Source: Paracoccaceae bacterium | GTDB taxonomy: Bacteria; Pseudomonadota; Alphaproteobacteria; Rhodobacterales; Rhodobacteraceae | Assembly (NCBI GenBank): GCA_029243395.1 | Contig: JAQWSE010000011.1 | Coordinates: 62,001-126,000 of the forward strand | DNA length: 64,000 nucleotides | Direction of reading: 5' to 3' | Part shown: positions 1 to 64,000 of the stretch, piece after piece | Position numbering within the stretch: the stretch's first letter is position 1 | How the letters are laid out: the number at the start of each line of letters is the position of its first letter | Program-made: the position numbers and the translations under genes | The notes under the pieces: generated by a model | What the model was told of the DNA's origin: nothing | The model's input: only the letters and a program-made list of their open reading frames with translations | Databases searched by the model: none

Positions 1-211
1 TGGGAAATGACCATTTCCTTACAGGCCTTCTGACCGGTCCTAATAGCAGATAGAAACCTCATGAAGAGAAGTTTGGAATCCAATCAAAGATTCTGGTTAT
101 ATTGAGTACAGAATATAGAGTAAAGGAAAGCTATAGCACCCAATATTACAAAACCATACCCTAATCCTGGTAACTGCCCCAGCTGACATTTTTTCTGAAT
201 TAGGCTAAAAA

Positions 212-541
212 TTACCTACTAGTATATATCACTTTAGGTAGTTCAGGTGGTGGGCCTTTAGGGTCGAGACCGTGAACATCCTGAGCAAATTCAGCAAACT
301 CTTTATCCATTCCAGACATGATTTTCCCAAAGCTTGCATACGGGTCATCGCCCTCGAAAGTTAAAATTACAAAATCACCATTTGGTGTCTCTTGTAAAAA
401 AGTTCTTTCATAGACGCCGGCATCCTCTCTGGATTTATCAAAATTGCTTTTCATCGGTTCTTTATGAAGCTCTTCCATCATTTTTAACCATTTATCTTTT
501 TTCCCCGGTAATATGGGCATACACATTGCTAGAAGTGCCAT
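212..541 (-). CDS. Small ABM-like (dimeric alpha/beta barrel type) protein, function unknown
   Basis: A 109-residue soluble protein with no signal peptide or membrane segment. The N-terminus (MALLAMCMPILPGKKDKW) followed by an amphipathic helix, then a strand-like FVILTFEGDDP stretch, resembles the layout of antibiotic-biosynthesis-monooxygenase-like or DUF-type dimeric ferredoxin-fold proteins, which often act on small reactive metabolites or only bind them. No catalytic residue can be assigned. The ATG at 541 has a good ribosome site (AAAGGA, about 8 bases upstream). It stands alone, divergent from the gene at 783, with an inverted repeat between them. The fold assignment is inference; similar small proteins occur at 27.4 and 62.0 kb. 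Confidence 0.7.
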   Translation of the reverse strand: MALLAMCMPILPGKKDKWLKMMEELHKEPMKSNFDKSREDAGVYERTFLQETPNGDFVILTFEGDDPYASFGKIMSGMDKEFAEFAQDVHGLDPKGPPPELPKVIYTSR

Positions 542-584
542 TCTGTAGTCCTTTCATTGATTTAAACTCTATTATTAGCATAGG

Positions 585-625
585 TAGGGGAAAAAGTTCA
601 TATTACTTTACGTGATTTTCCCCTA
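585..625. repeat. Perfect 10-bp inverted repeat in a divergent intergenic region
   Basis: TAGGGGAAAA at 585-594 pairs with TTTTCCCCTA at 616-625 around a 21-base loop. It lies 44 bp upstream of the minus-strand gene starting at 541 and 158 bp upstream of the plus-strand gene at 783. The A-tract/T-tract flanks could make it a weak hairpin terminator, but no gene runs into it, so an operator or 5' leader hairpin is as likely. Confidence 0.45.
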
Positions 626-782
626 GTCCAAAAAAACTACGCAGGTAAGTTCAGCTGTTCACATTTCTATTTCTAAGGATCGAATGTAATTGCCTGTCCT
701 ACACATCATACGTGTGTCATTATGGAAATAAGTTTGATCTTTTTATCTAGAAAATGTTAGGCCATTATTTGGTATTGGAAAT

Positions 783-1868
783 ATGATTAGTATGATGAAA
801 CGAATGATCAATAGGCTTCTAAATCATTTAAGTCTGGGAAATAAGTTACCTGACTTATTCTTGTTTTTGATAAGTGTATCTTTCTGTTCATTTGCCACTG
901 GTTCAGAAAGACTTGAGTTATATTTTCTATCTGAGAAGCTATTAAACAATAAAATTGTACCAGTTCAAGATGTGATACAATTCAATATTAAATCGAGGTC
1001 CCTAGGATTTAAGGGTTTTAGCTCAGGTCAAGAACAAAACTACACCGTTGCACTTGAAAAAGGCATTTATCCAATACTTGCCTATTCAGACAATATCAAT
1101 GGCGGTAACTTAAGTCAGACTATTCAAGTAGGGGATTTCATCTTTGTAGGAGAGGAAGAAGCGAATGCAAAATCAGGATTAATTTTTGGAGGAGGAATCT
1201 TCTTAGGGATGAAAAAAATCTATGGCCGAGGGAGATATCTTGACTTTAATGTTAATGCGTCTTTGGCTGCTGCTCCAACTCATGAATGGTTAACCATAAG
1301 AAATGAATCCATCAATGCATGTTCAAGAAACTATGTTAAAGAATGGTACTTTTTTGATGCTTGTGCCAACTGGAAACATAATAAGAGGCAATTCTCAGAT
1401 GTAATTAGTAAAAGCCTCTCAGCATCATTTACAAAATTATTTAGGGTAGAAAAAACCTTTAATGAAGGTTCGTTTACATTAAAAAGATTCATGTCTGATG
1501 AATATCAGCAAATGCAGGGGACGTTCGCATTAAATTCTTTATTAACAAATGGTTTTAAGACAAACTTTTCTATAACTGCTGGGGAACCAGTTACAGATTT
1601 AATTTCTTTAAATTACTCAGTAGGGACAACTATAAGCAAACACGTAAAGAAAAGACCTCTAAGGTTTTCCTTAAACCAAACTCTTTATGATGGTGGAAAA
1701 TTTCTAGGAATGGGCAGGAAGGATATCACACAGAAGATATCCCTTACATATCCCATCCATAGCACATTCAATACGTCTATAGGGTATACCAGAAATGTGT
1801 CTTCCATTAGTTCCTTTAGTTATAATGGGTCACACATAGAGGTTTCATTTCCTACTCAGAGCTTTTAA
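783..1868 (+). CDS. Secreted protein, probably an outer-membrane beta-barrel; family not recognised
   Basis: 361 residues. A basic N-terminus (several possible ATG starts at 783, 792 and 795) is followed by a hydrophobic segment near residues 25-40 (LFLFLISVSFCSFATGS) that looks like a Sec signal peptide. The rest is rich in alternating polar/aromatic strands, with repeated short beta-like stretches in the C-terminal half (for example KTNFSITAGEPV, LISLNYSVGTT, FSLNQTLYDGG), and the protein ends in phenylalanine, the usual last residue of outer-membrane barrels. It has a faint resemblance to YjbH-type exopolysaccharide-associated barrels, but I cannot name a family. Four cysteines lie between about residues 180 and 196. 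No operon partner: the next gene is convergent. Confidence 0.65.
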   Translation: MISMMKRMINRLLNHLSLGNKLPDLFLFLISVSFCSFATGSERLELYFLSEKLLNNKIVPVQDVIQFNIKSRSLGFKGFSSGQEQNYTVALEKGIYPILAYSDNINGGNLSQTIQVGDFIFVGEEEANAKSGLIFGGGIFLGMKKIYGRGRYLDFNVNASLAAAPTHEWLTIRNESINACSRNYVKEWYFFDACANWKHNKRQFSDVISKSLSASFTKLFRVEKTFNEGSFTLKRFMSDEYQQMQGTFALNSLLTNGFKTNFSITAGEPVTDLISLNYSVGTTISKHVKKRPLRFSLNQTLYDGGKFLGMGRKDITQKISLTYPIHSTFNTSIGYTRNVSSISSFSYNGSHIEVSFPTQSF

Positions 1869-1918
1869 TAAAATCTTTAAAATTGAGCCTAAACCTATTT
1901 AAAATCTTGGAAGATCAG

Positions 1919-2698
1919 TTATTGTTTTGTACCTATGAAAGTACTTACAAAGGTATCCTCATTTCCCGCACTATAGGCAATTCCATGCATCCCAGCGGCA
2001 TTGGTTCCAGAAAAATAGCCCTTTACGTTAGCCGTTTCCGTCGTTCCTCCGGTTACGCCAATAGTTCCAGTACTGCCAGAGAATGAACCATCTGACGGGT
2101 TAATGACAATATTGTTTTCATTATAAGAATAAGTACTGGTATTTGTTTGTAGCGAACCAGTATTATTTGAAAAATTTGCAGTCATTGATGAAGTGCCCGA
2201 TTCATTATTAAGTACAATAAATCCCTGAGTTGATCCCTCCGTAGCAATGATTGACTTTCCTTGATAACTAAAAGTTCCCGATGGCACTCCAGTCATCTTG
2301 GCTCCGCCGCTAATAACACCATAGTCACCATCAATTGTTCCTTCAGCCATGGCCACAAAATCAACTTGCTCTGCATCTAGAAAGTAACCGCTGTAAGCAT
2401 TTTCAAAAGTTTGCCCAGTCGTAGACGCTCCTGTTTCTGTTATTGTAAAAAACACTCCGTCATTAGATGTGATGGTTAACTCTGCGGTTGCAGTTTCGTC
2501 CCAAATTTCCTTAACTGCGTCCATATTTTCGTGAGCAGCTAAAGCGTTTTGGGGGTTGGAAACGGCATCTGTGTCTTCCGCAGTTAAAACTAATGTACCT
2601 GAGGGATATGTTTTTATAGTGGCAAAGCATGTCAGTCCGCACCCCCCATTTGTTGTACTACTTCCGCCACAGCCTGCCAGTAGGCCAATAATGCTCAA
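1919..2698 (-). CDS. Surface lipoprotein with TbpB/factor-H-binding-like beta-barrel; start region damaged
   Basis: 259 residues from a TTG at 2698. A lipobox (LLAG-C) sits at the extreme N-terminus, followed by a Gly/Ser/Thr-rich tether and a C-terminal region of glycine-rich strands (GVPSGTFSYQG, VKGYFSGTNAAGMHGI) typical of TbpB-type or Slam-exported surface lipoproteins. Read upstream in the same frame, the codons give a complete type II signal peptide (VINSLFCLSIIGLLAGC), but the only ATG (2724-2726) with lysine codons is one base out of frame across an AAAA run at 2720-2723. Removing one A would give MKVINSLFCL.... As written, no proper signal peptide can be made from an ATG. Either the run is miscalled or the gene is decaying. 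Ligand unknown. Confidence 0.7.
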   Translation of the reverse strand: MSIIGLLAGCGGSSTTNGGCGLTCFATIKTYPSGTLVLTAEDTDAVSNPQNALAAHENMDAVKEIWDETATAELTITSNDGVFFTITETGASTTGQTFENAYSGYFLDAEQVDFVAMAEGTIDGDYGVISGGAKMTGVPSGTFSYQGKSIIATEGSTQGFIVLNNESGTSSMTANFSNNTGSLQTNTSTYSYNENNIVINPSDGSFSGSTGTIGVTGGTTETANVKGYFSGTNAAGMHGIAYSAGNEDTFVSTFIGTKQ

Positions 2699-2982
2699 AC
2701 AGAATAGACTATTTATTACTTTTCATTTTTACATTTTTACATTTAGCATACCACTATTTCCTTGCTTACGTTGAACACCACTACATAACCGCTGATTAGC
2801 ATAATTATTGATTAAAGAAAAGAGGCAGCAATCAGTCTGTTTCTCTATTTTTTCTGGACAAAAGTTATGTTGTTATTTTTATTTCCCTAATTTTTCTTCT
2901 TAGAACAAGTCTGAAAAATTTGGAAATTTGAACTAAACCCACAAAGCCTTTTTAGCACACTAAGATTAAAATGGTTTGATCA

Positions 2983-3026
2983 AATGATTAGACCTAAATT
3001 TAAAAAGGTGCACAAATCTAATCATT
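2983..3026. promoter_or_regulatory. 10-bp inverted repeat upstream of the TAXI-TRAP operon, candidate operator
   Basis: AATGATTAGA at 2983-2992 is perfectly mirrored by TCTAATCATT at 3017-3026, with 24 bases between the arms. The right arm ends 63 bp upstream of the start of the solute-binding gene. It could be a two-turn operator for a dimeric regulator or a leader hairpin; no regulator gene is adjacent. Confidence 0.4.
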
Positions 3027-3089
3027 CCAAATCAGATAATTTATGTAAATTTGTGGTAACAGCTGGAATAATATAAATAGGAGAATAAT

Positions 3090-4040
3090 ATGAAGTTACT
3101 TAATATAGCCATGGGCATTTTTCTTGCTACTGGGCTTCTGAGTACTACAGTTGCCGAGACAAGAATTACATACAAGTCTGCAAAATCGACATCATCTTAT
3201 TACCAAATGGCAGTCGAAATTGCAGAGGCGATGAAAAAAGGTTCCGGCGGTACTATGATTGTTACTGTAGAAGAAAGCCAGGGCTCAGTTCAAAACGTAA
3301 TGGAAGCCATCGGTAGAACGAACAATTATGTGTTTACTACTCCACCTGTGCTTATCAAATTGGCGCGTAGTGGTAGTGCGATGTTTAAAGATAAATCAAA
3401 TCCTCGCTTTGATGCAGTTAAAGCGCTATTCCCAATACCTTCTTTGACAATGCATTTTGTTATGTCTAAAGCTTCTGGGGTCAACAGTTTTGCTGACATG
3501 GAAGGAAAAACTATCCTTCTTGGGAAAGGTTCTTTTGGGGCTAAAGAAGGTGCAAAATACCTGAAACTCTTTGGCCTTGAAGGCAAAGTTAAATTGGCTG
3601 AAGTGGAGCTATCTAATGCAGTTCCTGCCCTAAAAAATGGTCAGATTGATGGTTTTGTTACAGCTGGGTCATTCCCTGCCCCTAACGTCATTGAAGCAGC
3701 TGCTTCTGCCGGAGCAAATGTCATTTCATTGAATGACGATCAGGTCAAGATGTCCAAGCGTACGCGCCTCATTATCCCGGCAGGGACTTATGCTGGACAG
3801 GATGAAGATATAATAACAACTTCACTTCCGGTCGTAGCTTTTACGACAACAGACATGGATGATGACACTGCATATATGCTCACAAAGACTTACTGGGAAA
3901 ACAAGAATGCGCTTGGAGAGGCTGCAAAGTGGTGGGATGGAGTTTCTTTGGCAATGTTGAATAATATTCTAACTGACATTCATCCGGGAGCCAAGCGATA
4001 CTATCAAGAGGTAGGTGCTAAGCTTGAAGCACATCACTAA
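3090..4040 (+). CDS. TAXI-family TRAP transporter solute-binding protein
   Basis: 316 residues; periplasmic receptor of a sodium-driven TRAP uptake system. A Sec signal peptide (MKLLNIAMGIFLATGLLSTTVA) precedes a mature part that starts with strand ITYKSA and a helix YYQMAVEIAEAMKK, the standard TAXI opening in which the ligand site is formed by the first loop. The central VNSFADMEGKTILLGKGSFG and the following KNGQIDGFVTAGSFPAP segments match the TAXI fold (PF16868 type). Start is ATG with AGGAG upstream. The gene is followed by a stem-loop and then the fused permease, the usual two-gene TAXI arrangement. TAXI ligands are mostly dicarboxylates such as glutamate or 2-oxoglutarate, but ligand cannot be read from sequence here. 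Confidence 0.93.
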   Translation: MKLLNIAMGIFLATGLLSTTVAETRITYKSAKSTSSYYQMAVEIAEAMKKGSGGTMIVTVEESQGSVQNVMEAIGRTNNYVFTTPPVLIKLARSGSAMFKDKSNPRFDAVKALFPIPSLTMHFVMSKASGVNSFADMEGKTILLGKGSFGAKEGAKYLKLFGLEGKVKLAEVELSNAVPALKNGQIDGFVTAGSFPAPNVIEAAASAGANVISLNDDQVKMSKRTRLIIPAGTYAGQDEDIITTSLPVVAFTTTDMDDDTAYMLTKTYWENKNALGEAAKWWDGVSLAMLNNILTDIHPGAKRYYQEVGAKLEAHH

Positions 4041-4059
4041 CCAATAAAAAAATATAAGT

Positions 4060-4078
4060 GGGCGACTTTCAGTCGCCC
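4060..4078 (+). promoter_or_regulatory. Stem-loop between TAXI binding-protein and permease genes
   Basis: GGGCGACT (4060-4067) pairs perfectly with AGTCGCCC (4071-4078) around a TTC loop. It begins 20 bases after the stop codon of the binding-protein gene and has no U-run, so it is not a standard terminator. Such hairpins usually protect the upstream message or partly stop transcription, lowering permease output. Confidence 0.7.
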
Positions 4079-4099
4079 ATTGACATTGGTGAATTATAC

Positions 4100-5863
4100 A
4101 TGGCTAGACATCAGCATCCATTATGGATTGGGCTTGGACTTCTATCTATTTTTTTTCACATTTGGTTAATTTTTTCCGGTCTAGTTCCTAGTTTAATAGC
4201 TCGGCCTATGCACATGGCTTTGGCACTGCCGTGGATATTTGTCTTTCTTGCTAAAAATGAAATTCAGCGATATCTGGGCTTTATATTGACGAGTTTGGGT
4301 GTTTTGAGCTGCCTTTATATTGCCAAAAATGAACCACTATTGTCAGAGCAATATGGCTTTATAAGCGGTTGGGAGCAAATCCTGATATCAGGTGTATTGA
4401 TTTTAATCACTTTAGAGATGGCGCGGCGAACGGTGGGATGGCCACTACCAGTGATTGCATTGCTATTTCTCATTTATGGATTGATTGGCGACAAAGTACC
4501 AGGGGAATTTGGACACGCTGGCATTCCGGTCAATAGCTTTCTGGGAACTTTGATTATTACTGAAGGTGGTTTATGGGGAAAATTAACTGGAGTTTCAGTT
4601 TCGATTGTTGCTGTCTTTGTAATATTTGGAGCAGTGTTAAATGCAGGCGAAGCAGGCCAAGGCTTCATGAATATTGCAATAGCAGCTGCAGGGAGGCTCA
4701 CTGGAGGGGCGGCAAAAGTTTCTGTGATTTCTTCAGCTCTTTTTGGTTCAATTTCTGGCTCTGCTTCTGCAAATGTAGCATCCACAGGAATGGTGACTTT
4801 ACCCGCTATGAGAAGGCTGGGATATCCAAAACGCATAGCCGGAGCAGTGGAAGCAGTTGCTTCGACAGGTGGTCAGATTATGCCTCCATTGATGGGCGCT
4901 GGAGCATTCGTTATGGTTGAGTTAACTGGGATACCTTATAATCAAATTATCTTAGCGGCACTTATTCCAGCAATTTTATATTTTGTCACAATTTGGTTTG
5001 GTGTAAATAGATACGCTAGACTTTACGATTTGAAGCCATACGATGATCAAATGTTACCTGAGGTAGCAATAGTCATTAAGACATCTTTATTTTTCTTTAT
5101 TCCATTTGCAGTTCTCCTGACCTTTATGTATCTTGGGTACACCCCGCAATTTTCTGCCGCGATAGCAATTTTATCTGCTAGCTTTTTGTTATTTGTAGAC
5201 ATAAATCTTAGATTCGACTGGAAACAAACAAGATCGAGATTGGCGCATGCTGCTGTTTTCTCTGGCCAGCAAGTAGCAACTATAGCGTCGATTATTCTTT
5301 GTGCTTCGCTAATTGTAGGAGTTCTTGGAATTACAGGATTAGGTATTAAAGTTACATCTACAATTCTTACCTTATCAGGTGAAAATTTGTGGTTGGCTTT
5401 GATTCTGACAGCTTTGGCTTGCATAATTCTAGGTATGGAGGTTCCAACGACAGCAGCATACGTTATTTGTGTATCTGTTGCAGGTCCAGCTTTAATTGAC
5501 TTAGGTTTAAAGCCTTTATTGGTGCATTTATTTGTCTTTTGGTTTGCGTTGCTTTCAACCATAACACCTCCAGTTTGTGGGGGTGTTTTTATCGCAGCCA
5601 GTATGGTAGGAGAAAATTGGTTAAAAGTTGCTGGGAGTGCTATGACGCTCGGTATGGGGCTTTATATTGTTCCGCTAGCTATGGTTCGTCATCCTATTCT
5701 CATTGATTTTGCATCTTCTCCATTTGAAAGTATCCTAATAGCTATTCAAATTGCTATAGGGTTAGCCTTGTTGAGTAGAGGCATAATTGGAAGTCAAAGA
5801 AAAATTTCTCGTCTGCTTTTTATATTTGCTGGCTTTATAGTAACATTCATTCAGCTTAATTAA
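4100..5863 (+). CDS. TRAP transporter fused permease (4TM/12TM type), TAXI system
   Basis: 587 residues from ATG 4100; an upstream GTG (4058) is in frame but would place the hairpin inside the coding region, so the ATG is preferred. The protein is hydrophobic almost throughout, with an N-terminal small-subunit-like part (to about residue 110) fused to a DctM-like large subunit. Typical DctM signatures are visible: LFGSISGSASANVASTGMVT, TGGQIMPPLMGAGAFVM and, near the C-terminus, STITPPVCGGVFIAASM. It acts in the inner membrane with the receptor at 3090 in Na+-coupled uptake. Fused permeases of this type are the rule for TAXI receptors. Nothing appears missing; length is normal for a fused permease. 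Confidence 0.93.
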   Translation: MARHQHPLWIGLGLLSIFFHIWLIFSGLVPSLIARPMHMALALPWIFVFLAKNEIQRYLGFILTSLGVLSCLYIAKNEPLLSEQYGFISGWEQILISGVLILITLEMARRTVGWPLPVIALLFLIYGLIGDKVPGEFGHAGIPVNSFLGTLIITEGGLWGKLTGVSVSIVAVFVIFGAVLNAGEAGQGFMNIAIAAAGRLTGGAAKVSVISSALFGSISGSASANVASTGMVTLPAMRRLGYPKRIAGAVEAVASTGGQIMPPLMGAGAFVMVELTGIPYNQIILAALIPAILYFVTIWFGVNRYARLYDLKPYDDQMLPEVAIVIKTSLFFFIPFAVLLTFMYLGYTPQFSAAIAILSASFLLFVDINLRFDWKQTRSRLAHAAVFSGQQVATIASIILCASLIVGVLGITGLGIKVTSTILTLSGENLWLALILTALACIILGMEVPTTAAYVICVSVAGPALIDLGLKPLLVHLFVFWFALLSTITPPVCGGVFIAASMVGENWLKVAGSAMTLGMGLYIVPLAMVRHPILIDFASSPFESILIAIQIAIGLALLSRGIIGSQRKISRLLFIFAGFIVTFIQLN

Positions 5864-5919
5864 GCACAGTTCTGGATGATAACAAAAGCCATGCAACTTA
5901 TTTTCGAAGAAATGATCTT

Positions 5920-6098
5920 TTAATAGGCGCCTTGTGTATTCATGCTTAGTTTGATGTGTTCTCTTAGTGCACTTTCTTTACTTGTTAGTTCTTTTGATTT
6001 TCCAGAGTGTCTATTACATGGTTTTCTGGAATTATTACTATGCCATTAATGACAACAATCAGGAAATCTCCAGTATCTATCAAAATTCCGAGATCAAT
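5920..6098 (-). pseudogene. Relic of the C-terminal end of an RraA/HMG-aldolase-type gene
   Basis: The gap between 5864 and 6220 has no intact gene, but the minus strand from about 6098 to 5990 reads DLGILIDTGDFLIVVINGIV, then IIPENHVIDTLENQK, and after a one-base shift near 5990-6003 continues ELTSKESALREHIKLSMNTQ with a final GAY before a TAA at 5922-5920. The order GD-x-hydrophobic-NG-I-V-I-I-P, a helix, and E-x-A-L-R-x-x-I is the C-terminal layout of RraA-like (PF03737) aldolases/demethylmenaquinone-methyltransferase-like proteins. Upstream of 6098 the frame is closed by a stop. The match is by eye; I see nothing else in this gap. Confidence 0.45.
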
Positions 6099-6220
6099 AG
6101 CCTTCCATTAATAGATTCTGAACAAGTAAAATAAAGTAAAACTGGTATTATTTGTTCCGTCATTCATAATGGTTTATAAGTGCACTTCCGAAGGTTTTAC
6201 TAAATTCATTAGGTTATTTT

Positions 6221-7372
6221 GTGTCCAATATTAAGCTTTTTAATATTTCCATTTCAGAAGAAATTTTGAATAAAATAAAAAAACAGGTGAATGATTACCC
6301 ATGGCATCTAATGCCTGATGGATTAGACTGGACGTACGGAACTAGTAAAACGTACTTAAAGGAACTTTGTGATTACTGGACAACTACTTTTGACTGGAGA
6401 AAATCTGAACAAGAACTGAATAAATTTAACCAGTTCACAACTAGCATAGATGAAATGGATATTCACTTTATCCATGAAAAAGGAATTGGGGAAAATCCAA
6501 CACCTTTACTCATTAGTCACGGCTGGCCCGGTTCAATATCAGAGTTCTTAAAGATTATAGAGCCACTAACTAACCCTAAGAAGTTTGGTGGAATTTCAAG
6601 CGAATCTTTTGATGTAATAGCACCATCATTGCCTGGATTTGGTTTCTCGAGCGCACCTAAGCGTCCTTGGGGACCTCGTAAGATGGCCGGTATTTTGAAT
6701 AAACTTATGACCCAATCTTTGGGTTACAATTCTTACATTGCCCAGGGGGGCGATTGGGGTGGGGCCATTTCTTCATGGTTGGGATATGATTATCCAGAAT
6801 TCTGTCGCGCCATACATATAAATACCCTGACAATGAGGCATCCCGATCCTCCAGAAACACCGGCTGAAATTGAATGGGAAAAATCTTTCGAAATCGAGCA
6901 AATAATGGAAAATGGGTATAGGACTCAACAGGCCACTAGGCCACAGTCACTAGGCTATGCAATGATAGACAGCCCAGTAGGTATTGCAGCTTGGATCATT
7001 GAAAAATTCAATTCCTGGTCAGATGTAGAAAATAATGAAATAGAAAGTGTTTATACAAAGAATGAACTTCTAACGAATATAATGATATACTTGGTTACGG
7101 GCTGTTTTAACTCTGCTTCTTGGATATATTATGGTAGAAGGGAAGAAGGCGGTCGTATATTGTCACCAGAAGGAGACCGTGTTGAGGTTCCTACCGGTTG
7201 TGCTTTGTTTCCCGCTGAACTTCTCTCATGGCCTCCACGAACATATGTTGAAAAACTTTATAATGTTAAACAATGGACAGAAATGCCAAGGGGAGGGCAT
7301 TTTGCTGCTATGGAAGAGCCACAGCTATTAATAGAGGACATAAGGGCGTTCAAAAGAAAACTAACTGTGTGA
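6221..7372 (+). CDS. Epoxide hydrolase, alpha/beta-hydrolase fold (EHN domain)
   Basis: 383 residues from GTG. The N-terminal EHN-type lid (residues 1-100: PWHLMPDGLDWTYGTSKTYL) is followed by the core with the oxyanion motif HGWPGS at 100-105, the nucleophile elbow GGDWGG with Asp178, and the C-terminal catalytic histidine in RGGHFAAMEEP at about 360. WIYYGRREEG near residue 305 carries lid tyrosines that activate the epoxide. The family hydrolyses epoxides to vicinal diols in the cytoplasm (EC 3.3.2 group); many bacterial members have unknown natural substrates. Monocistronic: its 3' end overlaps by 12 bases the convergent gene on the other strand. Confidence 0.9.
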   Translation: MSNIKLFNISISEEILNKIKKQVNDYPWHLMPDGLDWTYGTSKTYLKELCDYWTTTFDWRKSEQELNKFNQFTTSIDEMDIHFIHEKGIGENPTPLLISHGWPGSISEFLKIIEPLTNPKKFGGISSESFDVIAPSLPGFGFSSAPKRPWGPRKMAGILNKLMTQSLGYNSYIAQGGDWGGAISSWLGYDYPEFCRAIHINTLTMRHPDPPETPAEIEWEKSFEIEQIMENGYRTQQATRPQSLGYAMIDSPVGIAAWIIEKFNSWSDVENNEIESVYTKNELLTNIMIYLVTGCFNSASWIYYGRREEGGRILSPEGDRVEVPTGCALFPAELLSWPPRTYVEKLYNVKQWTEMPRGGHFAAMEEPQLLIEDIRAFKRKLTV

Positions 7373-7969
7373 CCAATCATCAGGGTCTTCAGAATTGTTA
7401 GGTGAAAGACCGATGATGTCACCAGCCGTTGAACAACCTAAGCCTAGTACTGTACGATTTGCATATGAAAAGTATGCACAAACTTGATTTATTTCTAAGA
7501 TTTCACCATCTTCAAACCCTGCATTTCTTAGGTCCGTTATATTCCTTTCGGTCAATGAAGAGGGACTATCATTCAGGATCTGAGCATAAGACATTGCTAG
7601 TTTTTGCTTTTCATCTAAAGGGGCAATCGAAATATTATTTTCTTCAATGGCAGTTTTGATGGATTGGGATTTTTGATCGTCAGCAAGTAATCGTTTTAAT
7701 CCCTCAAAATGATGGTCCAGGCAATAACTGCAATTATTTAAGTGACTTACCCAAACACCTAATGTTTCCAAAAACCACTTTGGAATCGTATTATTTTTGT
7801 GATGAAGAACATATTTGTAGATTGCCATATGGCCTTCCATAGTATGTGGTCTCAAGGAATGAGCCATCATGATATTATCTACATTATCGTTAGGTCCTTT
7901 TACTCGATCATAAAGGCCTCTCACGCGCCCACTAGATTCACTGTATGGAATAGTCTTAATCCAAGCCAT
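7361..7969 (-). CDS. AhpD-like peroxidase-related protein (carboxymuconolactone decarboxylase fold)
   Basis: 202 residues. The AhpD-type redox signature C-S-Y-C-L-D-H-H is present (Cys80, Cys83, His86/87), preceded by a helix SHLNN, as in TIGR01926-type peroxidase-related enzymes of about 190 residues. The two cysteines and the histidine relay protons for alkylhydroperoxide or disulfide reduction. The N-terminal MAWIKTIPYSESSGRVRGLY is characteristic of this subgroup. No partner AhpC or reductase is close. It is convergent with the epoxide hydrolase and shares 12 bases with it. Family certain, in vivo substrate unknown. Confidence 0.88.
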   Translation of the reverse strand: MAWIKTIPYSESSGRVRGLYDRVKGPNDNVDNIMMAHSLRPHTMEGHMAIYKYVLHHKNNTIPKWFLETLGVWVSHLNNCSYCLDHHFEGLKRLLADDQKSQSIKTAIEENNISIAPLDEKQKLAMSYAQILNDSPSSLTERNITDLRNAGFEDGEILEINQVCAYFSYANRTVLGLGCSTAGDIIGLSPNNSEDPDDWSHS

Positions 7970-8109
7970 ATTAATTCCTCCTATTTTATTTCGAAAGATT
8001 GTTAATATTACTATCTAAATTAAGTAGATTATAGTTAAATACAAAATTTAATCGGCCAATAGATCAACTGGTAAGTGATGGCGGTGGAATAGACTTTGAG
8101 GAATATTCA

Positions 8110-9090
8110 ATGACAAGCTCTAAATTTGCTTCTGCTAAATTAATCGACTTTGATCAAATCCCAGTTGTTGATATTTCGACAATAGAAACAGATAGAGGCT
8201 TTTTGCAAATTGCTGAGAAGTTAGTTGACACAGCTAAAACCGTTGGTTTCTTCTATATTACCGGGCACAAAATCTCTCCTAAACTAATTGAGCAAGCTTT
8301 TGCCTCGTCGAAGCGGTTTTTCAATTTGCCCATATCAAAAAAATCTACTGTTTCAGTGGACAAGAATCAACGAGGATGGATGGGGCAAGGGATGGCACAG
8401 CTTGAAGGTTCAAAAACTCATGATGCCAAAGAAGTTTTTTTCTGGGGTTGGGATGTTAAGGCCAATGACCCTGATGTGCGGACAGGAGTTCCAATGGTGT
8501 TCCCAAACCAATGGCCGGATGAAGTCGCTCCATTCTTGCGTCGCGATCTTATCCCATACTATCATGCTGTCATGTCCCTAGGGCGATTAATAATGAGCGC
8601 GCTTGCATATGGACTTGGGAGGCCTAAGAATTTCTTTGTCAAAGCATATGAAAAACCACTTGGGCGCGGACAGTTAGTTTATTATCCGCCGATGAGTGAA
8701 GAGGATAAACAACAAGAACGCTTTGGGGCTGCAGCCCATACTGATTTTGGTGTCTTAACTTTTCTTTTGCAAGATATGCAGGGTGGTTTGCAAGTACTCA
8801 ATCAATCAGGTCAATGGATAGAGGCTCAACCCATTGAAGGTAGTTTTGTCTGCAATATTGGAGATCTTTTGGAGCGTTGGACCAATGGGTACCTTGTTTC
8901 AACGAAGCATAGGGTCATCAACCGTAATAAAACAGCCCGTTATTCTATTCCTGTGTTTTGTGATCCATCCAGTAATACTATCATCAATCCCGCAGATTTT
9001 AGTGGCGGATCTAAGAATTATAGAAAAATAACGGCTGGAGAGCATATTGCACATCGAAACCAAAAGAATTTTACGCAATATAAAAAGTAA
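8110..9090 (+). CDS. 2-oxoglutarate/Fe(II) oxygenase, isopenicillin-N-synthase-like
   Basis: 326 residues. The DIOX_N region (VVDISTIETD, FFYITGH) leads to a complete metal triad: HTDFG with His210 and Asp212, and His267 in STKHRVI; the 2-oxoglutarate-anchoring R-Y-S (277-279) follows. FYITGHKI and RFFNLP are typical of the non-haem 2OG family that includes gibberellin, flavone and deacetoxycephalosporin enzymes. It probably hydroxylates or desaturates a small molecule in the cytoplasm. ATG with GAGGAA 7 bases upstream. Single gene; both neighbours point towards it or away. Substrate cannot be inferred from context. Confidence 0.92.
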   Translation: MTSSKFASAKLIDFDQIPVVDISTIETDRGFLQIAEKLVDTAKTVGFFYITGHKISPKLIEQAFASSKRFFNLPISKKSTVSVDKNQRGWMGQGMAQLEGSKTHDAKEVFFWGWDVKANDPDVRTGVPMVFPNQWPDEVAPFLRRDLIPYYHAVMSLGRLIMSALAYGLGRPKNFFVKAYEKPLGRGQLVYYPPMSEEDKQQERFGAAAHTDFGVLTFLLQDMQGGLQVLNQSGQWIEAQPIEGSFVCNIGDLLERWTNGYLVSTKHRVINRNKTARYSIPVFCDPSSNTIINPADFSGGSKNYRKITAGEHIAHRNQKNFTQYKK

Positions 9091-9332
9091 GTAATCCTTC
9101 AAGATTAAAGTACTTCAACTTTCTTTAATTTTGCAGAACCAAACAAAATGTTTTTCACTTTTAAAATTTTAGAAAAATGTTCGCTTTGAAAAACACAGGA
9201 TCTTAGAATCTAAATTTGGGGGATGGTATTGACTAAAATAGAAATCCACCTCTTTTTTCTTAGATCTAGTAAATAATGTGATGAGGTAAATGGTCTCCTG
9301 AAAACTATTATTCTAATTAAAATTCAGACCTG

Positions 9333-10250
9333 CTAATGCATTTTATTTCGATCTTTTGAATTGGAAATAACGAGACCGGATAGTATGATTAATATCATTC
9401 CTAAAAGCATGGATATAGAGATTTGATCCGAGAAAAGCAGATATGCCCAGGAGATTACGAAGAATAGAAAAGAATATTCAAAGACAGCCACAAAACTAGT
9501 AATGCCTTTTTGATAACCAAGAGTTATAAGTACGCCCCCTATGATAGATAGTAATGCATGCATGAAGATTATCGCAAGGTCATTTAGACTGTAGGTTTGA
9601 AGGGGGGAAGTTATAAAGGTATTAGGAAGAGAATATAACTCAAATATCTGGTTAAGTTCTATTAAGAAAATCATAATAAATGAAACAAAACCAATTCCAA
9701 AGAAAAACATGAACATTAATGATCTAGCGTCTTCCTCACGACACCATAGGTGTGTTGTTATCGAGGCTAAAGCGTAGAATACCCCGGCAGCAATTGGAAA
9801 CAAACTGAGAATTGAGAAATCATAAAAGTTTAGGCTTAAAGCTAAAAATGTCCCGAAGGTTCCTATCAAAACAGCAAATATCCTAGAGATATAAACCTTT
9901 TCTCGAAGAAGAAGTATTGAAAAAACAATGACGAATATAGGGGATGTGAAAAGTCCAGCCGCAACTTGTGAAATCGGAAAAAATGCTAAGCAGCCAAAGT
10001 ATATGAGCATAGCAAAAACCATAAGTAAAGTCCTTAGAAATACTAGGTTAAAATGCTTGGGAAAAATTCTCCCCCCTTGAATCTTGACGGCAAATATTAA
10101 GATAGGTACAGCAATTAAACTTCGTGATAGGTGAAACTGCCACAGTCCAATTGTCTCTGTAACAAAACGAATATAGTTGTCTGCAATAGCTAATAATAGC
10201 ATTCCTAGTGCTATAAATAATCCACCTTTAATATTTGTATTATCTTGCAT
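9333..10250 (-). CDS. DMT-superfamily permease (EamA family)
   Basis: 305 residues with about ten predicted membrane segments arranged as two homologous halves (first EamA unit about residues 8-140, second about 150-295). Family features visible are the helix-breaking SLIAVPILIF in TM2-3 and the late-TM FVAVFEYSFLFFVISWAYLLF. EamA proteins mostly export amino acids or other metabolites; direction here is not determined. ATG start. An 18-bp palindrome (10281-10298) sits just upstream and may control it. The C-terminus ends in a short basic tail (SKDRNKMH). Stands alone, convergent with the oxygenase gene. Confidence 0.88.
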   Translation of the reverse strand: MQDNTNIKGGLFIALGMLLLAIADNYIRFVTETIGLWQFHLSRSLIAVPILIFAVKIQGGRIFPKHFNLVFLRTLLMVFAMLIYFGCLAFFPISQVAAGLFTSPIFVIVFSILLLREKVYISRIFAVLIGTFGTFLALSLNFYDFSILSLFPIAAGVFYALASITTHLWCREEDARSLMFMFFFGIGFVSFIMIFLIELNQIFELYSLPNTFITSPLQTYSLNDLAIIFMHALLSIIGGVLITLGYQKGITSFVAVFEYSFLFFVISWAYLLFSDQISISMLLGMILIILSGLVISNSKDRNKMH

Positions 10251-10280
10251 TTTATTTATTTATTTTTTTTGAGTCGCACT

Positions 10281-10298
10281 TGATATTTCAAAATATCA
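10281..10298. promoter_or_regulatory. 18-bp palindrome, candidate operator of the DMT permease gene
   Basis: TGATATTT (10281-10288), CA, AAATATCA (10291-10298): perfect 8-bp arms 31 bp upstream of the DMT permease start. A looser copy, TGATATTT-TG-AAATAC, occurs at 35112-35127 upstream of the SDR pair. Size and spacing fit a dimeric helix-turn-helix regulator. Confidence 0.45.
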
Positions 10299-10432
10299 TT
10301 TGTCAAACTATACAGTTGCAAATTAAAAATAAAAATCAATTGCTTTATAAAAATACTTGTAATCTAGGGTAATCTTATTCTTTAAAAAATATTGCAGTAG
10401 CAATAAAAAAAAAGTCTGAGCCAAGCGTTTAG

Positions 10433-10463
10433 CACCCGTCATGTATTTTGTTTGGGACGGGTG
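10433..10463 (+). promoter_or_regulatory. GC-rich hairpin in the leader of the GNAT gene
   Basis: CACCCGTC (10433-10440) pairs with GACGGGTG (10456-10463) across a 15-base loop, ending 37 bases before the ATG at 10501. No U-run follows at once. It is more GC-rich than its surroundings, so it may be a leader structure or the 3' hairpin of an unseen small RNA. Confidence 0.4.
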
Positions 10464-10500
10464 TAAACCTGTTCTTTAAAATAGAAAATTTCATGCTATC

Positions 10501-10965
10501 ATGCTGTCACAATTGGAGGAAGAGATTAAGGATATTATTATTCGTACTGGAGTGATCGAGGATGCAGAAAAGTGTGCTGAAATTGTTAGCACATGGATAC
10601 ATAATACGGATTGGATGCCATCCCTGCACACGCAATCTGAATTGACTGCAATGATTAAAGAGGCCATTCCACAAAGAGAAGTTTGGGTTTTGGGCAGACC
10701 CATAATAGGTTACCTGTCATTCAATGTAGAATTGTCTCAAGTGACTGGTCTATATACTAAAACACATGGGAAGGGTTTTGGCAAAGCGCTCGTAGACAAG
10801 ATTAAAGGCAGATATCAATATATTAACCTTTGGTCGCATTCGGAAAACAAGAATGCCCATAGGTTCTATCTTCGTGAGGGGTTTACTCCTATAAACTTTA
10901 AGGAAAGGGGAGGAGATGGCATTCCTGAAACACAATTTGAATGGACGGGAAGTGATAGAATGTGA
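10501..10965 (+). CDS. GNAT-family N-acetyltransferase
   Basis: 154 residues. GNAT fold: beta1-alpha1 IIIRTGVIEDAEKCAEIVSTW, a DWMPSLHT loop, and the acetyl-CoA-binding beta4-alpha3 with the pyrophosphate loop THGKGFGKALVDKI, the family R/Q-x-x-G-x-G/A motif in which the first position here is His. The C-terminal NKNAHRFYLREGF is the standard alpha4/beta6 signature. It transfers an acetyl group from acetyl-CoA to an unknown amine. ATG start without a clear ribosome site upstream; GGAGGA lies just inside the gene (10515-10520) but has no start codon behind it. Convergent with the cupin gene. Confidence 0.85.
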   Translation: MLSQLEEEIKDIIIRTGVIEDAEKCAEIVSTWIHNTDWMPSLHTQSELTAMIKEAIPQREVWVLGRPIIGYLSFNVELSQVTGLYTKTHGKGFGKALVDKIKGRYQYINLWSHSENKNAHRFYLREGFTPINFKERGGDGIPETQFEWTGSDRM

Positions 10966-11029
10966 TTTATCCTTACACCGTCGATGATTTGCCTATCCTA
11001 CTTTGCCTCCCAGTATAGTCAAAAACATT

Positions 11030-11614
11030 TTACTTAATGCCATCATATACGTAGTTTTCAGTTGAAACATCACCGTGCCAAATATAGACAGACATGAATG
11101 CCTCACTTCCTGTACGATTAGCATGCTCTATCATTGAGGGATGAAAAGACCGTTCCCCGGGTTTATGAAGGAGGTATGATTTCTCACCTACCTTCCAAAA
11201 TGCTTTGCCAGCAAGCATGATATATATTTCATCTGCCGGGTGGGTTCTGATACCGTATTCGGTATTGGGGAGCATCCCATAAAGACCTAGGCGAATGTGA
11301 TTTGATTTAACTAAACCTGCGGGCCCAATTAATTCAACGTGGGCTTTGGCAATGCTATGTTTGATATAAAGTGGGTCGGCAGAGGAGGTTGGAGGGTTCC
11401 AATTAAATGGAATTTTTAAAATAGTTTCGCATATAGGAAGAGCATCTTTTTGAGTCATCGCTTCAACAATGCTTTCAGCTAACTGATTGCCATTAGAGGG
11501 TAAATGTTTGGCATCATTCGTGGTTTTCAGGATATCTTTAGTGAGCATTTCAAGCTTGCTCTTTCCATCAAATACCTTTGCTAATTCCATAAACAAGATA
11601 TTTAGTGATATCAT
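11030..11614 (-). CDS. Cupin of the DMSP-lyase family (DddQ/DddL-like)
   Basis: 194 residues, C-terminal single cupin. Motif 1 reads R-T-H-P-A-D-E-I-Y with His125, Glu129 and Tyr131, then GKAFWK; motif 2 reads SFHPSMIEHANRT with His158 and His164. In DddQ, DddL and DddW these are the metal ligands (His, Glu, His) and the tyrosine that removes the proton in cleavage of DMSP to acrylate and dimethyl sulfide. The helical N-terminus (residues 1-75) and the LYGMLPNTEYGIRTHP lead-in also fit DddQ. The wider DMSP-lyase-like cupin superfamily includes members with other activities, so this is a strong candidate rather than a proven lyase. It lies 53 bp downstream of, and on the same strand as, an AEC permease gene. 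Confidence 0.8.
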   Translation of the reverse strand: MISLNILFMELAKVFDGKSKLEMLTKDILKTTNDAKHLPSNGNQLAESIVEAMTQKDALPICETILKIPFNWNPPTSSADPLYIKHSIAKAHVELIGPAGLVKSNHIRLGLYGMLPNTEYGIRTHPADEIYIMLAGKAFWKVGEKSYLLHKPGERSFHPSMIEHANRTGSEAFMSVYIWHGDVSTENYVYDGIK

Positions 11615-11667
11615 GGGAGTTTTCCAGGGTTCGTTTAGACTACTTGTATTAAGTCTTTTAAAGACAA

Positions 11668-12552
11668 TTAATGCAATTGAAAAAACAAAATCGTTGGCAA
11701 TGATATCAATGAAAGGCAGGTAGACACAACCACTAAGCTAGCCACTTTGAGTGAGTCAGCCTCGTATTTCCTAGCAAGAAGGTAGGAAGTCACGGCTACA
11801 GGTGTTGAAATCTGCATTAATAAAACTGAAAAAGAAATCTCATTTAGTGAGAACAAATAACCAACAAATATTGCAGTCGACAAAGAAAGAAATAGTTTTA
11901 ATAGACTAAATTCAAGAGCAGTTTTCAGATCACTAATTTTGAGTTCAGCCACTGCTACACCAAGCGTAATTAACATTAAAGGTATGGCCATTTGACCAAT
12001 TAATTCTAAGGTTGAGGTAAGAAATAAAGGGGTAGAGAGGTCTGTGAAAAGAAAAATGCTGCCAAGGATTGTTGCCATTATTAAGGGTTCGTTTTTTAAA
12101 GCTTGAAATGATGTAGCTCCTCCTGACACAAACCAAATACCAATTGAAAAGGATAAAATAGCTGTGACAGAAAAAATTATAACAGCATAGCCAAGGCCAA
12201 CTTCACCAAAAGCAAAGTAAGTTAGTGGTAAACCTATATTCCCAGTATTTCCAAATGTTAAGGGAGCCAGATATGTTCGGAAATTAATTTTAGTTAACTT
12301 TATGAAACAGGTAAGGAAAATCATCAGAAGGAAATAAGTTAAAAAGGTCGCGATGGCCAAAAGAATTAAATGTTCTGAGTCAATTGTAGTTTTAATTAAT
12401 GAAACAAAAACTAAGCAAGGAACAGCAATCATCATGCTTAAGCGTGTTACGAATTTCATTGGATATTCAAATCCAAATCTGACCCAGAGGTAACCCAATG
12501 AAGAAAGAAAAAAAACAGGGAAAACAACTTCTAAAACTTTTAAAAAAATCAT
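11668..12552 (-). CDS. AEC-family permease (auxin-efflux-carrier fold)
   Basis: 294 residues from ATG 12552; a TTG at 12567 adds five residues. About ten membrane helices in two five-helix halves, with the mid-protein TFGNTGNIGLPLTYFAFG and the C-terminal half's LMQISTPVAVTSYLLARKYE, where the broken helices of the Mem_trans family lie. Members move small carboxylates (malate, malonate) or other anions. It is the upstream gene of a probable two-gene unit with the DMSP-lyase-like cupin (53-bp gap, same strand), which suggests it carries that enzyme's substrate or product; this pairing is inference from position. Confidence 0.85.
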   Translation of the reverse strand: MIFLKVLEVVFPVFFLSSLGYLWVRFGFEYPMKFVTRLSMMIAVPCLVFVSLIKTTIDSEHLILLAIATFLTYFLLMIFLTCFIKLTKINFRTYLAPLTFGNTGNIGLPLTYFAFGEVGLGYAVIIFSVTAILSFSIGIWFVSGGATSFQALKNEPLIMATILGSIFLFTDLSTPLFLTSTLELIGQMAIPLMLITLGVAVAELKISDLKTALEFSLLKLFLSLSTAIFVGYLFSLNEISFSVLLMQISTPVAVTSYLLARKYEADSLKVASLVVVSTCLSLISLPTILFFQLH

Positions 12553-12800
12553 TGAAAATGCCTGCAACCAGATTAAACCACATTAGTATGATTTTTTGTT
12601 CTGGATTAGAAGTGTTAACTCTAATATTGCCTGAAAAGCATCAGGTAGGGTCCTCCTTAGGATCCTAAAGCTATGTGGATAGCAAAGCTTTATGTTTGGG
12701 AATGTGTAAATCATATTAAATTGGCCTCACAAAATTGTTTTACAAGAACTAATGGTCTGATTAATTTATAAAGACATTATTTGTACCTTAGGGGGATATC

Positions 12801-13562
12801 ATGAACTTACCTAAATATGATTTTAGTCAACGGAGCGCATTTGTGACTGGAGCCGGAGGCGGTATGGGCGAGGAAATTGCGCTGTCTTTATTGCGTGCAG
12901 GTGCTTACGTCACTGCAGTTGATCTAAAACCATGCCCTGAAGCTATAGCGAAGTTCAAAGATAGGATTCATTTTGCTCAGGGAGATATTCGTAATAGAGC
13001 GTTTGTTGAAAAAACCTTTGGGTATCACCAAGAACACAGTGGGGGATTGGATTTTTTAGCTAATGTAGCTGGGGTACTCTGGTTTGATCGTGATAAGTCT
13101 CTATTGGAAATGGATTTAGATGTTTGGGACGAGATTTTTGACATCAATTTGAAATCTATGGTGTTGATTTCCCGTGCGGCAGTGCCACTCATGCGTAAGA
13201 GAGGAAGTGGTTCAATGGTGCACTTTTCTACCATTCAATGGATGCGAGGCGACCCAGTACCTCAAGATGCCTATCAGGCCTCGAAAGCAGCAGTAAGTGC
13301 CATGTCGCGCTCACTAGCTTCCCAACTTGCAGCTGAGAAAATCAGATCAAATACGGTACTGCCTGGTCCAGTACTTACCCCAATGCAGGAGCGCTGGAAC
13401 ACTGAGAAAATTCGTGGGCAGGTGGCAAGACATATTCCTTTGCAGCGGATTGGAAATCCTGTGGATTTGGCTCAGGCAGCAATGTTTCTTTTTTCCGATG
13501 CGGGGTCTTTCATCACTGGTATTGATTTGCCTGTAGATGGTGGAATGCTACTTAGGGGTTAA
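12801..13562 (+). CDS. Short-chain dehydrogenase/reductase
   Basis: 253 residues, classical SDR. Cofactor loop TGAGGGMGEEIA at 17-28, an acidic residue after beta2 (AVDLKPC) that favours NAD(H), the NVAGV motif (the usual NNAG has become N-V-A-G), catalytic Ser in HFSTIQW, and YQASK with Tyr and Lys spaced by three. Ends SFITGIDLPVDGGMLL, the usual C-terminus. Reduces or oxidises an alcohol/ketone; substrate unknown. ATG with GGGGGAT upstream. Convergent with the importer operon, separated by 110 bp. Confidence 0.9.
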   Translation: MNLPKYDFSQRSAFVTGAGGGMGEEIALSLLRAGAYVTAVDLKPCPEAIAKFKDRIHFAQGDIRNRAFVEKTFGYHQEHSGGLDFLANVAGVLWFDRDKSLLEMDLDVWDEIFDINLKSMVLISRAAVPLMRKRGSGSMVHFSTIQWMRGDPVPQDAYQASKAAVSAMSRSLASQLAAEKIRSNTVLPGPVLTPMQERWNTEKIRGQVARHIPLQRIGNPVDLAQAAMFLFSDAGSFITGIDLPVDGGMLLRG

Positions 13563-13672
13563 AGTGATAGGTAAGCAGCAAGATTTTATCTCATCTAACT
13601 AATTACTATGATTGACGAATTTTCTATCCAGCCTATCTATTGAATTGAAGAATCTATATTAATTGATCAGTA

Positions 13673-14755
13673 TCATTCATGTAGAATGGCCATACTACTA
13701 CTATCCCATCCCACCCATACGGGATCAGTGCCGATGGACTGGCCAGTATCTACTCCAATGAAAGCCCGTAGAGTTACTCCCTCAGTATTTTCTATGAGGA
13801 TATCTACTACCATGCGGCTACCAAGAAAAGTTTTATTTATGAGACGACCTTGGACCGCATTAGAGATTTCTGGCTGGGTCTTATAAAAATCTAGTTTCTC
13901 AAGTCTCAAGGCAGCAATAATTGTAGAACCATTGCTAGGAGTACCTGAAGGGGCATGCCCGTAAAGCCTTTGGCCGTACCAGTCCATTATTACTGTAGAA
14001 CCATCTTTCCCACTCATCTTTCCAAATAGGAAATTAGTTTCACCGATGAATTCAGCAACAAAACGGCTTTTGGGTTGAAAATATAATTCCTCTGGCGTTC
14101 CGTCTTGCTCGACGCGACCATTATTCATAACTATAATTCTATCGGACATCGTTAGGGCTTCCTCTTGATCGTGAGTGACAAAAAAGAAAGTCTTATGAGT
14201 TTGGCGCTGAATTGATTTAAGTTCACGCTGCACTTGTCCACGCAGCTTTGCATCCAGTGCACCCAATGGCTCGTCTAGTAGTAATAAAGCAGGATCTGGA
14301 GCAAGAGCTCGAGCTAATGCTACGCGCTGGCGTTGCCCCCCCGAAAGCTGGCTTGGATAACGATCACCATATGCTTCTATTTGCAGAAAAGTCATTATTT
14401 CACTTTGTCGTCTCTTAATAGCAGCATTGTCTAGCCCCTTGAGTTCTAGAGCGAAGGCAATGTTCTGTCGAACAGTCATATGGGGAAACAAAGCATAATC
14501 TTGAAAAACCATATTTACATGGCGTTTTTCTGGAGGTAAATCTGTAACATCTTCCCCATCTAAGATAACAATGCCTGTATCAGGCTTTTCGAACCCACCA
14601 AGTATACGTAGGGTCGTGGATTTGCCGCACCCTGATGGACCAAGGAAAGTTACAAATTCACCCTGGGCAATGTCGAGTGATAAGCTCTCCAGAGCAACGG
14701 TAGTGCCAAATTTTTTTGAAATTCTGTCAATGCGAACAATAGGTGATGAAGTCAT
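13673..14755 (-). CDS. PotA/FbpC-type ABC transporter ATPase
   Basis: 360 residues. Walker A GPSGCGKST at 39-47, Q-loop VFQDYALFPHMT, ABC signature LSGGQRQRVALARAL, Walker B LLLLDEPLGALD, and switch histidine FFVTHDQEEAL, then a TOBE-type C-terminal domain (from about 235). This is the energy-coupling subunit of a spermidine/putrescine/amine type (CUT1-like) importer. Its ATG overlaps the stop codon of the preceding permease gene by four bases (ATGA), and it is the last gene of the nine-gene operon beginning at 22977. Confidence 0.93.
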   Translation of the reverse strand: MTSSPIVRIDRISKKFGTTVALESLSLDIAQGEFVTFLGPSGCGKSTTLRILGGFEKPDTGIVILDGEDVTDLPPEKRHVNMVFQDYALFPHMTVRQNIAFALELKGLDNAAIKRRQSEIMTFLQIEAYGDRYPSQLSGGQRQRVALARALAPDPALLLLDEPLGALDAKLRGQVQRELKSIQRQTHKTFFFVTHDQEEALTMSDRIIVMNNGRVEQDGTPEELYFQPKSRFVAEFIGETNFLFGKMSGKDGSTVIMDWYGQRLYGHAPSGTPSNGSTIIAALRLEKLDFYKTQPEISNAVQGRLINKTFLGSRMVVDILIENTEGVTLRAFIGVDTGQSIGTDPVWVGWDSSSMAILHE

Positions 14756-15543
14756 AGTTGGCTCTCCTTATTGGTTCGACGGGTAAATCGTTCAGCCCAA
14801 ATCCCAATGGCAGCAGTCAAGACCAGTGCTATGGTAGCTATGGCATTGATCTCTGGTGACATGCCAGACCTAAGCATTGCAAAGATTAGAACTGGTAATG
14901 TTTCCTCATAACCACCAAGGAAAAATGAACGTACAAAGTCGTCAAAGCTTAGAAGCATACAAAATATGCTGGCTCCCAAAATGGAGGGAACGAGGTAGGG
15001 GAGAGTGATGCGAAGAAAAGCAACAAGTGGGTCTGCACCTAGATCACGAGCAGCCTCTGTTTGACTCTTAGGTAGTGTTGATAGTCGAGCCATAACAACA
15101 AGTGATACAAAAGGAACGTTATGAACTGCGTGAGCCCATATAATTGCTCCCATTCCTGGCTCAATTCCTAGCCAGCGAGCGTATATCCTAAATGCAATGG
15201 CAGATATAATGCCTGGCACTAGGGCGGGTAAGACCATGAGGCCAAAAGTTACAGCCCATCCCCAGAACTTGCGACCTTCCAGAAGTAAGGCAAGCCACGT
15301 TCCGATTACGACAGAAATTAAAGTTGATAAAATAGCTATCAGCATGGAGTACCCAAAGGTATAAAGGATTTCGGCATCTGAAAAAATACTGTAGTACCAA
15401 TCAAGTGTCCAAGACCGGATCGGGAATCCAATGAACTTGCTGTCTTTAAAACCCATAAGAATCATAAGAATAAGGGGCACAAAAACATAAAGGACAAATG
15501 CCCAATAAACACAAGCTAGTACAATTCTATTGCTGCGATTCAT
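14752..15543 (-). CDS. PotC-type ABC permease
   Basis: 263 residues from ATG 15543; a longer in-frame reading extends into the preceding gene and is rejected. Six membrane helices with the cytoplasmic EAA loop TEAARDLGADPLVAFLRITLPYL, the docking site for the ATPase. N-terminus MNRSNRIVLACVYW with the conserved VFVPLILMILMGF lead helix is typical of PotC. Pairs with the PotB-type subunit encoded just upstream, overlapping it by four bases, and with the ATPase downstream, also by four bases, so the three products are translationally coupled. Confidence 0.92.
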   Translation of the reverse strand: MNRSNRIVLACVYWAFVLYVFVPLILMILMGFKDSKFIGFPIRSWTLDWYYSIFSDAEILYTFGYSMLIAILSTLISVVIGTWLALLLEGRKFWGWAVTFGLMVLPALVPGIISAIAFRIYARWLGIEPGMGAIIWAHAVHNVPFVSLVVMARLSTLPKSQTEAARDLGADPLVAFLRITLPYLVPSILGASIFCMLLSFDDFVRSFFLGGYEETLPVLIFAMLRSGMSPEINAIATIALVLTAAIGIWAERFTRRTNKESQL

Positions 15544-16526
15544 TTTGTGTCTCCTCTTCGTAGAGCCTTCATCAGTTTTTGAAATAACCCAGTTATAAAG
15601 AGCGCTGCCGCAAACATAATAACAGCGAAAGCCGCACCGGTAGGCCACTCGTCACCTGCATAGTGAAAAAATCCAGCAATGGTTTCAGCAAATACTGTGG
15701 TCGATGGTCCACCCAAAAGAACTGGTGTTGCGTAAAAACCTGTTGATATAAGAAAAACCAGCGTGCAGCCTGATGAAATACCTTCAATAGTGAGAGGGAG
15801 CGTAATTCTGCGAAATCGTGTCCAAGCCCCCGCACCAAGATCCGCGGCAACCTCAGTATAGCTCTTAGGTAGTTTTTCTAGGGCAGAGTAAAGAGGTAAA
15901 AGCATATAGAGCGCTGTTAGGTAAACTATCCCAAGTCCCATCGAGAAGCTGGTATACATGAATGGGATAGGACGTTCTATCAATCCAAGCCACTTTAGAG
16001 CAAGGTTTACTGCACCTGTATTCCCCAAAAGGATCATTATTGCATAGGTGCGCACAATTTCTCCTACCCAGAACGGGATTAGAAGGATCAAAAGCATTAA
16101 CATTTGGTTGTGACGACTTACATGCCTTGCAAGAAAATAAGCTACTGGATAAGTCAGAATAAGAGTGCAAAAGGTGAATACAGCTGCAAAAGTAAGAGTT
16201 CTAAAGAAGGGCATCCAGAAGATGTGGTCTCCAAAAAAACGAATATAATTGTCGAGTGTGAAATTTTGTGGAGCTCCTTGGGCAACGGGATAGGATTCAA
16301 GTAACGATACTCGCGCCATTTGAATCATCGGGCCCAAATGTTGAGTTAGGAGCCACAGTAAAGGAAAGGCGGCAAGGATTATAAACTGACGTCTCGGAGA
16401 TGCAGTAGCAAAAGTCAGTAGTAGGCGATATGGTTGCCAGTTCGTGAGGCGTCCCCAGAATGGGCGAGTGGCTGAATATTGAACAATGTCATCGTGATTT
16501 TTCCGTGCTGAATCTTCGTGAGACAT
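15540..16526 (-). CDS. PotB-type ABC permease
   Basis: 328 residues from ATG 16526 (TTG at 16535 possible); AAAGG lies about 10 bases upstream of the ATG. An N-terminal cytoplasmic stretch of about 40 residues precedes six or seven membrane helices. The EAA loop is TEVAADLGAGAWTRFRRITLPL. WVGEIVRTYAIMILLGNTG is the PotB/PotH-type mid-section. Separated from the binding-protein gene by a 78-bp gap that carries a strong hairpin (16561-16588). Confidence 0.92.
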   Translation of the reverse strand: MSHEDSARKNHDDIVQYSATRPFWGRLTNWQPYRLLLTFATASPRRQFIILAAFPLLWLLTQHLGPMIQMARVSLLESYPVAQGAPQNFTLDNYIRFFGDHIFWMPFFRTLTFAAVFTFCTLILTYPVAYFLARHVSRHNQMLMLLILLIPFWVGEIVRTYAIMILLGNTGAVNLALKWLGLIERPIPFMYTSFSMGLGIVYLTALYMLLPLYSALEKLPKSYTEVAADLGAGAWTRFRRITLPLTIEGISSGCTLVFLISTGFYATPVLLGGPSTTVFAETIAGFFHYAGDEWPTGAAFAVIMFAAALFITGLFQKLMKALRRGDTK

Positions 16527-16560
16527 TTTGCACAAACCTTTCTCACCAAATCTCTAAAGG

Positions 16561-16588
16561 GGATCTGCCCAAGACAAAGGGCAGATCC
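16561..16588 (-). promoter_or_regulatory. Stem-loop between PotD-type and PotB-type genes
   Basis: GGATCTGCCC (16561-16570) and GGGCAGATCC (16579-16588) form a perfect 10-bp stem with an 8-base loop. On the coding (minus) strand it begins 16 bases after the binding-protein stop and has no following U-run. It is in the same place as the hairpins at 4060 and 38840. Confidence 0.75.
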
Positions 16589-16604
16589 TTGTATTTAATT
16601 TAGT

Positions 16605-17711
16605 CTATGCAGCTTTAACAGCCTCTACAGCGGGATCAACTAAACCATATTTCATCTTGTTCGCTTCGGCACGGAAGAACTGCAAGTTGGCAATCTGTTC
16701 TTCAGGAAAAGACGTTGATTGTTTTTCAAGATCGGTTAGGTAATTTGAAGCATCCTTGTATGTAGAGATGAACCCTGATGCCTTGGTCATGGACGCTCCT
16801 ATTTCGGGAGAGGCAAGAATTGCATTAAGAAACGTATAAGCATTATCTGCATTTGGCGCATTATTAGCTACGTTATATGTATATACAAAGCCGTATGAAC
16901 CCTCATTCGGGATAGTCATTCCCAATGGAAAACCATCGTTTATCAATGCAGCGGCAGGCCCGTTCCAGCTATGCCCTAGAGCAATGTCCTGGTTTACAAA
17001 CATTTGCTGTACTTCAGCCCCACTGTCATAGTATTTACGAACTAGCGATTTTTTTGAAATCAAGAACTGTTTGGCCTCTTCAACAATGGCTGCTGCCTTG
17101 TCTGGATTATCCATATAAGCTACCATGTTGCCGTCGTAACCAAGCATTAGCATTACGATGGACATCATATCCTGAATAATGTAGGCAGTTTGGCCAGAAT
17201 ATTTTTCTGAAAAAAGAGTGTTCCAAGTCATTGCTTCTTCTTGAGAAACAAGCTCAGTGTTATAGGCCAGGATTTCCATACCTGAGAGTATGGGTGCACC
17301 CCATTTATGACCGTTGATTGTAGCCCAGTCACTTTCCGAGAAGGTTGGGTTAATGTTGCCCCAATTTGATAGACGGTCTGTATCAAGCGGTGCCAGAAGT
17401 TCATTGTCGATAAATTGTAGAAAGCGGTGCCCAGCTACTGTCATGATGTCAACTGTTGGGTTCGGTGCTTCTGCCGCTAGGAGGTTAAATTGCTTACCTT
17501 GATCATCGACGAGACGAATGTTCACTTTTATTCCTGTTTCTGCCTCAAATTGTTTTTTAAAACTTTTCGGCACAAAATCGTTGTAAGTCCAAATATTGAC
17601 CTCACCTCCTGCCGCTGATGCACTGCGTAGATAAACAGGACTAGCCAGAGCAGCACCAGTCATTGCGGCAGTGCTCATGAAACGGCGACGGTTGAAAGTA
17701 AATTTTGTCAT
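16605..17711 (-). CDS. PotD-type extracellular solute-binding protein, Tat-exported
   Basis: 368 residues. The N-terminus carries a twin-arginine signal (NRRRFMSTAAMTGAALASP), with cleavage near SASA-A. The mature protein starts VNIWTYNDFVPKSFKKQF and has the bilobal fold of polyamine-type receptors (SBP_bac_8 type). Tat export implies folding in the cytoplasm, which is common for this group. Polyamine-type receptors of this cluster bind many amines and other small solutes besides putrescine and spermidine, so the ligand is open. Strong ribosome site AAGGAG at 9 bases. Follows the opine-dehydrogenase-like gene by 71 bp. Confidence 0.92.
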   Translation of the reverse strand: MTKFTFNRRRFMSTAAMTGAALASPVYLRSASAAGGEVNIWTYNDFVPKSFKKQFEAETGIKVNIRLVDDQGKQFNLLAAEAPNPTVDIMTVAGHRFLQFIDNELLAPLDTDRLSNWGNINPTFSESDWATINGHKWGAPILSGMEILAYNTELVSQEEAMTWNTLFSEKYSGQTAYIIQDMMSIVMLMLGYDGNMVAYMDNPDKAAAIVEEAKQFLISKKSLVRKYYDSGAEVQQMFVNQDIALGHSWNGPAAALINDGFPLGMTIPNEGSYGFVYTYNVANNAPNADNAYTFLNAILASPEIGASMTKASGFISTYKDASNYLTDLEKQSTSFPEEQIANLQFFRAEANKMKYGLVDPAVEAVKAA

Positions 17712-17782
17712 TTTTGCATCTCCTTGTTGGTTTCTCTAGATTTTGTTGTCCGCACACATCTTAAAGATACCAATATAGGTAT

Positions 17783-18865
17783 CTAGTGCAACAACCCGGT
17801 ACGGGCAGCTTGTTGCAAATTCTTAAGGTTAAAACTATTCAAATCAAGTGCGTTAAGCAATTCATTTTCTTTAGAAAAATCACGGTCATACATAGCCGAA
17901 AAAATCTGGATCCCGGCTTCGTGTAGAATCGCTGGACGATTCACCAATTTTCCTAGAATGACTGTCAGCTGCAACCCATAAGGGACATCTTCGATGATGT
18001 AGCGGCTATGCGCCGTAGCTGGACCAATACCTCCATTGCCTTTTGCATGCATTTGCTGATTCATCTTAGAAATTGATTCTATGGGGATATGAAAACTCAA
18101 GTGAAAGTGTTCAAAAATTGTTTTCACCTTAACACCTAGTGCTTCAGCAATTGCTAAGCGTTCAATATCAAGTTTTTCTAGCAATCGTCCAACACGGGGG
18201 GTAACATTTTGGCCTTGGCTCCAGATCTCGCCTCGTTCCATGCGAGTAATATTGCCTAGGGCTATTCCCAAATGGTTTTGAGGATTAAGGTTGGACAGTG
18301 AAATGGCCAGTAAACCCTTTCTACTTTTGAAGCGGTTTCCAAACAATTTCTTGCAAACTGTTAGAGCGCAATTTGAACGTGTTTCGGGAACTGTGCATAG
18401 GTCAACAGAATCACGGACAGTATTTACACGTACCCCTTTTTTGTTACACCTCTTACCTGTGACAATTGTAGTGCCCCAAGCGGTAATGGGCACAGATATA
18501 CCTCGGGTATTCAGAAGTTGCGCCAAGTAAACTGCTCCTAGAGAAGCGTGGGAAGATACAATTACTTTCTGACGTTCATGAATATATGGAGCTAATTTAT
18601 CCATCACAACCTTGTGTCCGTAGGCTGGTAAAGCAATGATAATTACTTCATTACTAGCAATAAGTGCCTTGGCGGATTTTGCGATCCTTACCTTAAAGTT
18701 CAAGTCCAAGGCGCCTTCAGCTGAAATGCCGTTTTCAAGGCCTTCAGTGCTAATCCCGGAGGGAGACCAAAGCATCGTGTCATGCCCATGATCTGATAAA
18801 AAAGCTGCTGTACCTAATGCAATTGATCCCGCTCCAGCAATTCCTACCCGTAAGCTATCGCTCAT
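17783..18865 (-). CDS. Opine/octopine dehydrogenase-family enzyme
   Basis: 360 residues from ATG 18865 (a GTG at 18892 adds nine). N-terminal Rossmann domain with GAGSIALG and the ALPAYGH segment; C-terminal Octopine_DH helical domain (PF02317) with the signature NHLGIALGNITRMERGE and SRYIIEDVPYGL. Opine dehydrogenases join an amino acid and a 2-oxo acid by reductive amination with NAD(P)H; the reverse reaction releases both. In a catabolic operon with an importer the oxidative, opine-splitting direction is plausible (inference). The ATG overlaps the stop of the preceding gene by eleven bases, so it is coupled. Confidence 0.88.
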   Translation of the reverse strand: MSDSLRVGIAGAGSIALGTAAFLSDHGHDTMLWSPSGISTEGLENGISAEGALDLNFKVRIAKSAKALIASNEVIIIALPAYGHKVVMDKLAPYIHERQKVIVSSHASLGAVYLAQLLNTRGISVPITAWGTTIVTGKRCNKKGVRVNTVRDSVDLCTVPETRSNCALTVCKKLFGNRFKSRKGLLAISLSNLNPQNHLGIALGNITRMERGEIWSQGQNVTPRVGRLLEKLDIERLAIAEALGVKVKTIFEHFHLSFHIPIESISKMNQQMHAKGNGGIGPATAHSRYIIEDVPYGLQLTVILGKLVNRPAILHEAGIQIFSAMYDRDFSKENELLNALDLNSFNLKNLQQAARTGLLH

Positions 18866-19448
18866 GAGAGGGTTCCCGCCGTATTGGGTCACCTAGTACG
18901 TGCATCAACCGGTTAGCCCACCCAAATAATGCTGCTGACAAAATGAGGTCAAGAATTTCAGCCTCCTTGAGCCCAGCCTTACGAAGCTCATCCATATCTT
19001 GAGGGTCAGTTTCAGGGGGTGTTGCTGATAATTTGCGTGCAAAATGAAAAATAGCAGCTTGGCGGGGGGGTAGATCTGCCTTCAACCCTTCGCTAAACAA
19101 TTTTTCAGTTACTTCGGTACTATTTTCCAGCTTTGCGTGGCGGTCTGCATGGACAGCTGCGCAATAGATGCACTGATTTACCATGGATGCTGCAATTGCC
19201 CCCAATTCCCGTTCGGAACGAGACATTCCTCCCTCATCATACATTATAGCATTGAAAAGAGGCGATCGAACAGCAAGACTTTCTACATCATGTGCCAGTG
19301 TCAGGACATAAGCTGAAACTTTCGTGTTAGACGGAGTGATTTTGAGTGCCTCCAGTTGTTCTTTTGTAGCCTCTTCTTGCTTTATCGGAGTGACTCTGGG
19401 TTTCCAAAGTGGAACTCTGCGGGTAAATTTGCGAACCACACTGCTCAT
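18855..19448 (-). CDS. Alkylhydroperoxidase-domain (CMD fold) protein, Avi_7169-like
   Basis: 197 residues from ATG 19448, whose ATGA overlaps the previous stop. The redox motif is QCIYCAAVHADRH (Cys93, Cys96, His100). An N-terminal extension with RRVPLWKPRVTP precedes the CMD domain; this is the layout of TIGR04030 (Avi_7169 family), which is found next to TIGR04029 proteins, exactly as here. These paired families occur in operons with importers and flavin monooxygenases. Reaction unknown: peroxide reduction, or protonation/decarboxylation of a ring-opened product. Family placement is from memory of the family layout, not from a search. Confidence 0.85.
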   Translation of the reverse strand: MSSVVRKFTRRVPLWKPRVTPIKQEEATKEQLEALKITPSNTKVSAYVLTLAHDVESLAVRSPLFNAIMYDEGGMSRSERELGAIAASMVNQCIYCAAVHADRHAKLENSTEVTEKLFSEGLKADLPPRQAAIFHFARKLSATPPETDPQDMDELRKAGLKEAEILDLILSAALFGWANRLMHVLGDPIRREPSHER

Positions 19449-19924
19449 ACCGCGCCATCTTTCATCGTATGCATCCCTGTCGTAATTCGAACTTGATATG
19501 CAATAAATGCCACCAGCTGACATACTCTGACTATATCTTGATCCGCAAAGCCTGCCGCCTGCATATCAGTTATATCATTTTCTTCGATATCACTTGGCAT
19601 ATTTGCCACCTTGTCAACAAAGTCAGTCAATGTGCGAAGATCCATATGAGTTTCATGCCCTGGATGATCAGAAGATGCTTTGGGATCTGCAATCTGCATG
19701 TAGTGCAATGCTAATTCTGAATGCCCTGCTTTTTTAGCAATCCTAGCTGCTAACCAGGCTCTCAATTCATGGGGAAAGGGGCCACAATCCTTTGGGTGTA
19801 TTACTGCATCCTCTGCTGCTTGCGTCAGTTCAAATATCTGGGAACGAGCTTTGACGGCAGTTCCAGTGCTGCTATTATTATTAATGCCTGAAATGGTTAG
19901 CGCAGTAGTGTCGAATATGCTCAT
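19445..19924 (-). CDS. CMD-fold protein lacking the redox CXXC, Avi_7170-like
   Basis: 159 residues from ATG 19924 (ATGA overlap with the flavoprotein gene; the longer reading is inside that gene). Helical, with HELRAWLAARIAKKAGHSELALHY and the C-terminal VCQLVAFIAYQVRITTGMH matching the CMD helices, but no Cys-x-x-Cys. TIGR04029 (CMD domain, Avi_7170 family) proteins have this size and partner. It likely forms a hetero-complex with the redox-active partner encoded immediately downstream, or is a non-redox CMD enzyme. Function inferred only from partnership. Confidence 0.75.
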   Translation of the reverse strand: MSIFDTTALTISGINNNSSTGTAVKARSQIFELTQAAEDAVIHPKDCGPFPHELRAWLAARIAKKAGHSELALHYMQIADPKASSDHPGHETHMDLRTLTDFVDKVANMPSDIEENDITDMQAAGFADQDIVRVCQLVAFIAYQVRITTGMHTMKDGAV

Positions 19925-21387
19925 GCCACTTTTCCTTGATCTTTGTTGGGATGGAGTTCTGTAGGGGCCCATTCATGCCCTTGGAGCTCAGGTTTTTTAT
20001 AGTTTAGCATTAACTGCCAATGTTCCTCTATATCTTCACTATACAACTGTGAAGCTATTGCTCTTGCTAGCCAAGCAGCGCCTTCACTGATACCAGGGAT
20101 ATCACCACTAACCTTTCCAAGGCTAGCTGACGCTCCGTAATTGAAACAAAAAACATTTTTAAGCCAAGGGGCAGTTTCCGCTACTTTTTCGCAGAAGCTA
20201 AAATCAGGATTTAGATAAGGGAAGCACCCAAGTTCGTCATTTTTTTCATCTTTGGGAGGTGTGTAGACATCTTTCCACAGTAAGATGTTACCAGCGTTTT
20301 TGCCAAATTCCGTTCTAGCCAGCGGGTCGATTTTAAAGCCGGTTCCCAGAATTACAAAGTCTGCTAAATATGAGGTATTATCAGAAAAAAAGATCTTCGC
20401 TTGATCACCATGTTGTTGGATTTTAATCGTTTCTTTATCAAAATGAAAATAAGCATTTTTATGCCTACTCACACGAAGTGTAGACCCGTGTGGCGGTGGA
20501 GTTTGAGTGGCAAAAGAATATTGCATAAACCTCCACCTCCATTCATCAGGTAAGGCAGCATAGCCTGCGGTAAAGCCAAAACTACCGATCCCCATCATCT
20601 TATTAATTGTGGGCATCTCCTTACGACGTATCAAGTGTCGTACTTCAGTTGCCCCATGCTCAAGTGCTTCAGCGGCATTGTCTACAGCTGAAGCGCCTAC
20701 TCCTATAACAGCAACACACTTATTTTTTAGCATAGAAAAGTTGATTTCATGTGCACAGTGTGCCCAAAGATCTTGGGACAGGCCATTAACAAAGCTTGGA
20801 ATATTGGGGGACCCAGTTCCATCACGTCCTGTGGCAAAAATCAGCTTCCGGCAGAGTATAGTTTCATCAGTCATGCCTGAAACCTGTAGTCTCAAAAGAT
20901 TCCCTTTGTTTTCCACATGGTCGAGAGAGATTCCATTTTCAATGGGAATATTAAGTACATGACGATACCAACGCAAATAATCCATCCACATAGGACGTAA
21001 AATCTTATCTAAGGCATTCCACTTTGTGACCCCAAATTGAGCTCGATACCAGGCCTGAAATGTAAGTCCACCATGGCTGAAAGCAGGGCCGGTCAAATCC
21101 TTAGGAGATCTCAAGGTTTCCATTCGAGCATAGGTTAACCAAGGACCTTCATAGCCTTCTATTGCTCGATCAAGAATACGGATGTTTTGCATGCCGCCGG
21201 TAATTAGTGATAACCAAGTTACCATACCACACATCCCGCCGCCAACAATGACTACATCGGCGACACCGTCGCGTCGTGGAACCCAATTCTTGCTTGGAAC
21301 CCCCAGGCAGTTAAGATCAGTCCTTAACTTGGTTTCAAGTTCTTGGAGGCCAAGATCATCGTAATAATTTAAATCCGACAGAAACAT
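19921..21387 (-). CDS. FAD/NAD(P)-dependent flavoprotein monooxygenase-like
   Basis: 488 residues. FAD-binding motif VVIVGGGMCGM near residues 46-54 and a second Rossmann motif VAVIGVGASAVDNA near 227 for NADPH, as in class B flavin monooxygenases and lysine/ornithine N-hydroxylases. The ATGRDG strand and VILGTGFKIDP are further FAD contacts. Such enzymes oxygenate amines, sulfides or ketones using NADPH and O2. Cytoplasmic. Its stop overlaps the CMD gene by four bases. It starts 129 bp after the PLP-enzyme gene, with only a weak AAAGAG ribosome site. Strong family call, substrate unknown. Confidence 0.88.
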   Translation of the reverse strand: MFLSDLNYYDDLGLQELETKLRTDLNCLGVPSKNWVPRRDGVADVVIVGGGMCGMVTWLSLITGGMQNIRILDRAIEGYEGPWLTYARMETLRSPKDLTGPAFSHGGLTFQAWYRAQFGVTKWNALDKILRPMWMDYLRWYRHVLNIPIENGISLDHVENKGNLLRLQVSGMTDETILCRKLIFATGRDGTGSPNIPSFVNGLSQDLWAHCAHEINFSMLKNKCVAVIGVGASAVDNAAEALEHGATEVRHLIRRKEMPTINKMMGIGSFGFTAGYAALPDEWRWRFMQYSFATQTPPPHGSTLRVSRHKNAYFHFDKETIKIQQHGDQAKIFFSDNTSYLADFVILGTGFKIDPLARTEFGKNAGNILLWKDVYTPPKDEKNDELGCFPYLNPDFSFCEKVAETAPWLKNVFCFNYGASASLGKVSGDIPGISEGAAWLARAIASQLYSEDIEEHWQLMLNYKKPELQGHEWAPTELHPNKDQGKVA

Positions 21388-21516
21388 GAGTGTTTTAACT
21401 CTTTATCTTCACATTCATTATTATTCTTCAAGATGATACCAGTGCATGTCTAAGTTATCAACATGGCATCTATTTATCTTACACATTTTGGAACATGAGA
21501 CTAGAAAAAGAGTTCT

Positions 21517-22977
21517 TCAGGATAGGGAACGTTTTCTATTAGCATCATTTGGTAAGAATTGAGCATTCCGGGGGTCAGCATAGTAATAACCTTGATATTC
21601 AGCCGCTGAATTGGCAAGTTTCCCCACGCCATTTATCAGCTTGGTAACCTTTTCATCAGTCATTAGAGCTGAAAAATTGAGTCGCACCCAACCTGGTTTC
21701 TCCAATTCTTGCCCAGTATTAATCAGGCGTTCAAGTTCTACAGAGCTTTCTTGCTCGAGGCCAAGCAAACGGTGAGCATAAGGTCCAGCGCATGCACATC
21801 CTCCTCTCGCTTGAATGCCTTCAACATCGCTCAAAAGTCGGGTAAAAAGCTGATGGTGAATATACGCACCTTTTCCATCTCGTATTCTGAAAGATAAGAT
21901 TGGTAATGCATTAGCTATTTCAGCGCCAAAAATTTCAAGACTTTCGTTCCGTGACCAAATTTCAAGGACCTTTGCGCGTAATTCTTGCTGTCGCTCAATC
22001 AGCCAGTCCTGCCCTAAGGCTTCTTTAACAAGCATGACAAGTGCCACACGTATATCTCCAATTATATTTGGGGTTCCACCTTCTTCTCTTGCCGAGACAC
22101 AGTTGGAATAGGTGTGTCTCCAGGGGGACACAAAGTTCACCGTTCCTCCTCCTGGTAGTGTTGGTTGCTTGAGACTAACGATTTCATCACGTAAGATCAT
22201 TACACCACTTGCTGCTGGCCCTCCAGGAAACTTGTGAGGAGAAAAAACAAGGGCATCTATAGCTGCAGACGAGCCTACATTCATATCCATAGGCATATAA
22301 GGTGCTCCACATCCATAATCCCATATTGCAAGGGCTCCCTTTGATTTTAATAACCGGGTCACTGCATTTACATCGGTTATGATACCTGTGACATTTGATG
22401 CGGCCGAGAAAGCCCCAACAACAATGTCGGTAGACAAGGATTTTTCGAGCACCTTTCCCAAGGTCTTAAGACAAGGTCCTCCTTGACTGCTTTCGTCAAT
22501 TTCGATTATTTCGGCACCACTTTCGCGCCAAGGTAGTAAATTGGAATGATGTTCATAAGGTCCTACTAGAATTAGAGCTTGCCCGCCCTTCGACAGTATA
22601 CCTCTGATGTCTAACAAGCCAACAATTCGGTTGATCCCAGCTGTTGACCCTGATCCAGTAAAAACTACACTTGTACCAGAGTGGGCCGCCGTCATTCGCG
22701 CAATTTCTAGACGTGCTGCTTCTCGCATTTCTGTAATATAAGCACCACAATATGAAGCCTTAGTATGGCTATTGGCATAATAGGGTAATACTTTTTGACG
22801 AATAAAATTTTCTACCTGATCCAGTGCTCTTCCTGATGCTACATAGTCAGCATAGATCATTTCTCGAGGGCCAAAAGGTCCCTCGATTTCAATTCCATCT
22901 CCGATTAAACCCGAACGAATCCAATCTACGATGTCGTCTCTTTGCAACGATTCTTTGAACTCTTCAAGAGGGTACAT
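21517..22977 (-). CDS. Class V PLP-dependent aminotransferase-fold enzyme (cysteine-desulfurase-like)
   Basis: 486 residues from ATG 22977 (AAAGAG 8 bases upstream); TTG 23082 and ATG 23013 are upstream alternatives. Fold type I: YADYVASG, FTGSGSTAGINR (phosphate loop), PYEHHSNLLPWRE (His stacking on PLP), WDYGCGAPYMP (Asp to pyridine N) and SPHKFPGG with Lys249 as Schiff base. The C-terminal RGGCACAGPYAHRLLG places a cysteine where SufS/CsdA keep their catalytic one, so a C-S lyase or persulfide-forming activity is possible; cysteine desulfurases usually have RxGHHC. It is the first gene of the operon. Confidence 0.87.
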   Translation of the reverse strand: MYPLEEFKESLQRDDIVDWIRSGLIGDGIEIEGPFGPREMIYADYVASGRALDQVENFIRQKVLPYYANSHTKASYCGAYITEMREAARLEIARMTAAHSGTSVVFTGSGSTAGINRIVGLLDIRGILSKGGQALILVGPYEHHSNLLPWRESGAEIIEIDESSQGGPCLKTLGKVLEKSLSTDIVVGAFSAASNVTGIITDVNAVTRLLKSKGALAIWDYGCGAPYMPMDMNVGSSAAIDALVFSPHKFPGGPAASGVMILRDEIVSLKQPTLPGGGTVNFVSPWRHTYSNCVSAREEGGTPNIIGDIRVALVMLVKEALGQDWLIERQQELRAKVLEIWSRNESLEIFGAEIANALPILSFRIRDGKGAYIHHQLFTRLLSDVEGIQARGGCACAGPYAHRLLGLEQESSVELERLINTGQELEKPGWVRLNFSALMTDEKVTKLINGVGKLANSAAEYQGYYYADPRNAQFLPNDANRKRSLS

Positions 22978-23215
22978 GTAAATCTCTTTGTTAGGCTTTT
23001 TAAGTCCTAACATTGCATTTTTTTTTGAATATCTCAAAGAAAAATTTACGAGTGCCGTAGAACTTCTCTTAGTCACTCTCAACTTAATGGTGGTTTTATA
23101 ACAACATCATAAAATAGCAATCATTTTATGATCAAGAGATAATAGATTGGTATTCAAAAGGATGCACTTTTATTAAACTAACTACTTAAGTAGGCAGGAC
23201 TTGCGGAGGATATGA

Positions 23216-23647
23216 TCAGCCACTCAAATATTCTTTAAGCATTTGATTCTCATACTCAAATTTCTCAAGCAACCTATTCACCACATCCCCGATAGACACA
23301 ATGCCGATAGGCTTTTTATTCTCTACAATTGGTATGTGTCTGATTTTGTTTTTTGTCATGAGCTCCATGAGTTTGTTAGAAAAAATCTCTCGATCACAAG
23401 ATATGACTGGGTGCGTCATTAGTTCTTTTACGGGTTTATCGCAGAAATCGTTGTACGAGCTTTTTGCAAGTGCTTTTACAATATCTCTCTCAGACAGAAT
23501 GCCTGTTAATTCCATTTCCTGATTGATTACAGGAATTGCCCCAATGTTATAATTCCCCAACTTTTTGACTGCATTACTGACAGTTTCTGATTCCTGAAGT
23601 GTCACCAAAGGTCTTTTAATTAAGTTGTTAACAAGGGTTTTGGACAT
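23216..23647 (-). CDS. CBS-domain-pair protein
   Basis: 143 residues forming a tandem CBS pair (about 1-65 and 75-135): LVTLQESETVSNAVKKLGNY, IPVINQEMELTGILSERDIV, then HPVISCDREIFSNKLMELMT and IPIVENKKPIGIVSIGDVV. Such stand-alone CBS proteins bind adenine nucleotides (AMP, ATP, sometimes NAD or SAM) and regulate a partner or report energy state. ATG with AAAGG upstream. Only 39 bases separate its start from a 45-bp palindrome shared with the divergent TPR-methyltransferase gene. Function of this one is unknown. Confidence 0.9.
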   Translation of the reverse strand: MSKTLVNNLIKRPLVTLQESETVSNAVKKLGNYNIGAIPVINQEMELTGILSERDIVKALAKSSYNDFCDKPVKELMTHPVISCDREIFSNKLMELMTKNKIRHIPIVENKKPIGIVSIGDVVNRLLEKFEYENQMLKEYLSG

Positions 23648-23686
23648 TCTTTACCTTTCTTTACAGAGTTTCTTGATTTTTCCTCC

Positions 23687-23731
23687 AAAAATACCTTATA
23701 GTTTACGTCACGTAAACTATAAGGTATTTTT
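23687..23731. repeat. 45-bp near-perfect palindrome between divergent genes
   Basis: Two perfect 22-base arms (23687-23708 and 23710-23731) flank a single C at 23709. The left arm runs AAAAATACCTTATAG then TTTACGT. A-tract at the left end and T-tract at the right end make it look like a two-way terminator hairpin, yet it lies upstream of both neighbours (CBS gene start 23647; TPR gene start 23814). It could be a cruciform operator, a leader attenuator for both genes, or a small repeat element. Confidence 0.85.
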
Positions 23732-23813
23732 GTTGTTAGCATAAGTCAATTTTTTGTTTTTCTCGTGTATTTTCTTAGTTAGTTGTGTCGAAGTCATTTT
23801 CGAGGTGGCAAAC

Positions 23814-25538
23814 TTGACAATTAAAAAGCTAAATCATGGAGTTATCAGGGTTAAAAAAAAATCAGCTGGTTTTGGATCAAAACCTGATAAGATAATAAAG
23901 TTAGCTAAACCAGCCCAGGAAGATGTTTTACAATTAGGCTCGTATTTTCGCCAAGGACGTTTTTCTGAAGCGAGGTGCTTTGCCCAATTGCTATTGCAAA
24001 AGTTTGAACCTACTGATCTTGTCTATAATTATTATAGGTTGGCTCTAGAGGCTCAGGGGGATTTAAAAGAAGCCATCCAAAGTTATAGAAAAGCCATTCT
24101 AATTGATCCAAATTTTGCTGACGGACACCATAATCTAGCACTGTCCATGAAATCCATCGGAAATATTGGAGCGGCCATAGACGGTTATGTCAAGGCTATC
24201 TCTATAAACCCAGAGCATTTTATAGCGCATAATAATTTAGGAAATGCTTTGTGTTCGATAGGTAAGTTAGAAGAAGCGATTAAAAGTTACAGTAAAGCTA
24301 TCAAGGTAAACCCCGATTTTCCCGAAGCCTATTTTAACATGGGAAATGTGTTTAGATCTCTTGATTTTCCAAAAAAGGCTATAGAAAATTATAGAATAGC
24401 AGTTAAGAAAAAACCTGATTTTGTAGAGGCATACAATTATTTGGGAATTACGCTTAATCTTGTTGGCGAAATTAGAGCTGGAGTAAAAGAATTAGAAAAA
24501 GCGACAAAGTTAAAACCCGATTATGCTGAAGCCTATAATAATCTAGGCAAAGCCTTTTACTATATAGGCCGCATAGGTGATTCCCTGCAGAAATATAATA
24601 AGGCTCTATTTTATCGGGGAAATTATGCCGAAGCATATTGTAATAGAGCTGTTTTGTTTTTGTACATGGGGCGGGATCAAGATTCTATAAAAGATTACAA
24701 GACAGCTTTAAAGATAAAACCAAACTATTCTGAAGCATATTTTGGATTAGGTAATGCATGGAATTTAATTGGAGAAGAAAATAAAGCTTTAGTTAATTAT
24801 AATAAAGCTATTCAATTTAATCCAAATCATTTGTCATCCAAATATATGGTGGCGTCATTAACTGGGAAGGCAGTTTTTAGTGCACCCAAGGAATATGTTC
24901 GTGATTTATTTGATAATTTCGCTGGAAAGTTCGATAACTCTTTGATCGGGAAGTTAAACTATAAAGCACCGACGCAGCTTATGCATATGTTTGTAAATGC
25001 ATTTGGACAGAAAATAGAAAAATTTAGGATGGCGGTAGATCTGGGTTGTGGTACTGGTTTGGCTGGGAAAGCATTCAGAAAATACGCACGTTTTATGGTC
25101 GGAATTGATCTTTCAAAAAACATGATAGAAAAAGCTAGGAAGAAGAAAATCTACGATGAATTGATTATAGAAGATTTTTCTAAGCTCTTGGGTCAAAGAA
25201 TAAGGGTTTTTGATTTATTTATTTGTGTTGATGTATTTATTTACTTTGGGGATTTATCTGAAATTTTTAAATTATTAAGAAATAGATCAAGATCTCTATC
25301 GGTTTTGGCTTTTAGTACTGAACATTCGGACAAAAGGTCTTTTACTTTGTCAAGATTCGGACGGTTTTCCCATTCAAAAAACTATATTCATAGTCTAATT
25401 AATGAGTATGGATTTGAGTTAGTTTCTTTTAGAACCGAGAATCTTAGAAAGGAAGGAAAAAAATGGGTGAAAGGAGATTTTTACCTAGCAAGGCGAACCA
25501 ATAATAATTCTTATATTGATAGTGCAATGGTGGCCTGA
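23814..25538 (+). CDS. TPR-repeat methyltransferase
   Basis: 574 residues from TTG 23814, chosen because GAGGTGG (23802-23808) stands at the right distance; earlier in-frame TTG and GTG codons lack a ribosome site. Eight back-to-back 34-residue TPRs (about 66-338; repeat core N-L-G-x-A-hydrophobic...A-I-x-x-Y-x-K-A-I-x-x-x-P) lead to a SAM methyltransferase domain with motif I VDLGCGTG near 405 and VGIDLSKNMIEKARKK. The linker APKEYVRDLFDNFAGKFDN is characteristic of COG4976-type TPR methyltransferases. The TPRs should bind a protein partner; the methylated target is unknown. Divergent from the CBS gene. Confidence 0.88.
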   Translation: MTIKKLNHGVIRVKKKSAGFGSKPDKIIKLAKPAQEDVLQLGSYFRQGRFSEARCFAQLLLQKFEPTDLVYNYYRLALEAQGDLKEAIQSYRKAILIDPNFADGHHNLALSMKSIGNIGAAIDGYVKAISINPEHFIAHNNLGNALCSIGKLEEAIKSYSKAIKVNPDFPEAYFNMGNVFRSLDFPKKAIENYRIAVKKKPDFVEAYNYLGITLNLVGEIRAGVKELEKATKLKPDYAEAYNNLGKAFYYIGRIGDSLQKYNKALFYRGNYAEAYCNRAVLFLYMGRDQDSIKDYKTALKIKPNYSEAYFGLGNAWNLIGEENKALVNYNKAIQFNPNHLSSKYMVASLTGKAVFSAPKEYVRDLFDNFAGKFDNSLIGKLNYKAPTQLMHMFVNAFGQKIEKFRMAVDLGCGTGLAGKAFRKYARFMVGIDLSKNMIEKARKKKIYDELIIEDFSKLLGQRIRVFDLFICVDVFIYFGDLSEIFKLLRNRSRSLSVLAFSTEHSDKRSFTLSRFGRFSHSKNYIHSLINEYGFELVSFRTENLRKEGKKWVKGDFYLARRTNNNSYIDSAMVA

Positions 25539-25688
25539 TCCACTATCTATCTTATAGATTGGATGGAGAAAATCCTGATCACATACTTTAGATAAGACTG
25601 ATCACCATGTTGGTACGGTGACGACTATAGAACTCCTATTCTTATGCTGAATTTCTTATTGCTTAAAATGCCAGAAAATCCTTCCTTG

Positions 25689-25709
25689 AACTAAATTATG
25701 AATTTAGTT
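25689..25709 (+). repeat. AT-rich 9-bp hairpin downstream of the TPR-methyltransferase gene
   Basis: AACTAAATT (25689-25697) and AATTTAGTT (25701-25709) pair around an ATG loop, 150 bp after the stop of the TPR gene. It may be a weak transcript end. Nothing else is visible in the 25539-25839 gap. Confidence 0.35.
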
Positions 25710-25839
25710 TAGATTTGTGAACACGCTTGATGCTCTGCATATTTTGACGAGTTAGTAGCAAGTCACGTTATTAGATAAGGTAAAGCAGAAGAGGTAGACA
25801 GAGATTTGACCTACAAGTTAGTTGAAAGACATCCCAGTT

Positions 25840-27279
25840 ATGAATTTAAGTAAAGTTGAATCAAGTGGAATAGGCATTGTGCATTTGGGCGTAGGGGCTT
25901 TCTTCAGAGCTTTTGTCTTGCCACAGTTGCAAGAGATGGCGCAAAATTTATCAGCAGATGATATTTCAGGCTGGGGTATTTTAGGAGTAAGTTTTCGTAG
26001 TGCAGGGGTTAGAAATCGCCTCGCTAAAAACAATTTTTGCTACCATGCAGTGCAAATTTCTGGTTCTGGTTATGAGATAGTGGAAATAAATACCTTAAGT
26101 ACTGTTTACTTTCTGCAAGAACAGCGCGCAAAGGTCATGCAGGCTCTGATTTCGCCCGAATTAAAAATGGTTACATTGACGGTTTCTGAAAAAGGATATC
26201 ATTATTCTGCCAATACTCAAAGTATTAACTGGAATAATTTGCAGATCCAGAAAGATCTTGCTTGTCCGAGTATGCCTAATTCCGTGCCGGGACTCTTAAC
26301 CCTCGCACTAAAGAACCGCAGAGAAATGGGGTTGCCTTCCTTTGCCTGTGTCAGCTGTGATAACCTGGTTGCTAATGGAAGGGTATTAAAAAAAGTTGTT
26401 TTAGATTTAGCTTGGCGTATAGATCCTGATCTTGCCAATTGGATCAATGAGAACACACCTTTCCCGTGCACAATGGTTGATCGTATTGTTCCTGCAACCA
26501 AGCCAGAAGAGGTTAGAAAAATTTCGAAACTGACTGTTTGGAAAGATCCTGCACCTGTGTTTCATGAACCTTTTAGACAATGGATTATTGAAGATTGCTG
26601 TGGTTCTTTATCTTGTCCTCCCCTGAAGAGTGTTGGAGTCATTTTTACAAAGGACGTGAAACCTTACGAAGAAATGAAGTTGAGACTGTTAAATGCGACA
26701 CACTCAGCCATTGCGTATTTAGGTCAACTTTTGAACAAAGACACCGTTTTTGATGCAGTTCAAGACCCGGAAATTGTCGATTTCATTGAATATTTATGGG
26801 AGCTAGAGCTTCGCCCTAGCTTAGAAGAACCTCCAGATATTAATTTGGGTGAATATACTCAAAGATTGATGGCACGTTACCAAAATCCAGCACTTGAACA
26901 TGAAACAATTCAAATCGCTATGGATGGATCTCAAAAAGTTCAACCTCGTATATTGGCTCCAATTCGCTCAAACCTCTTAGCAGGTAGACCAACTAGTGGT
27001 TTGAGCCTTGTAGTGGCCGCTTGGATAAAGTTTTTGGTTGAAAAAGATGCAAATGGAAGAATGCAAGAAATCGATGACCCTTTGCAAGAAAGCTTGCTCA
27101 AAGCGATAAGGCAAAAAAATCCTGTAGACACTATACTTGATATCAGTGAAATTTTTGGAAAAGATCTTGGACAAGATGAACGATTTGTTAAATCAGTGAG
27201 CGAGGCTTTTGTTTCAATGTCTCAATCTGGACTGAGAACATGTCTCAAACTTTTTCTTGAAGAGTCAGGTTTCCATTAG
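25840..27279 (+). CDS. Mannitol dehydrogenase-family polyol/hexuronate oxidoreductase
   Basis: 479 residues from ATG 25840 (TTG 25822 adds six). Rossmann motif GIVHLGVGAFFRAF at residues 8-21, the family's GxGxFxRxH-like opening (the usual final His is Phe). The C-terminal domain has KLRLLNATHSAIAYLGQL, the K-x-x-x-x-N-x-x-H catalytic set (Lys, Asn, His), so the enzyme should be active. It interconverts a ketose or keto-acid sugar and its polyol with NAD(H): mannitol 2-dehydrogenase, fructuronate reductase or tagaturonate reductase. There is no sugar-uptake gene nearby. Substrate not resolved. Confidence 0.9.
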   Translation: MNLSKVESSGIGIVHLGVGAFFRAFVLPQLQEMAQNLSADDISGWGILGVSFRSAGVRNRLAKNNFCYHAVQISGSGYEIVEINTLSTVYFLQEQRAKVMQALISPELKMVTLTVSEKGYHYSANTQSINWNNLQIQKDLACPSMPNSVPGLLTLALKNRREMGLPSFACVSCDNLVANGRVLKKVVLDLAWRIDPDLANWINENTPFPCTMVDRIVPATKPEEVRKISKLTVWKDPAPVFHEPFRQWIIEDCCGSLSCPPLKSVGVIFTKDVKPYEEMKLRLLNATHSAIAYLGQLLNKDTVFDAVQDPEIVDFIEYLWELELRPSLEEPPDINLGEYTQRLMARYQNPALEHETIQIAMDGSQKVQPRILAPIRSNLLAGRPTSGLSLVVAAWIKFLVEKDANGRMQEIDDPLQESLLKAIRQKNPVDTILDISEIFGKDLGQDERFVKSVSEAFVSMSQSGLRTCLKLFLEESGFH

Positions 27280-27401
27280 CCAGTAATATAGGTTCCAGAT
27301 TTTACTTTCAAATGGCTAAAGATTGTGGAAAGATAAGGTAGTTAAGCTTGATTGGAGAAAATAATTCTTGTTCAGTTAAGCATATTACTAGGGAGAAAAA
27401 T

Positions 27402-27686
27402 ATGAGATTTTTGGCAACATTTAAAAAATCATGTGACTTTAAAAGATGGCTCAAGTTGGTTGACGACCTAAAGCCTCACATGAACAAACATGGGTTAAAG
27501 TTAATAGTGGCAATGGAAAGTGATGATGGAACTAGAATTTATGATCTAGGCGAGGCAGAAACTATGGAAGGGGTCGAAGCATTTGTTTCTGACCCGGAAG
27601 TAATTCGAATGAGAGCAGACGCTGGCGTAGACACTGAAAGTCAAGAAGTTATAGCTCCGGTAGGAAAATATCATATTTTTGATTAA
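27402..27686 (+). CDS. DUF3764-like small protein
   Basis: 94 residues from ATG 27402, chosen over an upstream TTG by the AGGGAG site 7 bases before. The pattern FLATFKKSCDFKRWLKLVDD, HMNKHGLKLIVAM, RIYDLGEAETMEGVEAFVSD matches the ferredoxin-like alpha/beta architecture of DUF3764/ABM-type small dimeric proteins. No catalytic residues assigned. It sits between the mannitol-dehydrogenase-family gene and the convergent P450 gene. Assignment is by eye. Confidence 0.7.
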   Translation: MRFLATFKKSCDFKRWLKLVDDLKPHMNKHGLKLIVAMESDDGTRIYDLGEAETMEGVEAFVSDPEVIRMRADAGVDTESQEVIAPVGKYHIFD

Positions 27687-27799
27687 TGTAGGCAAACAAG
27701 GTATGATCTCAGAAAACCACCATTAACTTTTACAAGTTTCAGCTGTAACTGATTTTATTAGCAATAAAAACAACTTTATTTCTAGTTGCAGATTATGAT

Positions 27800-28963
27800 T
27801 TACCAAAGGCAGCGAACTTCCAATGGACCCCTGAAAGCCCAACCACGAAATTGTACATCAAATTTCTCAGCGAGTTTCAAATTCGGAAATCTATCAAATA
27901 ATTTTGGTAGTGCTACCTCGCCGATCAAGCACCTGGAAATTGCAGCACCCGCACAAAAATGCGGTCCAGCACCAAAAGGAATACTTTTTGTCCTATCTTG
28001 CAAAACATCAAATGTTTCAGGACTTTTAAAGCACTCTTCATCCCTATTTGCTGATCCAAACATAAAGAAAACCCGGTCATTCTCAGCAAAACTAATTTGG
28101 TTGACTTTGCAATCTTTGTTTATACGTCTAGGAGACATACCAATCGGTGAAATCCACCTTGAAAACTCTTCAAAAGCTCCAAGCCAGGAAACTTTATTAG
28201 CTAATATTATTTTCATTTGTTCAGGGTGATGTAATAATGCCCAAATAGTTCCTGCAATTGCATCCCTTGGTTCATTCTGACCGCCTGATATCGCGAGTTT
28301 GATATTGGCTCTTATTTGTTCTTCTGACAATCCAGCTTGAATTTGGACAGATAACAGGGACTTAGTTGGATTTTTTAGGAGGAATGGCTGGATTTCATCA
28401 ATATGTGCATCGATTGCTGCCGTACACTTATTACAGTTTTGCTCTATTTCTTTATTTCCTTCATAGTTAGCTATACCGTCAATCATCCCTTGGCTTACCC
28501 TATCCATTTCTCTAGTTGCCATGTTCGTTAAACCGGTGATTTCCTTGAGGGCCTGAGCAGATAATGGCATCGCATATTCGCTCATCAAATCCCCGCCTTT
28601 CTGACACGCCAATTTATCGAGTATGGTGTCGGCAAAATCAGAAAATTTTTGTTTCCATATTAATTTAGTTGTTTTTGGAGATATTGTTGGGAAAATAGCT
28701 CGCCGTTCGTTTAAGTGGGCATTGCCATCCTTTCTCATCATATTTTGACCCATCAGTTGGGTCATAAGTCCCTCCGGTTGATCGGAAGAAAAAATGGATG
28801 TTTTCTTTTCATTTTCGAATATAGCTTGCCGTTTGGTGATTAAAGTAGCATCCAGCTGTGGAACATAAGCAATGGGAAATTTTGCCCTCATCACTTTTAA
28901 ATCTGGATAAGGATCCAACCAAAAACGAGACATATTTAAATCATAAATAGGCGCATTGGGCAT
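27800..28963 (-). CDS. Cytochrome P450 monooxygenase
   Basis: 387 residues. Haem-ligand motif FGAGPHFCAG with Cys at about 337; ExxR helix in FEEFSRWISP; C-terminus ends in a short beta sheet (EVRCLW). The I-helix reads AISGGQNEPRDAIAG: where most P450s have an acid-threonine pair, this one has Glu-Pro, as in some bacterial groups. Length is normal for soluble bacterial P450s. No ferredoxin or ferredoxin reductase gene lies within the window, so electron donors are elsewhere. ATG start. Substrate unknown. Confidence 0.95.
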   Translation of the reverse strand: MPNAPIYDLNMSRFWLDPYPDLKVMRAKFPIAYVPQLDATLITKRQAIFENEKKTSIFSSDQPEGLMTQLMGQNMMRKDGNAHLNERRAIFPTISPKTTKLIWKQKFSDFADTILDKLACQKGGDLMSEYAMPLSAQALKEITGLTNMATREMDRVSQGMIDGIANYEGNKEIEQNCNKCTAAIDAHIDEIQPFLLKNPTKSLLSVQIQAGLSEEQIRANIKLAISGGQNEPRDAIAGTIWALLHHPEQMKIILANKVSWLGAFEEFSRWISPIGMSPRRINKDCKVNQISFAENDRVFFMFGSANRDEECFKSPETFDVLQDRTKSIPFGAGPHFCAGAAISRCLIGEVALPKLFDRFPNLKLAEKFDVQFRGWAFRGPLEVRCLW

Positions 28964-29407
28964 TATTAGTTCGCCTTTTGTGTTAATCTAAATTGGATCA
29001 AAAAGTTATTTCTTTAGGATCTTAAATCAGCATGCAACATACTACTTGTTAGTAGATTATAATAGTGTGAAAGCTTGAATTTAATTTTATTTCTCGCTTA
29101 TTCCCATATGGATTAATATCTGAGGTTACTCATGCCAATTAGAATAGCTTTAAACTAATGATCAAGAAATTCATTTAAAAGCAATAACAAAATTTTGCGG
29201 AAAAATGTGGCACGATTTTTGTAATATCAGAAATCTATATTCCTTTAGTCTTAGGTCAAAAAAATTAGTATCAGTTGTGTAATATTAACTATAAAGCAAA
29301 AGTGCTGGATATTGAAAATTATCAGAAAAAAGTCAGGATATCGTAAACACTTATGGGAAAAATAGAATATAATTTCAAAACAGTAATTGTTTAAAAGGAC
29401 TACCAAA
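28964..29407. other. Intergenic region, 444 bp, with a possible sigma-54 site
   Basis: No gene or long repeat seen. At 29208-29223 TGGCACG, four bases, TTGTA is one base off the sigma-54 -24/-12 consensus and points to the DUF6165 gene 185 bp downstream. Chance occurrence in AT-rich DNA cannot be excluded. Confidence 0.25.
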
Positions 29408-29797
29408 ATGAATAATCCCAAGGTGCCAGTTTCATGGGGAGAACTGTTTGACAAGATCACGATTCTTCAAATCAAATCAGAGAAGCTTTGTGCTCCTCAG
29501 GCTCTTAAGAATGTGAACACAGAACTACACATGCTGCGCACAATAATTGATGAAAAAGTTCCAAATTTATCAGAAGCAAAAGAATTTGAAAAAGAGTTAA
29601 AGCTAATCAACCAAAAATTATGGGATATAGAAGATCAAATTAGAGAAAAAGAGCGAAAAAAGATTTTTGATAGTGAATTCATTCAATGCGCTCGCATGGT
29701 TTACATAACGAACGATAAACGTTCAATAATTAAAAGAAGCATAAATCAGGTTTTTGGATCGGATTTGATGGAAGAAAAATCTTATTCTTCCTATTGA
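29408..29797 (+). CDS. DUF6165-family protein
   Basis: 129 residues from ATG 29408 (AAAGGA 7 bases upstream; an earlier TTG is rejected). The opening VPVSWGELFDKITILQIKSEK is the DUF6165 hallmark, followed by a long helix with heptad character (FEKELKLINQKLWDIEDQIREKERKK) that suggests a coiled coil. DUF6165 proteins have no known activity and are often near sugar-transfer or TPR genes. A small AGTTAA/TTAACT hairpin follows its stop codon. The gap to the next gene (29798-30090) holds nothing recognisable. Confidence 0.85.
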   Translation: MNNPKVPVSWGELFDKITILQIKSEKLCAPQALKNVNTELHMLRTIIDEKVPNLSEAKEFEKELKLINQKLWDIEDQIREKERKKIFDSEFIQCARMVYITNDKRSIIKRSINQVFGSDLMEEKSYSSY

Positions 29798-30090
29798 AGT
29801 TAAAGTCTTAACTGCTATTTGGCCTCTATTAGCATTCTTTAGGTGCTGGTCCAAATTACAGTATAAAGATTCTTTCAGATTATCAGAAACAAGGTTTTAT
29901 AAATCTTAAACCTCATGTATTATTAATTTTTGTAAGACGTTAGGGATATTAAGTACCGGTCTCTCCTAGTCAAAAAATGTTTTCTGGGTAAACTTGATGA
30001 TCTTGATGGTTTTAGGTAACTAAACCCAAGTAATTGTTGCTCAAACTAAGTTAATGATAAATGAAATCTTTTTAATAATGAAAGGTAAAA

Positions 30091-31539
30091 ATGATTATGA
30101 ATGAATCTGTCATTATGAAAACTTCGAAGTATTTTAAGGAGAGGGGAATCCTTCTACCTACACTTAGGGAGCTATGTAATCCGAAGGAAATAAATTCCCA
30201 AATAAAGTTTGATCTAGATTCCATAGAAAAAAACTCGATGAATCCCCTAAATCTTTTCAGAGTTCATTGGTTCAATAGTAGAGATAAGAGGGCTTTTTCC
30301 GAAGTTCCTGAACATATCGTTCTACCTAGCGATTTGACAGGCATAGATGCAAAAATTATTGTTAATGTAGGAAGATTTTTTCCATTGATTGATGCACACA
30401 AAGTGTTAGCCGCTTACGGTTGCTTGCTTCCAAGAATATTGAGCGGGACTTTTGATTATGAGTTTAACAAAGCTATTTGGCCTTCCACAGGTAATTATTG
30501 CCGAGGTGGAATAGCAATTTCCAGAATTTTGGGCTTAAAGAGTGTAGCAATTTTGCCTGAGGGAATGAGTAAGGAAAGATTTTCTTGGTTGGGAAAATGG
30601 GTGGAAGACAAGAGTGATATAATAAAGACTGCTGGAACAGAGAGTAATGTAAAGGAAATTTATGATGCCTGTAACGAGTTAAGAAAAAACGAAAGAAATG
30701 ATATAATTAACCAATTTGATGAGTACTATAATTATGCAATTCATCGGGCAGTGTCTGGGCCATCTTTTGAAAAATCTTTTCTGAAAGTTAAGGGGGAGAG
30801 TAAATTGAGAGCTAGGCTTTTTGTCTCTGCATCTGGCTCTAGTGGAACCTTGGCAGCTGGAGATTATTTAAAAGAGCAGCTAAACACAAAAATCGCTGTA
30901 GTAGAAGCTGCTGAATGTCCAACTTTACTTAATAACGGCTATGGAGAACACAATATTCAAGGAATTGGGGACAAGCATGTTCCGCTCATCCATAACGTTA
31001 TGAACACTGACTTTGTAGTTGGGATTTCGGATGAGTCTACGGACAATTTAAATATTATTTTTAATACTGATATAGGCCACAAGTTTTTGGAAAATCGAAA
31101 AGGTTTGAAACCAGATCTAATCAAAAAGCTTCCAGAATTTGGTTTTTCAACTATTGCAAACATACTGGCCTCAATAAAGTTAGCCAAATATTTGAAACTA
31201 GGACCTGAAGATGCTGTGATTACTGTGGCAACAGATGGGGCAGATTTGTACCTTTCTGAACTAAATAAGGCGGTAAAAAGCTTTAATGGAACATATGATG
31301 AAACATCCTGTGCAGAAATATTTGGACAACATTTAAGAGGAGTTTCAACTGACAATCTACTTGAATTAAGCCAAATGGATAGAGAGAGAATTTTCAATCT
31401 TGGTTATTACACTTGGGTGGAGCAACAAGGGGTGCAGATAGATGCTTTTGAAGCTAGGAGGACCCAAGACTTTTGGGATAAACACTATATTGATATGATG
31501 TCATTAGATTCAAAGATAAATCAATTTAATTTACTGTGA
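30091..31539 (+). CDS. Fold-type-II PLP-dependent enzyme (cysteine-synthase/threonine-deaminase-like)
   Basis: 482 residues, longer than cysteine synthases (about 310). NVGRFFPLIDAHKVLAAYG supplies the probable Schiff-base Lys in HK; STGNYCRGGIAISRILG is the substrate loop (S/T-x-G-N-x-G-x-A); SASGSSGTLAAGDYL binds the phosphate. The protein catalyses a beta-replacement or beta/alpha-elimination on an amino acid. A unique 90-residue N-terminal part and the C-terminal TDNLLELSQMDRERIFNLGYYTWVEQQG tail are not part of the core fold. Immediately followed by two EamA permeases (20- and 56-bp gaps). Confidence 0.82.
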   Translation: MIMNESVIMKTSKYFKERGILLPTLRELCNPKEINSQIKFDLDSIEKNSMNPLNLFRVHWFNSRDKRAFSEVPEHIVLPSDLTGIDAKIIVNVGRFFPLIDAHKVLAAYGCLLPRILSGTFDYEFNKAIWPSTGNYCRGGIAISRILGLKSVAILPEGMSKERFSWLGKWVEDKSDIIKTAGTESNVKEIYDACNELRKNERNDIINQFDEYYNYAIHRAVSGPSFEKSFLKVKGESKLRARLFVSASGSSGTLAAGDYLKEQLNTKIAVVEAAECPTLLNNGYGEHNIQGIGDKHVPLIHNVMNTDFVVGISDESTDNLNIIFNTDIGHKFLENRKGLKPDLIKKLPEFGFSTIANILASIKLAKYLKLGPEDAVITVATDGADLYLSELNKAVKSFNGTYDETSCAEIFGQHLRGVSTDNLLELSQMDRERIFNLGYYTWVEQQGVQIDAFEARRTQDFWDKHYIDMMSLDSKINQFNLL

Positions 31540-31559
31540 TAAAAGAAAATGGGATTTAA

Positions 31560-32462
31560 ATGATTGTGAAATCAGTAACAGATAATCAGCGGTTTTTTGC
31601 CATAACATTAATGACTGTAGGTTCTATTTTTATTAGTTTTAATGGGATAGTGCTAAGGAGTATTGAGGCTGCTGATAACTGGACTATAATTTTTTACCGA
31701 TCTTTAGCTTTTTCTTTAGCTGTTTTTTTATATTTGTTTCTTAAGTACAGAAGAGTCCTTCTCTCGCAAATCAAAAAAACAGGGCCATATGGATTACTTG
31801 CAGGATTAATATTAGGTATTTCTAATGGGTGTTTTATTTTAGCTATGACCTCTACGACGGTTGCTAACACTGTTTTTACTATAAGTTTAATTCCGTTTAT
31901 CACTGCATTGTTAGCATTTTTTATTTTAGGAGAAAAATTAAAGAAAATTACGATTTACACAATGATTGCTGCATTATTGGGTGTTGTAATAATGTTTTAT
32001 GGAGCTTTGCAGGCAGGAGAATTTTCGGGAAATGTGCTCGCATTTTTTACGGCTATTTTTTTTTCCATTTTCACTATAGTCCTGCGATCAAAGGTAAGTA
32101 TAGATATGTTGCCATGCCTTCTTTTATCAGGCGTAATTCCGATGTTGGTATCATCATCTCTTAAGATGGGTGCATTGCAAATTTCATTTCATGACATTTT
32201 ACTTTGTTTTCTATTAGGAGGGATCATGTCTGCCTTTGTAAATATCTGCTTCGTCTTTGCAACAAGGCATCTTATTGCTGGCGAGGTAACTCTTTTCTTC
32301 TTCTTAGAAATTTCCCTTAGTCCGACTTGGGTTTGGCTCTTTGCAAATGAAGCAGTGTCTATGAACACCCTTATTGGTGGTTCAGTAATATTGGCATCCC
32401 TTTTAATACGAGCGCTTTGGCTTCGTTTTATCATTCATAAGCCAGTGGGCACCCACGGGTAA
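31560..32462 (+). CDS. DMT-superfamily permease (EamA family), first of tandem pair
   Basis: 300 residues, about ten membrane helices in two EamA repeats (about 15-140, 155-285). Typical segments: IFISFNGIVLRSIEAADNWT in TM1, FYRSLAFSLAVFLYL in TM2, AMTSTTVANTVFTISLIPF in TM3-4 and SPTWVWLFANEAVSMNTLIGG in the second half. Predicted to export an amino acid or similar metabolite; the upstream PLP enzyme makes that reading attractive (inference). ATG with GGGA upstream, 20 bp after the PLP-enzyme stop, so part of the same transcript. Confidence 0.88.
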   Translation: MIVKSVTDNQRFFAITLMTVGSIFISFNGIVLRSIEAADNWTIIFYRSLAFSLAVFLYLFLKYRRVLLSQIKKTGPYGLLAGLILGISNGCFILAMTSTTVANTVFTISLIPFITALLAFFILGEKLKKITIYTMIAALLGVVIMFYGALQAGEFSGNVLAFFTAIFFSIFTIVLRSKVSIDMLPCLLLSGVIPMLVSSSLKMGALQISFHDILLCFLLGGIMSAFVNICFVFATRHLIAGEVTLFFFLEISLSPTWVWLFANEAVSMNTLIGGSVILASLLIRALWLRFIIHKPVGTHG

Positions 32463-32518
32463 TCTAACTAGAATGGCGATTGGATAAGATATTGGCTAAG
32501 AACTAGAAAGATTATGTA

Positions 32519-33376
32519 ATGCCAAAAAAATATGCTGTTTTATTAGTTCTAATGGGCGGAATTTTCATGAGTTTTGTTGGTCTTTACATGCGACTTCTAT
32601 CCCAGGCTGATGGTTTCCAGATCTTATTTTATCGTTCATTCGGTATTTGCGGAATTGTTGTCTTTGTTAGCTGTTTGCGCCGGCAAACTACACCAATGAA
32701 ATTCTTTAAAAGTATTGATATAAATGACATTTTCATGGGTTTTGCACTTTCATTGGCTTTTACTTGTTATGTATTTGCAATGCTATACACTTCAGTAGCC
32801 TCTACGTTACTCATTCTTTCTGCAACACCTTTTATGACAGCCTCTATTGGTTGGCTGTGGATAGGAGAACGCCCTAAATCAATTACTTGGGTGGCCATGT
32901 GTTTTGCATTTTTTGGAATTTATTTAATGGTGAAAGCAGGGCAACAACTAGGAAATAACTTTGGTAATTTGATGGCATTATTATCGGGTTTCTGGTTTGC
33001 CCTTATGTTAGTAATTGCCCGTAGAAGCGGCAAACATGATGTTTTGGGAGGCACCTTTATTGGCGGTGCTTTCTGTGTTCTTTTGGGGGGGTGTATGGCG
33101 GTTACTCTTGGTAACGGTTTAACTGTTTTAAGTTTTGATTTATTTATAATCTTGGTAATGGGTATTTTTGGGATTGGGATCGGAATTGCCTTTGTTACTT
33201 GGGGAGCTAGCCATGTTCCGGCTGCCGAAGTAAGTATACTGGTATTGATAGAGAGTGTCCTAGGTCCTGTTTGGCCATGGCTTTTACTTGGGGAATCAAT
33301 GACTTTATCTGAGATTCTAGGAGGATCATTGGTTCTAAGCTCTGTCGTGACGTTTGCTCTTTTTACAGCAAAATGA
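32519..33376 (+). CDS. DMT-superfamily permease (EamA family), second of tandem pair
   Basis: 285 residues with two EamA repeats; it is clearly related to the product of the previous gene (GGIFMSFVGLYMRLLSQADG against its SIFISFNGIVLRSIEAADN, and FYRSFGICGIVVFV against FYRSLAFSLAVFLY), so the pair arose by duplication. Both probably act in the cytoplasmic membrane; whether they work as separate exporters or as a heterodimer, as some small DMT pairs do, is not visible. Starts 56 bp after the first. No terminator seen behind it. Confidence 0.87.
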   Translation: MPKKYAVLLVLMGGIFMSFVGLYMRLLSQADGFQILFYRSFGICGIVVFVSCLRRQTTPMKFFKSIDINDIFMGFALSLAFTCYVFAMLYTSVASTLLILSATPFMTASIGWLWIGERPKSITWVAMCFAFFGIYLMVKAGQQLGNNFGNLMALLSGFWFALMLVIARRSGKHDVLGGTFIGGAFCVLLGGCMAVTLGNGLTVLSFDLFIILVMGIFGIGIGIAFVTWGASHVPAAEVSILVLIESVLGPVWPWLLLGESMTLSEILGGSLVLSSVVTFALFTAK

Positions 33377-33535
33377 TTTGTAAATTAATCGAGTTTCTTT
33401 TCTAATTTAGGGCGTTTAATTCAGGCATGAAGAAAATAGTTTGTATATCCCAAGTAACATTTCTTAAAAAAATTTATTCGAGTCCAATTATATAGAGAGA
33501 GTTTATGAGAGAATTTGGTCCTTAAAATAATATTC

Positions 33536-34489
33536 TTATAGCAAGTTGGTTGGTGTCTGGTTTCCTATAAAATCCTCAATGTTTTTAAGAGCTAGCTCTC
33601 CCATCTGAGTTCTCACCTCTAAAGAAGCTGTGCCAAGATGAGGAAATAATGTGACATTCTCCATCTTCATCAGTGCTTTTGGTACCTCAGGTTCAAATTC
33701 ATAAACATCAAGCCCCGCGCCGCCAATTTGGCCAGTTTGCAAAGATTCAATCAGAGCTTTTTCGGAAATTACATCACCACGTGCGATATTGACTAAGATG
33801 GCATCTTTCTGCATTTAAAAGAAAACGCCTTCATTAATTAAGTGTTTAGTTGCTGTACCCCCAGGAACTGCTAAGAAAACTACATCTGCCTGCGAAACTG
33901 CTTCATTGATGTTAGAAAAATACTTAGCGGGAAGAGGTAATTTTTTTTCTGATCGGCTCGAATAAAATATCTCCATTCCAAACCCAAAATGGCAACGATG
34001 AGCAATTGCTTGGCCAATGCGTCCCATACCAATTATTGTTGCTTTTTTCCCAGTGATATGGAGACCTAACATTTGAGTTGGGTGCCAGCCTTTCCATTCT
34101 TGGTTTCGAACGGGTCTTTCACCTTCTCCAGCTCGGCGAGCAGTCATAAGCATTAGAGTTATTGCAATATCTGCGGTAGCATCTGTTACCGCTCCAGGAG
34201 TATTTGTGACCATGATTCCTTTTTTCTTGGCCGTATTCACATCAATATGATTGTATCCAACACCAAAATTTGCAAGTAGCCTGCAACGAGGATTTTCTAC
34301 TTGAAGAAAAATACTAGCGCTAAAAACATCACCCAATGTGGGGACTACAATGTCATAGTTTTGAAGAGCTGAAATCATTTCCTGCTCGCTCATGGAAGTT
34401 GTTTTACTTCTTGTAGTAACGTCACCGAGAACATTAGCTTTTTGATGAATTTCTGATGGCAGGGGACGGGTAATTAAGATCTTGTACAA
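33536..34489 (-). pseudogene. D-2-hydroxyacid dehydrogenase interrupted by one in-frame TAA
   Basis: Two adjacent same-frame pieces of 224 and 92 codons make one normal-length (316-residue) 2-hydroxyacid dehydrogenase (glyoxylate/hydroxypyruvate reductase-like). The NAD loop GMGRIGQAIA, the catalytic Arg in VNIARGDVI, Glu in YEFEPEVP and His in FPHLGTAS are all intact. The sole lesion is TAA at 33815-33817 between INEGVFF and MQKDAIL. An ATG follows at once (TAA-ATG), so two peptides could be made by reinitiation, but a single-base error or mutation is simpler. Every other part of the gene looks under selection. Confidence 0.85.
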
Positions 34490-35265
34490 ATTGTTACCTC
34501 CACCTACTCAACTAATTTGTTAGCAATGACAGGAAATAAGCTTCCATCTGCTTTATCTACAATTATGATAAACACTCTGACTTACAATTTGCAATGTGGG
34601 ATAGTGAAAAATTCAGAATCGTCTTAACCAATATCCAATAAAGGATAATAGAAAGATTGCAGGTTTAAAATATATTCCTTATTCATTCCTTCCATTGAAA
34701 ATAATGAGATCTATTAATGCTCTAAGGTTTATAGCTTTAGCTTGCACTTTTAGAAGTTTTATTCATAGATTATTTTTACAACACTCATTTTCTTATCTAT
34801 TTTGAAGAGCTAAAAATTTTCAAATATGGTCGTATAAGTTCCTTGAGATTACCTTCTATTTTTGAGGGTGGGTTAGGGAATAGGGGAAAATACCAGAATT
34901 GTTTAGGTAATTGAAATTACTTATGATTCTTGGCTTAAGAGATAAGAATTCAGAGATCAAAAAGATCTGTAGTACAGTTCAAGGATTTGTTACATAAAGT
35001 TCATGAGCTGTAGACTTATCTCTAAACATTTGCACCGTCAGAAAAATGCTATTCATAATCCCACTCACAGACAAGGCTTGGGGAAGTAGATAGGTTTTCT
35101 TTATTCATATTTGATATTTTGAAATACGGTTGCTAAATTTGTTTATTACTCAAGATGGTGAAGAGTTTGTTGCAAAAAAAACAACGAATTCTAGTGTTAG
35201 ATATTTTAATATGGATATTTTCGAAATTATTGATTGAGAACATTATAATCTACTGAGGCAAGAAT
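34490..35265. other. Intergenic region, 776 bp, no gene found
   Basis: The longest gene-free stretch in the window. Both strands are full of stop codons, and I see no tRNA-like or gene-relic reading. The only structure of note is TGATATTT-TG-AAATAC at 35112-35127, similar to the palindrome at 10281, upstream of the SDR pair. The GAGG ribosome site before 35266 is good. Confidence 0.6.
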
Positions 35266-35997
35266 ATGAAAATTGATGGTAAAAAAGTATTACTTACGGG
35301 AGCTAATGGCGGGATTGGTCAAGCTATTCTTAGACGGTTACACGGAGAAGGAGCTCTTATTGCCGCTACTGATTTAAATGTTGATCATCTAGATGCTAAA
35401 GTTCGTTTTAATGGGAATTTATTGGACAAGAATTTTTGTGATGAATTGCCTAAACGTGCATATGAAGCATTGGGAGGTTTAGACATTTTAATAAATAATG
35501 CAGGAGTTATTAGAAGAGGAAAGATCACAGAATCCAGTGATGAGGATTTGGAAGTTTCCATAAAAGTGAATGTAGAAGCGCCGTTTAGATTGTGCCGTGC
35601 TAGTATCCCCTTGTTAAATCAGGGAGGGGGGGGAGTCATTGTCAATATAGCCAGTTGTTGGGGAATTTACCCTGGACCTTCACACCCTATTTATGTCATG
35701 ACAAAGGCGGCTATAGCGTCATTGACACAATGTTTGGGGAGAGATCATGCAAGTGAAAATATTCGTGTGAATGCGGTATGTCCTAATGAAGTAAATACTC
35801 CTATGATTGAATCAGGTTTTTCAATAAGGGGACTAGATCCCAGTAAGGGTATCGAAGAATTAAATAAGACTGTTCCTTTAGGTCGTATCGCAGAACCAGA
35901 GGATATAGCTGATGTTGTGGCTTTTCTATTATCAGATGCTGCCCGATATATGTGTGGATCTTTAGTTGAAGTAAATGGAGGAAAAGCAGTTTCTTGA
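35266..35997 (+). CDS. Short-chain dehydrogenase/reductase, first of coupled pair
   Basis: 243 residues. TGANGGIGQAIL cofactor loop, Asp after beta2 (ATDLNVD) favouring NAD(H), NNAGVI, catalytic Ser in VNIASCWG, and YVMTK with Tyr and Lys spaced by three. Ends RYMCGSLVEVNGGKAVS, a normal SDR tail. Reduces or oxidises an unknown alcohol or ketone. GAGG ribosome site, ATG start. Its TGA overlaps the next gene's TTG by four bases (TTGA). Confidence 0.9.
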   Translation: MKIDGKKVLLTGANGGIGQAILRRLHGEGALIAATDLNVDHLDAKVRFNGNLLDKNFCDELPKRAYEALGGLDILINNAGVIRRGKITESSDEDLEVSIKVNVEAPFRLCRASIPLLNQGGGGVIVNIASCWGIYPGPSHPIYVMTKAAIASLTQCLGRDHASENIRVNAVCPNEVNTPMIESGFSIRGLDPSKGIEELNKTVPLGRIAEPEDIADVVAFLLSDAARYMCGSLVEVNGGKAVS

Positions 35998-36725
35998 ACT
36001 ATCTAAAAGGTAAAGTGGCACTTATTACCGGTGCTTCAAGCGGGATTGGATTAAGTACTGCAAGGTTACTCAGCAAGCACGGAGCACAAGTTTATACAGC
36101 ACAAAGACGAGAAGGAGAGCACGATTGGATAGAAACGGATTTTCATGATCCTGATGCGTGTGCAAATGTAATAAGTGAACTTTCTGAACGAGCCAATCAC
36201 TTAGATATTCTAATCAATAATGCAGGAATCATGAGAGAGGGATCTGTAAAAGAGACTAGTGTTCAAGATTGGAACGCCCAATTACATCTGAATTTGAGCG
36301 TGCCTTTCATGTTGATCAAGAACAGCTTGAGCCTCATGCAAAGTAAAGGAGCAGCAATTGTGAACATAGGATCTATTGAAGGGATCGGGAGCAACCCTCG
36401 TCACCCAGCTTATTGCGCCTCTAAAGCAGGGTTACATGCCTTGACAAGGGCAGTAGCAGTTGATCATGGGTCAGAAGGTATTAGGTGTAATGCTGTTGCT
36501 CCTGGTTGGATTAACACACCACTTAATCTTGATTTGATCAATTCAATGCCTAATCCTACGGATTTTAGAGCGAAAATTGGTCAAATACATCCTCTAAACC
36601 GCTGTGGTGATCCAGAAGAAGTTGCGGAACTAATCGTTTGGTTAGCCTCGGACAAAGCATCCTTTGTAACGGGCCAGATCTTCACAATTGATGGAGGACG
36701 TACTGCAAAATTAAGTTTGCCCTAA
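35994..36725 (+). CDS. Short-chain dehydrogenase/reductase, second of coupled pair
   Basis: 243 residues from TTG 35994, overlapping the previous stop (TTGA). GGAGG lies 12 bases before the TTG, inside the upstream gene. TGASSGIGLSTA, NNAGIM, Ser in VNIGSIEG and YCASK are all intact. Identity between the pair looks modest, so they are an old duplication or two steps of one pathway. The rare start suggests the second product is made only in step with the first. Substrates unknown. Confidence 0.88.
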   Translation: MNYLKGKVALITGASSGIGLSTARLLSKHGAQVYTAQRREGEHDWIETDFHDPDACANVISELSERANHLDILINNAGIMREGSVKETSVQDWNAQLHLNLSVPFMLIKNSLSLMQSKGAAIVNIGSIEGIGSNPRHPAYCASKAGLHALTRAVAVDHGSEGIRCNAVAPGWINTPLNLDLINSMPNPTDFRAKIGQIHPLNRCGDPEEVAELIVWLASDKASFVTGQIFTIDGGRTAKLSLP

Positions 36726-36882
36726 GTTTTATTTGGTTCTTCACAAGGTAATCTCAAAGCGTTTCTTGAAGTTTTTAAGAATTTAATAAAAAGCAGTTGC
36801 ATAAAATATATGATTTAATTTTTTTGTTGTTTGGTAGTTTCTTGATGCTTTAGTGCAGGTAAGAAATTCCTGATTATACCGA

Positions 36883-37923
36883 CTATTTATATCTCTCGTT
36901 AGTTGATACATTTGTTTTTAAGAGAGCATCTATGGCGGAATCGAGAGAAACTTTGCCTATTTTCTTACCTCCTTCATCTATCACATTACATTCTTTTGTT
37001 TTAGATTTGTTCAGTTCTTTCAGTGCATTTTCCAAAGTTAGTGATGAAATTAGGTTGGGTCCACGACAAGATCCTTTGGTCACTATAGATTTAATCCTGA
37101 TTACCTTACCTCTATTAACGTCTTTTATGAAATCAGAGATATAGTCATCAGCTGGGGTCATGATAATTTCTTGCGGATTTCCTTCTTGAATTACTTTTCC
37201 ATCTCTTAATATCGCAATGTTGTCACCTATTCGCAGAGCTTCATCTAGGTCATGAGTAATGAAAATAATTGTCTTTTGAAGCTCGTTTTGTAAATCTAGT
37301 AGAATATCTTGCATGTCAGTCCTTATAAGAGGGTCTAGGGCGGAAAAGGCTTCATCCATAAGTAGAATTGGGGCATCAGTCGCTAGTGCGCGTGCTAATC
37401 CTACTCTTTGTTGCATGCCACCTGACAATTGTGCAGGAAAATGACCTTCAAACCCCGATAGACCTACTTTTTCAATCCATATATGGCTGCTTTCTTTAGC
37501 TTGGGCCTCATGCACTCCCTGAATAGTCAGGCCGTAAGCCACGTTTTGCGAAACAGTCTTATGAGGGAGTAAGGCAAATTTTTGAAATACCATAGATGTC
37601 TTTTTTCTTCTAAACTCTCTTAGTTCAGTCTGTGACATTTCAAGTACATTCTTGTTGTCGACAATTACCTCTCCTGAAGTAGGTTCAATCAGTCTATTAA
37701 TATGTCTAATTAAAGTTGATTTACCTGAGCCGGATAAGCCCATTATGACTTGGACCTTTTGCTGGGGTATGGTTAAATTGATGTTATTTAAGCCAAGTAC
37801 GTGGTTATAGCTATCCAGAAGCTCTTGTTTGGAAATTCCTTCTTTAACAAGAGGAACAAATTTTTTGGCTTTAGGACCAAAAATTTTGTACAAGTTATTT
37901 ATTTGGAGTTTAGCATCACTCAT
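36883..37923 (-). CDS. proV: ProV-type glycine betaine/proline ABC ATPase
   Basis: 346 residues from ATG 37923, overlapping the permease stop by eight bases; the longer reading lies inside the permease gene. Walker A GLSGSGKST, Q-loop VFQKFALLPHKTV, signature LSGGMQQRVGLARAL, Walker B ILLMDEAFSALD, and His in IFITHDLDEAL. The N-terminal INNLYKIFG and the insertion before Walker A are typical of the OpuAA/ProV group. The C-terminal part (VIRIKSIVTKGSCRG to the end, about 90 residues) keeps only a reduced CBS-like region; ProV proteins normally carry two CBS domains that sense ionic strength, so osmotic gating may be weak here. Confidence 0.9.
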   Translation of the reverse strand: MSDAKLQINNLYKIFGPKAKKFVPLVKEGISKQELLDSYNHVLGLNNINLTIPQQKVQVIMGLSGSGKSTLIRHINRLIEPTSGEVIVDNKNVLEMSQTELREFRRKKTSMVFQKFALLPHKTVSQNVAYGLTIQGVHEAQAKESSHIWIEKVGLSGFEGHFPAQLSGGMQQRVGLARALATDAPILLMDEAFSALDPLIRTDMQDILLDLQNELQKTIIFITHDLDEALRIGDNIAILRDGKVIQEGNPQEIIMTPADDYISDFIKDVNRGKVIRIKSIVTKGSCRGPNLISSLTLENALKELNKSKTKECNVIDEGGKKIGKVSLDSAIDALLKTNVSTNERYK

Positions 37924-38806
37924 GATCTTTTCCGTATCTATGGGCTTGAAGTCTCTTCCCGTATCTTTGTGAGACTCGATCAAATATGATAGCAAGTGCG
38001 ACTATAGCCAATCCATTCATTAAACCCAAAGTTAGGTACTGGTTTTGTATCGCCTGTAATACGGGCATTCCAAGGCCTTTAACGCCAATCATTGAAGCTA
38101 TTACCACCATGGCAAGAGCCATCATTATAGTTTGGTTAACGCCAGCAAAAATATTTGGCAAAGCAAGTGGAATTTGTACATCAAAAAGTTTTTGACGATA
38201 ACTAGACCCGAAGGAATCAGCTGCCTCTAAGATTTCCTTGTCAACTAATCTTATCCCTAGATTAGTAAGCCGTATAACTGGAGGTAAAGCATAAACACAG
38301 ACAGCAATTAAGCCTGGAACTCGACCTATGCCCAGCAGCATTACTACGGGGAGCAGATAAACAAATATAGGTATTGTTTGCATGAGATCTAAGATGGGTG
38401 TGATGGCGCCTTGAACTCGATCATACCGTGACATTAATATTCCTACTGGTATTCCTATTGCGATGCAAATTATTGTAGCAACCGATATTAAGGATATTGT
38501 TGCCATCATATCTTTCCACATGCCGAAATAACCGATTACAACAAATGATAACACCGAGCCTAAGGCGAGCTTCCAGCTTTTTGAACCTAAATAGGAAAGA
38601 CCTGCTACCGCGAAAAGAATAATTGGCCAAGGTGCAGCTATAAGCAGTTTTTCAAGCCAAACTAAAAAATAGTACAAGGGATCAAAAAAAGCCTCAATAT
38701 TATCCCCATACTCTCGGGAGAAGCCCCTAAAAGCAGAGTCGATACCCTTTTTTAGATCGCGAAGATCACGTTTACCCAAACTCGGTATTTCGGTCCAAAA
38801 ATCCAT
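37916..38806 (-). CDS. proW: ProW-type glycine betaine/proline ABC permease
   Basis: 296 residues from ATG 38806 (AAGG 8 bases upstream; another ATG at 38812). Six or so helices with the binding-protein-dependent-transport loop EAADSFGSSYRQKLFDVQIPLALPNIFAG, the ProW signature. QTIPIFVYLLPVVMLLGIGRVPGLIAV is a conserved membrane stretch. It works in the inner membrane with the ATPase downstream and the periplasmic receptor upstream to import betaine-type solutes. A hairpin at 38840-38866 lies between it and the receptor gene. Confidence 0.9.
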   Translation of the reverse strand: MDFWTEIPSLGKRDLRDLKKGIDSAFRGFSREYGDNIEAFFDPLYYFLVWLEKLLIAAPWPIILFAVAGLSYLGSKSWKLALGSVLSFVVIGYFGMWKDMMATISLISVATIICIAIGIPVGILMSRYDRVQGAITPILDLMQTIPIFVYLLPVVMLLGIGRVPGLIAVCVYALPPVIRLTNLGIRLVDKEILEAADSFGSSYRQKLFDVQIPLALPNIFAGVNQTIMMALAMVVIASMIGVKGLGMPVLQAIQNQYLTLGLMNGLAIVALAIIFDRVSQRYGKRLQAHRYGKDHE

Positions 38807-38839
38807 AACCATAACCTTGATTAAAAATTGGAGGTGAAC

Positions 38840-38866
38840 TCGCTGCACCCAGTTGGGATGCAGCGA
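38840..38866 (-). promoter_or_regulatory. Stem-loop between ProX-type and ProW-type genes
   Basis: TCGCTGCA (38840-38847) pairs with TGCAGCGA (38859-38866), continued by CCC/GGG around an AGTT loop with one bulged base. It is 14 bases after the receptor stop on the coding strand, the same place as in the other two importer operons, with no U-run. Confidence 0.7.
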
Positions 38867-38879
38867 TTAGGTTAGATTT

Positions 38880-39881
38880 TTACAATGATGCCTTTACTTT
38901 GGCGGCTACTTCGGCGGAAACCCAAGTTGTCCAAATGTCTTCGTATGAAAGAAGAAATTCAATTGCGGCATCTGAGCCTTGAGATTGATTTTCTTCCATA
39001 TAAACAAGCATCTTATTCATCACTGGGCCCGGATATATCCTCTTTGAAAAGTAGTCCATGGCCTCAGCTGCTTCATTCTTAAAGTTTGTGGTAACTACGG
39101 TATGGACTTCAGACTTAGTCCATGCTGAAGGTTTTGGATTCGAACAATCTTGCTCTGCTTTAGCAATGCATCCATCCCAATTTTCGGAACCTGCGAATGG
39201 TACGCCAAAATCCATTAACTGCATATTAAATTTTCCAATCGGAGCCGTTGGAGCCCAATAGTATCCAAACCAGTTGTCACCTCTTTCAACAGCCTTTGCC
39301 ATCGAAGCGTCCAAACCAGCTTGTGAACCTGGATCGGTTAATATCCATCCTTTTTCTTCCATCTTAAAGGCCCGGAATAAGTTGATATTTGAAAGTTGGC
39401 ATCCCCATCCAGCTGGGCAACCAATAAACTCTCCTTTGGAAGGATCTTCTTTCGCTGGAAAGAGATCGGGGCGTTCTAAGATGTCTAAGACAGTTTTTAG
39501 CTCAGGATGTTTCTCCAAAGTGAAATCTGGAACCCACCACCCTTCGCCAAGTTCAGTGATCGGCATCTCTCGAGCTGAATGAAGCCGCCCTTCATCCATA
39601 GCTGCAAAAAGTGGTTCACGCACTGCATTTATCCAGAGTTCAGCTGCGACGTCTGGTTGCCCTTTCTCATTCATGGATGCAAATGTTGTTGTCGTAGCAC
39701 CTGCAACCATTTCAGTTTCACAGCCATAACCTTCCTCTAGAATTATCTTATCTACATTAGCCATCAAAGTAGCCGAGGGCCAATTCATGTCAGCCATTGA
39801 TATTGACCCACAGGCAGCCCACGCTTGACCTGATAATGCCATAAGGCTTGCAAATACTGATAGTATTAAAAACTTTTTCAT
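38880..39881 (-). CDS. proX: ProX/OpuAC-type betaine-binding protein
   Basis: 333 residues with Sec signal MKKFLILSVFASLMALSGQAWA. The mature protein opens CGSISMADMNWPSATLM and has several tryptophans in the places (GWWVP, NWFGYYW) that form the aromatic cage for quaternary ammonium or tertiary sulfonium groups in this family. PSKGEFIGCPAGWGCQ, with two cysteines, is typical of the marine subgroup. Ligands could be glycine betaine, proline betaine, carnitine, TMAO or DMSP; sequence alone does not decide. First gene of the minus-strand unit, divergent from argE. Confidence 0.9.
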   Translation of the reverse strand: MKKFLILSVFASLMALSGQAWAACGSISMADMNWPSATLMANVDKIILEEGYGCETEMVAGATTTTFASMNEKGQPDVAAELWINAVREPLFAAMDEGRLHSAREMPITELGEGWWVPDFTLEKHPELKTVLDILERPDLFPAKEDPSKGEFIGCPAGWGCQLSNINLFRAFKMEEKGWILTDPGSQAGLDASMAKAVERGDNWFGYYWAPTAPIGKFNMQLMDFGVPFAGSENWDGCIAKAEQDCSNPKPSAWTKSEVHTVVTTNFKNEAAEAMDYFSKRIYPGPVMNKMLVYMEENQSQGSDAAIEFLLSYEDIWTTWVSAEVAAKVKASL

Positions 39882-40037
39882 TAGTTGTCTCCCAAATTTT
39901 TGATATTAATTTTATTAAACTGTGTTTTAACTTATAAAATAAATTTATGTCTTTATAATGAAGGATTAAGGCTAGCTACATCGTTAGAGAGTTGTCAATA
40001 GTTTATTGGATGCACGAAATCTAAAAGAGGAGAAGCA

Positions 40038-41189
40038 ATGTTGGCTAAAGCTATAGAGATTCTTGAAAGGCTGGTTGCATTTCCGAGTATCTCTGGAAAT
40101 CCAACTCACGATATAGTGGATTACATAAAAAAGTATATTGAAGGACATGGAATCGAGGTATCCCTTTCTTTCGATTTGTCTGGTGAGAGGGAGAATGTTT
40201 TTGCAACGCTAGGACCTGCAGTTGATGGTGGGATAGTTTTAAATGGTCACACCGATGTGGTCCCAGTGGAAGGTCAAAAATGGCACAGCGATCCTTTCAC
40301 CCTGACAAAACGGAATAACTGTCTTTATGGGCGGGGTTCTGTTGACATGAAAGGTTTTTTGGCCTGCGTGTTGGCTTCAATCCCTATTTTTAAGGAAAAG
40401 AATCTAAAAAAACCTATTCATATAGCATTCACGTTTGACGAAGAAACAGGGGGGTATGGAATGCCTTTCCTTCTGAATAGTCAGGAATTTCTAGGTTACT
40501 CGCCGGGAATTGTTATTGTGGGAGAGCCGACAGAAATGAATATTATTACTGGTCATAAAGGTGGAGATGAAATGCGAACCGAAATAACTGGATTTGAAGT
40601 TCATTCCTGTAATCCTAATAGGGGCGTGAGTGCTATTTCGATTGCCATGAAACTTATTGCAAAGATTGAGGAAATAGGAGATCGGTTAGCATGCTTACCG
40701 CATTCCAAGTCATTATTTGAACCACCATACGCAACATTTAACGTGGGTAAGATTGAAGGCGGTGTCGCTCGCAATGCAACTGCTGGATGGTGTAATTTTG
40801 ATTGGGAGTTTCGACCGATGCCAGGAGAAGATAACAGAGCCATTATTGCAGAAATAGAAGAATATGCAGATAAAGTTTTGTTGCCGCCTATGAAGGCTAT
40901 TAATAAACATGCTGAAATTGAGGTCATAACTGAAGTATCTGTCCCTCCCTTCGGAGATGCGAATTCAGAAAGAGCTGCACGTTTCATTAGTGAGATAACA
41001 GGTAAGAATAGTCGGGGTGTAGTATCATTTGGTACAGATGCGGGATATTTCAGTGCAGCAGGTTTCTCTACAGTTGTTTGCGGACCAGGGTCAATTTCTA
41101 GAGCTCACGCACCGGATGAATATATAACGATAGGAGAATTGAAAGAGGGATTATCTTTTATGAAGAAAATTGCTCATCATTTGTCATAA
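40038..41189 (+). CDS. argE: Acetylornithine deacetylase (ArgE-type M20 peptidase)
   Basis: 383 residues. Two-zinc amidohydrolase: VLNGHTDVVPVEGQKW (first His/Asp), GRGSVDMKGFLAC (bridging Asp), DEETGGYG (catalytic Glu/Glu pair), and RAHAPDEY near the C-terminus (last His). GGDEMRTEITGFEVHS in the dimerisation domain fits ArgE rather than DapE. It converts N-acetylornithine to ornithine and acetate in linear arginine synthesis, but paralogues deacylate other N-acyl amino acids. Excellent ribosome site AGAGGAG. Divergent from ProXWV with a 156-bp gap. Confidence 0.9.
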   Translation: MLAKAIEILERLVAFPSISGNPTHDIVDYIKKYIEGHGIEVSLSFDLSGERENVFATLGPAVDGGIVLNGHTDVVPVEGQKWHSDPFTLTKRNNCLYGRGSVDMKGFLACVLASIPIFKEKNLKKPIHIAFTFDEETGGYGMPFLLNSQEFLGYSPGIVIVGEPTEMNIITGHKGGDEMRTEITGFEVHSCNPNRGVSAISIAMKLIAKIEEIGDRLACLPHSKSLFEPPYATFNVGKIEGGVARNATAGWCNFDWEFRPMPGEDNRAIIAEIEEYADKVLLPPMKAINKHAEIEVITEVSVPPFGDANSERAARFISEITGKNSRGVVSFGTDAGYFSAAGFSTVVCGPGSISRAHAPDEYITIGELKEGLSFMKKIAHHLS

Positions 41190-41401
41190 AAGGATTCCAT
41201 GGTAGACATAATAGGCTATGAAAAGAAATACCAGACTAAAATCATGGTTATTAACCAGATAGTTGTTAGGCTAACCCAATACCACTTAACTAAAATGCGT
41301 TTGGCAGTTTTGACAAGGTTATAAAGTTTTAACACAAGTTTCATATATGAGATGACTGGTTAAATTTTTGCTGATAGCATGACATTTAACGAGCAAATGG
41401 A

Positions 41402-42517
41402 CTATTTCTGTGGATTTCCAGGTATTGGTAACCCGATTAATGAATGGTGAGCCCTCGCATATTGAGGCGGAAATGCACATTCACTGGATAGGACCTCGGC
41501 TGCATGCCAAGCCCACCGTGGGTTGTATAGCATACCTCTGCCTATTGCTACCATGTCTGCTTGCCCCGTACCTATAATTGACTCCGCTTGAATAGGTTCA
41601 TTTATTTGGCCAACTGCTATTGTTGTAATCTCAACTTGTTTTTTTATTTCAGCGGCAAAACTTGTTTGATAAGCAGGTCCAGATAATATTTTTTGTCTGG
41701 GGGAGTTCCCTCCACTAGAAATATCCACAAATTTACACCCCAATTTTTTTAGTTCCCGTCCAAATATGATAGCTTCAGTCAGATCCCAAGTGGAATCTTC
41801 GATCCAATCTGTAGCTGAAAACCTAACGCCAAGAGGAAAGTTCTCTGGTATGGAATTTCTTACAGCTCTAAAGACTTCTAATGGAAAGTTCATTCGTCCT
41901 TCCAATGTTTGACCATATTCATCTGTGCGATTGTTACTTACTGGCGAAAGAAATTGGTGTAGAAGATAGCCATGAGCCATGTGCAACTCAATGACATCGA
42001 ACCCTATCTTCACAGATCTTTTTGCTGCTGCTACAAAAGACTCCAATATTTCTCTTAAACCTGAAGTTTCTAATTTACTGGGTGACGGCCAATTGGATGA
42101 ATAACTTTCTGCTGAAGGTGCTACTGTCTCCCAGCGTTGATCATTTCCTTTTTCAAGAGGCATCCCACCTCGCCAAGGTATTTCAGTGGAAGCTTTTCGT
42201 CCGGCGTGGGCGAGCTGTATTCCGATCTTTGAGCTCCCATACTTTTTGAAGAACTGGACTATTTTTTCCAATTTCTTTTCATTATTATCTGAATAAAGTC
42301 CCAGACAACCTGGTGTTATTCGTCCTTTTCCCTCAACTGCAGTAGCTTCTATAAATACGAGTCCAGATCCAGAAACAGAAAATTGTCCCAGATGCATGAG
42401 ATGCCAATCTGTTGCAGAGCCATCTATAGCTGAATACTGACACATTGGTGCGACAACTATTCTATTCTTAATGGTTAAATCACCGATTGAAATTGGCGAA
42501 AAAAGCTTACTCTCCAT
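41402..42517 (-). CDS. Old Yellow Enzyme family NADH:flavin oxidoreductase (YqjM-like)
   Basis: 371 residues, TIM-barrel FMN enzyme. APMCQYSAIDGSATDWHLMHLGQF gives the YqjM-type opening with its Cys; IQLAHAGRKAS has the FMN-contact Gln-x-x-His pair; ELHMAHGYLLHQFLSPVSN and NRTDEYG follow. VAIGRGMLYNPRWA is the terminal phosphate site. It reduces activated C=C bonds (enals, enones) with NAD(P)H. ATG with AAAGGA-like site. Monocistronic. Substrate unresolved. Confidence 0.93.
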   Translation of the reverse strand: MESKLFSPISIGDLTIKNRIVVAPMCQYSAIDGSATDWHLMHLGQFSVSGSGLVFIEATAVEGKGRITPGCLGLYSDNNEKKLEKIVQFFKKYGSSKIGIQLAHAGRKASTEIPWRGGMPLEKGNDQRWETVAPSAESYSSNWPSPSKLETSGLREILESFVAAAKRSVKIGFDVIELHMAHGYLLHQFLSPVSNNRTDEYGQTLEGRMNFPLEVFRAVRNSIPENFPLGVRFSATDWIEDSTWDLTEAIIFGRELKKLGCKFVDISSGGNSPRQKILSGPAYQTSFAAEIKKQVEITTIAVGQINEPIQAESIIGTGQADMVAIGRGMLYNPRWAWHAAEVLSSECAFPPQYARAHHSLIGLPIPGNPQK

Positions 42518-42870
42518 AGCAGATTCCTTTTAACTGACTAACACAAAATATGAAACATTAACCTATCACACTACGATAATGTTTAGCTTATTTATTAGCT
42601 CGATCTAGAATATTTTTCTATTAAAAAAGTTTACAAACATCAATTTAGACAAACTTTATCGAAACTAATAGATTTCAATAAAGCTAAAATGGTTAGTGAT
42701 CCAAATGCGGTATGAGTGTGAATGCAACTTGTGCCAAATGCTATGCTTAAGTTAGATGATAGTAGTGAAGTTCAGATATCCTGATGCCCTAATGAACATG
42801 TAAAAATGAAATCACCATTGTCCTGTGGTGTGCTCAGGGTATGAGCTGTAAGCTCTAACACTTAATCACC
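42518..42870. other. Intergenic region, 353 bp, no gene found
   Basis: No coding or RNA-gene signal. Only a short GAGCT/AGCTC hairpin (42843-42855) just beyond the 3' end of the DmdA-like gene, too small to call a terminator. Confidence 0.5.
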
Positions 42871-44028
42871 TTATTGTTTTACTAGTTTCTTCTTTGGATC
42901 GTAGAACGGAAGTTCTACTTGAACGCAAGCATACGATGAGCCATTAATTTCTACATTTACGGATTTTCCTAACTGAGCAAATTCTATGTAAATTATGCCT
43001 AGGGCTATGTTCTTCTTTAATCTTGGGGAAAATACAGCAGATGTTATTTTACCAATCTTTTTATTATTCTTAGTGATGGGCCAAAATTCATTGTTGGGAG
43101 CAGGCAATGGGTCACAATTAATTACTAAACCGACTTGCTTTTTCTTGATTCCAGATTTCTTAATTTTCTTGAGAGAAGTCTTACCTATAAAATCATCTGC
43201 TATGTCCAAGTCTATTAACCTATCAAGACCAAGCTCAAAGGGGTTGTTTCTAGAGTCTGCGTCAGCATGATAGGATAGCATGGCTCCCTCAATTCTTCGG
43301 ATTGTAGATGTGTGACCAGGTTTTAAACCAATAGGTCGTCCAATTTCCATTATTTTGTTCCATAACAGTTTGCCTTTAGAACCATCACGCAGGAATATTT
43401 CATATCCCAGTTCACTTGACCAGCCAGTTCTTGAAACAACCAAGGGTATTCCTAAGAATTCTAGTTCCATCAATTTATAATAGCCTAAGCTAGCCGCTTT
43501 CTCGCCAAACACATGACCGACTATTTCTCTCGATTTTGGTCCTTGGAGTTGTAATGGAGAAACATCGGGTTCACAAATTTCAACTTTCATTTCTGAATGC
43601 ACGGCAACACCCTTTGCCCAAAGAAGTATGTCGCTATCGGCAAGTGATAACCAGAAATGATTTTCCCCCAGCCGCAATAGTACTGGATCATTCAGTATTC
43701 CTCCAGCTTCATCAGTAATAAGCACGTATTTACACTGTCCAATCAAACATTTTGAAATATCTCGGGGCGTTAAAAATTGGACAAATTTCTTAGCATCTGG
43801 TCCTTTTATTTCGACTTGTCTCTCAACAGAGACATCACATAGAATAGCTGCATTGATTAGATTCCAGAAGTTTTGCTCGGGATCACCAAAGTCTCTAGGA
43901 ATATACATATGGTTATAGACGGAAAAATCCCTAGCTCCAGACTCTATAGTAGCCTGGAAAAAAGGAGAACGTCTGATTTGAGTTCCAAATCTATGCTGTT
44001 TTAATTTGTTTTCAGACTTGTTTTTCAT
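42871..44028 (-). CDS. GcvT-family methyltransferase related to DMSP demethylase DmdA
   Basis: 385 residues. GCV_T and GCV_T_C domains. The opening RRSPFFQATIESGARDFSVY, then ERQVEIKGPDAKKFVQFLTP, QCKYVLITDEAGG and LADSDILLWAKGVA closely follow DmdA, which demethylates DMSP to tetrahydrofolate. However GWSSELGYEIFLRDGSKG differs from the WSKQGG(Y/F)E of true DmdA, placing it more likely in the DmdA-like O- or N-demethylase paralogue group. Tetrahydrofolate-binding IRRIEGAMLSYHADADSRNNPFE is intact. Single gene, ATG start. Substrate therefore open: DMSP, a methoxy compound or a methylamine. Confidence 0.85.
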   Translation of the reverse strand: MKNKSENKLKQHRFGTQIRRSPFFQATIESGARDFSVYNHMYIPRDFGDPEQNFWNLINAAILCDVSVERQVEIKGPDAKKFVQFLTPRDISKCLIGQCKYVLITDEAGGILNDPVLLRLGENHFWLSLADSDILLWAKGVAVHSEMKVEICEPDVSPLQLQGPKSREIVGHVFGEKAASLGYYKLMELEFLGIPLVVSRTGWSSELGYEIFLRDGSKGKLLWNKIMEIGRPIGLKPGHTSTIRRIEGAMLSYHADADSRNNPFELGLDRLIDLDIADDFIGKTSLKKIKKSGIKKKQVGLVINCDPLPAPNNEFWPITKNNKKIGKITSAVFSPRLKKNIALGIIYIEFAQLGKSVNVEINGSSYACVQVELPFYDPKKKLVKQ

Positions 44029-44210
44029 AAGAAGGTTATCTAAGGAAAATTACAGGCAAAGGAAAGGGAGAGATTCATTTTTTTAATAAATCATGCTAAC
44101 ACTTATATGAAATTTAATGAGAACATTTGCACATTTTAATTGGAGAACCGTAGATATTTTACCATTCCTTTGGAATTGTTGTGGTAGCAGGAAAAATACC
44201 CAATTAAAGT

Positions 44211-44957
44211 TCAGTGAACGGCTAATTTTTCTTTTAGTTTATCTTCAGTTTTCTTGTTTGAAAAATATTTTCGCATTGGTACGATATTCTTGAGTCTAAC
44301 AAAAAATGAGGGTTTTTGCACTTTGAACTCTTCTAGAGATGGATAATGTACTTGAACTTGCATTTTGCCAAAATCATCTAGTTTTTCAGTTCGAATTTCT
44401 ATATTTTTTAGCTCATCAATATCACTCACTTTTGCAGCCTCTTGGGTGAATAGAATGTATTCCTTACGTAGGATACTATTTTTCATAAGACGATGCAGAA
44501 TTATAACATTCTCCCCTGCAATTTCTTCAAATCTGCTTACTTTCTTAATGAGAAAATCCCCATAGTGAACAAAGCATTTCAATTTCAAGTTAACAATTTC
44601 ATTACAGGGAATGCATGGGCAAGCTTGAATAAATAGCAACTCATTTATTCTTTTATTAAAAATCTCAATACTATTTGCTAATTTACGGATAAGGTTTTTG
44701 GAGAAATCAGTTGCGTCAGATGGAGTGGCATAAAATAATGCAGCATCTCCTTCTAGTTTATTGATTGTAAGAGTTCCTTCGAGTTCATTGATTACCGTTT
44801 CCAATAAATCACTAATGATGTGTTCACCGTGCCCGTCATTAATTTTTTCAATAACTTTTCGAAAGAGACTGGGCTTTTTTGTATCACTATGAGCCCTTAT
44901 AAAGGTAGTATAACCACTGATGTCAACAACAACCATAAAGCCTTTATTCAACGACAT
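44211..44957 (-). CDS. DUF2652 protein with nucleotide-cyclase-like fold
   Basis: 248 residues. VVVDISGYTTFIRAHS with Asp12 and KLEGDAALFYA with Asp71 match the metal-binding aspartates of class III cyclases, the reason DUF2652 is placed near that fold, but the adenine- and transition-state residues are not visible. A CIPCNEIVNLKLKCFVHYGDF segment with nearby cysteines follows. Cytoplasmic, no membrane segment. Last gene of the envelope-transport set, 223 bp behind the barrel gene, so co-transcription is uncertain. Enzymatic role unproven in this family. Confidence 0.8.
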   Translation of the reverse strand: MSLNKGFMVVVDISGYTTFIRAHSDTKKPSLFRKVIEKINDGHGEHIISDLLETVINELEGTLTINKLEGDAALFYATPSDATDFSKNLIRKLANSIEIFNKRINELLFIQACPCIPCNEIVNLKLKCFVHYGDFLIKKVSRFEEIAGENVIILHRLMKNSILRKEYILFTQEAAKVSDIDELKNIEIRTEKLDDFGKMQVQVHYPSLEEFKVQKPSFFVRLKNIVPMRKYFSNKKTEDKLKEKLAVH

Positions 44958-45115
44958 TTTCTACCCTAATCATAAATTTCATTAGTCGCAGGACATATTG
45001 TGAAAAAATGTTCAAAAAGGAAAGTGTTATTTATGAACAATAAATTTTTAGTTAAAACTTACAATTCGATACAAAAAGAATACTCTTTTAGAGGTCCTTA
45101 GTTAACAAGAATTTT

Positions 45116-45134
45116 CCAGTCAGGCTATGACTGG
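45116..45134 (-). terminator. Hairpin downstream of the outer-membrane barrel gene
   Basis: CCAGTCA (45116-45122) and TGACTGG (45128-45134) form a 7-bp stem with a 5-base loop, 46 bp beyond the barrel gene's stop. No U-run follows, so it may be only a 3'-end stabiliser. Confidence 0.35.
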
Positions 45135-45180
45135 CAAGTTCATCATTATGTCTGTATTATTAAAGCTCCAGACCGTATTA

Positions 45181-46482
45181 TTAAAAATATCTTGTTACTC
45201 CAAAATTAATCCAATTTGAATTACCAAGAAAATAGTTTGAATCATTAGCCTGGGTATTCAAAAAAAGAAAATTTGCCTTGAGTTTTGTGCTATCTGAAAC
45301 AGAATAGGTAGACTCGCCAGAAAGATAAATAGAATTGCCATTTCCATTACCCCCCAAAGAAAGTGTGCCATTGAATTTTTCATCAGTAGTATTTTTTGAA
45401 TATGCTAAATTATAATGCAAGCTTTGGTTTTTATCCCTTACTAAAGCTAATGAATTAGGAATATAGTAAGGTTCCAGGCTATCTTCCCAAATTGAACTTT
45501 CTAGTTTAAAAAACCATTTGTCATAGGGGTTAGGAGCATATTCAAGACTTGCTGCACCATCAATTCTACTACATGCTTTTAATTCGTTCAGAGTTGATCT
45601 ATTCAGATCAATTTTTTGAGCTAAGTCAAAGTTTAGTAGAAAATTTCTTAGATCTTTTTGAATACTAAAGCCCGCCAATTTGTAGCGATTTGAATGACTT
45701 AGCCCTGTGGCTATGTTTATTACCCCTGTTCGTGGGTATATAGAGGCTAAATAGAAACTAATTTGACCTTTATCTAAATCATAGGATGACTTTAATCCAA
45801 ATTCAAAACCTGAGCTTTTTGAAGCAGCAGTCCCAGCGTGAATAGTATCAGTGCTAAAGTTAGTAAAAAATTCTGATGTGCTTTTTCCTTTGAAGAAAGT
45901 GACTTCCGTCAACCATCTAGAGGAAAGTTCCATTCCAGGAAGTTTTTTGCTTAGAATTGTTTCTGTTGGATTGATAATGTCCAAAGCTAATGCACCATCA
46001 ACATCACCCCAAGATTTGCGGAATTTCCCTACTTTCCAATGGATATTACTAAACGAATTTTGAATAGTAAAAAGCATGAGCTCATTGTTAAGTTTTTTAT
46101 TTTCATCCCAAATTCCTATATTTCCTGAAATATCTATGAATCCAACTGCAGGAATATCAGTTGATGTCGAAAGGTTTAATGTGAGCGTATTTTCTGAAGA
46201 TCTAATACCTGCTAAATTACTATTAAAATTTCCAAGTGTTAATGAGCTCTCTACTAAATCCCAAATGGAAATTTTCTTATCGATTGAGCCCAAAGTTCCA
46301 TTTTGTGGGTTCTTTTCATTTTGTTGTTCTTCAGGTAATTCGAGGCTTCCTTCTAACTCTAATTCAAGGCTGTCTTCGAGTTCCAATTTAAAATAATCCT
46401 CAGTTATATCTTCTGAAAAAACTTTGACAGTGAATACTAAGGTAAATGTAACGAAGGCTAAACCTGATAGTAACGCTTTCAT
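45181..46482 (-). CDS. Outer-membrane beta-barrel protein of the MMPL/LolA-like cluster
   Basis: 433 residues from ATG 46482. Signal peptide MKALLSGLAFVTFTLVFTVKVFS, an acidic Glu/Leu-repeat linker (SLELELEGSLELPEEQQ), then a strand-rich body (LTLNLSTSTDIPAVGFIDIS, WKVGKFRKSWGDVDGALA) that ends in -RYF, the barrel-terminal aromatic. WKVGKFRKSWGDV is typical of DUF1302-like and porin-like barrels. Starts 4 bp after the LolA-like gene. Presumably the outer-membrane end of an export route whose inner-membrane pump is the MMPL transporter. Cargo unknown. Confidence 0.78.
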   Translation of the reverse strand: MKALLSGLAFVTFTLVFTVKVFSEDITEDYFKLELEDSLELELEGSLELPEEQQNEKNPQNGTLGSIDKKISIWDLVESSLTLGNFNSNLAGIRSSENTLTLNLSTSTDIPAVGFIDISGNIGIWDENKKLNNELMLFTIQNSFSNIHWKVGKFRKSWGDVDGALALDIINPTETILSKKLPGMELSSRWLTEVTFFKGKSTSEFFTNFSTDTIHAGTAASKSSGFEFGLKSSYDLDKGQISFYLASIYPRTGVINIATGLSHSNRYKLAGFSIQKDLRNFLLNFDLAQKIDLNRSTLNELKACSRIDGAASLEYAPNPYDKWFFKLESSIWEDSLEPYYIPNSLALVRDKNQSLHYNLAYSKNTTDEKFNGTLSLGGNGNGNSIYLSGESTYSVSDSTKLKANFLFLNTQANDSNYFLGNSNWINFGVTRYF

Positions 46483-46486
46483 TATT

Positions 46487-47374
46487 TTACTTCTTCTGAG
46501 ATCGAATGACATTCAAACGTGTTTCACGGAAAGCTTTATCCGTTAACGATCTTTTTGAGAAAATGTCAGGGGTAATTTTCATTCCAAAATTAATTGATAC
46601 CAAGAGCATGTTTGAAAGTCTTTTAGTATTAAGGTTCAGAATTGTTGTGGATCTAGCCAGCCACACATTATTCTTTTTTTCTATCTTTCCTACGATTAAT
46701 CGGCGTATCTCAGTTCCTTTTTTGTCATACATTTTTGCCTTAATAACCAAGTTTTTATCTAAATCAACCCACAGTACACTTTTTGAATACCTACTTTTGA
46801 AGGCTTTATGAGGCTTTGGTATTTGTTCAATAATAGCAACATGGCTTTTTTTAAATTCTCCTTCCTTAAGTAATTTAAAGCTATAGTCATTCAGTTTCCC
46901 TGTTTCTTGGTCCTGATTAGTGAATTCTGACCCAAAAATGGATACGGGCTCTGAATCTGCATCGGAGTTTGATGACACAATTCTCTTAACCTTACCTAAA
47001 GCTGACAAGTACAACCAAGTTTCATTATCTTTTCCCATTTTGTCATAGGTGTATACTAGCATTCCAACGCCTTTCTCGGCAGGTGGTTCGCGAATGAAAG
47101 CTATACTTTTAGTATCTTTCCGGTCCAGTCCAGTATTGATTGCTACACTCTCAATTACTTTTACTGTAGGTGATTGGGTGCATCTTATTTTCTTATTTTT
47201 AATCCCATATTTGCATGTTGACATTTTCAGTAGGGAAAAGACGGACTCATTACGTTCTCTTGAGTTAGCATCTACTCTTTCCATAATATCACGCCCAGTT
47301 TTGGCATAACAAGTCCCGGTAATAACGGCACTTAAGGTAATAGAAAATATTAAGAATTTGAGTTTTATTTGCAT
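46487..47374 (-). CDS. Outer-membrane lipoprotein-sorting (LolA-like) protein
   Basis: 295 residues. Signal peptide MQIKLKFLIFSITLSAVITGTCYA; the mature part has the LolA-like (PF17131) pattern: AFIREPPAEKGVGMLVYTYD, NETWLYLSALGKVKRIVSS, SVLWVDLDKNLVIKAKMYDKKG. Such proteins form a half-barrel that carries a lipid or lipoprotein through the periplasm and accompany MMPL/RND pumps. The ATG overlaps the stop of the upstream pump gene (TAATG), so the pair is translationally coupled, and the barrel gene follows by 4 bp. Confidence 0.87.
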   Translation of the reverse strand: MQIKLKFLIFSITLSAVITGTCYAKTGRDIMERVDANSRERNESVFSLLKMSTCKYGIKNKKIRCTQSPTVKVIESVAINTGLDRKDTKSIAFIREPPAEKGVGMLVYTYDKMGKDNETWLYLSALGKVKRIVSSNSDADSEPVSIFGSEFTNQDQETGKLNDYSFKLLKEGEFKKSHVAIIEQIPKPHKAFKSRYSKSVLWVDLDKNLVIKAKMYDKKGTEIRRLIVGKIEKKNNVWLARSTTILNLNTKRLSNMLLVSINFGMKITPDIFSKRSLTDKAFRETRLNVIRSQKK

Positions 47375-50015
47375 TAGTTTTCCATCTTACTATTACTACT
47401 TAGAGTAACACCAAACTTTGGTTTGAAAACATGAACAAGGGCAGGTAAAAATAGTAGATCACAAATTAATGCCACAAAAATGGCAAATGAACCAAATATT
47501 CCTACTCTGGCAATTCCTAGATAGTCGGAAAATCCAAGTAGTAGAAAAGATAATCCCAATATTAAAGTGGTAAATGTTACAGCTCGACCAACTTCGTCAA
47601 TAGTATGCTTTAATGCCTCATCTACTTTGTGGCCTCTTGATAAATTCATCCTATAATGGGTCACGAAGTGTATTGTATCATCGACAGCTATTCCAATTAT
47701 AAGTGGTGCGATCATGAGAGTATCTACGTCTAAAGGAATCCCAAGCAAACCCATTAAACCAAAAGCTGAGACTGATGGAAGAATATTTGGTATTATACTC
47801 AGAATTCCCCCGCTAACTGAACCTAATGTAACAAGCAATATTGCTGAAATAACTATAACAGCTAAAGATAAAGACCTATACTGGCTTTTAGCCAATACAT
47901 CCCCCATTTGTAGCATTAGAGCATACGTCCCAGTCACACCGTAATCCATCTTAGGGTACTTCGGTCTCAGCGGTTCTAATGTTCTTTTTATATCAATCTC
48001 TAAGTCCGAAAAAAGCTGATTGTATTCACTGCTGCTAGCATTTCTTAATTGGATGGTGACATGGCTTTGAGAGAAATCATCGGACACGATTCTCCTTCTT
48101 TTTTCGGGATTTGAATTATTGAACAGTGAAAGTAATTGAACAACGGCAATCGAATTTTCTGGGAGTGAGTAACCATTTTCACTGCCACCCAATGTTTTAT
48201 TTACTTGGATCACTATGTCACTTAGTGAATAAGTTCTGACCACATGAGATTCATACTTTGTTTCCATTAGATTTTGGAATCTTGATATTGTTTCAAGTAC
48301 ATTAACATCGGTGAAACCATTGGTGGATTTCAGATCAATCATGATTTCCATAGACCCTGTACCAGCCATTTTATTATCAACAATATTATAAGTTTTGTAT
48401 CTTCCTTAAATAACTCCAAAAGATTTGTATCGATTGTTAGTCTTGATATCCCAATCCCACACATAGCAAGTAGGAACAAAAAACAAACAATGATGGGAAA
48501 TCTAAATTTGAATGATAACTTTGGTACACTTGACAAAATTTTCGGTAGCCACGCAGCAGTTAAAAGCCATAAAATGCCTGCACGCTGCAGAATACTCCGT
48601 ACAAAATTTATCAGCCGTGAGATGAAAAATATTCGAAAGAATCCGTTAATATTTTTTGATTTTGAATTCTTATAAGGGTGCCAAAAGTCGAGTAAAATTG
48701 GAAAAATGAAGAGGGTGAAAAGAAAAGCTAATAGCACTCCTACCGCAGATGATACTCCAAACGCAACAAAATGACCTAGGCCGCTCAATGCAATTACTAT
48801 CATTGCAGCCATCGTAGTGACGCTTGTCAACAAAATAGGCACCCCAGTTTTCTGATAAGCCATCTTGATTGCCTGATCATGCTTGATATCTCTTTGTCTA
48901 AACAAGGTGTATTCGCTTAAGACATGAACACAATCAGCTATTCCAATTCCAAGAATTAGCATTATGGTTAGTGCAACAAGCTGAGTAGATGGTATTTCAA
49001 GCCATGCCATGCCACCAAAAACCCAGATGGTACAACTTGCTATACACGTAACAGTCCAAAACACCGCAGAGCCTGATTTAAACAAGCTGAAAAGCAGAAG
49101 AACAATCAATAATAACCCCACTATAACCAGGGTTCCTGCTTGCTCAAGGATTTCATATGCCATATCTGACATTGGTGCTGATCCGATAGGATAAAATTCA
49201 AATTCTGAAGAATACTTGTGAAACACGCTATTCAAAGGAAGCATGAGGTTTGAGTACTCACTTGGCTCAGTAGGTTTGTATATTATTTCTTCTACTTTAG
49301 CTGTTTCATCAACGTCTATTTCAAAATTATCCAGTGCTTCATCCAGCTTATCCATCACTGCTTCGGTTTCAGTATTGTTTTCTTCATTTACGCGAACAGT
49401 ACCGAAATTCGTTCTTAGTACAATTCCTCCAAAATCACCTTCTTTAGAAAACATTAGGAGTCTTAATTTTTTTTGATCTTTCGCAATTTTAGAGATCTTT
49501 CTGGCTAATCGATCACTTATATGGATATTCCGTGGAATGATGTAACGACTTATAAGGTTTTCACCATCATCAGTCTCATAGCGCTCATTAGCTAAAGACT
49601 GCACATCTATGATGCGATTTAACCCTCCCATGTCATTTTCTGCTAATCCCAATTCATTTGAATCAAGTAGGTTCCAATTCTCAAGATCCTCAGTTAGAGC
49701 CACCAGTGTCGTAAGAGAAGAAGGTGAGAAAATGTCACCATCTTTTGCCTTGTAAACGATAAAAACGCCATCATCACTTCCAAATTGATCTTTAAATTTC
49801 TTAAGGGATTTTATTGACGGATCATCCTTTGGAAGCCAGGTTTCAAGACTAGAGTCTAACTGAAACTTTGGAATACCAACCGCAAAAAAGATGGTGCCAA
49901 GAAGAAAAAGGCCTATCCCAAAATACCTATAGGGCCTTATTCTTGATGGTAAATTTCCGAAATATTCGGATAAAAACAAGCTTAATGAGGTAAAAAAATT
50001 CGATGAACTCTGCAT
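47374..50015 (-). pseudogene. MMPL/RND-family transporter, frameshifted at 48393-48396
   Basis: A single gene of about 880 codons split in two readings. The first (50015 to 48339) holds the N-terminal half: one helix, a large periplasmic loop, and five helices around LMILGIGIADCVHVLSEYTL. The second (48369 to 47374) holds the other half with PLIIGIAVDDTIHFVTHYRM. Adding one base to the AAAA run (TTTT at 48393-48396 on the plus strand) joins ELFKEDTK to TYNIVDNKMAGTGSMEIMID, the expected end of the first half and start of the second. Either a lost pump or an assembly slip; the tight coupling to LolA-like and barrel genes argues for a working gene. Confidence 0.85.
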
Positions 50016-50301
50016 AATTCCTCTAAAGGAAACCTTAGTCAATAAATAAGGTTTGATCAATAAATAGTTAGTTTTTGATTTAGGTAAGAGTGTTACAAAA
50101 AGTAACGTATTAGCATAAGAGGACTTTGAAAGTAATTGTTGGGCTTTTGCAAAGAAGCACAAGTTTTTTTCTTTTGGGGTAAATTCCATTAGAAAATTTT
50201 ATAAGTCTTACTCTTTTCAATATGCAGTTTTTGTTTCATCATTAGTCGATTACTGTCTCTAGTTTTGAATAGCCAAGAATCAAATTACTTCGGAAATAAT
50301 T

Positions 50302-51171
50302 ATGATTTTGAAAACTCAACCTCTTCATCCTACATTCGGTGTAATTGTTGATAATATTAATTTGGATTACGTAACCAAGGAAAAACTCTATCCAGAAATC
50401 CGTAATTTATTTGAAAGGCATTCAGCAGTTCTTTTTACTAATCAGACTTTCTCTGAAGAGACACATATACGATTTGCCAATTTTTTTGGTTCGCTAGAAA
50501 ATCGAGAAGAAATGGCTACAAATTCAAAGGTCAAATTTGAATTGCCAAAAGTGTCTAATCAGACTGATGAAGGCTCAGTGTATGGTGAATTTGATATGGA
50601 AACCCTTGATCTAAAAGGAAATATGCTTTGGCATACGGATAGTACATTTCTCCCGGTTCCTGCATTAGCTAACATTATTGCTGCTAAAGTTATTCCTTCC
50701 TCAGGTGGTCAAACAGAACTAGTTTCTACTAGGGCATGTCTTAAGAGTTTACCAAAAAACCTATACAAAAAAATATATAATAAAAAACTTTGGCATAGTC
50801 TTTCGCATTCAAGGAAAAAAATTCATCCAGACCTAGCAAAGAAAGATCACATTGCCCGCTGGGTACCCCAAAAGTGGAACTCTATACTAAGGAACCCGAT
50901 TACGGGGGAGGATTCAATATATTTAGCTTCTCATGCATTTAAAATTGAGGGGGTCACAGAATTGGATTCTAAGAAAATAATAAGTGAAATTATTGAGTTT
51001 TGCACCCAGGAAAAATATGTATATTCGCATAGTTGGACGGTAGGAGATGTTCTAATCTGGGATGAACGTGCAATTTTACATCGTGGTAGGCCCTGGCCCT
51101 ATTCCGAACCTAGGACACTGGCAAGCGTATGTGTTTCTTTAAGTGACAAAGATATTTTGGCCCTCATGTGA
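50302..51171 (+). CDS. TauD/TfdA-family 2-oxoglutarate dioxygenase
   Basis: 289 residues. Metal triad His-x-Asp in MLWHTDSTFLPVP (about residues 114-116) and distal His in ERAILHRGRPWPYSEPR (about 263), with the arginine that holds 2-oxoglutarate in SEPR. HPTFGVIVDNINLDYV and RHSAVLFTNQTFSEETHIRFA are the usual N-terminal landmarks. Members release sulfite from taurine, or break down phenoxyacids, hypotaurine-like and other anionic compounds. No transporter adjacent to suggest a substrate. ATG start, weak ribosome site. Confidence 0.9.
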   Translation: MILKTQPLHPTFGVIVDNINLDYVTKEKLYPEIRNLFERHSAVLFTNQTFSEETHIRFANFFGSLENREEMATNSKVKFELPKVSNQTDEGSVYGEFDMETLDLKGNMLWHTDSTFLPVPALANIIAAKVIPSSGGQTELVSTRACLKSLPKNLYKKIYNKKLWHSLSHSRKKIHPDLAKKDHIARWVPQKWNSILRNPITGEDSIYLASHAFKIEGVTELDSKKIISEIIEFCTQEKYVYSHSWTVGDVLIWDERAILHRGRPWPYSEPRTLASVCVSLSDKDILALM

Positions 51172-51340
51172 ACTAATTTACAGGTAGTCAGTACATTTCT
51201 TTCGCCAGTTATGGAAATTTTCTTATAAAGCATGTTCTGGCTATCAAGGTACACTGTGTGTATAGAGAGGGTATCAATTTGGATCAATTGCAAGAAACTG
51301 TGTCTTTGCCAGGCTTAAATGAAATGAAAGTTCTTATAGT

Positions 51341-51934
51341 TTGCTAATATTTGCTTTGGCAGTGTTTTTCCTGATAATTACGCCTGGACCAGGGGTCCTT
51401 TCAACTGCGGGTGTTGGGGCTACATATGGACTCAAACCCGGCATTAAATATATTGCTGGACTGTTTCTTGGTACAAATTTGGTGGCCTTAATAGTGGTGT
51501 CCGGGCTGGCTACGGTCATCTTTTCCTTTCCATATGTAAGAATTGTCCTTTTGTCTTTATCATCTTCCTACATAATTTATCTTGCAATAAGAATTGGCTT
51601 TCATGGTTCTGATATTCACTTTTTAAAATCTCATTTGGCTCCAGGCGTATTACAGGGAGTCATTCTGCAGTTAATTAATCCAAAGGCTTATGTTGTGAAC
51701 TTATCTTTTTATTCGGGGTTTGGATTTTATCCAACAAATTTCATTATTGAAGTTCTATTAAAGTTATTGATTAGCAACTTAATTTGGATTCCAATTCATT
51801 TTTTGTGGCTATATGCAGGGGTGTCATTTTATGAGTTGCCTATGAATAGAAGAAGTAAGTTTGTTGTGCGGATTATCATGTCTTTAAGTCTTATTATTGT
51901 TGTCTCTCTCTCAATCCTCTCTACGATCGGCTGA
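51341..51934 (+). CDS. LysE-family amino-acid exporter (RhtB type)
   Basis: 197 residues from TTG 51341. About six helices; TM1 carries LIITPGPGVLSTAGVGATYG and the following GIKYIAGLFLGTNLVALIVV is the RhtB/LysE signature; QLINPKAYVVNLSFYSGF is the middle motif. Exports amino acids or homoserine-type solutes across the inner membrane. The start is odd: the TTG is the first usable codon after an in-frame stop at 51320, and the gene lacks about five residues that usually precede TM1. An ATG at 51324 is out of frame. Could be a real short N-terminus or a small lesion. Confidence 0.8.
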   Translation: MLIFALAVFFLIITPGPGVLSTAGVGATYGLKPGIKYIAGLFLGTNLVALIVVSGLATVIFSFPYVRIVLLSLSSSYIIYLAIRIGFHGSDIHFLKSHLAPGVLQGVILQLINPKAYVVNLSFYSGFGFYPTNFIIEVLLKLLISNLIWIPIHFLWLYAGVSFYELPMNRRSKFVVRIIMSLSLIIVVSLSILSTIG

Positions 51935-52026
51935 TTAATAGCAGGGAATAAGAATGGTGAAACTTTAACAATACAGTGATTTGTCTCTGTAATTTTTCAT
52001 ATAAAATAGTTTTTTTTGCAGGTTTC

Positions 52027-53346
52027 TTACTGCTTGTTGGATCCAACAAGGTCAATGGCCTGCGTCAAGTCTTTTAAAATGTCGTCGATGTGCTCTAAGC
52101 CGACGGATAACCGAATGTAACCAGGAGTTACACCTGTTTTTAACTGATCATCTTCTGAAAGTTGTGAATGTGTGGTGCTAGCTGGATGGATAGCTAAGGT
52201 TCTCGCATCGCCAATATTAGCCACATGATAAATCATTTTTAGATTATCTATGAATTTTTCCCCTGCTTCTTTGCCTCCTTTTAGTTCAAACCCCACTAAA
52301 GGTCCAAACCCGGTTTTCAAATATTTTTTGACCCTGCGTTTGTTTTCATCGGTTGCATTTATATTAGGATAAATTACCTTACTTATTTCGCTCCTTAAAC
52401 TTAAGGAACGGGCCACTTTTTCTGCATTTGATTGATGGACTTTGTACCTGAGAGGTAATGTTTCTAATCCCTGGATAAGGTTGAAGGAATTAGTTGGAGA
52501 AATTGAAGAACCTAAATCACGAAGTAGAACAAATCTAGCCCTCACTAAATAAGCAATAGGAATTCCCAATACCTCGGGAACCGCTTTACCAAATGTGATG
52601 CCCCAGTAACTGGGATCTGGTTCATTCAATAAAGGCTGTCTTTTAGGGTTGAGTGTCCAGTCAAACTTACCACTGTCAATTATAGCACCACCAATTGAAT
52701 TACCATGACCTCCAATGAATTTAGTCAATGAATGCACTACAATGGCAGCACCATGTTCTATAGGTTTACAGGTTATAGGTGCTGCCGTATTATCTATTAT
52801 TAAGGGAATATTAAACTCTTTACCTATATTGGAGGTTTCTTGAATTGGGAAAACATTGAGTTTCGGGTTTGGGAGAGTTTCAGCATAGTATGCCCTGGTT
52901 TTACTATCGGTTAGCTTCCTAAAGTTTTCAGGGTCTTTAGGGTCAGCAAACCTAACTTCTATTCCTAACTGCTTAAATGTATTTGCAAATAAATTCCAAG
53001 TCCCTCCATATAAATCTGTAGAGGAAACGATGTTGTCTCCCGATCTGCAAAGATTTTGGAGGGCATAAGCGGATGCTGCTTGCCCGGAAGAGACTGCAAG
53101 TGCTGCTACCCCACCTTCAAGAGCTGCAAGACGCTCCTCTAGAACCGCGGTAGTAGGGTTCATTATTCTAGTATATATATTTCCTAATTCCTTGAATCCA
53201 AACAAGTTGCTTGCATTCTCAGTATTATAGAATTGATAACTTGTAGTTTGATATATGGGAACTGCAACTGAATTAGTGGTTTCATCTTTCCTGTAGTTTC
53301 CAGAATGCAAAACTATAGTTTCTGGGTGTGTCGAAGTTGTTGGCAT
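52027..53346 (-). CDS. metY: O-acetylhomoserine sulfhydrylase (MetY)
   Basis: 439 residues, Cys/Met-metabolism PLP enzyme. HPETIVLHSGNYRKDETTNS, QTTSYQFYNTENASNLFGF, and YTRIMNPTTAVLEERLAALEGG are typical; VHSLTKFIGGHGN has the Schiff-base Lys. Length (439) suits O-acetylhomoserine aminocarboxypropyltransferase, which makes homocysteine from O-acetylhomoserine and sulfide. Divergent from an Lrp/AsnC regulator with two matching candidate operators between. ATG with AAAGGA. Confidence 0.93.
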   Translation of the reverse strand: MPTTSTHPETIVLHSGNYRKDETTNSVAVPIYQTTSYQFYNTENASNLFGFKELGNIYTRIMNPTTAVLEERLAALEGGVAALAVSSGQAASAYALQNLCRSGDNIVSSTDLYGGTWNLFANTFKQLGIEVRFADPKDPENFRKLTDSKTRAYYAETLPNPKLNVFPIQETSNIGKEFNIPLIIDNTAAPITCKPIEHGAAIVVHSLTKFIGGHGNSIGGAIIDSGKFDWTLNPKRQPLLNEPDPSYWGITFGKAVPEVLGIPIAYLVRARFVLLRDLGSSISPTNSFNLIQGLETLPLRYKVHQSNAEKVARSLSLRSEISKVIYPNINATDENKRRVKKYLKTGFGPLVGFELKGGKEAGEKFIDNLKMIYHVANIGDARTLAIHPASTTHSQLSEDDQLKTGVTPGYIRLSVGLEHIDDILKDLTQAIDLVGSNKQ

Positions 53347-53414
53347 AGTTAATTTCCTTTATAGATATGAGTTTTCTGGAACGTGAAGGCATTGATGCTA
53401 CCATTAGTTTAAAA

Positions 53415-53429
53415 TAGAATTTTGTTCTA
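53415..53429. promoter_or_regulatory. Lrp/AsnC-type operator 1
   Basis: TAGAATTTTGTTCTA fits 13 of 15 positions of the enterobacterial Lrp consensus (YAGHAWATTWTDCTR). Between metY and the Lrp/AsnC-family gene, 68 bp upstream of metY's start. Confidence 0.6.
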
Positions 53430-53485
53430 TGAATCAATATAAATAATTCTATAAATTCTAAATATTTTGTTTTTATTTACAATTT

Positions 53486-53500
53486 TAGAAAAATGTTCTT
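53486..53500. promoter_or_regulatory. Lrp/AsnC-type operator 2
   Basis: TAGAAAAATGTTCTT differs from operator 1 only in the central bases and the last base. Centre-to-centre distance is 71 bp, near seven helical turns, which fits a looped or octameric Lrp complex covering both promoters. Confidence 0.55.
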
Positions 53501-53551
53501 TATTCTTTTATAATATAAGAATGTATTTCTTAGATAAAAAAGTAATGGACC

Positions 53552-54016
53552 GTGGATAAAATTGACCAAAAAATACTTGCTATAATTCAAGAGGACATTT
53601 CATTGCCTTTAAGTGAGGTGGCCAGAAGGGTAGGTCTTTCTAAGACCCCATGCTGGAACAGAATTAAAAGTATGGAGGAAAAGGGAATTATCGTTAATAA
53701 GGTAGCCATATTGGACAGCTCAAAAATTAATTTACCAATTGTTGTTTTTCTTTCCCTTTCTGTCAGTCATCACACCAAGGATTGGGTTGATAAGTTTGCT
53801 GAAGCTATAAAAAGACATAGCCAGATAGTAGAAGTACATCGTGTTACTGGATCTGACATTGATTATCTCTTAAAAATAGTAGCCTCGTCCGTTGAGAACT
53901 ATGATGAATTTCAGCAGAAATTAATTAATCAATTTGAGTTTAGTAATATGTCCTCAAGTATAGCTCTCAAGGTAATGAAAAAAACCAATGTATTGCCGCT
54001 GGATCATTTAGGTTAG
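53552..54016 (+). CDS. Lrp/AsnC-family transcriptional regulator
   Basis: 154 residues from GTG 53552; the preceding ATG is out of frame. N-terminal winged helix: DKIDQKILAIIQEDISLPLSEVARRVG then LSKTPCWNRIKSMEEKGII, with recognition helix KTPCWNRIK; C-terminal RAM domain VEVHRVTGSDIDYLLKIVASSVENYDEF with the G-x-x-D-Y effector-binding motif. It probably binds an amino acid and controls metY, itself, or both, through the two boxes at 53415 and 53486. Confidence 0.93.
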   Translation: MDKIDQKILAIIQEDISLPLSEVARRVGLSKTPCWNRIKSMEEKGIIVNKVAILDSSKINLPIVVFLSLSVSHHTKDWVDKFAEAIKRHSQIVEVHRVTGSDIDYLLKIVASSVENYDEFQQKLINQFEFSNMSSSIALKVMKKTNVLPLDHLG

Positions 54017-54055
54017 AAAGTGAGAGTTTTATCTTTATGCTAAGATTAAAGAATA

Positions 54056-55816
54056 CTAAGATTTACTTGTATTAGTAGCTTTTAAAGAACTTTTACCCAT
54101 TTTGGGTGCTGAGTGCTTTTTTTCTGAAAAAATTTGCCGATCTTTTGCTCGGCGAGTTTTCCGCCTTTGCTTAGAATTGTTTTGTTGAGGTAGGGATCTT
54201 CTTTTATTTAGGCCTTTAGGCGATTGGTCCAATAAAACGGCTTTCAATCCAGCTTCAAGTTCATTATTTTTTTCCAAACACTGTAAGAATTTGTCCAAAG
54301 TCCAGGAGTTGATTTCTACAAAGGACTCATCTTTACCTATTTTGATAGATCCAACGTCTTTTTTATTTATTTTTCCTACCCTATTTAATTTAGATAATAA
54401 CCAGCGCGGATCAGCTTTCTGGTCACTTCCTACTGATAGTTTAAACCAAACACTATTTTTAAACTCATCACGCGCCATTTTCTTTGCTTTGGTGTTGATT
54501 TCATCAACTTCCTGTATGTCATCGGGAGCAAATTTATCTTTTCTAAATCTACGGATTAAGGCTCTAGCTATCTCTTCAGGACTATGTTTTTCTACCAGTA
54601 AAGATATTAAATTATTTTCCTCAGCTGTAGGATGATCTGGGGTCATCAGATCCAGGAGGATTCTTTCATTATCTAATTTTAGGATTTCTTCGCGGTTGGG
54701 AGGTTTCTGCCAGATTGCTTTTATCTGAGCGTTATCAAGTAATCGCTGTACTTTTTTACCTGATTCTGAGGGGACTATTAAAGCGCTAATACCCTTATTA
54801 CCAGCCCTTCCTGTTCGGCCACTACGATGTAATAGAGATTCCTTAGTTTTTGGTAAGTCTGCATGAATTACTAACTCCAGATTTGGGAGATCAATTCCTC
54901 GTGCCGCCACATCAGTAGCTACACAAACTTTTGACTGGCCATTTCTCATAGAGCGTAATGCATTCAGGCGTTCTTTTTGACTTAATTCTCCTGAAATAGA
55001 TACCACTGAAAAACCTCTGTTGTTTAGACGGGCTGCCAAATGGTTCACATTGGCACGTGTGCCACAGAATACTAAAGCATTGTTTGCGTCATGATATCTT
55101 AAGATATTCATAATAGCATGCTCTGTATCACGGGGAGCTACCGTAACGGCGTGATACTCGATATCTAGATGTTGCTCATTCTTGACCAGTGTGGAAATTC
55201 TTAAGGCATTATTTTGGTATCGCGAGGCTAACTTTTCTATTCCTTTGGAAATTGTAGCAGAGAATAGCAAGGTCCTTCTATTTTTAGGGGTACTGTGAAG
55301 AATGAATTCTAGCTCTTCTCTAAAGCCTAAATTTAACATTTCATCGGCCTCATCTAAAACAACCACGCACAAGGCTGATAGATCCAAGACTCCTCTTTCA
55401 ATATAATCTTTTAGCCGCCCCGGTGTACCAAGGATAATATTAGGGTTTTTGTTTAAATTACGTTTTTCGGTTCTCATATCCATCCCACCAACGCAAGAGG
55501 CAATAGAGATTGAGGTCTTCGCATACAGCCATTCCAATTCGCTTCTTACTTGCAATGCTAATTCTCTCGTCGGTGCAATAACTAAGGCACCGGGCAACCG
55601 AGTAGAAATAACCTTAGATTTTTTGTCCAAAAGGTTTGAAGAGATTGATAAACCAAAAGCGACAGTTTTCCCTGATCCCGTCTGAGCAGATACTATTGCA
55701 TCTTTTCCAATCATTTCATTTGTTAAAACGGCTTCCTGGATTGGAGTTAATGTTTTGTATCCACGAAGATCGAGGTTGGTAGCCAACTGGGGGACCACGG
55801 GTATGGAATTTTTCAT
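54056..55816 (-). CDS. DEAD-box RNA helicase with DbpA-type RNA-binding domain
   Basis: 586 residues. Q-motif LTPIQEAVL, motif I AQTGSGKT, PTRELALQ (Ia), TPGRLKDYI (Ib), DEADEML (II), SATI (III), VATDVAARGIDL (V), HRSGRTGRAG (VI). After the second RecA domain (to about 370) there is a helical stretch, then a DbpA-like RRM (VWFKLSVGSDQKADPRWLLS, VEINSWTLDKFLQCLE) and a basic Lys/Arg/Ser tail. The order fits CsdA/DeaD-type helicases that unwind rRNA and cold-stabilised mRNA. ATG start. Confidence 0.93.
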   Translation of the reverse strand: MKNSIPVVPQLATNLDLRGYKTLTPIQEAVLTNEMIGKDAIVSAQTGSGKTVAFGLSISSNLLDKKSKVISTRLPGALVIAPTRELALQVRSELEWLYAKTSISIASCVGGMDMRTEKRNLNKNPNIILGTPGRLKDYIERGVLDLSALCVVVLDEADEMLNLGFREELEFILHSTPKNRRTLLFSATISKGIEKLASRYQNNALRISTLVKNEQHLDIEYHAVTVAPRDTEHAIMNILRYHDANNALVFCGTRANVNHLAARLNNRGFSVVSISGELSQKERLNALRSMRNGQSKVCVATDVAARGIDLPNLELVIHADLPKTKESLLHRSGRTGRAGNKGISALIVPSESGKKVQRLLDNAQIKAIWQKPPNREEILKLDNERILLDLMTPDHPTAEENNLISLLVEKHSPEEIARALIRRFRKDKFAPDDIQEVDEINTKAKKMARDEFKNSVWFKLSVGSDQKADPRWLLSKLNRVGKINKKDVGSIKIGKDESFVEINSWTLDKFLQCLEKNNELEAGLKAVLLDQSPKGLNKRRSLPQQNNSKQRRKTRRAKDRQIFSEKKHSAPKMGKSSLKATNTSKS

Positions 55817-56003
55817 TTCTGGACTTTCAAATCTTCGGGAATTTCTTAATGAATCATGATTTTATTTTTAACTGCTAAGAGGGCGTATATTATCTTAAGG
55901 ATTAAATGTCGAGTATGAACGTACTAATGGGAATCTATTAAATCTTTCTTCTGCAACAGAAGCCATGTTAATTGGTTGCGGACACAAATTTAAAGAAAAT
56001 TTA

Positions 56004-56320
56004 ATGACATCAAAATTTACACTCTCAATTATGGCATTGGTAGGATTATTCTTCTCTGCAGTTTACTATTGAGCTCCTGAATTTGTTACATTAAAACAAT
56101 TTCCAGATGTGGAAGACCGCGGGTTAAAATATTCAATTACGTTAAGTATGTTTTGGTTTTTTTATAATTTTGATGACGGTCTCAAATTGCAACTAAATAA
56201 TATGATTATTGCAATTCCCCCAATCTAATAACCGGGTTCATCGCACTCTATCGTCGTACACTTGGACTAGGCTCAAACCATGGAGCTAATTTGATCAGTC
56301 AATTAAGTTTTTTAATCTGA
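56004..56320 (+). pseudogene. Small membrane-protein gene with an in-frame TGA and a frameshift
   Basis: An ATG at 56004 opens MTSKFTLSIMALVGLFFSAV, then YY, a TGA (56070-56072), and in the same frame APEFVTLKQFPDVEDRGLKY, then SITLSMFWFFYNFDDGLKLQ until TAA at 56226. In the +1 frame from the CCCCC run (56217-56221) reading goes on NLITGFIALYRRTLGLGSNH to a TGA at 56320. So about 105 codons can be restored by TGA-to-TGG and one extra C. The hydrophobic N-terminus and coherent charge pattern suggest a former or miscalled 2-helix membrane protein. Low certainty. No other feature in 55817-56362. Confidence 0.35.
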
Positions 56321-56362
56321 ATGAACCATTTGAGGAGATTTAGTAAGTTATCGTTTTTTTGG

Positions 56363-56749
56363 TCACTCACTAGGGATATCTTTTTTTGAGGCTAGGTAAA
56401 ATAGTATTATGAGACCAATTATTACAGCCAGCATTATGAATAACGTGACATCAGTGGGAATTGCGCCAACGGCAGCGTGATAAACTGGCATGATCGCTAA
56501 TATAACTTGCACCAAAATTGCTACTGGCACTGTTTTGGTTAACTCACCATCCTTCAGCCAATTTGGAAGCATCCAAAACAAAATACTAACACAGATTAGG
56601 GATGCGCCATGGTGCTCTGCCATCGTGGCAATTCCTACAGAATGTTCCCAGCCATTGGTAACAGAGATCATGCTTCCACCAAAGAGTATCATCAGTCCCA
56701 TCAAAAAGTGCAACACAGAAAAAATTCTAAAAAGTATAGGTAATTTCAT
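56363..56749 (-). CDS. Four-helix membrane protein of unknown function
   Basis: 128 residues with four predicted membrane helices (about 5-27, 45-61, 73-91, 97-120). TMAEHHGASLICVSILFW in helix 2 contains a His-His pair within the membrane, and TVPVAILVQVILAIMPVYHAAVGA follows, a layout seen in small DoxX-like or DUF4149-like proteins, but I do not recognise a family. ATG with GGAG 9 bases upstream. Monocistronic between the decayed gene and a gene-free stretch. Confidence 0.7.
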   Translation of the reverse strand: MKLPILFRIFSVLHFLMGLMILFGGSMISVTNGWEHSVGIATMAEHHGASLICVSILFWMLPNWLKDGELTKTVPVAILVQVILAIMPVYHAAVGAIPTDVTLFIMLAVIIGLIILFYLASKKDIPSE

Positions 56750-57217
56750 TTCTTATTTCTCCAATTATAATCCTAATTTGAATATTTCTGGATCTTATGA
56801 TTTAAAAAAACTTTAGACAAGATTGATATTGTGTAATGTGATCGAAATTAGTTAATTATCTTATAAGCTTATAGGTTATTTCTGAGTGGACAACTAAGTT
56901 ACCGCAACCTGACGTGAGGTCATTGTTGCCTAGTATAAAATAAATACTATAATTTGTAATATGCAAGTGATCACTAGCTGTTGGGGGGGGGTAAATGAGG
57001 TTTATGTTTTCTTCCCATATGTTTCCTCATTTCATTCCTATTTGACTGTAGAAATACCCCCCCTGACACAAATCAGTCATGACTTTAATCAATAAAAGTA
57101 AGTAAGATTTCAACATTCTATCCCGCTTAAGATAGACTTTGAGGATATAAAAAAAAATTGGCAGTGGCTTAGGGTGCTGATCTTTTCATTTAAACCATTT
57201 TCAGTCATTATCTAATT
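56750..57217. other. Intergenic region, 468 bp, with nested inverted repeats and homopolymers
   Basis: No coding signal. A run of nine Gs (56983-56991) and, 65 bases on, seven Cs (57057-57063) can pair, and between them AAATGAGG (56993-57000) is mirrored by CCTCATTT (57025-57032). Such runs are prone to slippage. It lies about 160-235 bp upstream of the GMC oxidoreductase gene at 57218. Confidence 0.55.
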
Positions 57218-58834
57218 ATGAAAAGTGATTTCATCATTGTTGGGGGCGGTTCAGCAGGGGCTGTCGTAGCATCTCGTTTGAGCGAAAATCCTAATAATGC
57301 GGTAATATTGTTAGAGGCAGGCGGAGCAGGTAGAGGAATTTTGTGTCGGGCACCAGCCGGTGGGTTACTTATGCTGAGGGACAAACCAAAGATTAATAAC
57401 TGGGCTTTTAAAACCGTTCCACAAAAAGGACTGAATGGAAGGAAAGGGTACCAACCCAGAGGAAAAGTCTTGGGTGGTTCCAGCACCATTAATGCCATGT
57501 TGTACTTGCGAGGTCAGAAGGAAGATTATGATAGTTGGGCCAATCAAGGCAATTATGGATGGAGTTGGAAAGAAGTATTACCATATTTCAAGAAAGCTGA
57601 GAACAATGTCCGAGGTGAAAGTGAATGTCATGGGATTAATGGACCTTTGCAGGTCTCCGAGCAAAAAGCACCACGACCAATTTCACAGGCGTATATTGAT
57701 TCATGTAATAACATGCAGATCAAACTTAACAAAGACTTCAATACTGGCAACAATGAAGGTGCTGGTTTTTGGCAGTCCACCATTTTCCATTCTGTTGAAA
57801 AAAATGGGGAAAGATGTTCATCATCGGCGGGTTATTTAACCCCTATTATTGATAAGAGAAAAAATCTCAAAATATTTACTCATGCCCATGCGACAAAGAT
57901 TTTGTTCAAAGGAAAAAGAGCCATTGGTGTTGCCTATTTGCATGAGAAGAAAAGCAAAAAGATTTTTGCACGCAAGCAGGTTATAATTTGTGGTGGGACT
58001 TTCAAATCGCCTCAGCTTTTGCAGTTGTCTGGTGTAGGAGCCTCAGAAGATCTTCAGAAGCATGGAGTGAAAATGGTGCTTGAATTACCTGGAGTAGGAA
58101 AAAACCTTCAGGACCATCTTGATTTTACTCTTGCTTATAAAAGTAAAGATACTGACATGCTGGGCATCAATTTTGGTTGCGCGTTGAAGATGATAGGAGA
58201 AACATTCAAGTGGATTAGGCATGGTAATTCAATGATAGCTTCTACGTTATCAGAATCTGGTAGTTTCTTTAAAACAGACCCTTCATTAGATAGGCCCGAT
58301 GTTCAAAACCACTTTGTGATTGCGTTAGTTGATGATCACTTACGGAAACTTCATTTGGGTTATGGATATTCCTGTCACGTATGTCTTCTCCGACCATATT
58401 CTAGAGGGGAAGTCTTTCTAACATCTTCTAACCCAATGGATTCTCCTGGAATTAACCCTAGATTTCTCAGCGATGAGCGTGATTTGACGACGTTAATAAA
58501 GGGAGCAAAGATCACTCAAAAAATTTTAGAGACACCGCCTATCAATAAGTATAATAAGAAAGAAATTTTTGGTGTTACAAGTGCAATCAATGGTTCTGAA
58601 TGGGAACAACATATTCGAAGTCGAGCTGATACTATTTATCATCCAGTAGGAACTTGCAAAATGGGGCAAGATCCAATGTCTGTAGTAGATCATAGATTAA
58701 TGGTTAGAGGACTAGAAGGAATTCGAGTTGCAGATGCCTCTATTATGCCTTCCATTACTTCAGGTAACACAAACGCTCCAACAATTATGATTGGGGAAAA
58801 ATGTGCTGATTTGATTAAGGAAGATTTTTGTTAA
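57218..58834 (+). CDS. GMC oxidoreductase (choline-dehydrogenase-like)
   Basis: 538 residues. ADP-binding [20 protein letters not shown] near the N-terminus; GMC signature [29 protein letters not shown] with the catalytic-domain helix; C-terminal histidine in [10 protein letters not shown] and Asn in [17 protein letters not shown] enzymes of this group oxidise primary and secondary alcohols such as choline, polyethylene glycol, or long-chain alcohols. Cytoplasmic or membrane-linked by electron acceptor. The neighbouring Rieske and VOC-cupin genes are on the opposite strand. Substrate open. Confidence 0.92.
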
Positions 58835-58911
58835 ACCTTGATATTAATCGTAGTACCTCACCTTACCATAAAGACTTCTGATCTCTACTAGTCATGTTTC
58901 AAATTAAAGCA

Positions 58912-59997
58912 TTATGAAAAGTTTGTCTCAAAAACACCAGGTAAGGAAACCTCTAGAAGTTCTAGATCAGGGCTTGCGTCTCTATATGCAGTATTCATAT
59001 TTGGAGGGATAACAAAGGCATCTCCAGGTGATAAATTAAAGGGTTCTTTATCTTCACCTTCGAGGGTCATTGAACCTTCCATCACAAATGTAAAAAGTAT
59101 GTCGCTCGAATGCCAACTTTTGCAGGTTTCTTTTCCATTAGGCCGTATAACTTCTACCCCAGCGACATTTTGGGTGTTTTGGGTTATGGTAGTGTCTCTG
59201 GATACAAACCCTGGTATACGAAAATCTTTCCAAACAGCTTCATCAGCTTTGTGATGTACGAACTTTTGATTTTGGAAAAGTCGCTCAGGATTTTCTGGGC
59301 CATTTGGTAACTTCATGTCATGATCAATTGTCGTGATATGCTCAGCTGGTACGCCAATTTCAATCACTTCTATATTTTCGCTGGCGTAGAGTACCTTATG
59401 TCTTATCTCTGGAGGTTGGATTACACAATTGCCAGCAAACAATCGAATAGCCTCGCCCTGATCTTCGTACACAAGATCAACCCAACCCCGGTAGCAGAAT
59501 ATTAATTGAAAGCCGACACTATGATAGTGTACGGTATCTGGGACAGGGCCTCCATCAGGAATTCTGATATGACTTGCGATAATTGAGCCGCCCAGTCGAT
59601 CCGGAATGAGGTCACGATAATGCATGCCAGCGCGACCAATTATCCAGGGTGCTTGATCTGCTAACCTTCTTACTACAAAGCTATGCTGGGTTGTCGGCAA
59701 TATTAGGGGAGGGTTCAGAGCGTCAATCTCAATTGTTGTTCCATTAGGTGCTTTAAGAGAACGTTTCCCCGCTGCAAATTCATTAGGCTTTTCGCATAAA
59801 ATTCGTATTTTTCCTGGAGAGACTTCAGCATTTTTCTCAATACGCACCCTGAGCCCGTGACCTGAAAATACTGCTACGGTTGGATCATCAGCTGGATAAA
59901 TCATGTCCATGCGCATTCCTAACACCTCGATGTAAAAGGGAATATCATCACGTAACTCCTGGGTAGGGAGTAGAACCTCGGCATTAATTTTTGACAT
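58912..59997 (-). CDS. Fusion of glyoxalase/VOC and double-cupin domains
   Basis: 361 residues. N-terminal VOC module (about 1-95: VLLPTQELRDDIPFYIEVLG, RMDMIYPADDPTVAVFSGHG) followed by two cupin barrels: motif VHYHSVGFQLIFCYRGWVDL near 155 and KSWHSSDILFTFVMEGSMTL near 300. The His-x-His in the first cupin can hold a metal. A VOC-cupin fusion is unusual; such proteins may oxygenate or isomerise aromatic or quinone-like ring products. Strong ribosome site GAGG. It lies 60 bp after the Rieske gene, same strand, so a two-gene unit. Confidence 0.8.
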   Translation of the reverse strand: MSKINAEVLLPTQELRDDIPFYIEVLGMRMDMIYPADDPTVAVFSGHGLRVRIEKNAEVSPGKIRILCEKPNEFAAGKRSLKAPNGTTIEIDALNPPLILPTTQHSFVVRRLADQAPWIIGRAGMHYRDLIPDRLGGSIIASHIRIPDGGPVPDTVHYHSVGFQLIFCYRGWVDLVYEDQGEAIRLFAGNCVIQPPEIRHKVLYASENIEVIEIGVPAEHITTIDHDMKLPNGPENPERLFQNQKFVHHKADEAVWKDFRIPGFVSRDTTITQNTQNVAGVEVIRPNGKETCKSWHSSDILFTFVMEGSMTLEGEDKEPFNLSPGDAFVIPPNMNTAYRDASPDLELLEVSLPGVFETNFS

Positions 59998-60057
59998 GAA
60001 TTGCCTCCATAGCTAGATTAAAAGCTCGCTTATTATTTACACTAACATCCTTGTAGC

Positions 60058-61197
60058 TTACCATTTACCCGCATACCAGAAAGCAAAAGATGCAACATTT
60101 GATTCTAGTTCTGGTTGAAAGCGTCCAGGTAATGCATCACTACAATACATCCCACGCTGCTGGTTAATTAGGGCAGGGATATCTTCGTCTAGAGCCTTGT
60201 CTAATCGATCAAAATACTGTTCTGATTTCTCTTTGAAATTCGTTAATTCAATGGAAGTGGAAGGGAAACATGCACTTTGGTATACCTGGCATCTGTTTGG
60301 CTCTATCGGATAGGCTTCGTAGCACCACATGGCGTCGTTGTTAGCCGCAAAAGTCATATTAGGAAACAACCAGGTATAGCGCGCACCGATTTTTGCTTCT
60401 CCTTCTAAACCAGGCATGTCAGGTAGAGCATGATCTTGTGATCCTTCAAGCAAACCACCTGTTCCTTCTGTCAAACCAAATTGGGTAGCAAAATTACCAG
60501 TCACCTCATCTGCGGGTTCTGGTTTTTTATAAATACTATTTACCGAGTTTGGATGTACGAATGGTAGATGATAATATTCATTGAATACCTCAAGAAACAT
60601 TTTCCAATTACAATCAACAATTATTTCCCTACGGCGAACGGTCACCAATCTTTCAAGAGGCCAGGATTTGTGAAAATCTGCAAAATTACCAAGATAGTCA
60701 TCTATGCATGGAGCATGCCTGCCTAAGGAAACGAAAACGTATCCAAAACGTTCTTCTGCAAGGTATGAGATCAATCCGTTGTTATCTTTTTCGAAACCAA
60801 CAGCATTGGTCATATTTGGTGCTGAAATTAATTTTCCCTCCAAGTCGTAAAACCAAGAATGGAAAGGGCATCTTAATCCCTTACAAGTACCTTTCCCATC
60901 GATAATACGAGCATTTCGATGTCGACAAGTATTCGCAAATGCTCGAAGCTTGGATCTTTTATCTCGTAACAATATGATTTGTTGGTTGGCAACATCTAAA
61001 GTTATATAGTCACCAGGAACGCTGACAATATCAGAACGACCGACTCCAATCCATGATTGCCTGAAAAAGAGCTCTATTTCTTGTTGAGCCAAAGTCTTAG
61101 AAGTGTAAAAAGGTGGAGGAAGAGAGGATGCAAGTTCTGCTTTTTCTAGTGACAGAGACAAATCATAAGAAATTGTTTTTTTTACTTGTTTGGGCAT
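60058..61197 (-). CDS. Rieske-type ring-hydroxylating oxygenase, alpha subunit
   Basis: 379 residues. Rieske cluster ligands Cys91, His93, Cys110 and His113 (CRHRNARIIDGKGTCKGLRC-PFH). The catalytic domain has NEYYHLPFVH (His210 and His215); a third ligand, an Asp, should lie in the C-terminal LDEDIPALI region but cannot be fixed by eye. Typical of three-component non-haem iron oxygenases such as choline/carnitine/stachydrine monooxygenases or aromatic dioxygenases; no ferredoxin or reductase gene is nearby. First of a two-gene unit with the VOC-cupin protein. Confidence 0.9.
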   Translation of the reverse strand: MPKQVKKTISYDLSLSLEKAELASSLPPPFYTSKTLAQQEIELFFRQSWIGVGRSDIVSVPGDYITLDVANQQIILLRDKRSKLRAFANTCRHRNARIIDGKGTCKGLRCPFHSWFYDLEGKLISAPNMTNAVGFEKDNNGLISYLAEERFGYVFVSLGRHAPCIDDYLGNFADFHKSWPLERLVTVRRREIIVDCNWKMFLEVFNEYYHLPFVHPNSVNSIYKKPEPADEVTGNFATQFGLTEGTGGLLEGSQDHALPDMPGLEGEAKIGARYTWLFPNMTFAANNDAMWCYEAYPIEPNRCQVYQSACFPSTSIELTNFKEKSEQYFDRLDKALDEDIPALINQQRGMYCSDALPGRFQPELESNVASFAFWYAGKW

Positions 61198-61278
61198 TAT
61201 GAAAACCCTTCAAAAGAATCTTAAGTGTGAACAAAATCTATTCAATTATCAATTAATTTATTATAAATTGAGTTTAAG

Positions 61279-61872
61279 ATGAGGAGAAAGTTAACATTCA
61301 GGATAGGGAAGGAGACCGATAGCACGCATCTAGCTTTAATATTAGATGCTGCTGGCCGTAGGGTACCATCATATCTTTGGGGTAAAGATACAGAACCAGG
61401 TCAATCTGCCTTCGAATGTGGTAGAGAAAAAATTAGAACTGACATGAGTCTCAGATCGTTTCACAAAAATTGGTGCATTGCAGAAATTCAAAACGATCTT
61501 ATCGGTGCCTTTTTTGGTTTCCTCGTAGAAAAACCGTATCCAGAAACTGACTTTACTACCTTGCCAGAATGTTTGCATCCCATAATTGAACTTGAGCAAT
61601 TGGCTAGCGGTTATTGGTTGCTACAGGCTTTAGCAATTTTGCCTGAATATCGTGGAAAAGGTTTTGTAAGACAGTTGTTAGACAAAGTAGAGCTTGTTGC
61701 AAAAAAGGCTGGAGCTGACAGAATTGCCTTACAAGTTGCAGAGATTAATCAGGTCGCTGTTAACATTTATCAAATGAATGGGTATTTTGATTTGGCTAGA
61801 AGGCCTTATGGGCCATTTCCTGGTTCAGATGATTTTGGTGACTATATCCTTATGTGTAAGCAATTGATTTGA
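61279..61872 (+). CDS. GNAT-family N-acetyltransferase
   Basis: 197 residues. FRIGKETDSTHLALILDAAGRRVPSY leads the first strand-helix, CoA loop LPEYRGKGFVRQLLDKVE with the R-G-K-G-F motif, and NQVAVNIYQMNGYFDLARR as the closing segment. The mid-region EKPYPETDFTTLPECLHP is an insertion relative to the minimal fold. Substrate unknown; amine acetyltransferases of this size often inactivate small molecules. ATG start with AAG only at -6. Divergent from the Rieske gene. Confidence 0.87.
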   Translation: MRRKLTFRIGKETDSTHLALILDAAGRRVPSYLWGKDTEPGQSAFECGREKIRTDMSLRSFHKNWCIAEIQNDLIGAFFGFLVEKPYPETDFTTLPECLHPIIELEQLASGYWLLQALAILPEYRGKGFVRQLLDKVELVAKKAGADRIALQVAEINQVAVNIYQMNGYFDLARRPYGPFPGSDDFGDYILMCKQLI

Positions 61873-62024
61873 CGAGTTAATTTTTTACCAAGAAGACGTA
61901 TTTTAGGCATTAATACAATCAAGTTCTCTAATAAAAAGGAATGAGAAGTTGAAAGAATACTATATGAGTTTATTATATTAGTTAGAATTCTTGCAACAAT
62001 TTACTAATCAAAAAGGATAGAGCT

Positions 62025-62351
62025 ATGACACCAAGGCTAATGAGTTACAATCAAATGGATTTCCAATCTAAGTTTCATCTTGAAGCAGAGCTTAATAGGA
62101 TGGAAGAACTTGTAAAACAAACTAAGGATAAAGTTAAAAAAGCGGGCCTGTTATCATTTACCGTTACGCAAATTTGGAACAAGCAGGGTAATAATAGATT
62201 AGGGATCCATTATGCATATAGAGATGAGAAAGCTTTTATAGCTTGTCAAAAAATTTTTAATGGAATGCCAGATGATCAGGATAATCCGTCAATCATAAAT
62301 GCTGATAGGGGAATAGTTGTAATTCATGAAGACATGTCAGGTGAAGATTAA
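62025..62351 (+). CDS. Small ABM-like protein, function unknown
   Basis: 108 residues from ATG 62025 with AAAGGA at a good distance. A long amphipathic helix (FHLEAELNRMEELVKQTKDK) precedes LSFTVTQIWNKQGNNRLGIHYAYRDE, then FIACQKIFNGMPDD, and a final strand GIVVIHEDMS, again suggestive of a dimeric ferredoxin-like barrel. No catalytic site visible. A neighbour of the GNAT gene but 152 bp from it, so probably separate. Family not identified. Confidence 0.65.
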   Translation: MTPRLMSYNQMDFQSKFHLEAELNRMEELVKQTKDKVKKAGLLSFTVTQIWNKQGNNRLGIHYAYRDEKAFIACQKIFNGMPDDQDNPSIINADRGIVVIHEDMSGED

Positions 62352-62586
62352 TTCATTCATGCTAAAAACGATTATGATTTGTTGACAGCTATTAGGCTAA
62401 AGCAAAAAAGTTTTGTATAAAAAATAGTTAACAAAAACCTTCAAATAAGCTAGTAGATCAAGGATGAATGCTTTATTCATTGTAACAATCTAGGAAGAAT
62501 TAAGGTAGTGAAGAATTAAAATTGACTAACTAACCATATCATACCTAATTTTCTAAATCCCTTATCTTAAAGTATAGTGATAGTAA

Positions 62587-64000
62587 ATGTCTGCGCAGCT
62601 AATATATTCCATAAAAAGTGCAACGGTTCGATACAAAGAAACCCCAGTTTTCGAAGGTTTGGATCTCAACATTCATCAAGGCCTCAGGATTGCTCTTATA
62701 GGAAAAAATGGTGCTGGAAAATCAACAATTATGAATATCATCTCTGGAATCAAATCTTTGGATGAAGGTGAAATCTGGGAGGATTCGGGAATTAATATTG
62801 GTTATCTTGGTCAGGAATTTTCATATAAGAATACGGAAACAGTTTTTGATTTTATATTTAGTAATATTTCCGGTGATGAACGAGATTTGCATCAATACAA
62901 GGTAGATATTGTAGCTGAAGCTCTAGAGCTAGACATAAAAAAAAATATGGAAACCTTATCAGGAGGGCAGTTAAGAAGGGCAGGTTTGGCACGGGCTTTA
63001 GTTGAAGAACCAGAAATTCTTCTATTGGATGAACCTACAAACCATTTAGATCTCAAAGTTATCAATTGGCTTGAACAGTATCTCAATAATTATAGAGGGT
63101 CTTTATTATGTATATCCCATGACAAGGCCTTCTTAGAAAATATCACAAACCAGGTTTTTTGGCTTGATAGGGGGAAATTAAAGGTTTGCCCTCGAGGGTT
63201 TAAATTTTTTGATGAATGGTCTGCAATGCTTTTAGATCAAGAAGCTAGAGAATTAAAACGACGTAAGCAAATTGTGGCACAAGAAGTTGAATGGGCTTCT
63301 AGAGGTGTAAAGGCAAGGGTCAAACGGAATGTAAGGAGGCTTAGCAAAGTTAAAGAAATGCGTGAGCAATTAAAGGTGGATGAATCTTCTTACCGGAGAG
63401 CAACAAAGCAAATAGCCTTTGAACCAATAAAGGATTTGGACAACCAGTCAAAAATTATTGCTGAATTTTATAATGTGCACAAAGCATTCAAAGAAAATAG
63501 TAAAGCAGTTAAAATTTTAAATAGTTTTAATTTAAGAATAAAGCGCGGAGATAGAATTGGAGTAATCGGAGAAAACGGTTCAGGTAAAACAACATTTCTT
63601 AGACTTATTTTAAAAGAAATCAATGCGGATAGAGGAAGTATCAAAGTAAGAAAAAATATAGAGTTTTCGTACTTTGATCAAAATCGAAGTGACTTGAAGC
63701 CAAGTGACAGTTTAAAAGATTTTCTGGCCCCAAGTGGAGGTGACTATATCGAGGTTCGTGGAAAGATGCGGCATATTTATGGTTATTTGAAAGACTTCAT
63801 GTTTGATCCTAGTGTCGCATTAGACAAGATTTCAACTCTTTCGGGGGGACAAAAGAATAGATTAAAGCTATCAAAAATATTAGCAAATCCTAAATCGTGC
63901 CTCATCCTTGATGAGCCTACTAATGATTTGGATATGGAAACACTTGATATGTTAAAGGAAATTCTTATTGGTTATAAAGGTACATTATTGTTAGTATCTC
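62587..64000 (+). CDS. ABC-F-family ATPase, Uup-like, cut off by window end
   Basis: At least 471 residues from ATG 62587; the frame stays open to the last base. First ATP-binding domain: Walker A IGKNGAGKST, signature LSGGQLRRAGLARAL, Walker B LLLDEPTNHLDL, SHD switch. The linker carries the ABC-F arm (AQEVEWASRGVKARVKRNVRRL), then the second domain with IGENGSGKTTF, LSGGQKNRLKLS and LILDEPTNDLDM. The RVKRNVRR arm resembles Uup, which acts in ribosome and DNA-repair contexts. The stop is beyond 64000. The gap 62352-62586 has nothing else. Confidence 0.92.
   Translation, partial: MSAQLIYSIKSATVRYKETPVFEGLDLNIHQGLRIALIGKNGAGKSTIMNIISGIKSLDEGEIWEDSGINIGYLGQEFSYKNTETVFDFIFSNISGDERDLHQYKVDIVAEALELDIKKNMETLSGGQLRRAGLARALVEEPEILLLDEPTNHLDLKVINWLEQYLNNYRGSLLCISHDKAFLENITNQVFWLDRGKLKVCPRGFKFFDEWSAMLLDQEARELKRRKQIVAQEVEWASRGVKARVKRNVRRLSKVKEMREQLKVDESSYRRATKQIAFEPIKDLDNQSKIIAEFYNVHKAFKENSKAVKILNSFNLRIKRGDRIGVIGENGSGKTTFLRLILKEINADRGSIKVRKNIEFSYFDQNRSDLKPSDSLKDFLAPSGGDYIEVRGKMRHIYGYLKDFMFDPSVALDKISTLSGGQKNRLKLSKILANPKSCLILDEPTNDLDMETLDMLKEILIGYKGTLLLVS

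Follow-up and report, generated by a model that had tools for sequence, protein, structure and literature searches.

Organization of the nine-gene operon

Within the window, i.e., the whole 64,000-nucleotide stretch of DNA from a marine bacterium that was analysed, nine intact genes, all on the minus strand, lie end to end at positions 13673–22977, as the initial annotation had described. Read from the higher coordinates downwards, they encode a class V PLP enzyme resembling cysteine desulfurases (PLP; 21517–22977, 486 aa), a FAD/NAD(P)H monooxygenase-like flavoprotein (FMO; 19921–21387, 488 aa), a fast-evolving CMD-like protein without a CxxC pair (CMD1; 19445–19924, 159 aa), an AhpD-type peroxidase-related enzyme with a CxxC...H motif (CMD2; 18855–19448) and a member of the octopine/nopaline dehydrogenase family (ODH; 17783–18865). 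These are followed by a PotD-family periplasmic binding protein (SBP; 16605–17711), PotB-type (15540–16526) and PotC-type (14752–15543) permeases and a PotA-type ATPase (13673–14755). The family labels originally given to the nine genes were upheld by Pfam and NCBIfam matches, the searches of CMD1, CMD2, ODH, PotB and PotC having used slightly longer frames.

Four of the eight junctions (FMO/CMD1, CMD1/CMD2, PotB/PotC and PotC/PotA) are ATGA overlaps, one more than first counted, and the 11-base overlap also reported is that of CMD2/ODH. Gaps separate PLP from FMO (129 nt), ODH from SBP (71 nt) and SBP from PotB (78 nt), with the last containing a 12-pair hairpin (16559–16590, listed on the plus strand). 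As a class, terminator-like sites were not significant (12 found versus a shuffle mean of 9.3).

Features of the encoded proteins

PLP matched Pfam Aminotran_5 with 145.7 bits and carries a Schiff-base Lys249 and a catalytic Cys396 (in RGGCACAGPY), the latter aligning in register with the Cys of a SufS-type chain which we take to be its active-site residue. Both residues were kept throughout the homologous rows (122 of 122), among which a genome is in some cases represented twice. The protein is SufS-like but below the NCBIfam cut-off (best score 126.9 bits versus 475.1 for TIGR01979), and since none of the curated cut-offs for SufS, CsdA, IscS or NifS was reached, it would represent at most a distinct subfamily of cysteine desulfurase. 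By its Lys and Cys residues, it is a predicted cysteine desulfurase of the class V SufS/CsdA kind.

FMO matched Pfam Pyr_redox_3 and a Lys_Orn_oxgnase-like flavoprotein, and its PDB relatives by profile include small flavin monooxygenases (4usr, 4c5o, 4a9w), a thioredoxin reductase (7a76) and steroid monooxygenases. CMD1 gave no Pfam match at E 0.001 and scored 65.6 bits with TIGR04029, below the cut-off of 100.75; its two Cys positions are not conserved among homologous rows, and in one related locus (L050) it is 44% identical, while the other genes there are 74–96% identical. CMD2 matched TIGR01926 with 187.3 bits and TIGR04030 with 145.9 bits, the latter below the cut-off of 233.15, and its CxxC Cys pair and His were kept in 109 of 109 rows. 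ODH reached 113.2 bits with Pfam Octopine_DH (PF02317; cut-off 30), with 1bg6 as the nearest solved structure, and His198, Arg288 and Asp293, which we take to be the catalytic opine-dehydrogenase residues, were kept in 91 of 91 rows; on profile and residues alike, it is a predicted opine dehydrogenase.

With regard to the importer, SBP matched SBP_bac_8 (101.3 bits), with PotD and PotF as PDB relatives, both permeases matched BPD_transp_1 in Pfam/NCBIfam, and the ATPase matched ABC_tran (123.2 bits) and NCBIfam PotA. All Pot equivalog cut-offs were missed (PotA 369.4/482, PotB 181.2/348, PotC 154.6/326 and PotD 64.2/582 bits). SBP was also aligned with 8y5h_E, which by length and numbering was assumed to be E. 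coli PotD, at positions which we presume to contact polyamines: W229 is kept, E171 is replaced by Asp181, D168 falls in a gap, and D257 and W255 are replaced by Tyr277 and Phe, respectively, in 66 of 66 rows each.

Distribution and modularity of the locus

The gene set was found in Rhodobacterales, rhizobia, Halomonas, Granulosicoccus and Pantoea. Counts were taken from tblastn maps; ORF drawings are blurred by antisense ORFs in GC-rich genomes. FMO, CMD2, ODH, SBP, PotB, PotC and PotA lie within one stretch of at most 21 kb in 65 of the 78 named loci, and co-occurrence of the core genes is more than chance. Twenty arbitrary 20-kb control stretches contained no match to PLP, CMD1, CMD2, ODH, M19 dipeptidase, the L-cysteine desulfhydrase Cds1 or sulfur dioxygenase (SDO), a control that is weak and says little on PLP since the stretches came from genomes with more distant FMO homologues, most without any PLP. 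The initial annotation had named scattering of the five enzyme genes in relatives as evidence against its reading; they were mostly clustered in the mapped loci, the exception being PLP, which can lie elsewhere or be missing.

Four importer types, namely Pot, TRAP, amino-acid ABC and Dpp, accompany the FMO-CMD enzymes. In seven of the eight TRAP-type loci, Lrp and a PLP near 40% identity precede FMO-CMD1-CMD2-TRAP, and the eighth contig starts at FMO; these seven PLPs are dropped from the 78-locus table, which scores PLP only at 45% identity or above. ODH is mostly missing from the TRAP, Dpp and amino-acid ABC operons, with exceptions in L172 and, on the opposite strand, in L134 and L142. One locus (L214) keeps Lrp, PLP, MFS, ODH and the importer without FMO or CMD. 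The relatives also carry extra genes that are all absent from the window, i.e., an MFS exporter (30/78), a MATE exporter (10/78) and an Lrp regulator (35/78). Furthermore, kbl-tdh (threonine breakdown) adjoins the cassette in 13 of 78 loci, an M19 dipeptidase lies near FMO in seven (L076, L080, L298–L300, L170 and L343), and M20 hydrolases, presumably of the same family kind as the deacetylases of S-alkylcysteine pathways, do so in L053 and L342.

PLP is the loosest member of the operon, standing behind its own gap and elsewhere usually having its own regulator. In the sister genome NAT102 (L088), it is deleted save for its last 72 codons, with the flanking cassette 97% identical, and it is absent anywhere (E 1e-100) from 13 of 30 genomes chosen for an FMO-CMD locus without adjoining PLP. 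Among 394 family genomes, 104 of which contain PLP at E 1e-110, the enzyme is present in 17 of the 21 with FMO at 60% or above versus 87 of the 373 others (Fisher p 1e-7, kinship ignored). A tree of 110 PLP rows places the window's enzyme in a supported set of 28, of which 26 come from FMO loci, and supported branches force at least five changes of the FMO-locus label. The unit is best described as a core of FMO, CMD, ODH and importer, to which a PLP module is added that evolves separately.

Outside FMO loci, 60 PLP loci were inspected (58 of the 104 family matches and two others; loci already taken with FMO were excluded and some 25 weaker PLP matches lie outside the set, so that the lack of FMO there is partly selection). 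Lrp is divergent from PLP in 55 of them, SDO was found in none and TauE in only one. ChaC (gamma-glutamylcyclotransferase) occurs near the standalone PLP in 23 of the 60; a glutathione link was considered and rejected in favour of inherited gene order, because hisC-, tyrA- and rpsD-like genes lie in that stretch as well (so named by sequence, without a family search).

Sulfur and cysteine partners

Eight plasmid PLP loci were opened by hand from the 40 listed (223 records matched). In six of these, the gene next after PLP encodes a Blh-type SDO, scoring 534.7, 519.2 and 547.3 bits at three loci and being 68–75% identical at the other three. A TauE/SafE gene (sulfite exporter) follows SDO in two of the six; at both of these loci FMO, CMD2 and an amino-acid ABC importer are present too, with ODH at one of them. 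The window genome gave no match to Blh SDO, an empty answer that by itself shows nothing.

In three FMO and CMD2 loci (L075, L078 and L343), PLP's place is taken by Cds1 (570.7, 581.7 and 568.9 bits; cut-off 600), whose fold is unrelated to that of the PLP enzyme. Cds1 comes after RidA in L343, and in L078, an Lrp gene divergent from it is 61% identical to the PLP-divergent Lrp. G310 and G284, the family genomes of Cds1 loci, fall outside the 104 that contain PLP at E 1e-110. From the PLP, Cds1, SDO and RidA partners, we infer that cysteine may be the common intermediate.

Comparison with known systems

The monooxygenases CmoO, CmoJ and ScmK, which act in the salvage of S-alkylcysteine and S-(2-succino)cysteine, belong to a class other than that of FMO. 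According to the accessible text of the respective papers, CmoO and CmoJ of B. subtilis use flavin and O2 to open S-substituted cysteines, which with CmoJ proceeds through a sulfenic acid and its subsequent reduction (PMC10863075), and ScmK likewise opens an S-substituted cysteine with flavin and O2 (PMC12757645). Like them, the operon has an importer and a flavin monooxygenase; the freeing of cysteine from an S-substituted form is demonstrated there and proposed here. Unlike in those systems, none of the nine genes accounts for N-acetylation or deacetylation, and the CMD pair, ODH and desulfurase fall outside the described pathways. The operon would work like Cmo/Scm salvage and is not a member of it, since neither an N-acetyltransferase nor an N-acetylcysteine deacetylase is found among its nine genes.

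The TIGR04027–TIGR04030 set (A. vitis-type), for which we know of no demonstrated function, also has a flavin monooxygenase, a CMD pair and a Dpp-like importer in one row (L341). However, its monooxygenase is luciferase-like, and CMD1 and CMD2 of the window score below the TIGR04029/TIGR04030 cut-offs. Catabolic regions of Ti and opine plasmids similarly place an Octopine_DH-family gene beside an importer and oxidases, but no match to FMO, CMD or PLP was found in the three loci compared. CyuR of E. coli is kin to Lrp. In the CyuR-CyuPA system, it is a Cys-dependent regulator (PMC11408624, accessible text). The likeness, by gene pairing only, is that a regulator gene accompanies one for a cysteine-degrading enzyme; the enzyme family differs, and the window has no Lrp beside PLP.

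A counterpart was also identified on pSymB of S. meliloti, where SMb20278–SMb20285 comprise CMD2, CMD1, FMO, PotA, PotC, PotB and SBP with a divergent ODH beside them, at 47–56% identity (29% for CMD1); the tags were assigned by gene order from the accessible text of PMC3596328, the sequence record carrying no annotation. This cluster differs in that the importer genes come first, LysR replaces Lrp and no PLP adjoins, and in its polyamine label: that transcriptome paper, as far as its accessible text goes, treats it as a putative polyamine cluster containing a LysR gene (PMC3596328). For the gene set as such, no pathway name was found in the open-licence literature, among the matches listed (subscription papers were outside the search), in line with the initial annotation, which knew of none.

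Proposed function and alternative explanations

The operon is common, not unique, and we infer its substrate side from sequence comparison. Our confidence is evenly balanced in the reading that it may form a unit through which the cell catabolises or salvages a substituted cysteine, either as an S-conjugate or in an N-carboxyalkylated, opine-like form. Cysteine chemistry is favoured by the conservation of the PLP Cys and Lys, the SDO/TauE neighbours, the replacement by Cds1, the co-occurrence of FMO and PLP, the PLP tree, the TRAP loci, the M19 dipeptidases and the precedent of CmoO/CmoJ and ScmK. Counted against it are the loss of PLP in L088 and in the 13 of 30 genomes, the locus L214, the lack of SDO in the window genome, the few sulfur genes at the 60 PLP loci and the lack of the acetyltransferase and deacetylase of known S-alkylcysteine pathways among the nine genes; it also leaves the kbl-tdh neighbours unexplained.

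In such a unit, SBP-PotBCA would import the compound, ODH would strip the N-carboxyalkyl group, where present, in an NAD(P)-linked step, and FMO, using NAD(P)H and O2, would oxygenate the sulfur or else the carbon of the C-S bond. The substituent would then leave to give cysteine or cysteine sulfenate, the CMD1-CMD2 pair would reduce the sulfenate or a peroxide through the CxxC of CMD2, and the PLP desulfurase would convert cysteine into alanine and persulfide sulfur. The analysis shows which genes are there and in what order, which residues are conserved and that the genes co-occur repeatedly; how the steps follow each other, what FMO catalyses, what CMD1-CMD2 and ODH do and which compound is the substrate are conjectural. 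Uptake, oxidation and C-S or C-N cleavage, as originally proposed, are supported as a frame; of the three substrate classes put forward, namely a substituted amine, an opine-like conjugate and a sulfur-containing amine, comparison favours the last in the form of a cysteine-derived amino acid, which is possibly opine-like too, while ring-product handling and thiohistidines found no support in the material examined.

The operon appears to import a cysteine-containing compound, to oxidise it and to strip its sulfur, with variants in many marine and soil bacteria. With importers of four kinds and cysteine-degrading enzymes of two unrelated ones, the modular set narrows what is annotated as a "polyamine" cluster to a sulfur-amino-acid hypothesis that is directly testable in S. 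meliloti 1021. If this is true, the turnover of organic sulfur in sea and soil would gain a flavin/CMD route, and a function would be suggested for the CMD pair families TIGR04029/TIGR04030. A bolder version, which we consider doubtful, is that FMO-CMD1-CMD2 cleaves C-S bonds (or splits off an N-substituent) in a manner so far undescribed, with the CMD pair finishing the flavin reaction. The PotABCD-ODH version would then feed on a sulfur opine, i.e., on a cysteine conjugate in N-carboxyalkylated form whose place among the natural nutrients of sea water and rhizosphere has so far gone unrecognised.

Among the alternatives, sulfur-free opine catabolism has the most in its favour and is still rather unlikely. 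Here, an imported N-carboxyalkyl amino acid would be split into amino acid and keto acid by ODH, with FMO as a possible second oxidase and PLP incidental, which fits the opine-dehydrogenase residues present in every ODH row, the genomes that lack PLP, and ODH homologues lying between arginase and ornithine cyclodeaminase in the pAtK84b nopaline region (47%) and in the pTi regions of CFBP6549 and CFBP4996 (42%); the kbl-tdh neighbours would fit threonine release. However, the TRAP, Dpp and amino-acid ABC variants with FMO-CMD are mostly without an operon ODH, and cysteine-breaking enzymes of two folds recur with FMO-CMD.

We regard as improbable that the enzymes serve detoxification instead of nutrition, unloading toxic thiol adducts for export of the product by MFS or MATE, despite the frequency of these exporters, the peroxidase-like nature of CMD2 and, in some loci, a DSBA-fold protein annotated as 2-hydroxychromene-2-carboxylate isomerase, which is presumably GST-kappa-like. 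Most mapped loci contain an importer, the window operon has no exporter, and the S. meliloti genes respond to nitrogen-status mutants (accessible text of PMC3596328). It is very improbable that an opine-type metallophore or signal is made, exported and taken up again. Opine metallophore loci do resemble a plan of ODH, N-hydroxylase-like FMO, exporter and importer, and genes for iron ABC transport and for TonB or FepA-type receptors are found close to PLP in L019 and L022, but the importer swaps to TRAP and amino-acid ABC types, the pairing with cysteine-degrading enzymes is repeated, and no receptor gene was among the clusters recurring with FMO in a general, not receptor-directed, gene clustering. 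Finally, polyamine uptake and oxidation, suggested by the nearest named relatives of SBP, PotB, PotC and PotA, which include Pot proteins, by the homology-based naming of SMb20278–20285 as a putative polyamine system (PMC3596328) and by the listing of SMb20284 among possible polyamine transport proteins (PMC3484140; accessible text in both cases), was set aside as the least probable reading of all, since every Pot equivalog model listed stays below its cut-off, the PotD pocket acid D257 is Tyr and W255 is Phe in SBP, with D168 in a gap, and elsewhere these enzymes are combined with TRAP, amino-acid ABC and Dpp importers.

Nearby there is a DMSP-lyase-like cupin, which within the loci mapped is confined to the window's genus; prompted by it, the acrylate adduct S-(2-carboxyethyl)cysteine may be guessed at as a substrate. 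In addition, a Hydantoinase_B gene is present in L074 and L073 and annotated in L342. In NCBIfam this HyuB comes closest to a caprolactamase subunit, below the cut-off, and it is likewise a guess that 2-oxothiazolidine-4-carboxylate could be opened by an oxoprolinase-like HyuAB.

Architecture and conservation of the operon

The nine genes at 13673–22977 of the window are all intact and lie on the minus strand, being transcribed in the order PLP (desulfurase-like class V enzyme), FMO (flavoprotein), CMD1, CMD2 (with a CxxC motif), ODH (octopine-dehydrogenase family), SBP, PotB, PotC and PotA. The operon coordinates and family labels of the initial annotation were right, but the three ATGA overlaps that it claimed are in fact four, the successive junctions being a 129-nt gap, ATGA, ATGA, an 11-nt overlap, gaps of 71 and 78 nt, ATGA and ATGA. 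A promoter-like match (10/12, extended) was found in the PLP–FMO gap at 21461–21433; such matches were not commoner in the window than in shuffles (24 vs. 21.9).

Of 394 Rhodobacteraceae genomes, 37 had an FMO homologue with an E-value no higher than 1e-60, and FMO identity reached 60% or more in 21 of these. Named genomes were scanned as well, and the best 80 loci out of at least 576 relatives were kept; among these, a marine Rhodobacteraceae MAG, NAT102, stood closest (FMO 97%). After exclusion of two loci shorter than 7 kb, 78 were mapped by tblastn. FMO, CMD2, ODH, SBP, PotB, PotC and PotA were found together at ≥40% in 65 of the 78 and CMD1 was detected in 71, with Lrp in 35, MFS and MATE exporters in 30 and 10, and Kbl and Tdh in 13 and 12, respectively. 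PLP reached at least 45% identity in 31 mapped loci, and a further PLP near 40% occurred in seven TRAP-type loci.

Two main gene orders were seen. In Rhodobacterales and others, a divergent Lrp is followed by PLP-MFS-FMO-CMD1-CMD2-ODH-SBP-PotBCA (exact in 17 loci), from which the window differs in having neither MFS nor Lrp in place, with a CBS-domain-like gene (named from sequence) upstream instead. The rhizobial order is SBP-PotBCA-FMO-(DSBA-like)-CMD1-CMD2-(XRE)-ODH, or has ODH divergent. In the plasmid collection, the cassette was also found on Sinorhizobium meliloti pSymB, Agrobacterium fabrum pAtC58 and plasmids of Nitratireductor and Aminobacter. The S. meliloti cassette has the gene order SMb20278–SMb20285; one study describes its response to PII and GlnD mutations and terms it a putative polyamine system (PMC3596328), and an Hfq proteome report places SMb20284 among possible polyamine transport proteins (PMC3484140). 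Two MAG contigs titled ‘Deltaproteobacteria’ (L107 and L122; FMO identity 72% and 69%) also bear the cassette, through either transfer or misbinning, and the L122 PLP is the sister row of the window PLP in the PLP tree.

The operon is real, conserved and, within the searches made, uncharacterised, and it probably serves to break down or salvage some compound derived from cysteine.

The proposed link to cysteine

PLP matches Pfam Aminotran_5, cysteine desulfurases are its closest chains in the PDB, and 122 of 122 homologous rows keep both the catalytic Cys and the Schiff-base Lys; it is of the class V cysteine-desulfurase kind, and desulfuration is its predicted activity. Since it scores far under the cut-offs of the housekeeping desulfurase families, and a stronger class V match lies elsewhere in the same genome (C1:120229, 425.4 bits), it is unlikely to be the housekeeping enzyme.

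Eight plasmid PLP loci were opened by hand out of 40 listed (223 records matched), and in six an MBL hydrolase gene directly follows PLP. Three of these hydrolases were scored and, with 519–547 bits, correspond to the dioxygenase half of Blh, a bifunctional sulfur transferase/dioxygenase, the cut-off of 625 being that for the whole fusion; the other three are 68–75% identical to one of the scored ones. In two of the six, a TauE/SafE gene comes next after this sulfur dioxygenase (SDO), and at both loci FMO, CMD2 and an importer of the amino-acid ABC type are present too, joined by ODH at one of them.

PLP was found in 17 of the 21 family genomes with a near FMO, as against 87 of the 373 others (Fisher p 1e-7, uncorrected for kinship; the FMO and PLP searches listed identical genome handles). 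In a PLP tree of 110 rows (quick method, SH-aLRT), the window PLP fell within a starred set of 28 rows, 26 of which came from FMO loci, of several orders; starred branches force at least five changes of the FMO-locus label. Among 60 further PLP loci, assembled by leaving out those already taken for FMO, 55 have an Lrp gene immediately upstream of PLP and divergent from it.

At three loci that contain FMO and CMD2, the cysteine-degrading partner is instead the L-cysteine desulfhydrase Cds1 (570.7 bits in L075, 581.7 in L078 and 568.9 in L343; cut-off 600), a PALP-fold protein with no kinship to PLP. The L075 and L078 genomes were not among the 104 family genomes with PLP. In L343, Cds1 is preceded by RidA, which removes 2-aminoacrylate, a product of cysteine beta-elimination, and in L078 the gene divergent from Cds1 is an Lrp that shares 61% identity with the divergent Lrp associated with PLP.

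Controls and observations at variance with the cysteine reading

Arbitrary 20-kb segments, 20 in all, taken from genomes whose FMO homologues are distant, gave no match to PLP, Cds1, CMD1, CMD2, M19 dipeptidase, SDO or ODH, a control that is weak for PLP because most of these genomes have none. They did contain PotA-type ATPases (10), PotC (3), PotB, LysR and DctM (2 each), and Lrp, MATE and DSBA-like genes (1 each), so that ABC ATPase or LysR neighbours alone are uninformative. Of 49 more distant FMO loci, seven had CMD2, five M19, four PLP and two Cds1; the 20 of these whose FMO is at most 37% identical had no CMD1, CMD2, M19, PLP or Cds1, and the link is therefore confined to the nearer FMO family.

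In the 60 PLP loci outside FMO loci, SDO was absent (0/60), TauE adjoined PLP in one, and ODH with the importer occurred in one (L214), where PLP, MFS, ODH and importer are present without FMO-CMD and can therefore stand alone. Of 30 genomes chosen for having no PLP by the FMO-CMD locus, 17 had it elsewhere and 13 had none at E 1e-100. In the sister genome NAT102 (L088), the counterpart of window 21735–23214 is deleted, so that only the final 72 codons of PLP remain, while the sequence aligns on either side; either PLP is dispensable or the unit is decaying there. At the breakpoint (L088 9657–9669), the alignments of the two flanks share 13 bases.

The window genome (2.49-Mb assembly) contains five TauE-family genes, and a Blh-type SDO was not found there in a search run without a positive control. 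Two kinds of neighbour do not fit the cysteine reading: kbl-tdh, which adjoins the cassette at 13 of the 78 mapped loci, arranged in more than one way, and points at threonine or glycine, and iron-uptake genes close to PLP in two loci (L019 and L022).

Proposed mechanism

By profile, the PDB relatives of FMO, all weak, are flavin monooxygenases (4usr, 4c5o, 4a9w and steroid monooxygenases) and one thioredoxin reductase. Some small bacterial flavin monooxygenases are sulfoxidation catalysts. With CmoO and CmoJ, sulfoxidation and C–S cleavage yield a sulfenic acid that is then reduced (PMC10863075), and ScmK offers a further precedent for the FMO chemistry (PMC12757645, PMC9706529). On the basis of this kinship and these precedents, we propose that FMO would oxygenate a substituted cysteine, that CMD2, whose CxxC is invariant, would reduce the sulfenate or peroxide, that CMD1 would be its partner without conserved cysteines, and that PLP would be the desulfurase. 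In a parallel set, the CMD pair accompanies a luciferase-like monooxygenase (A. vitis L341 and P. denitrificans L344), the class to which CmoJ and ScmK belong. The operon would work like S-substituted-cysteine salvage, but it is not classed as a member because it lacks the acetylation that the described pathways include.

ODH retains the opine-dehydrogenase catalytic residues in 91 of 91 rows and has homologues in opine regions of agrobacterial plasmids; for these reasons, the substrate of the Pot version may be an N-carboxyalkyl form. One such homologue (47%; L084 12001–13083), in the pAtK84b nopaline region, has arginase on one side and ornithine cyclodeaminase on the other. Versions with TRAP, amino-acid ABC and Dpp importers also exist, some with M19 dipeptidase or HyuAB, which suggests one core handling several related substrates.

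Neighbouring genes

Near the cassette, the window carries a cupin (11030–11614; Pfam DMSP_lyase 59.4 bits, cut-off 27) and a permease-like gene (11668–12567), whose homologues lie upstream of FMO in the single-cell genome AG-435-K15 (L089 3410–3988 and 1839–2720, respectively); this pair was seen only in three same-genus loci. A CMD/AhpD-like protein (7361–7969; TIGR01926 79.5 bits, just under 81.8) adjoins a 2-oxoglutarate/iron-oxygenase-like gene named from sequence (8110–9090). In A. vitis L341, two CMD genes stand in one row between a luciferase-like monooxygenase and a gene annotated as a 2-oxoglutarate/iron oxygenase. In one further genome (G680), 12 kb separate a luciferase-like monooxygenase of TIGR04027 and a distant homologue of FMO (C1:306774–307748 and 319826–321229).
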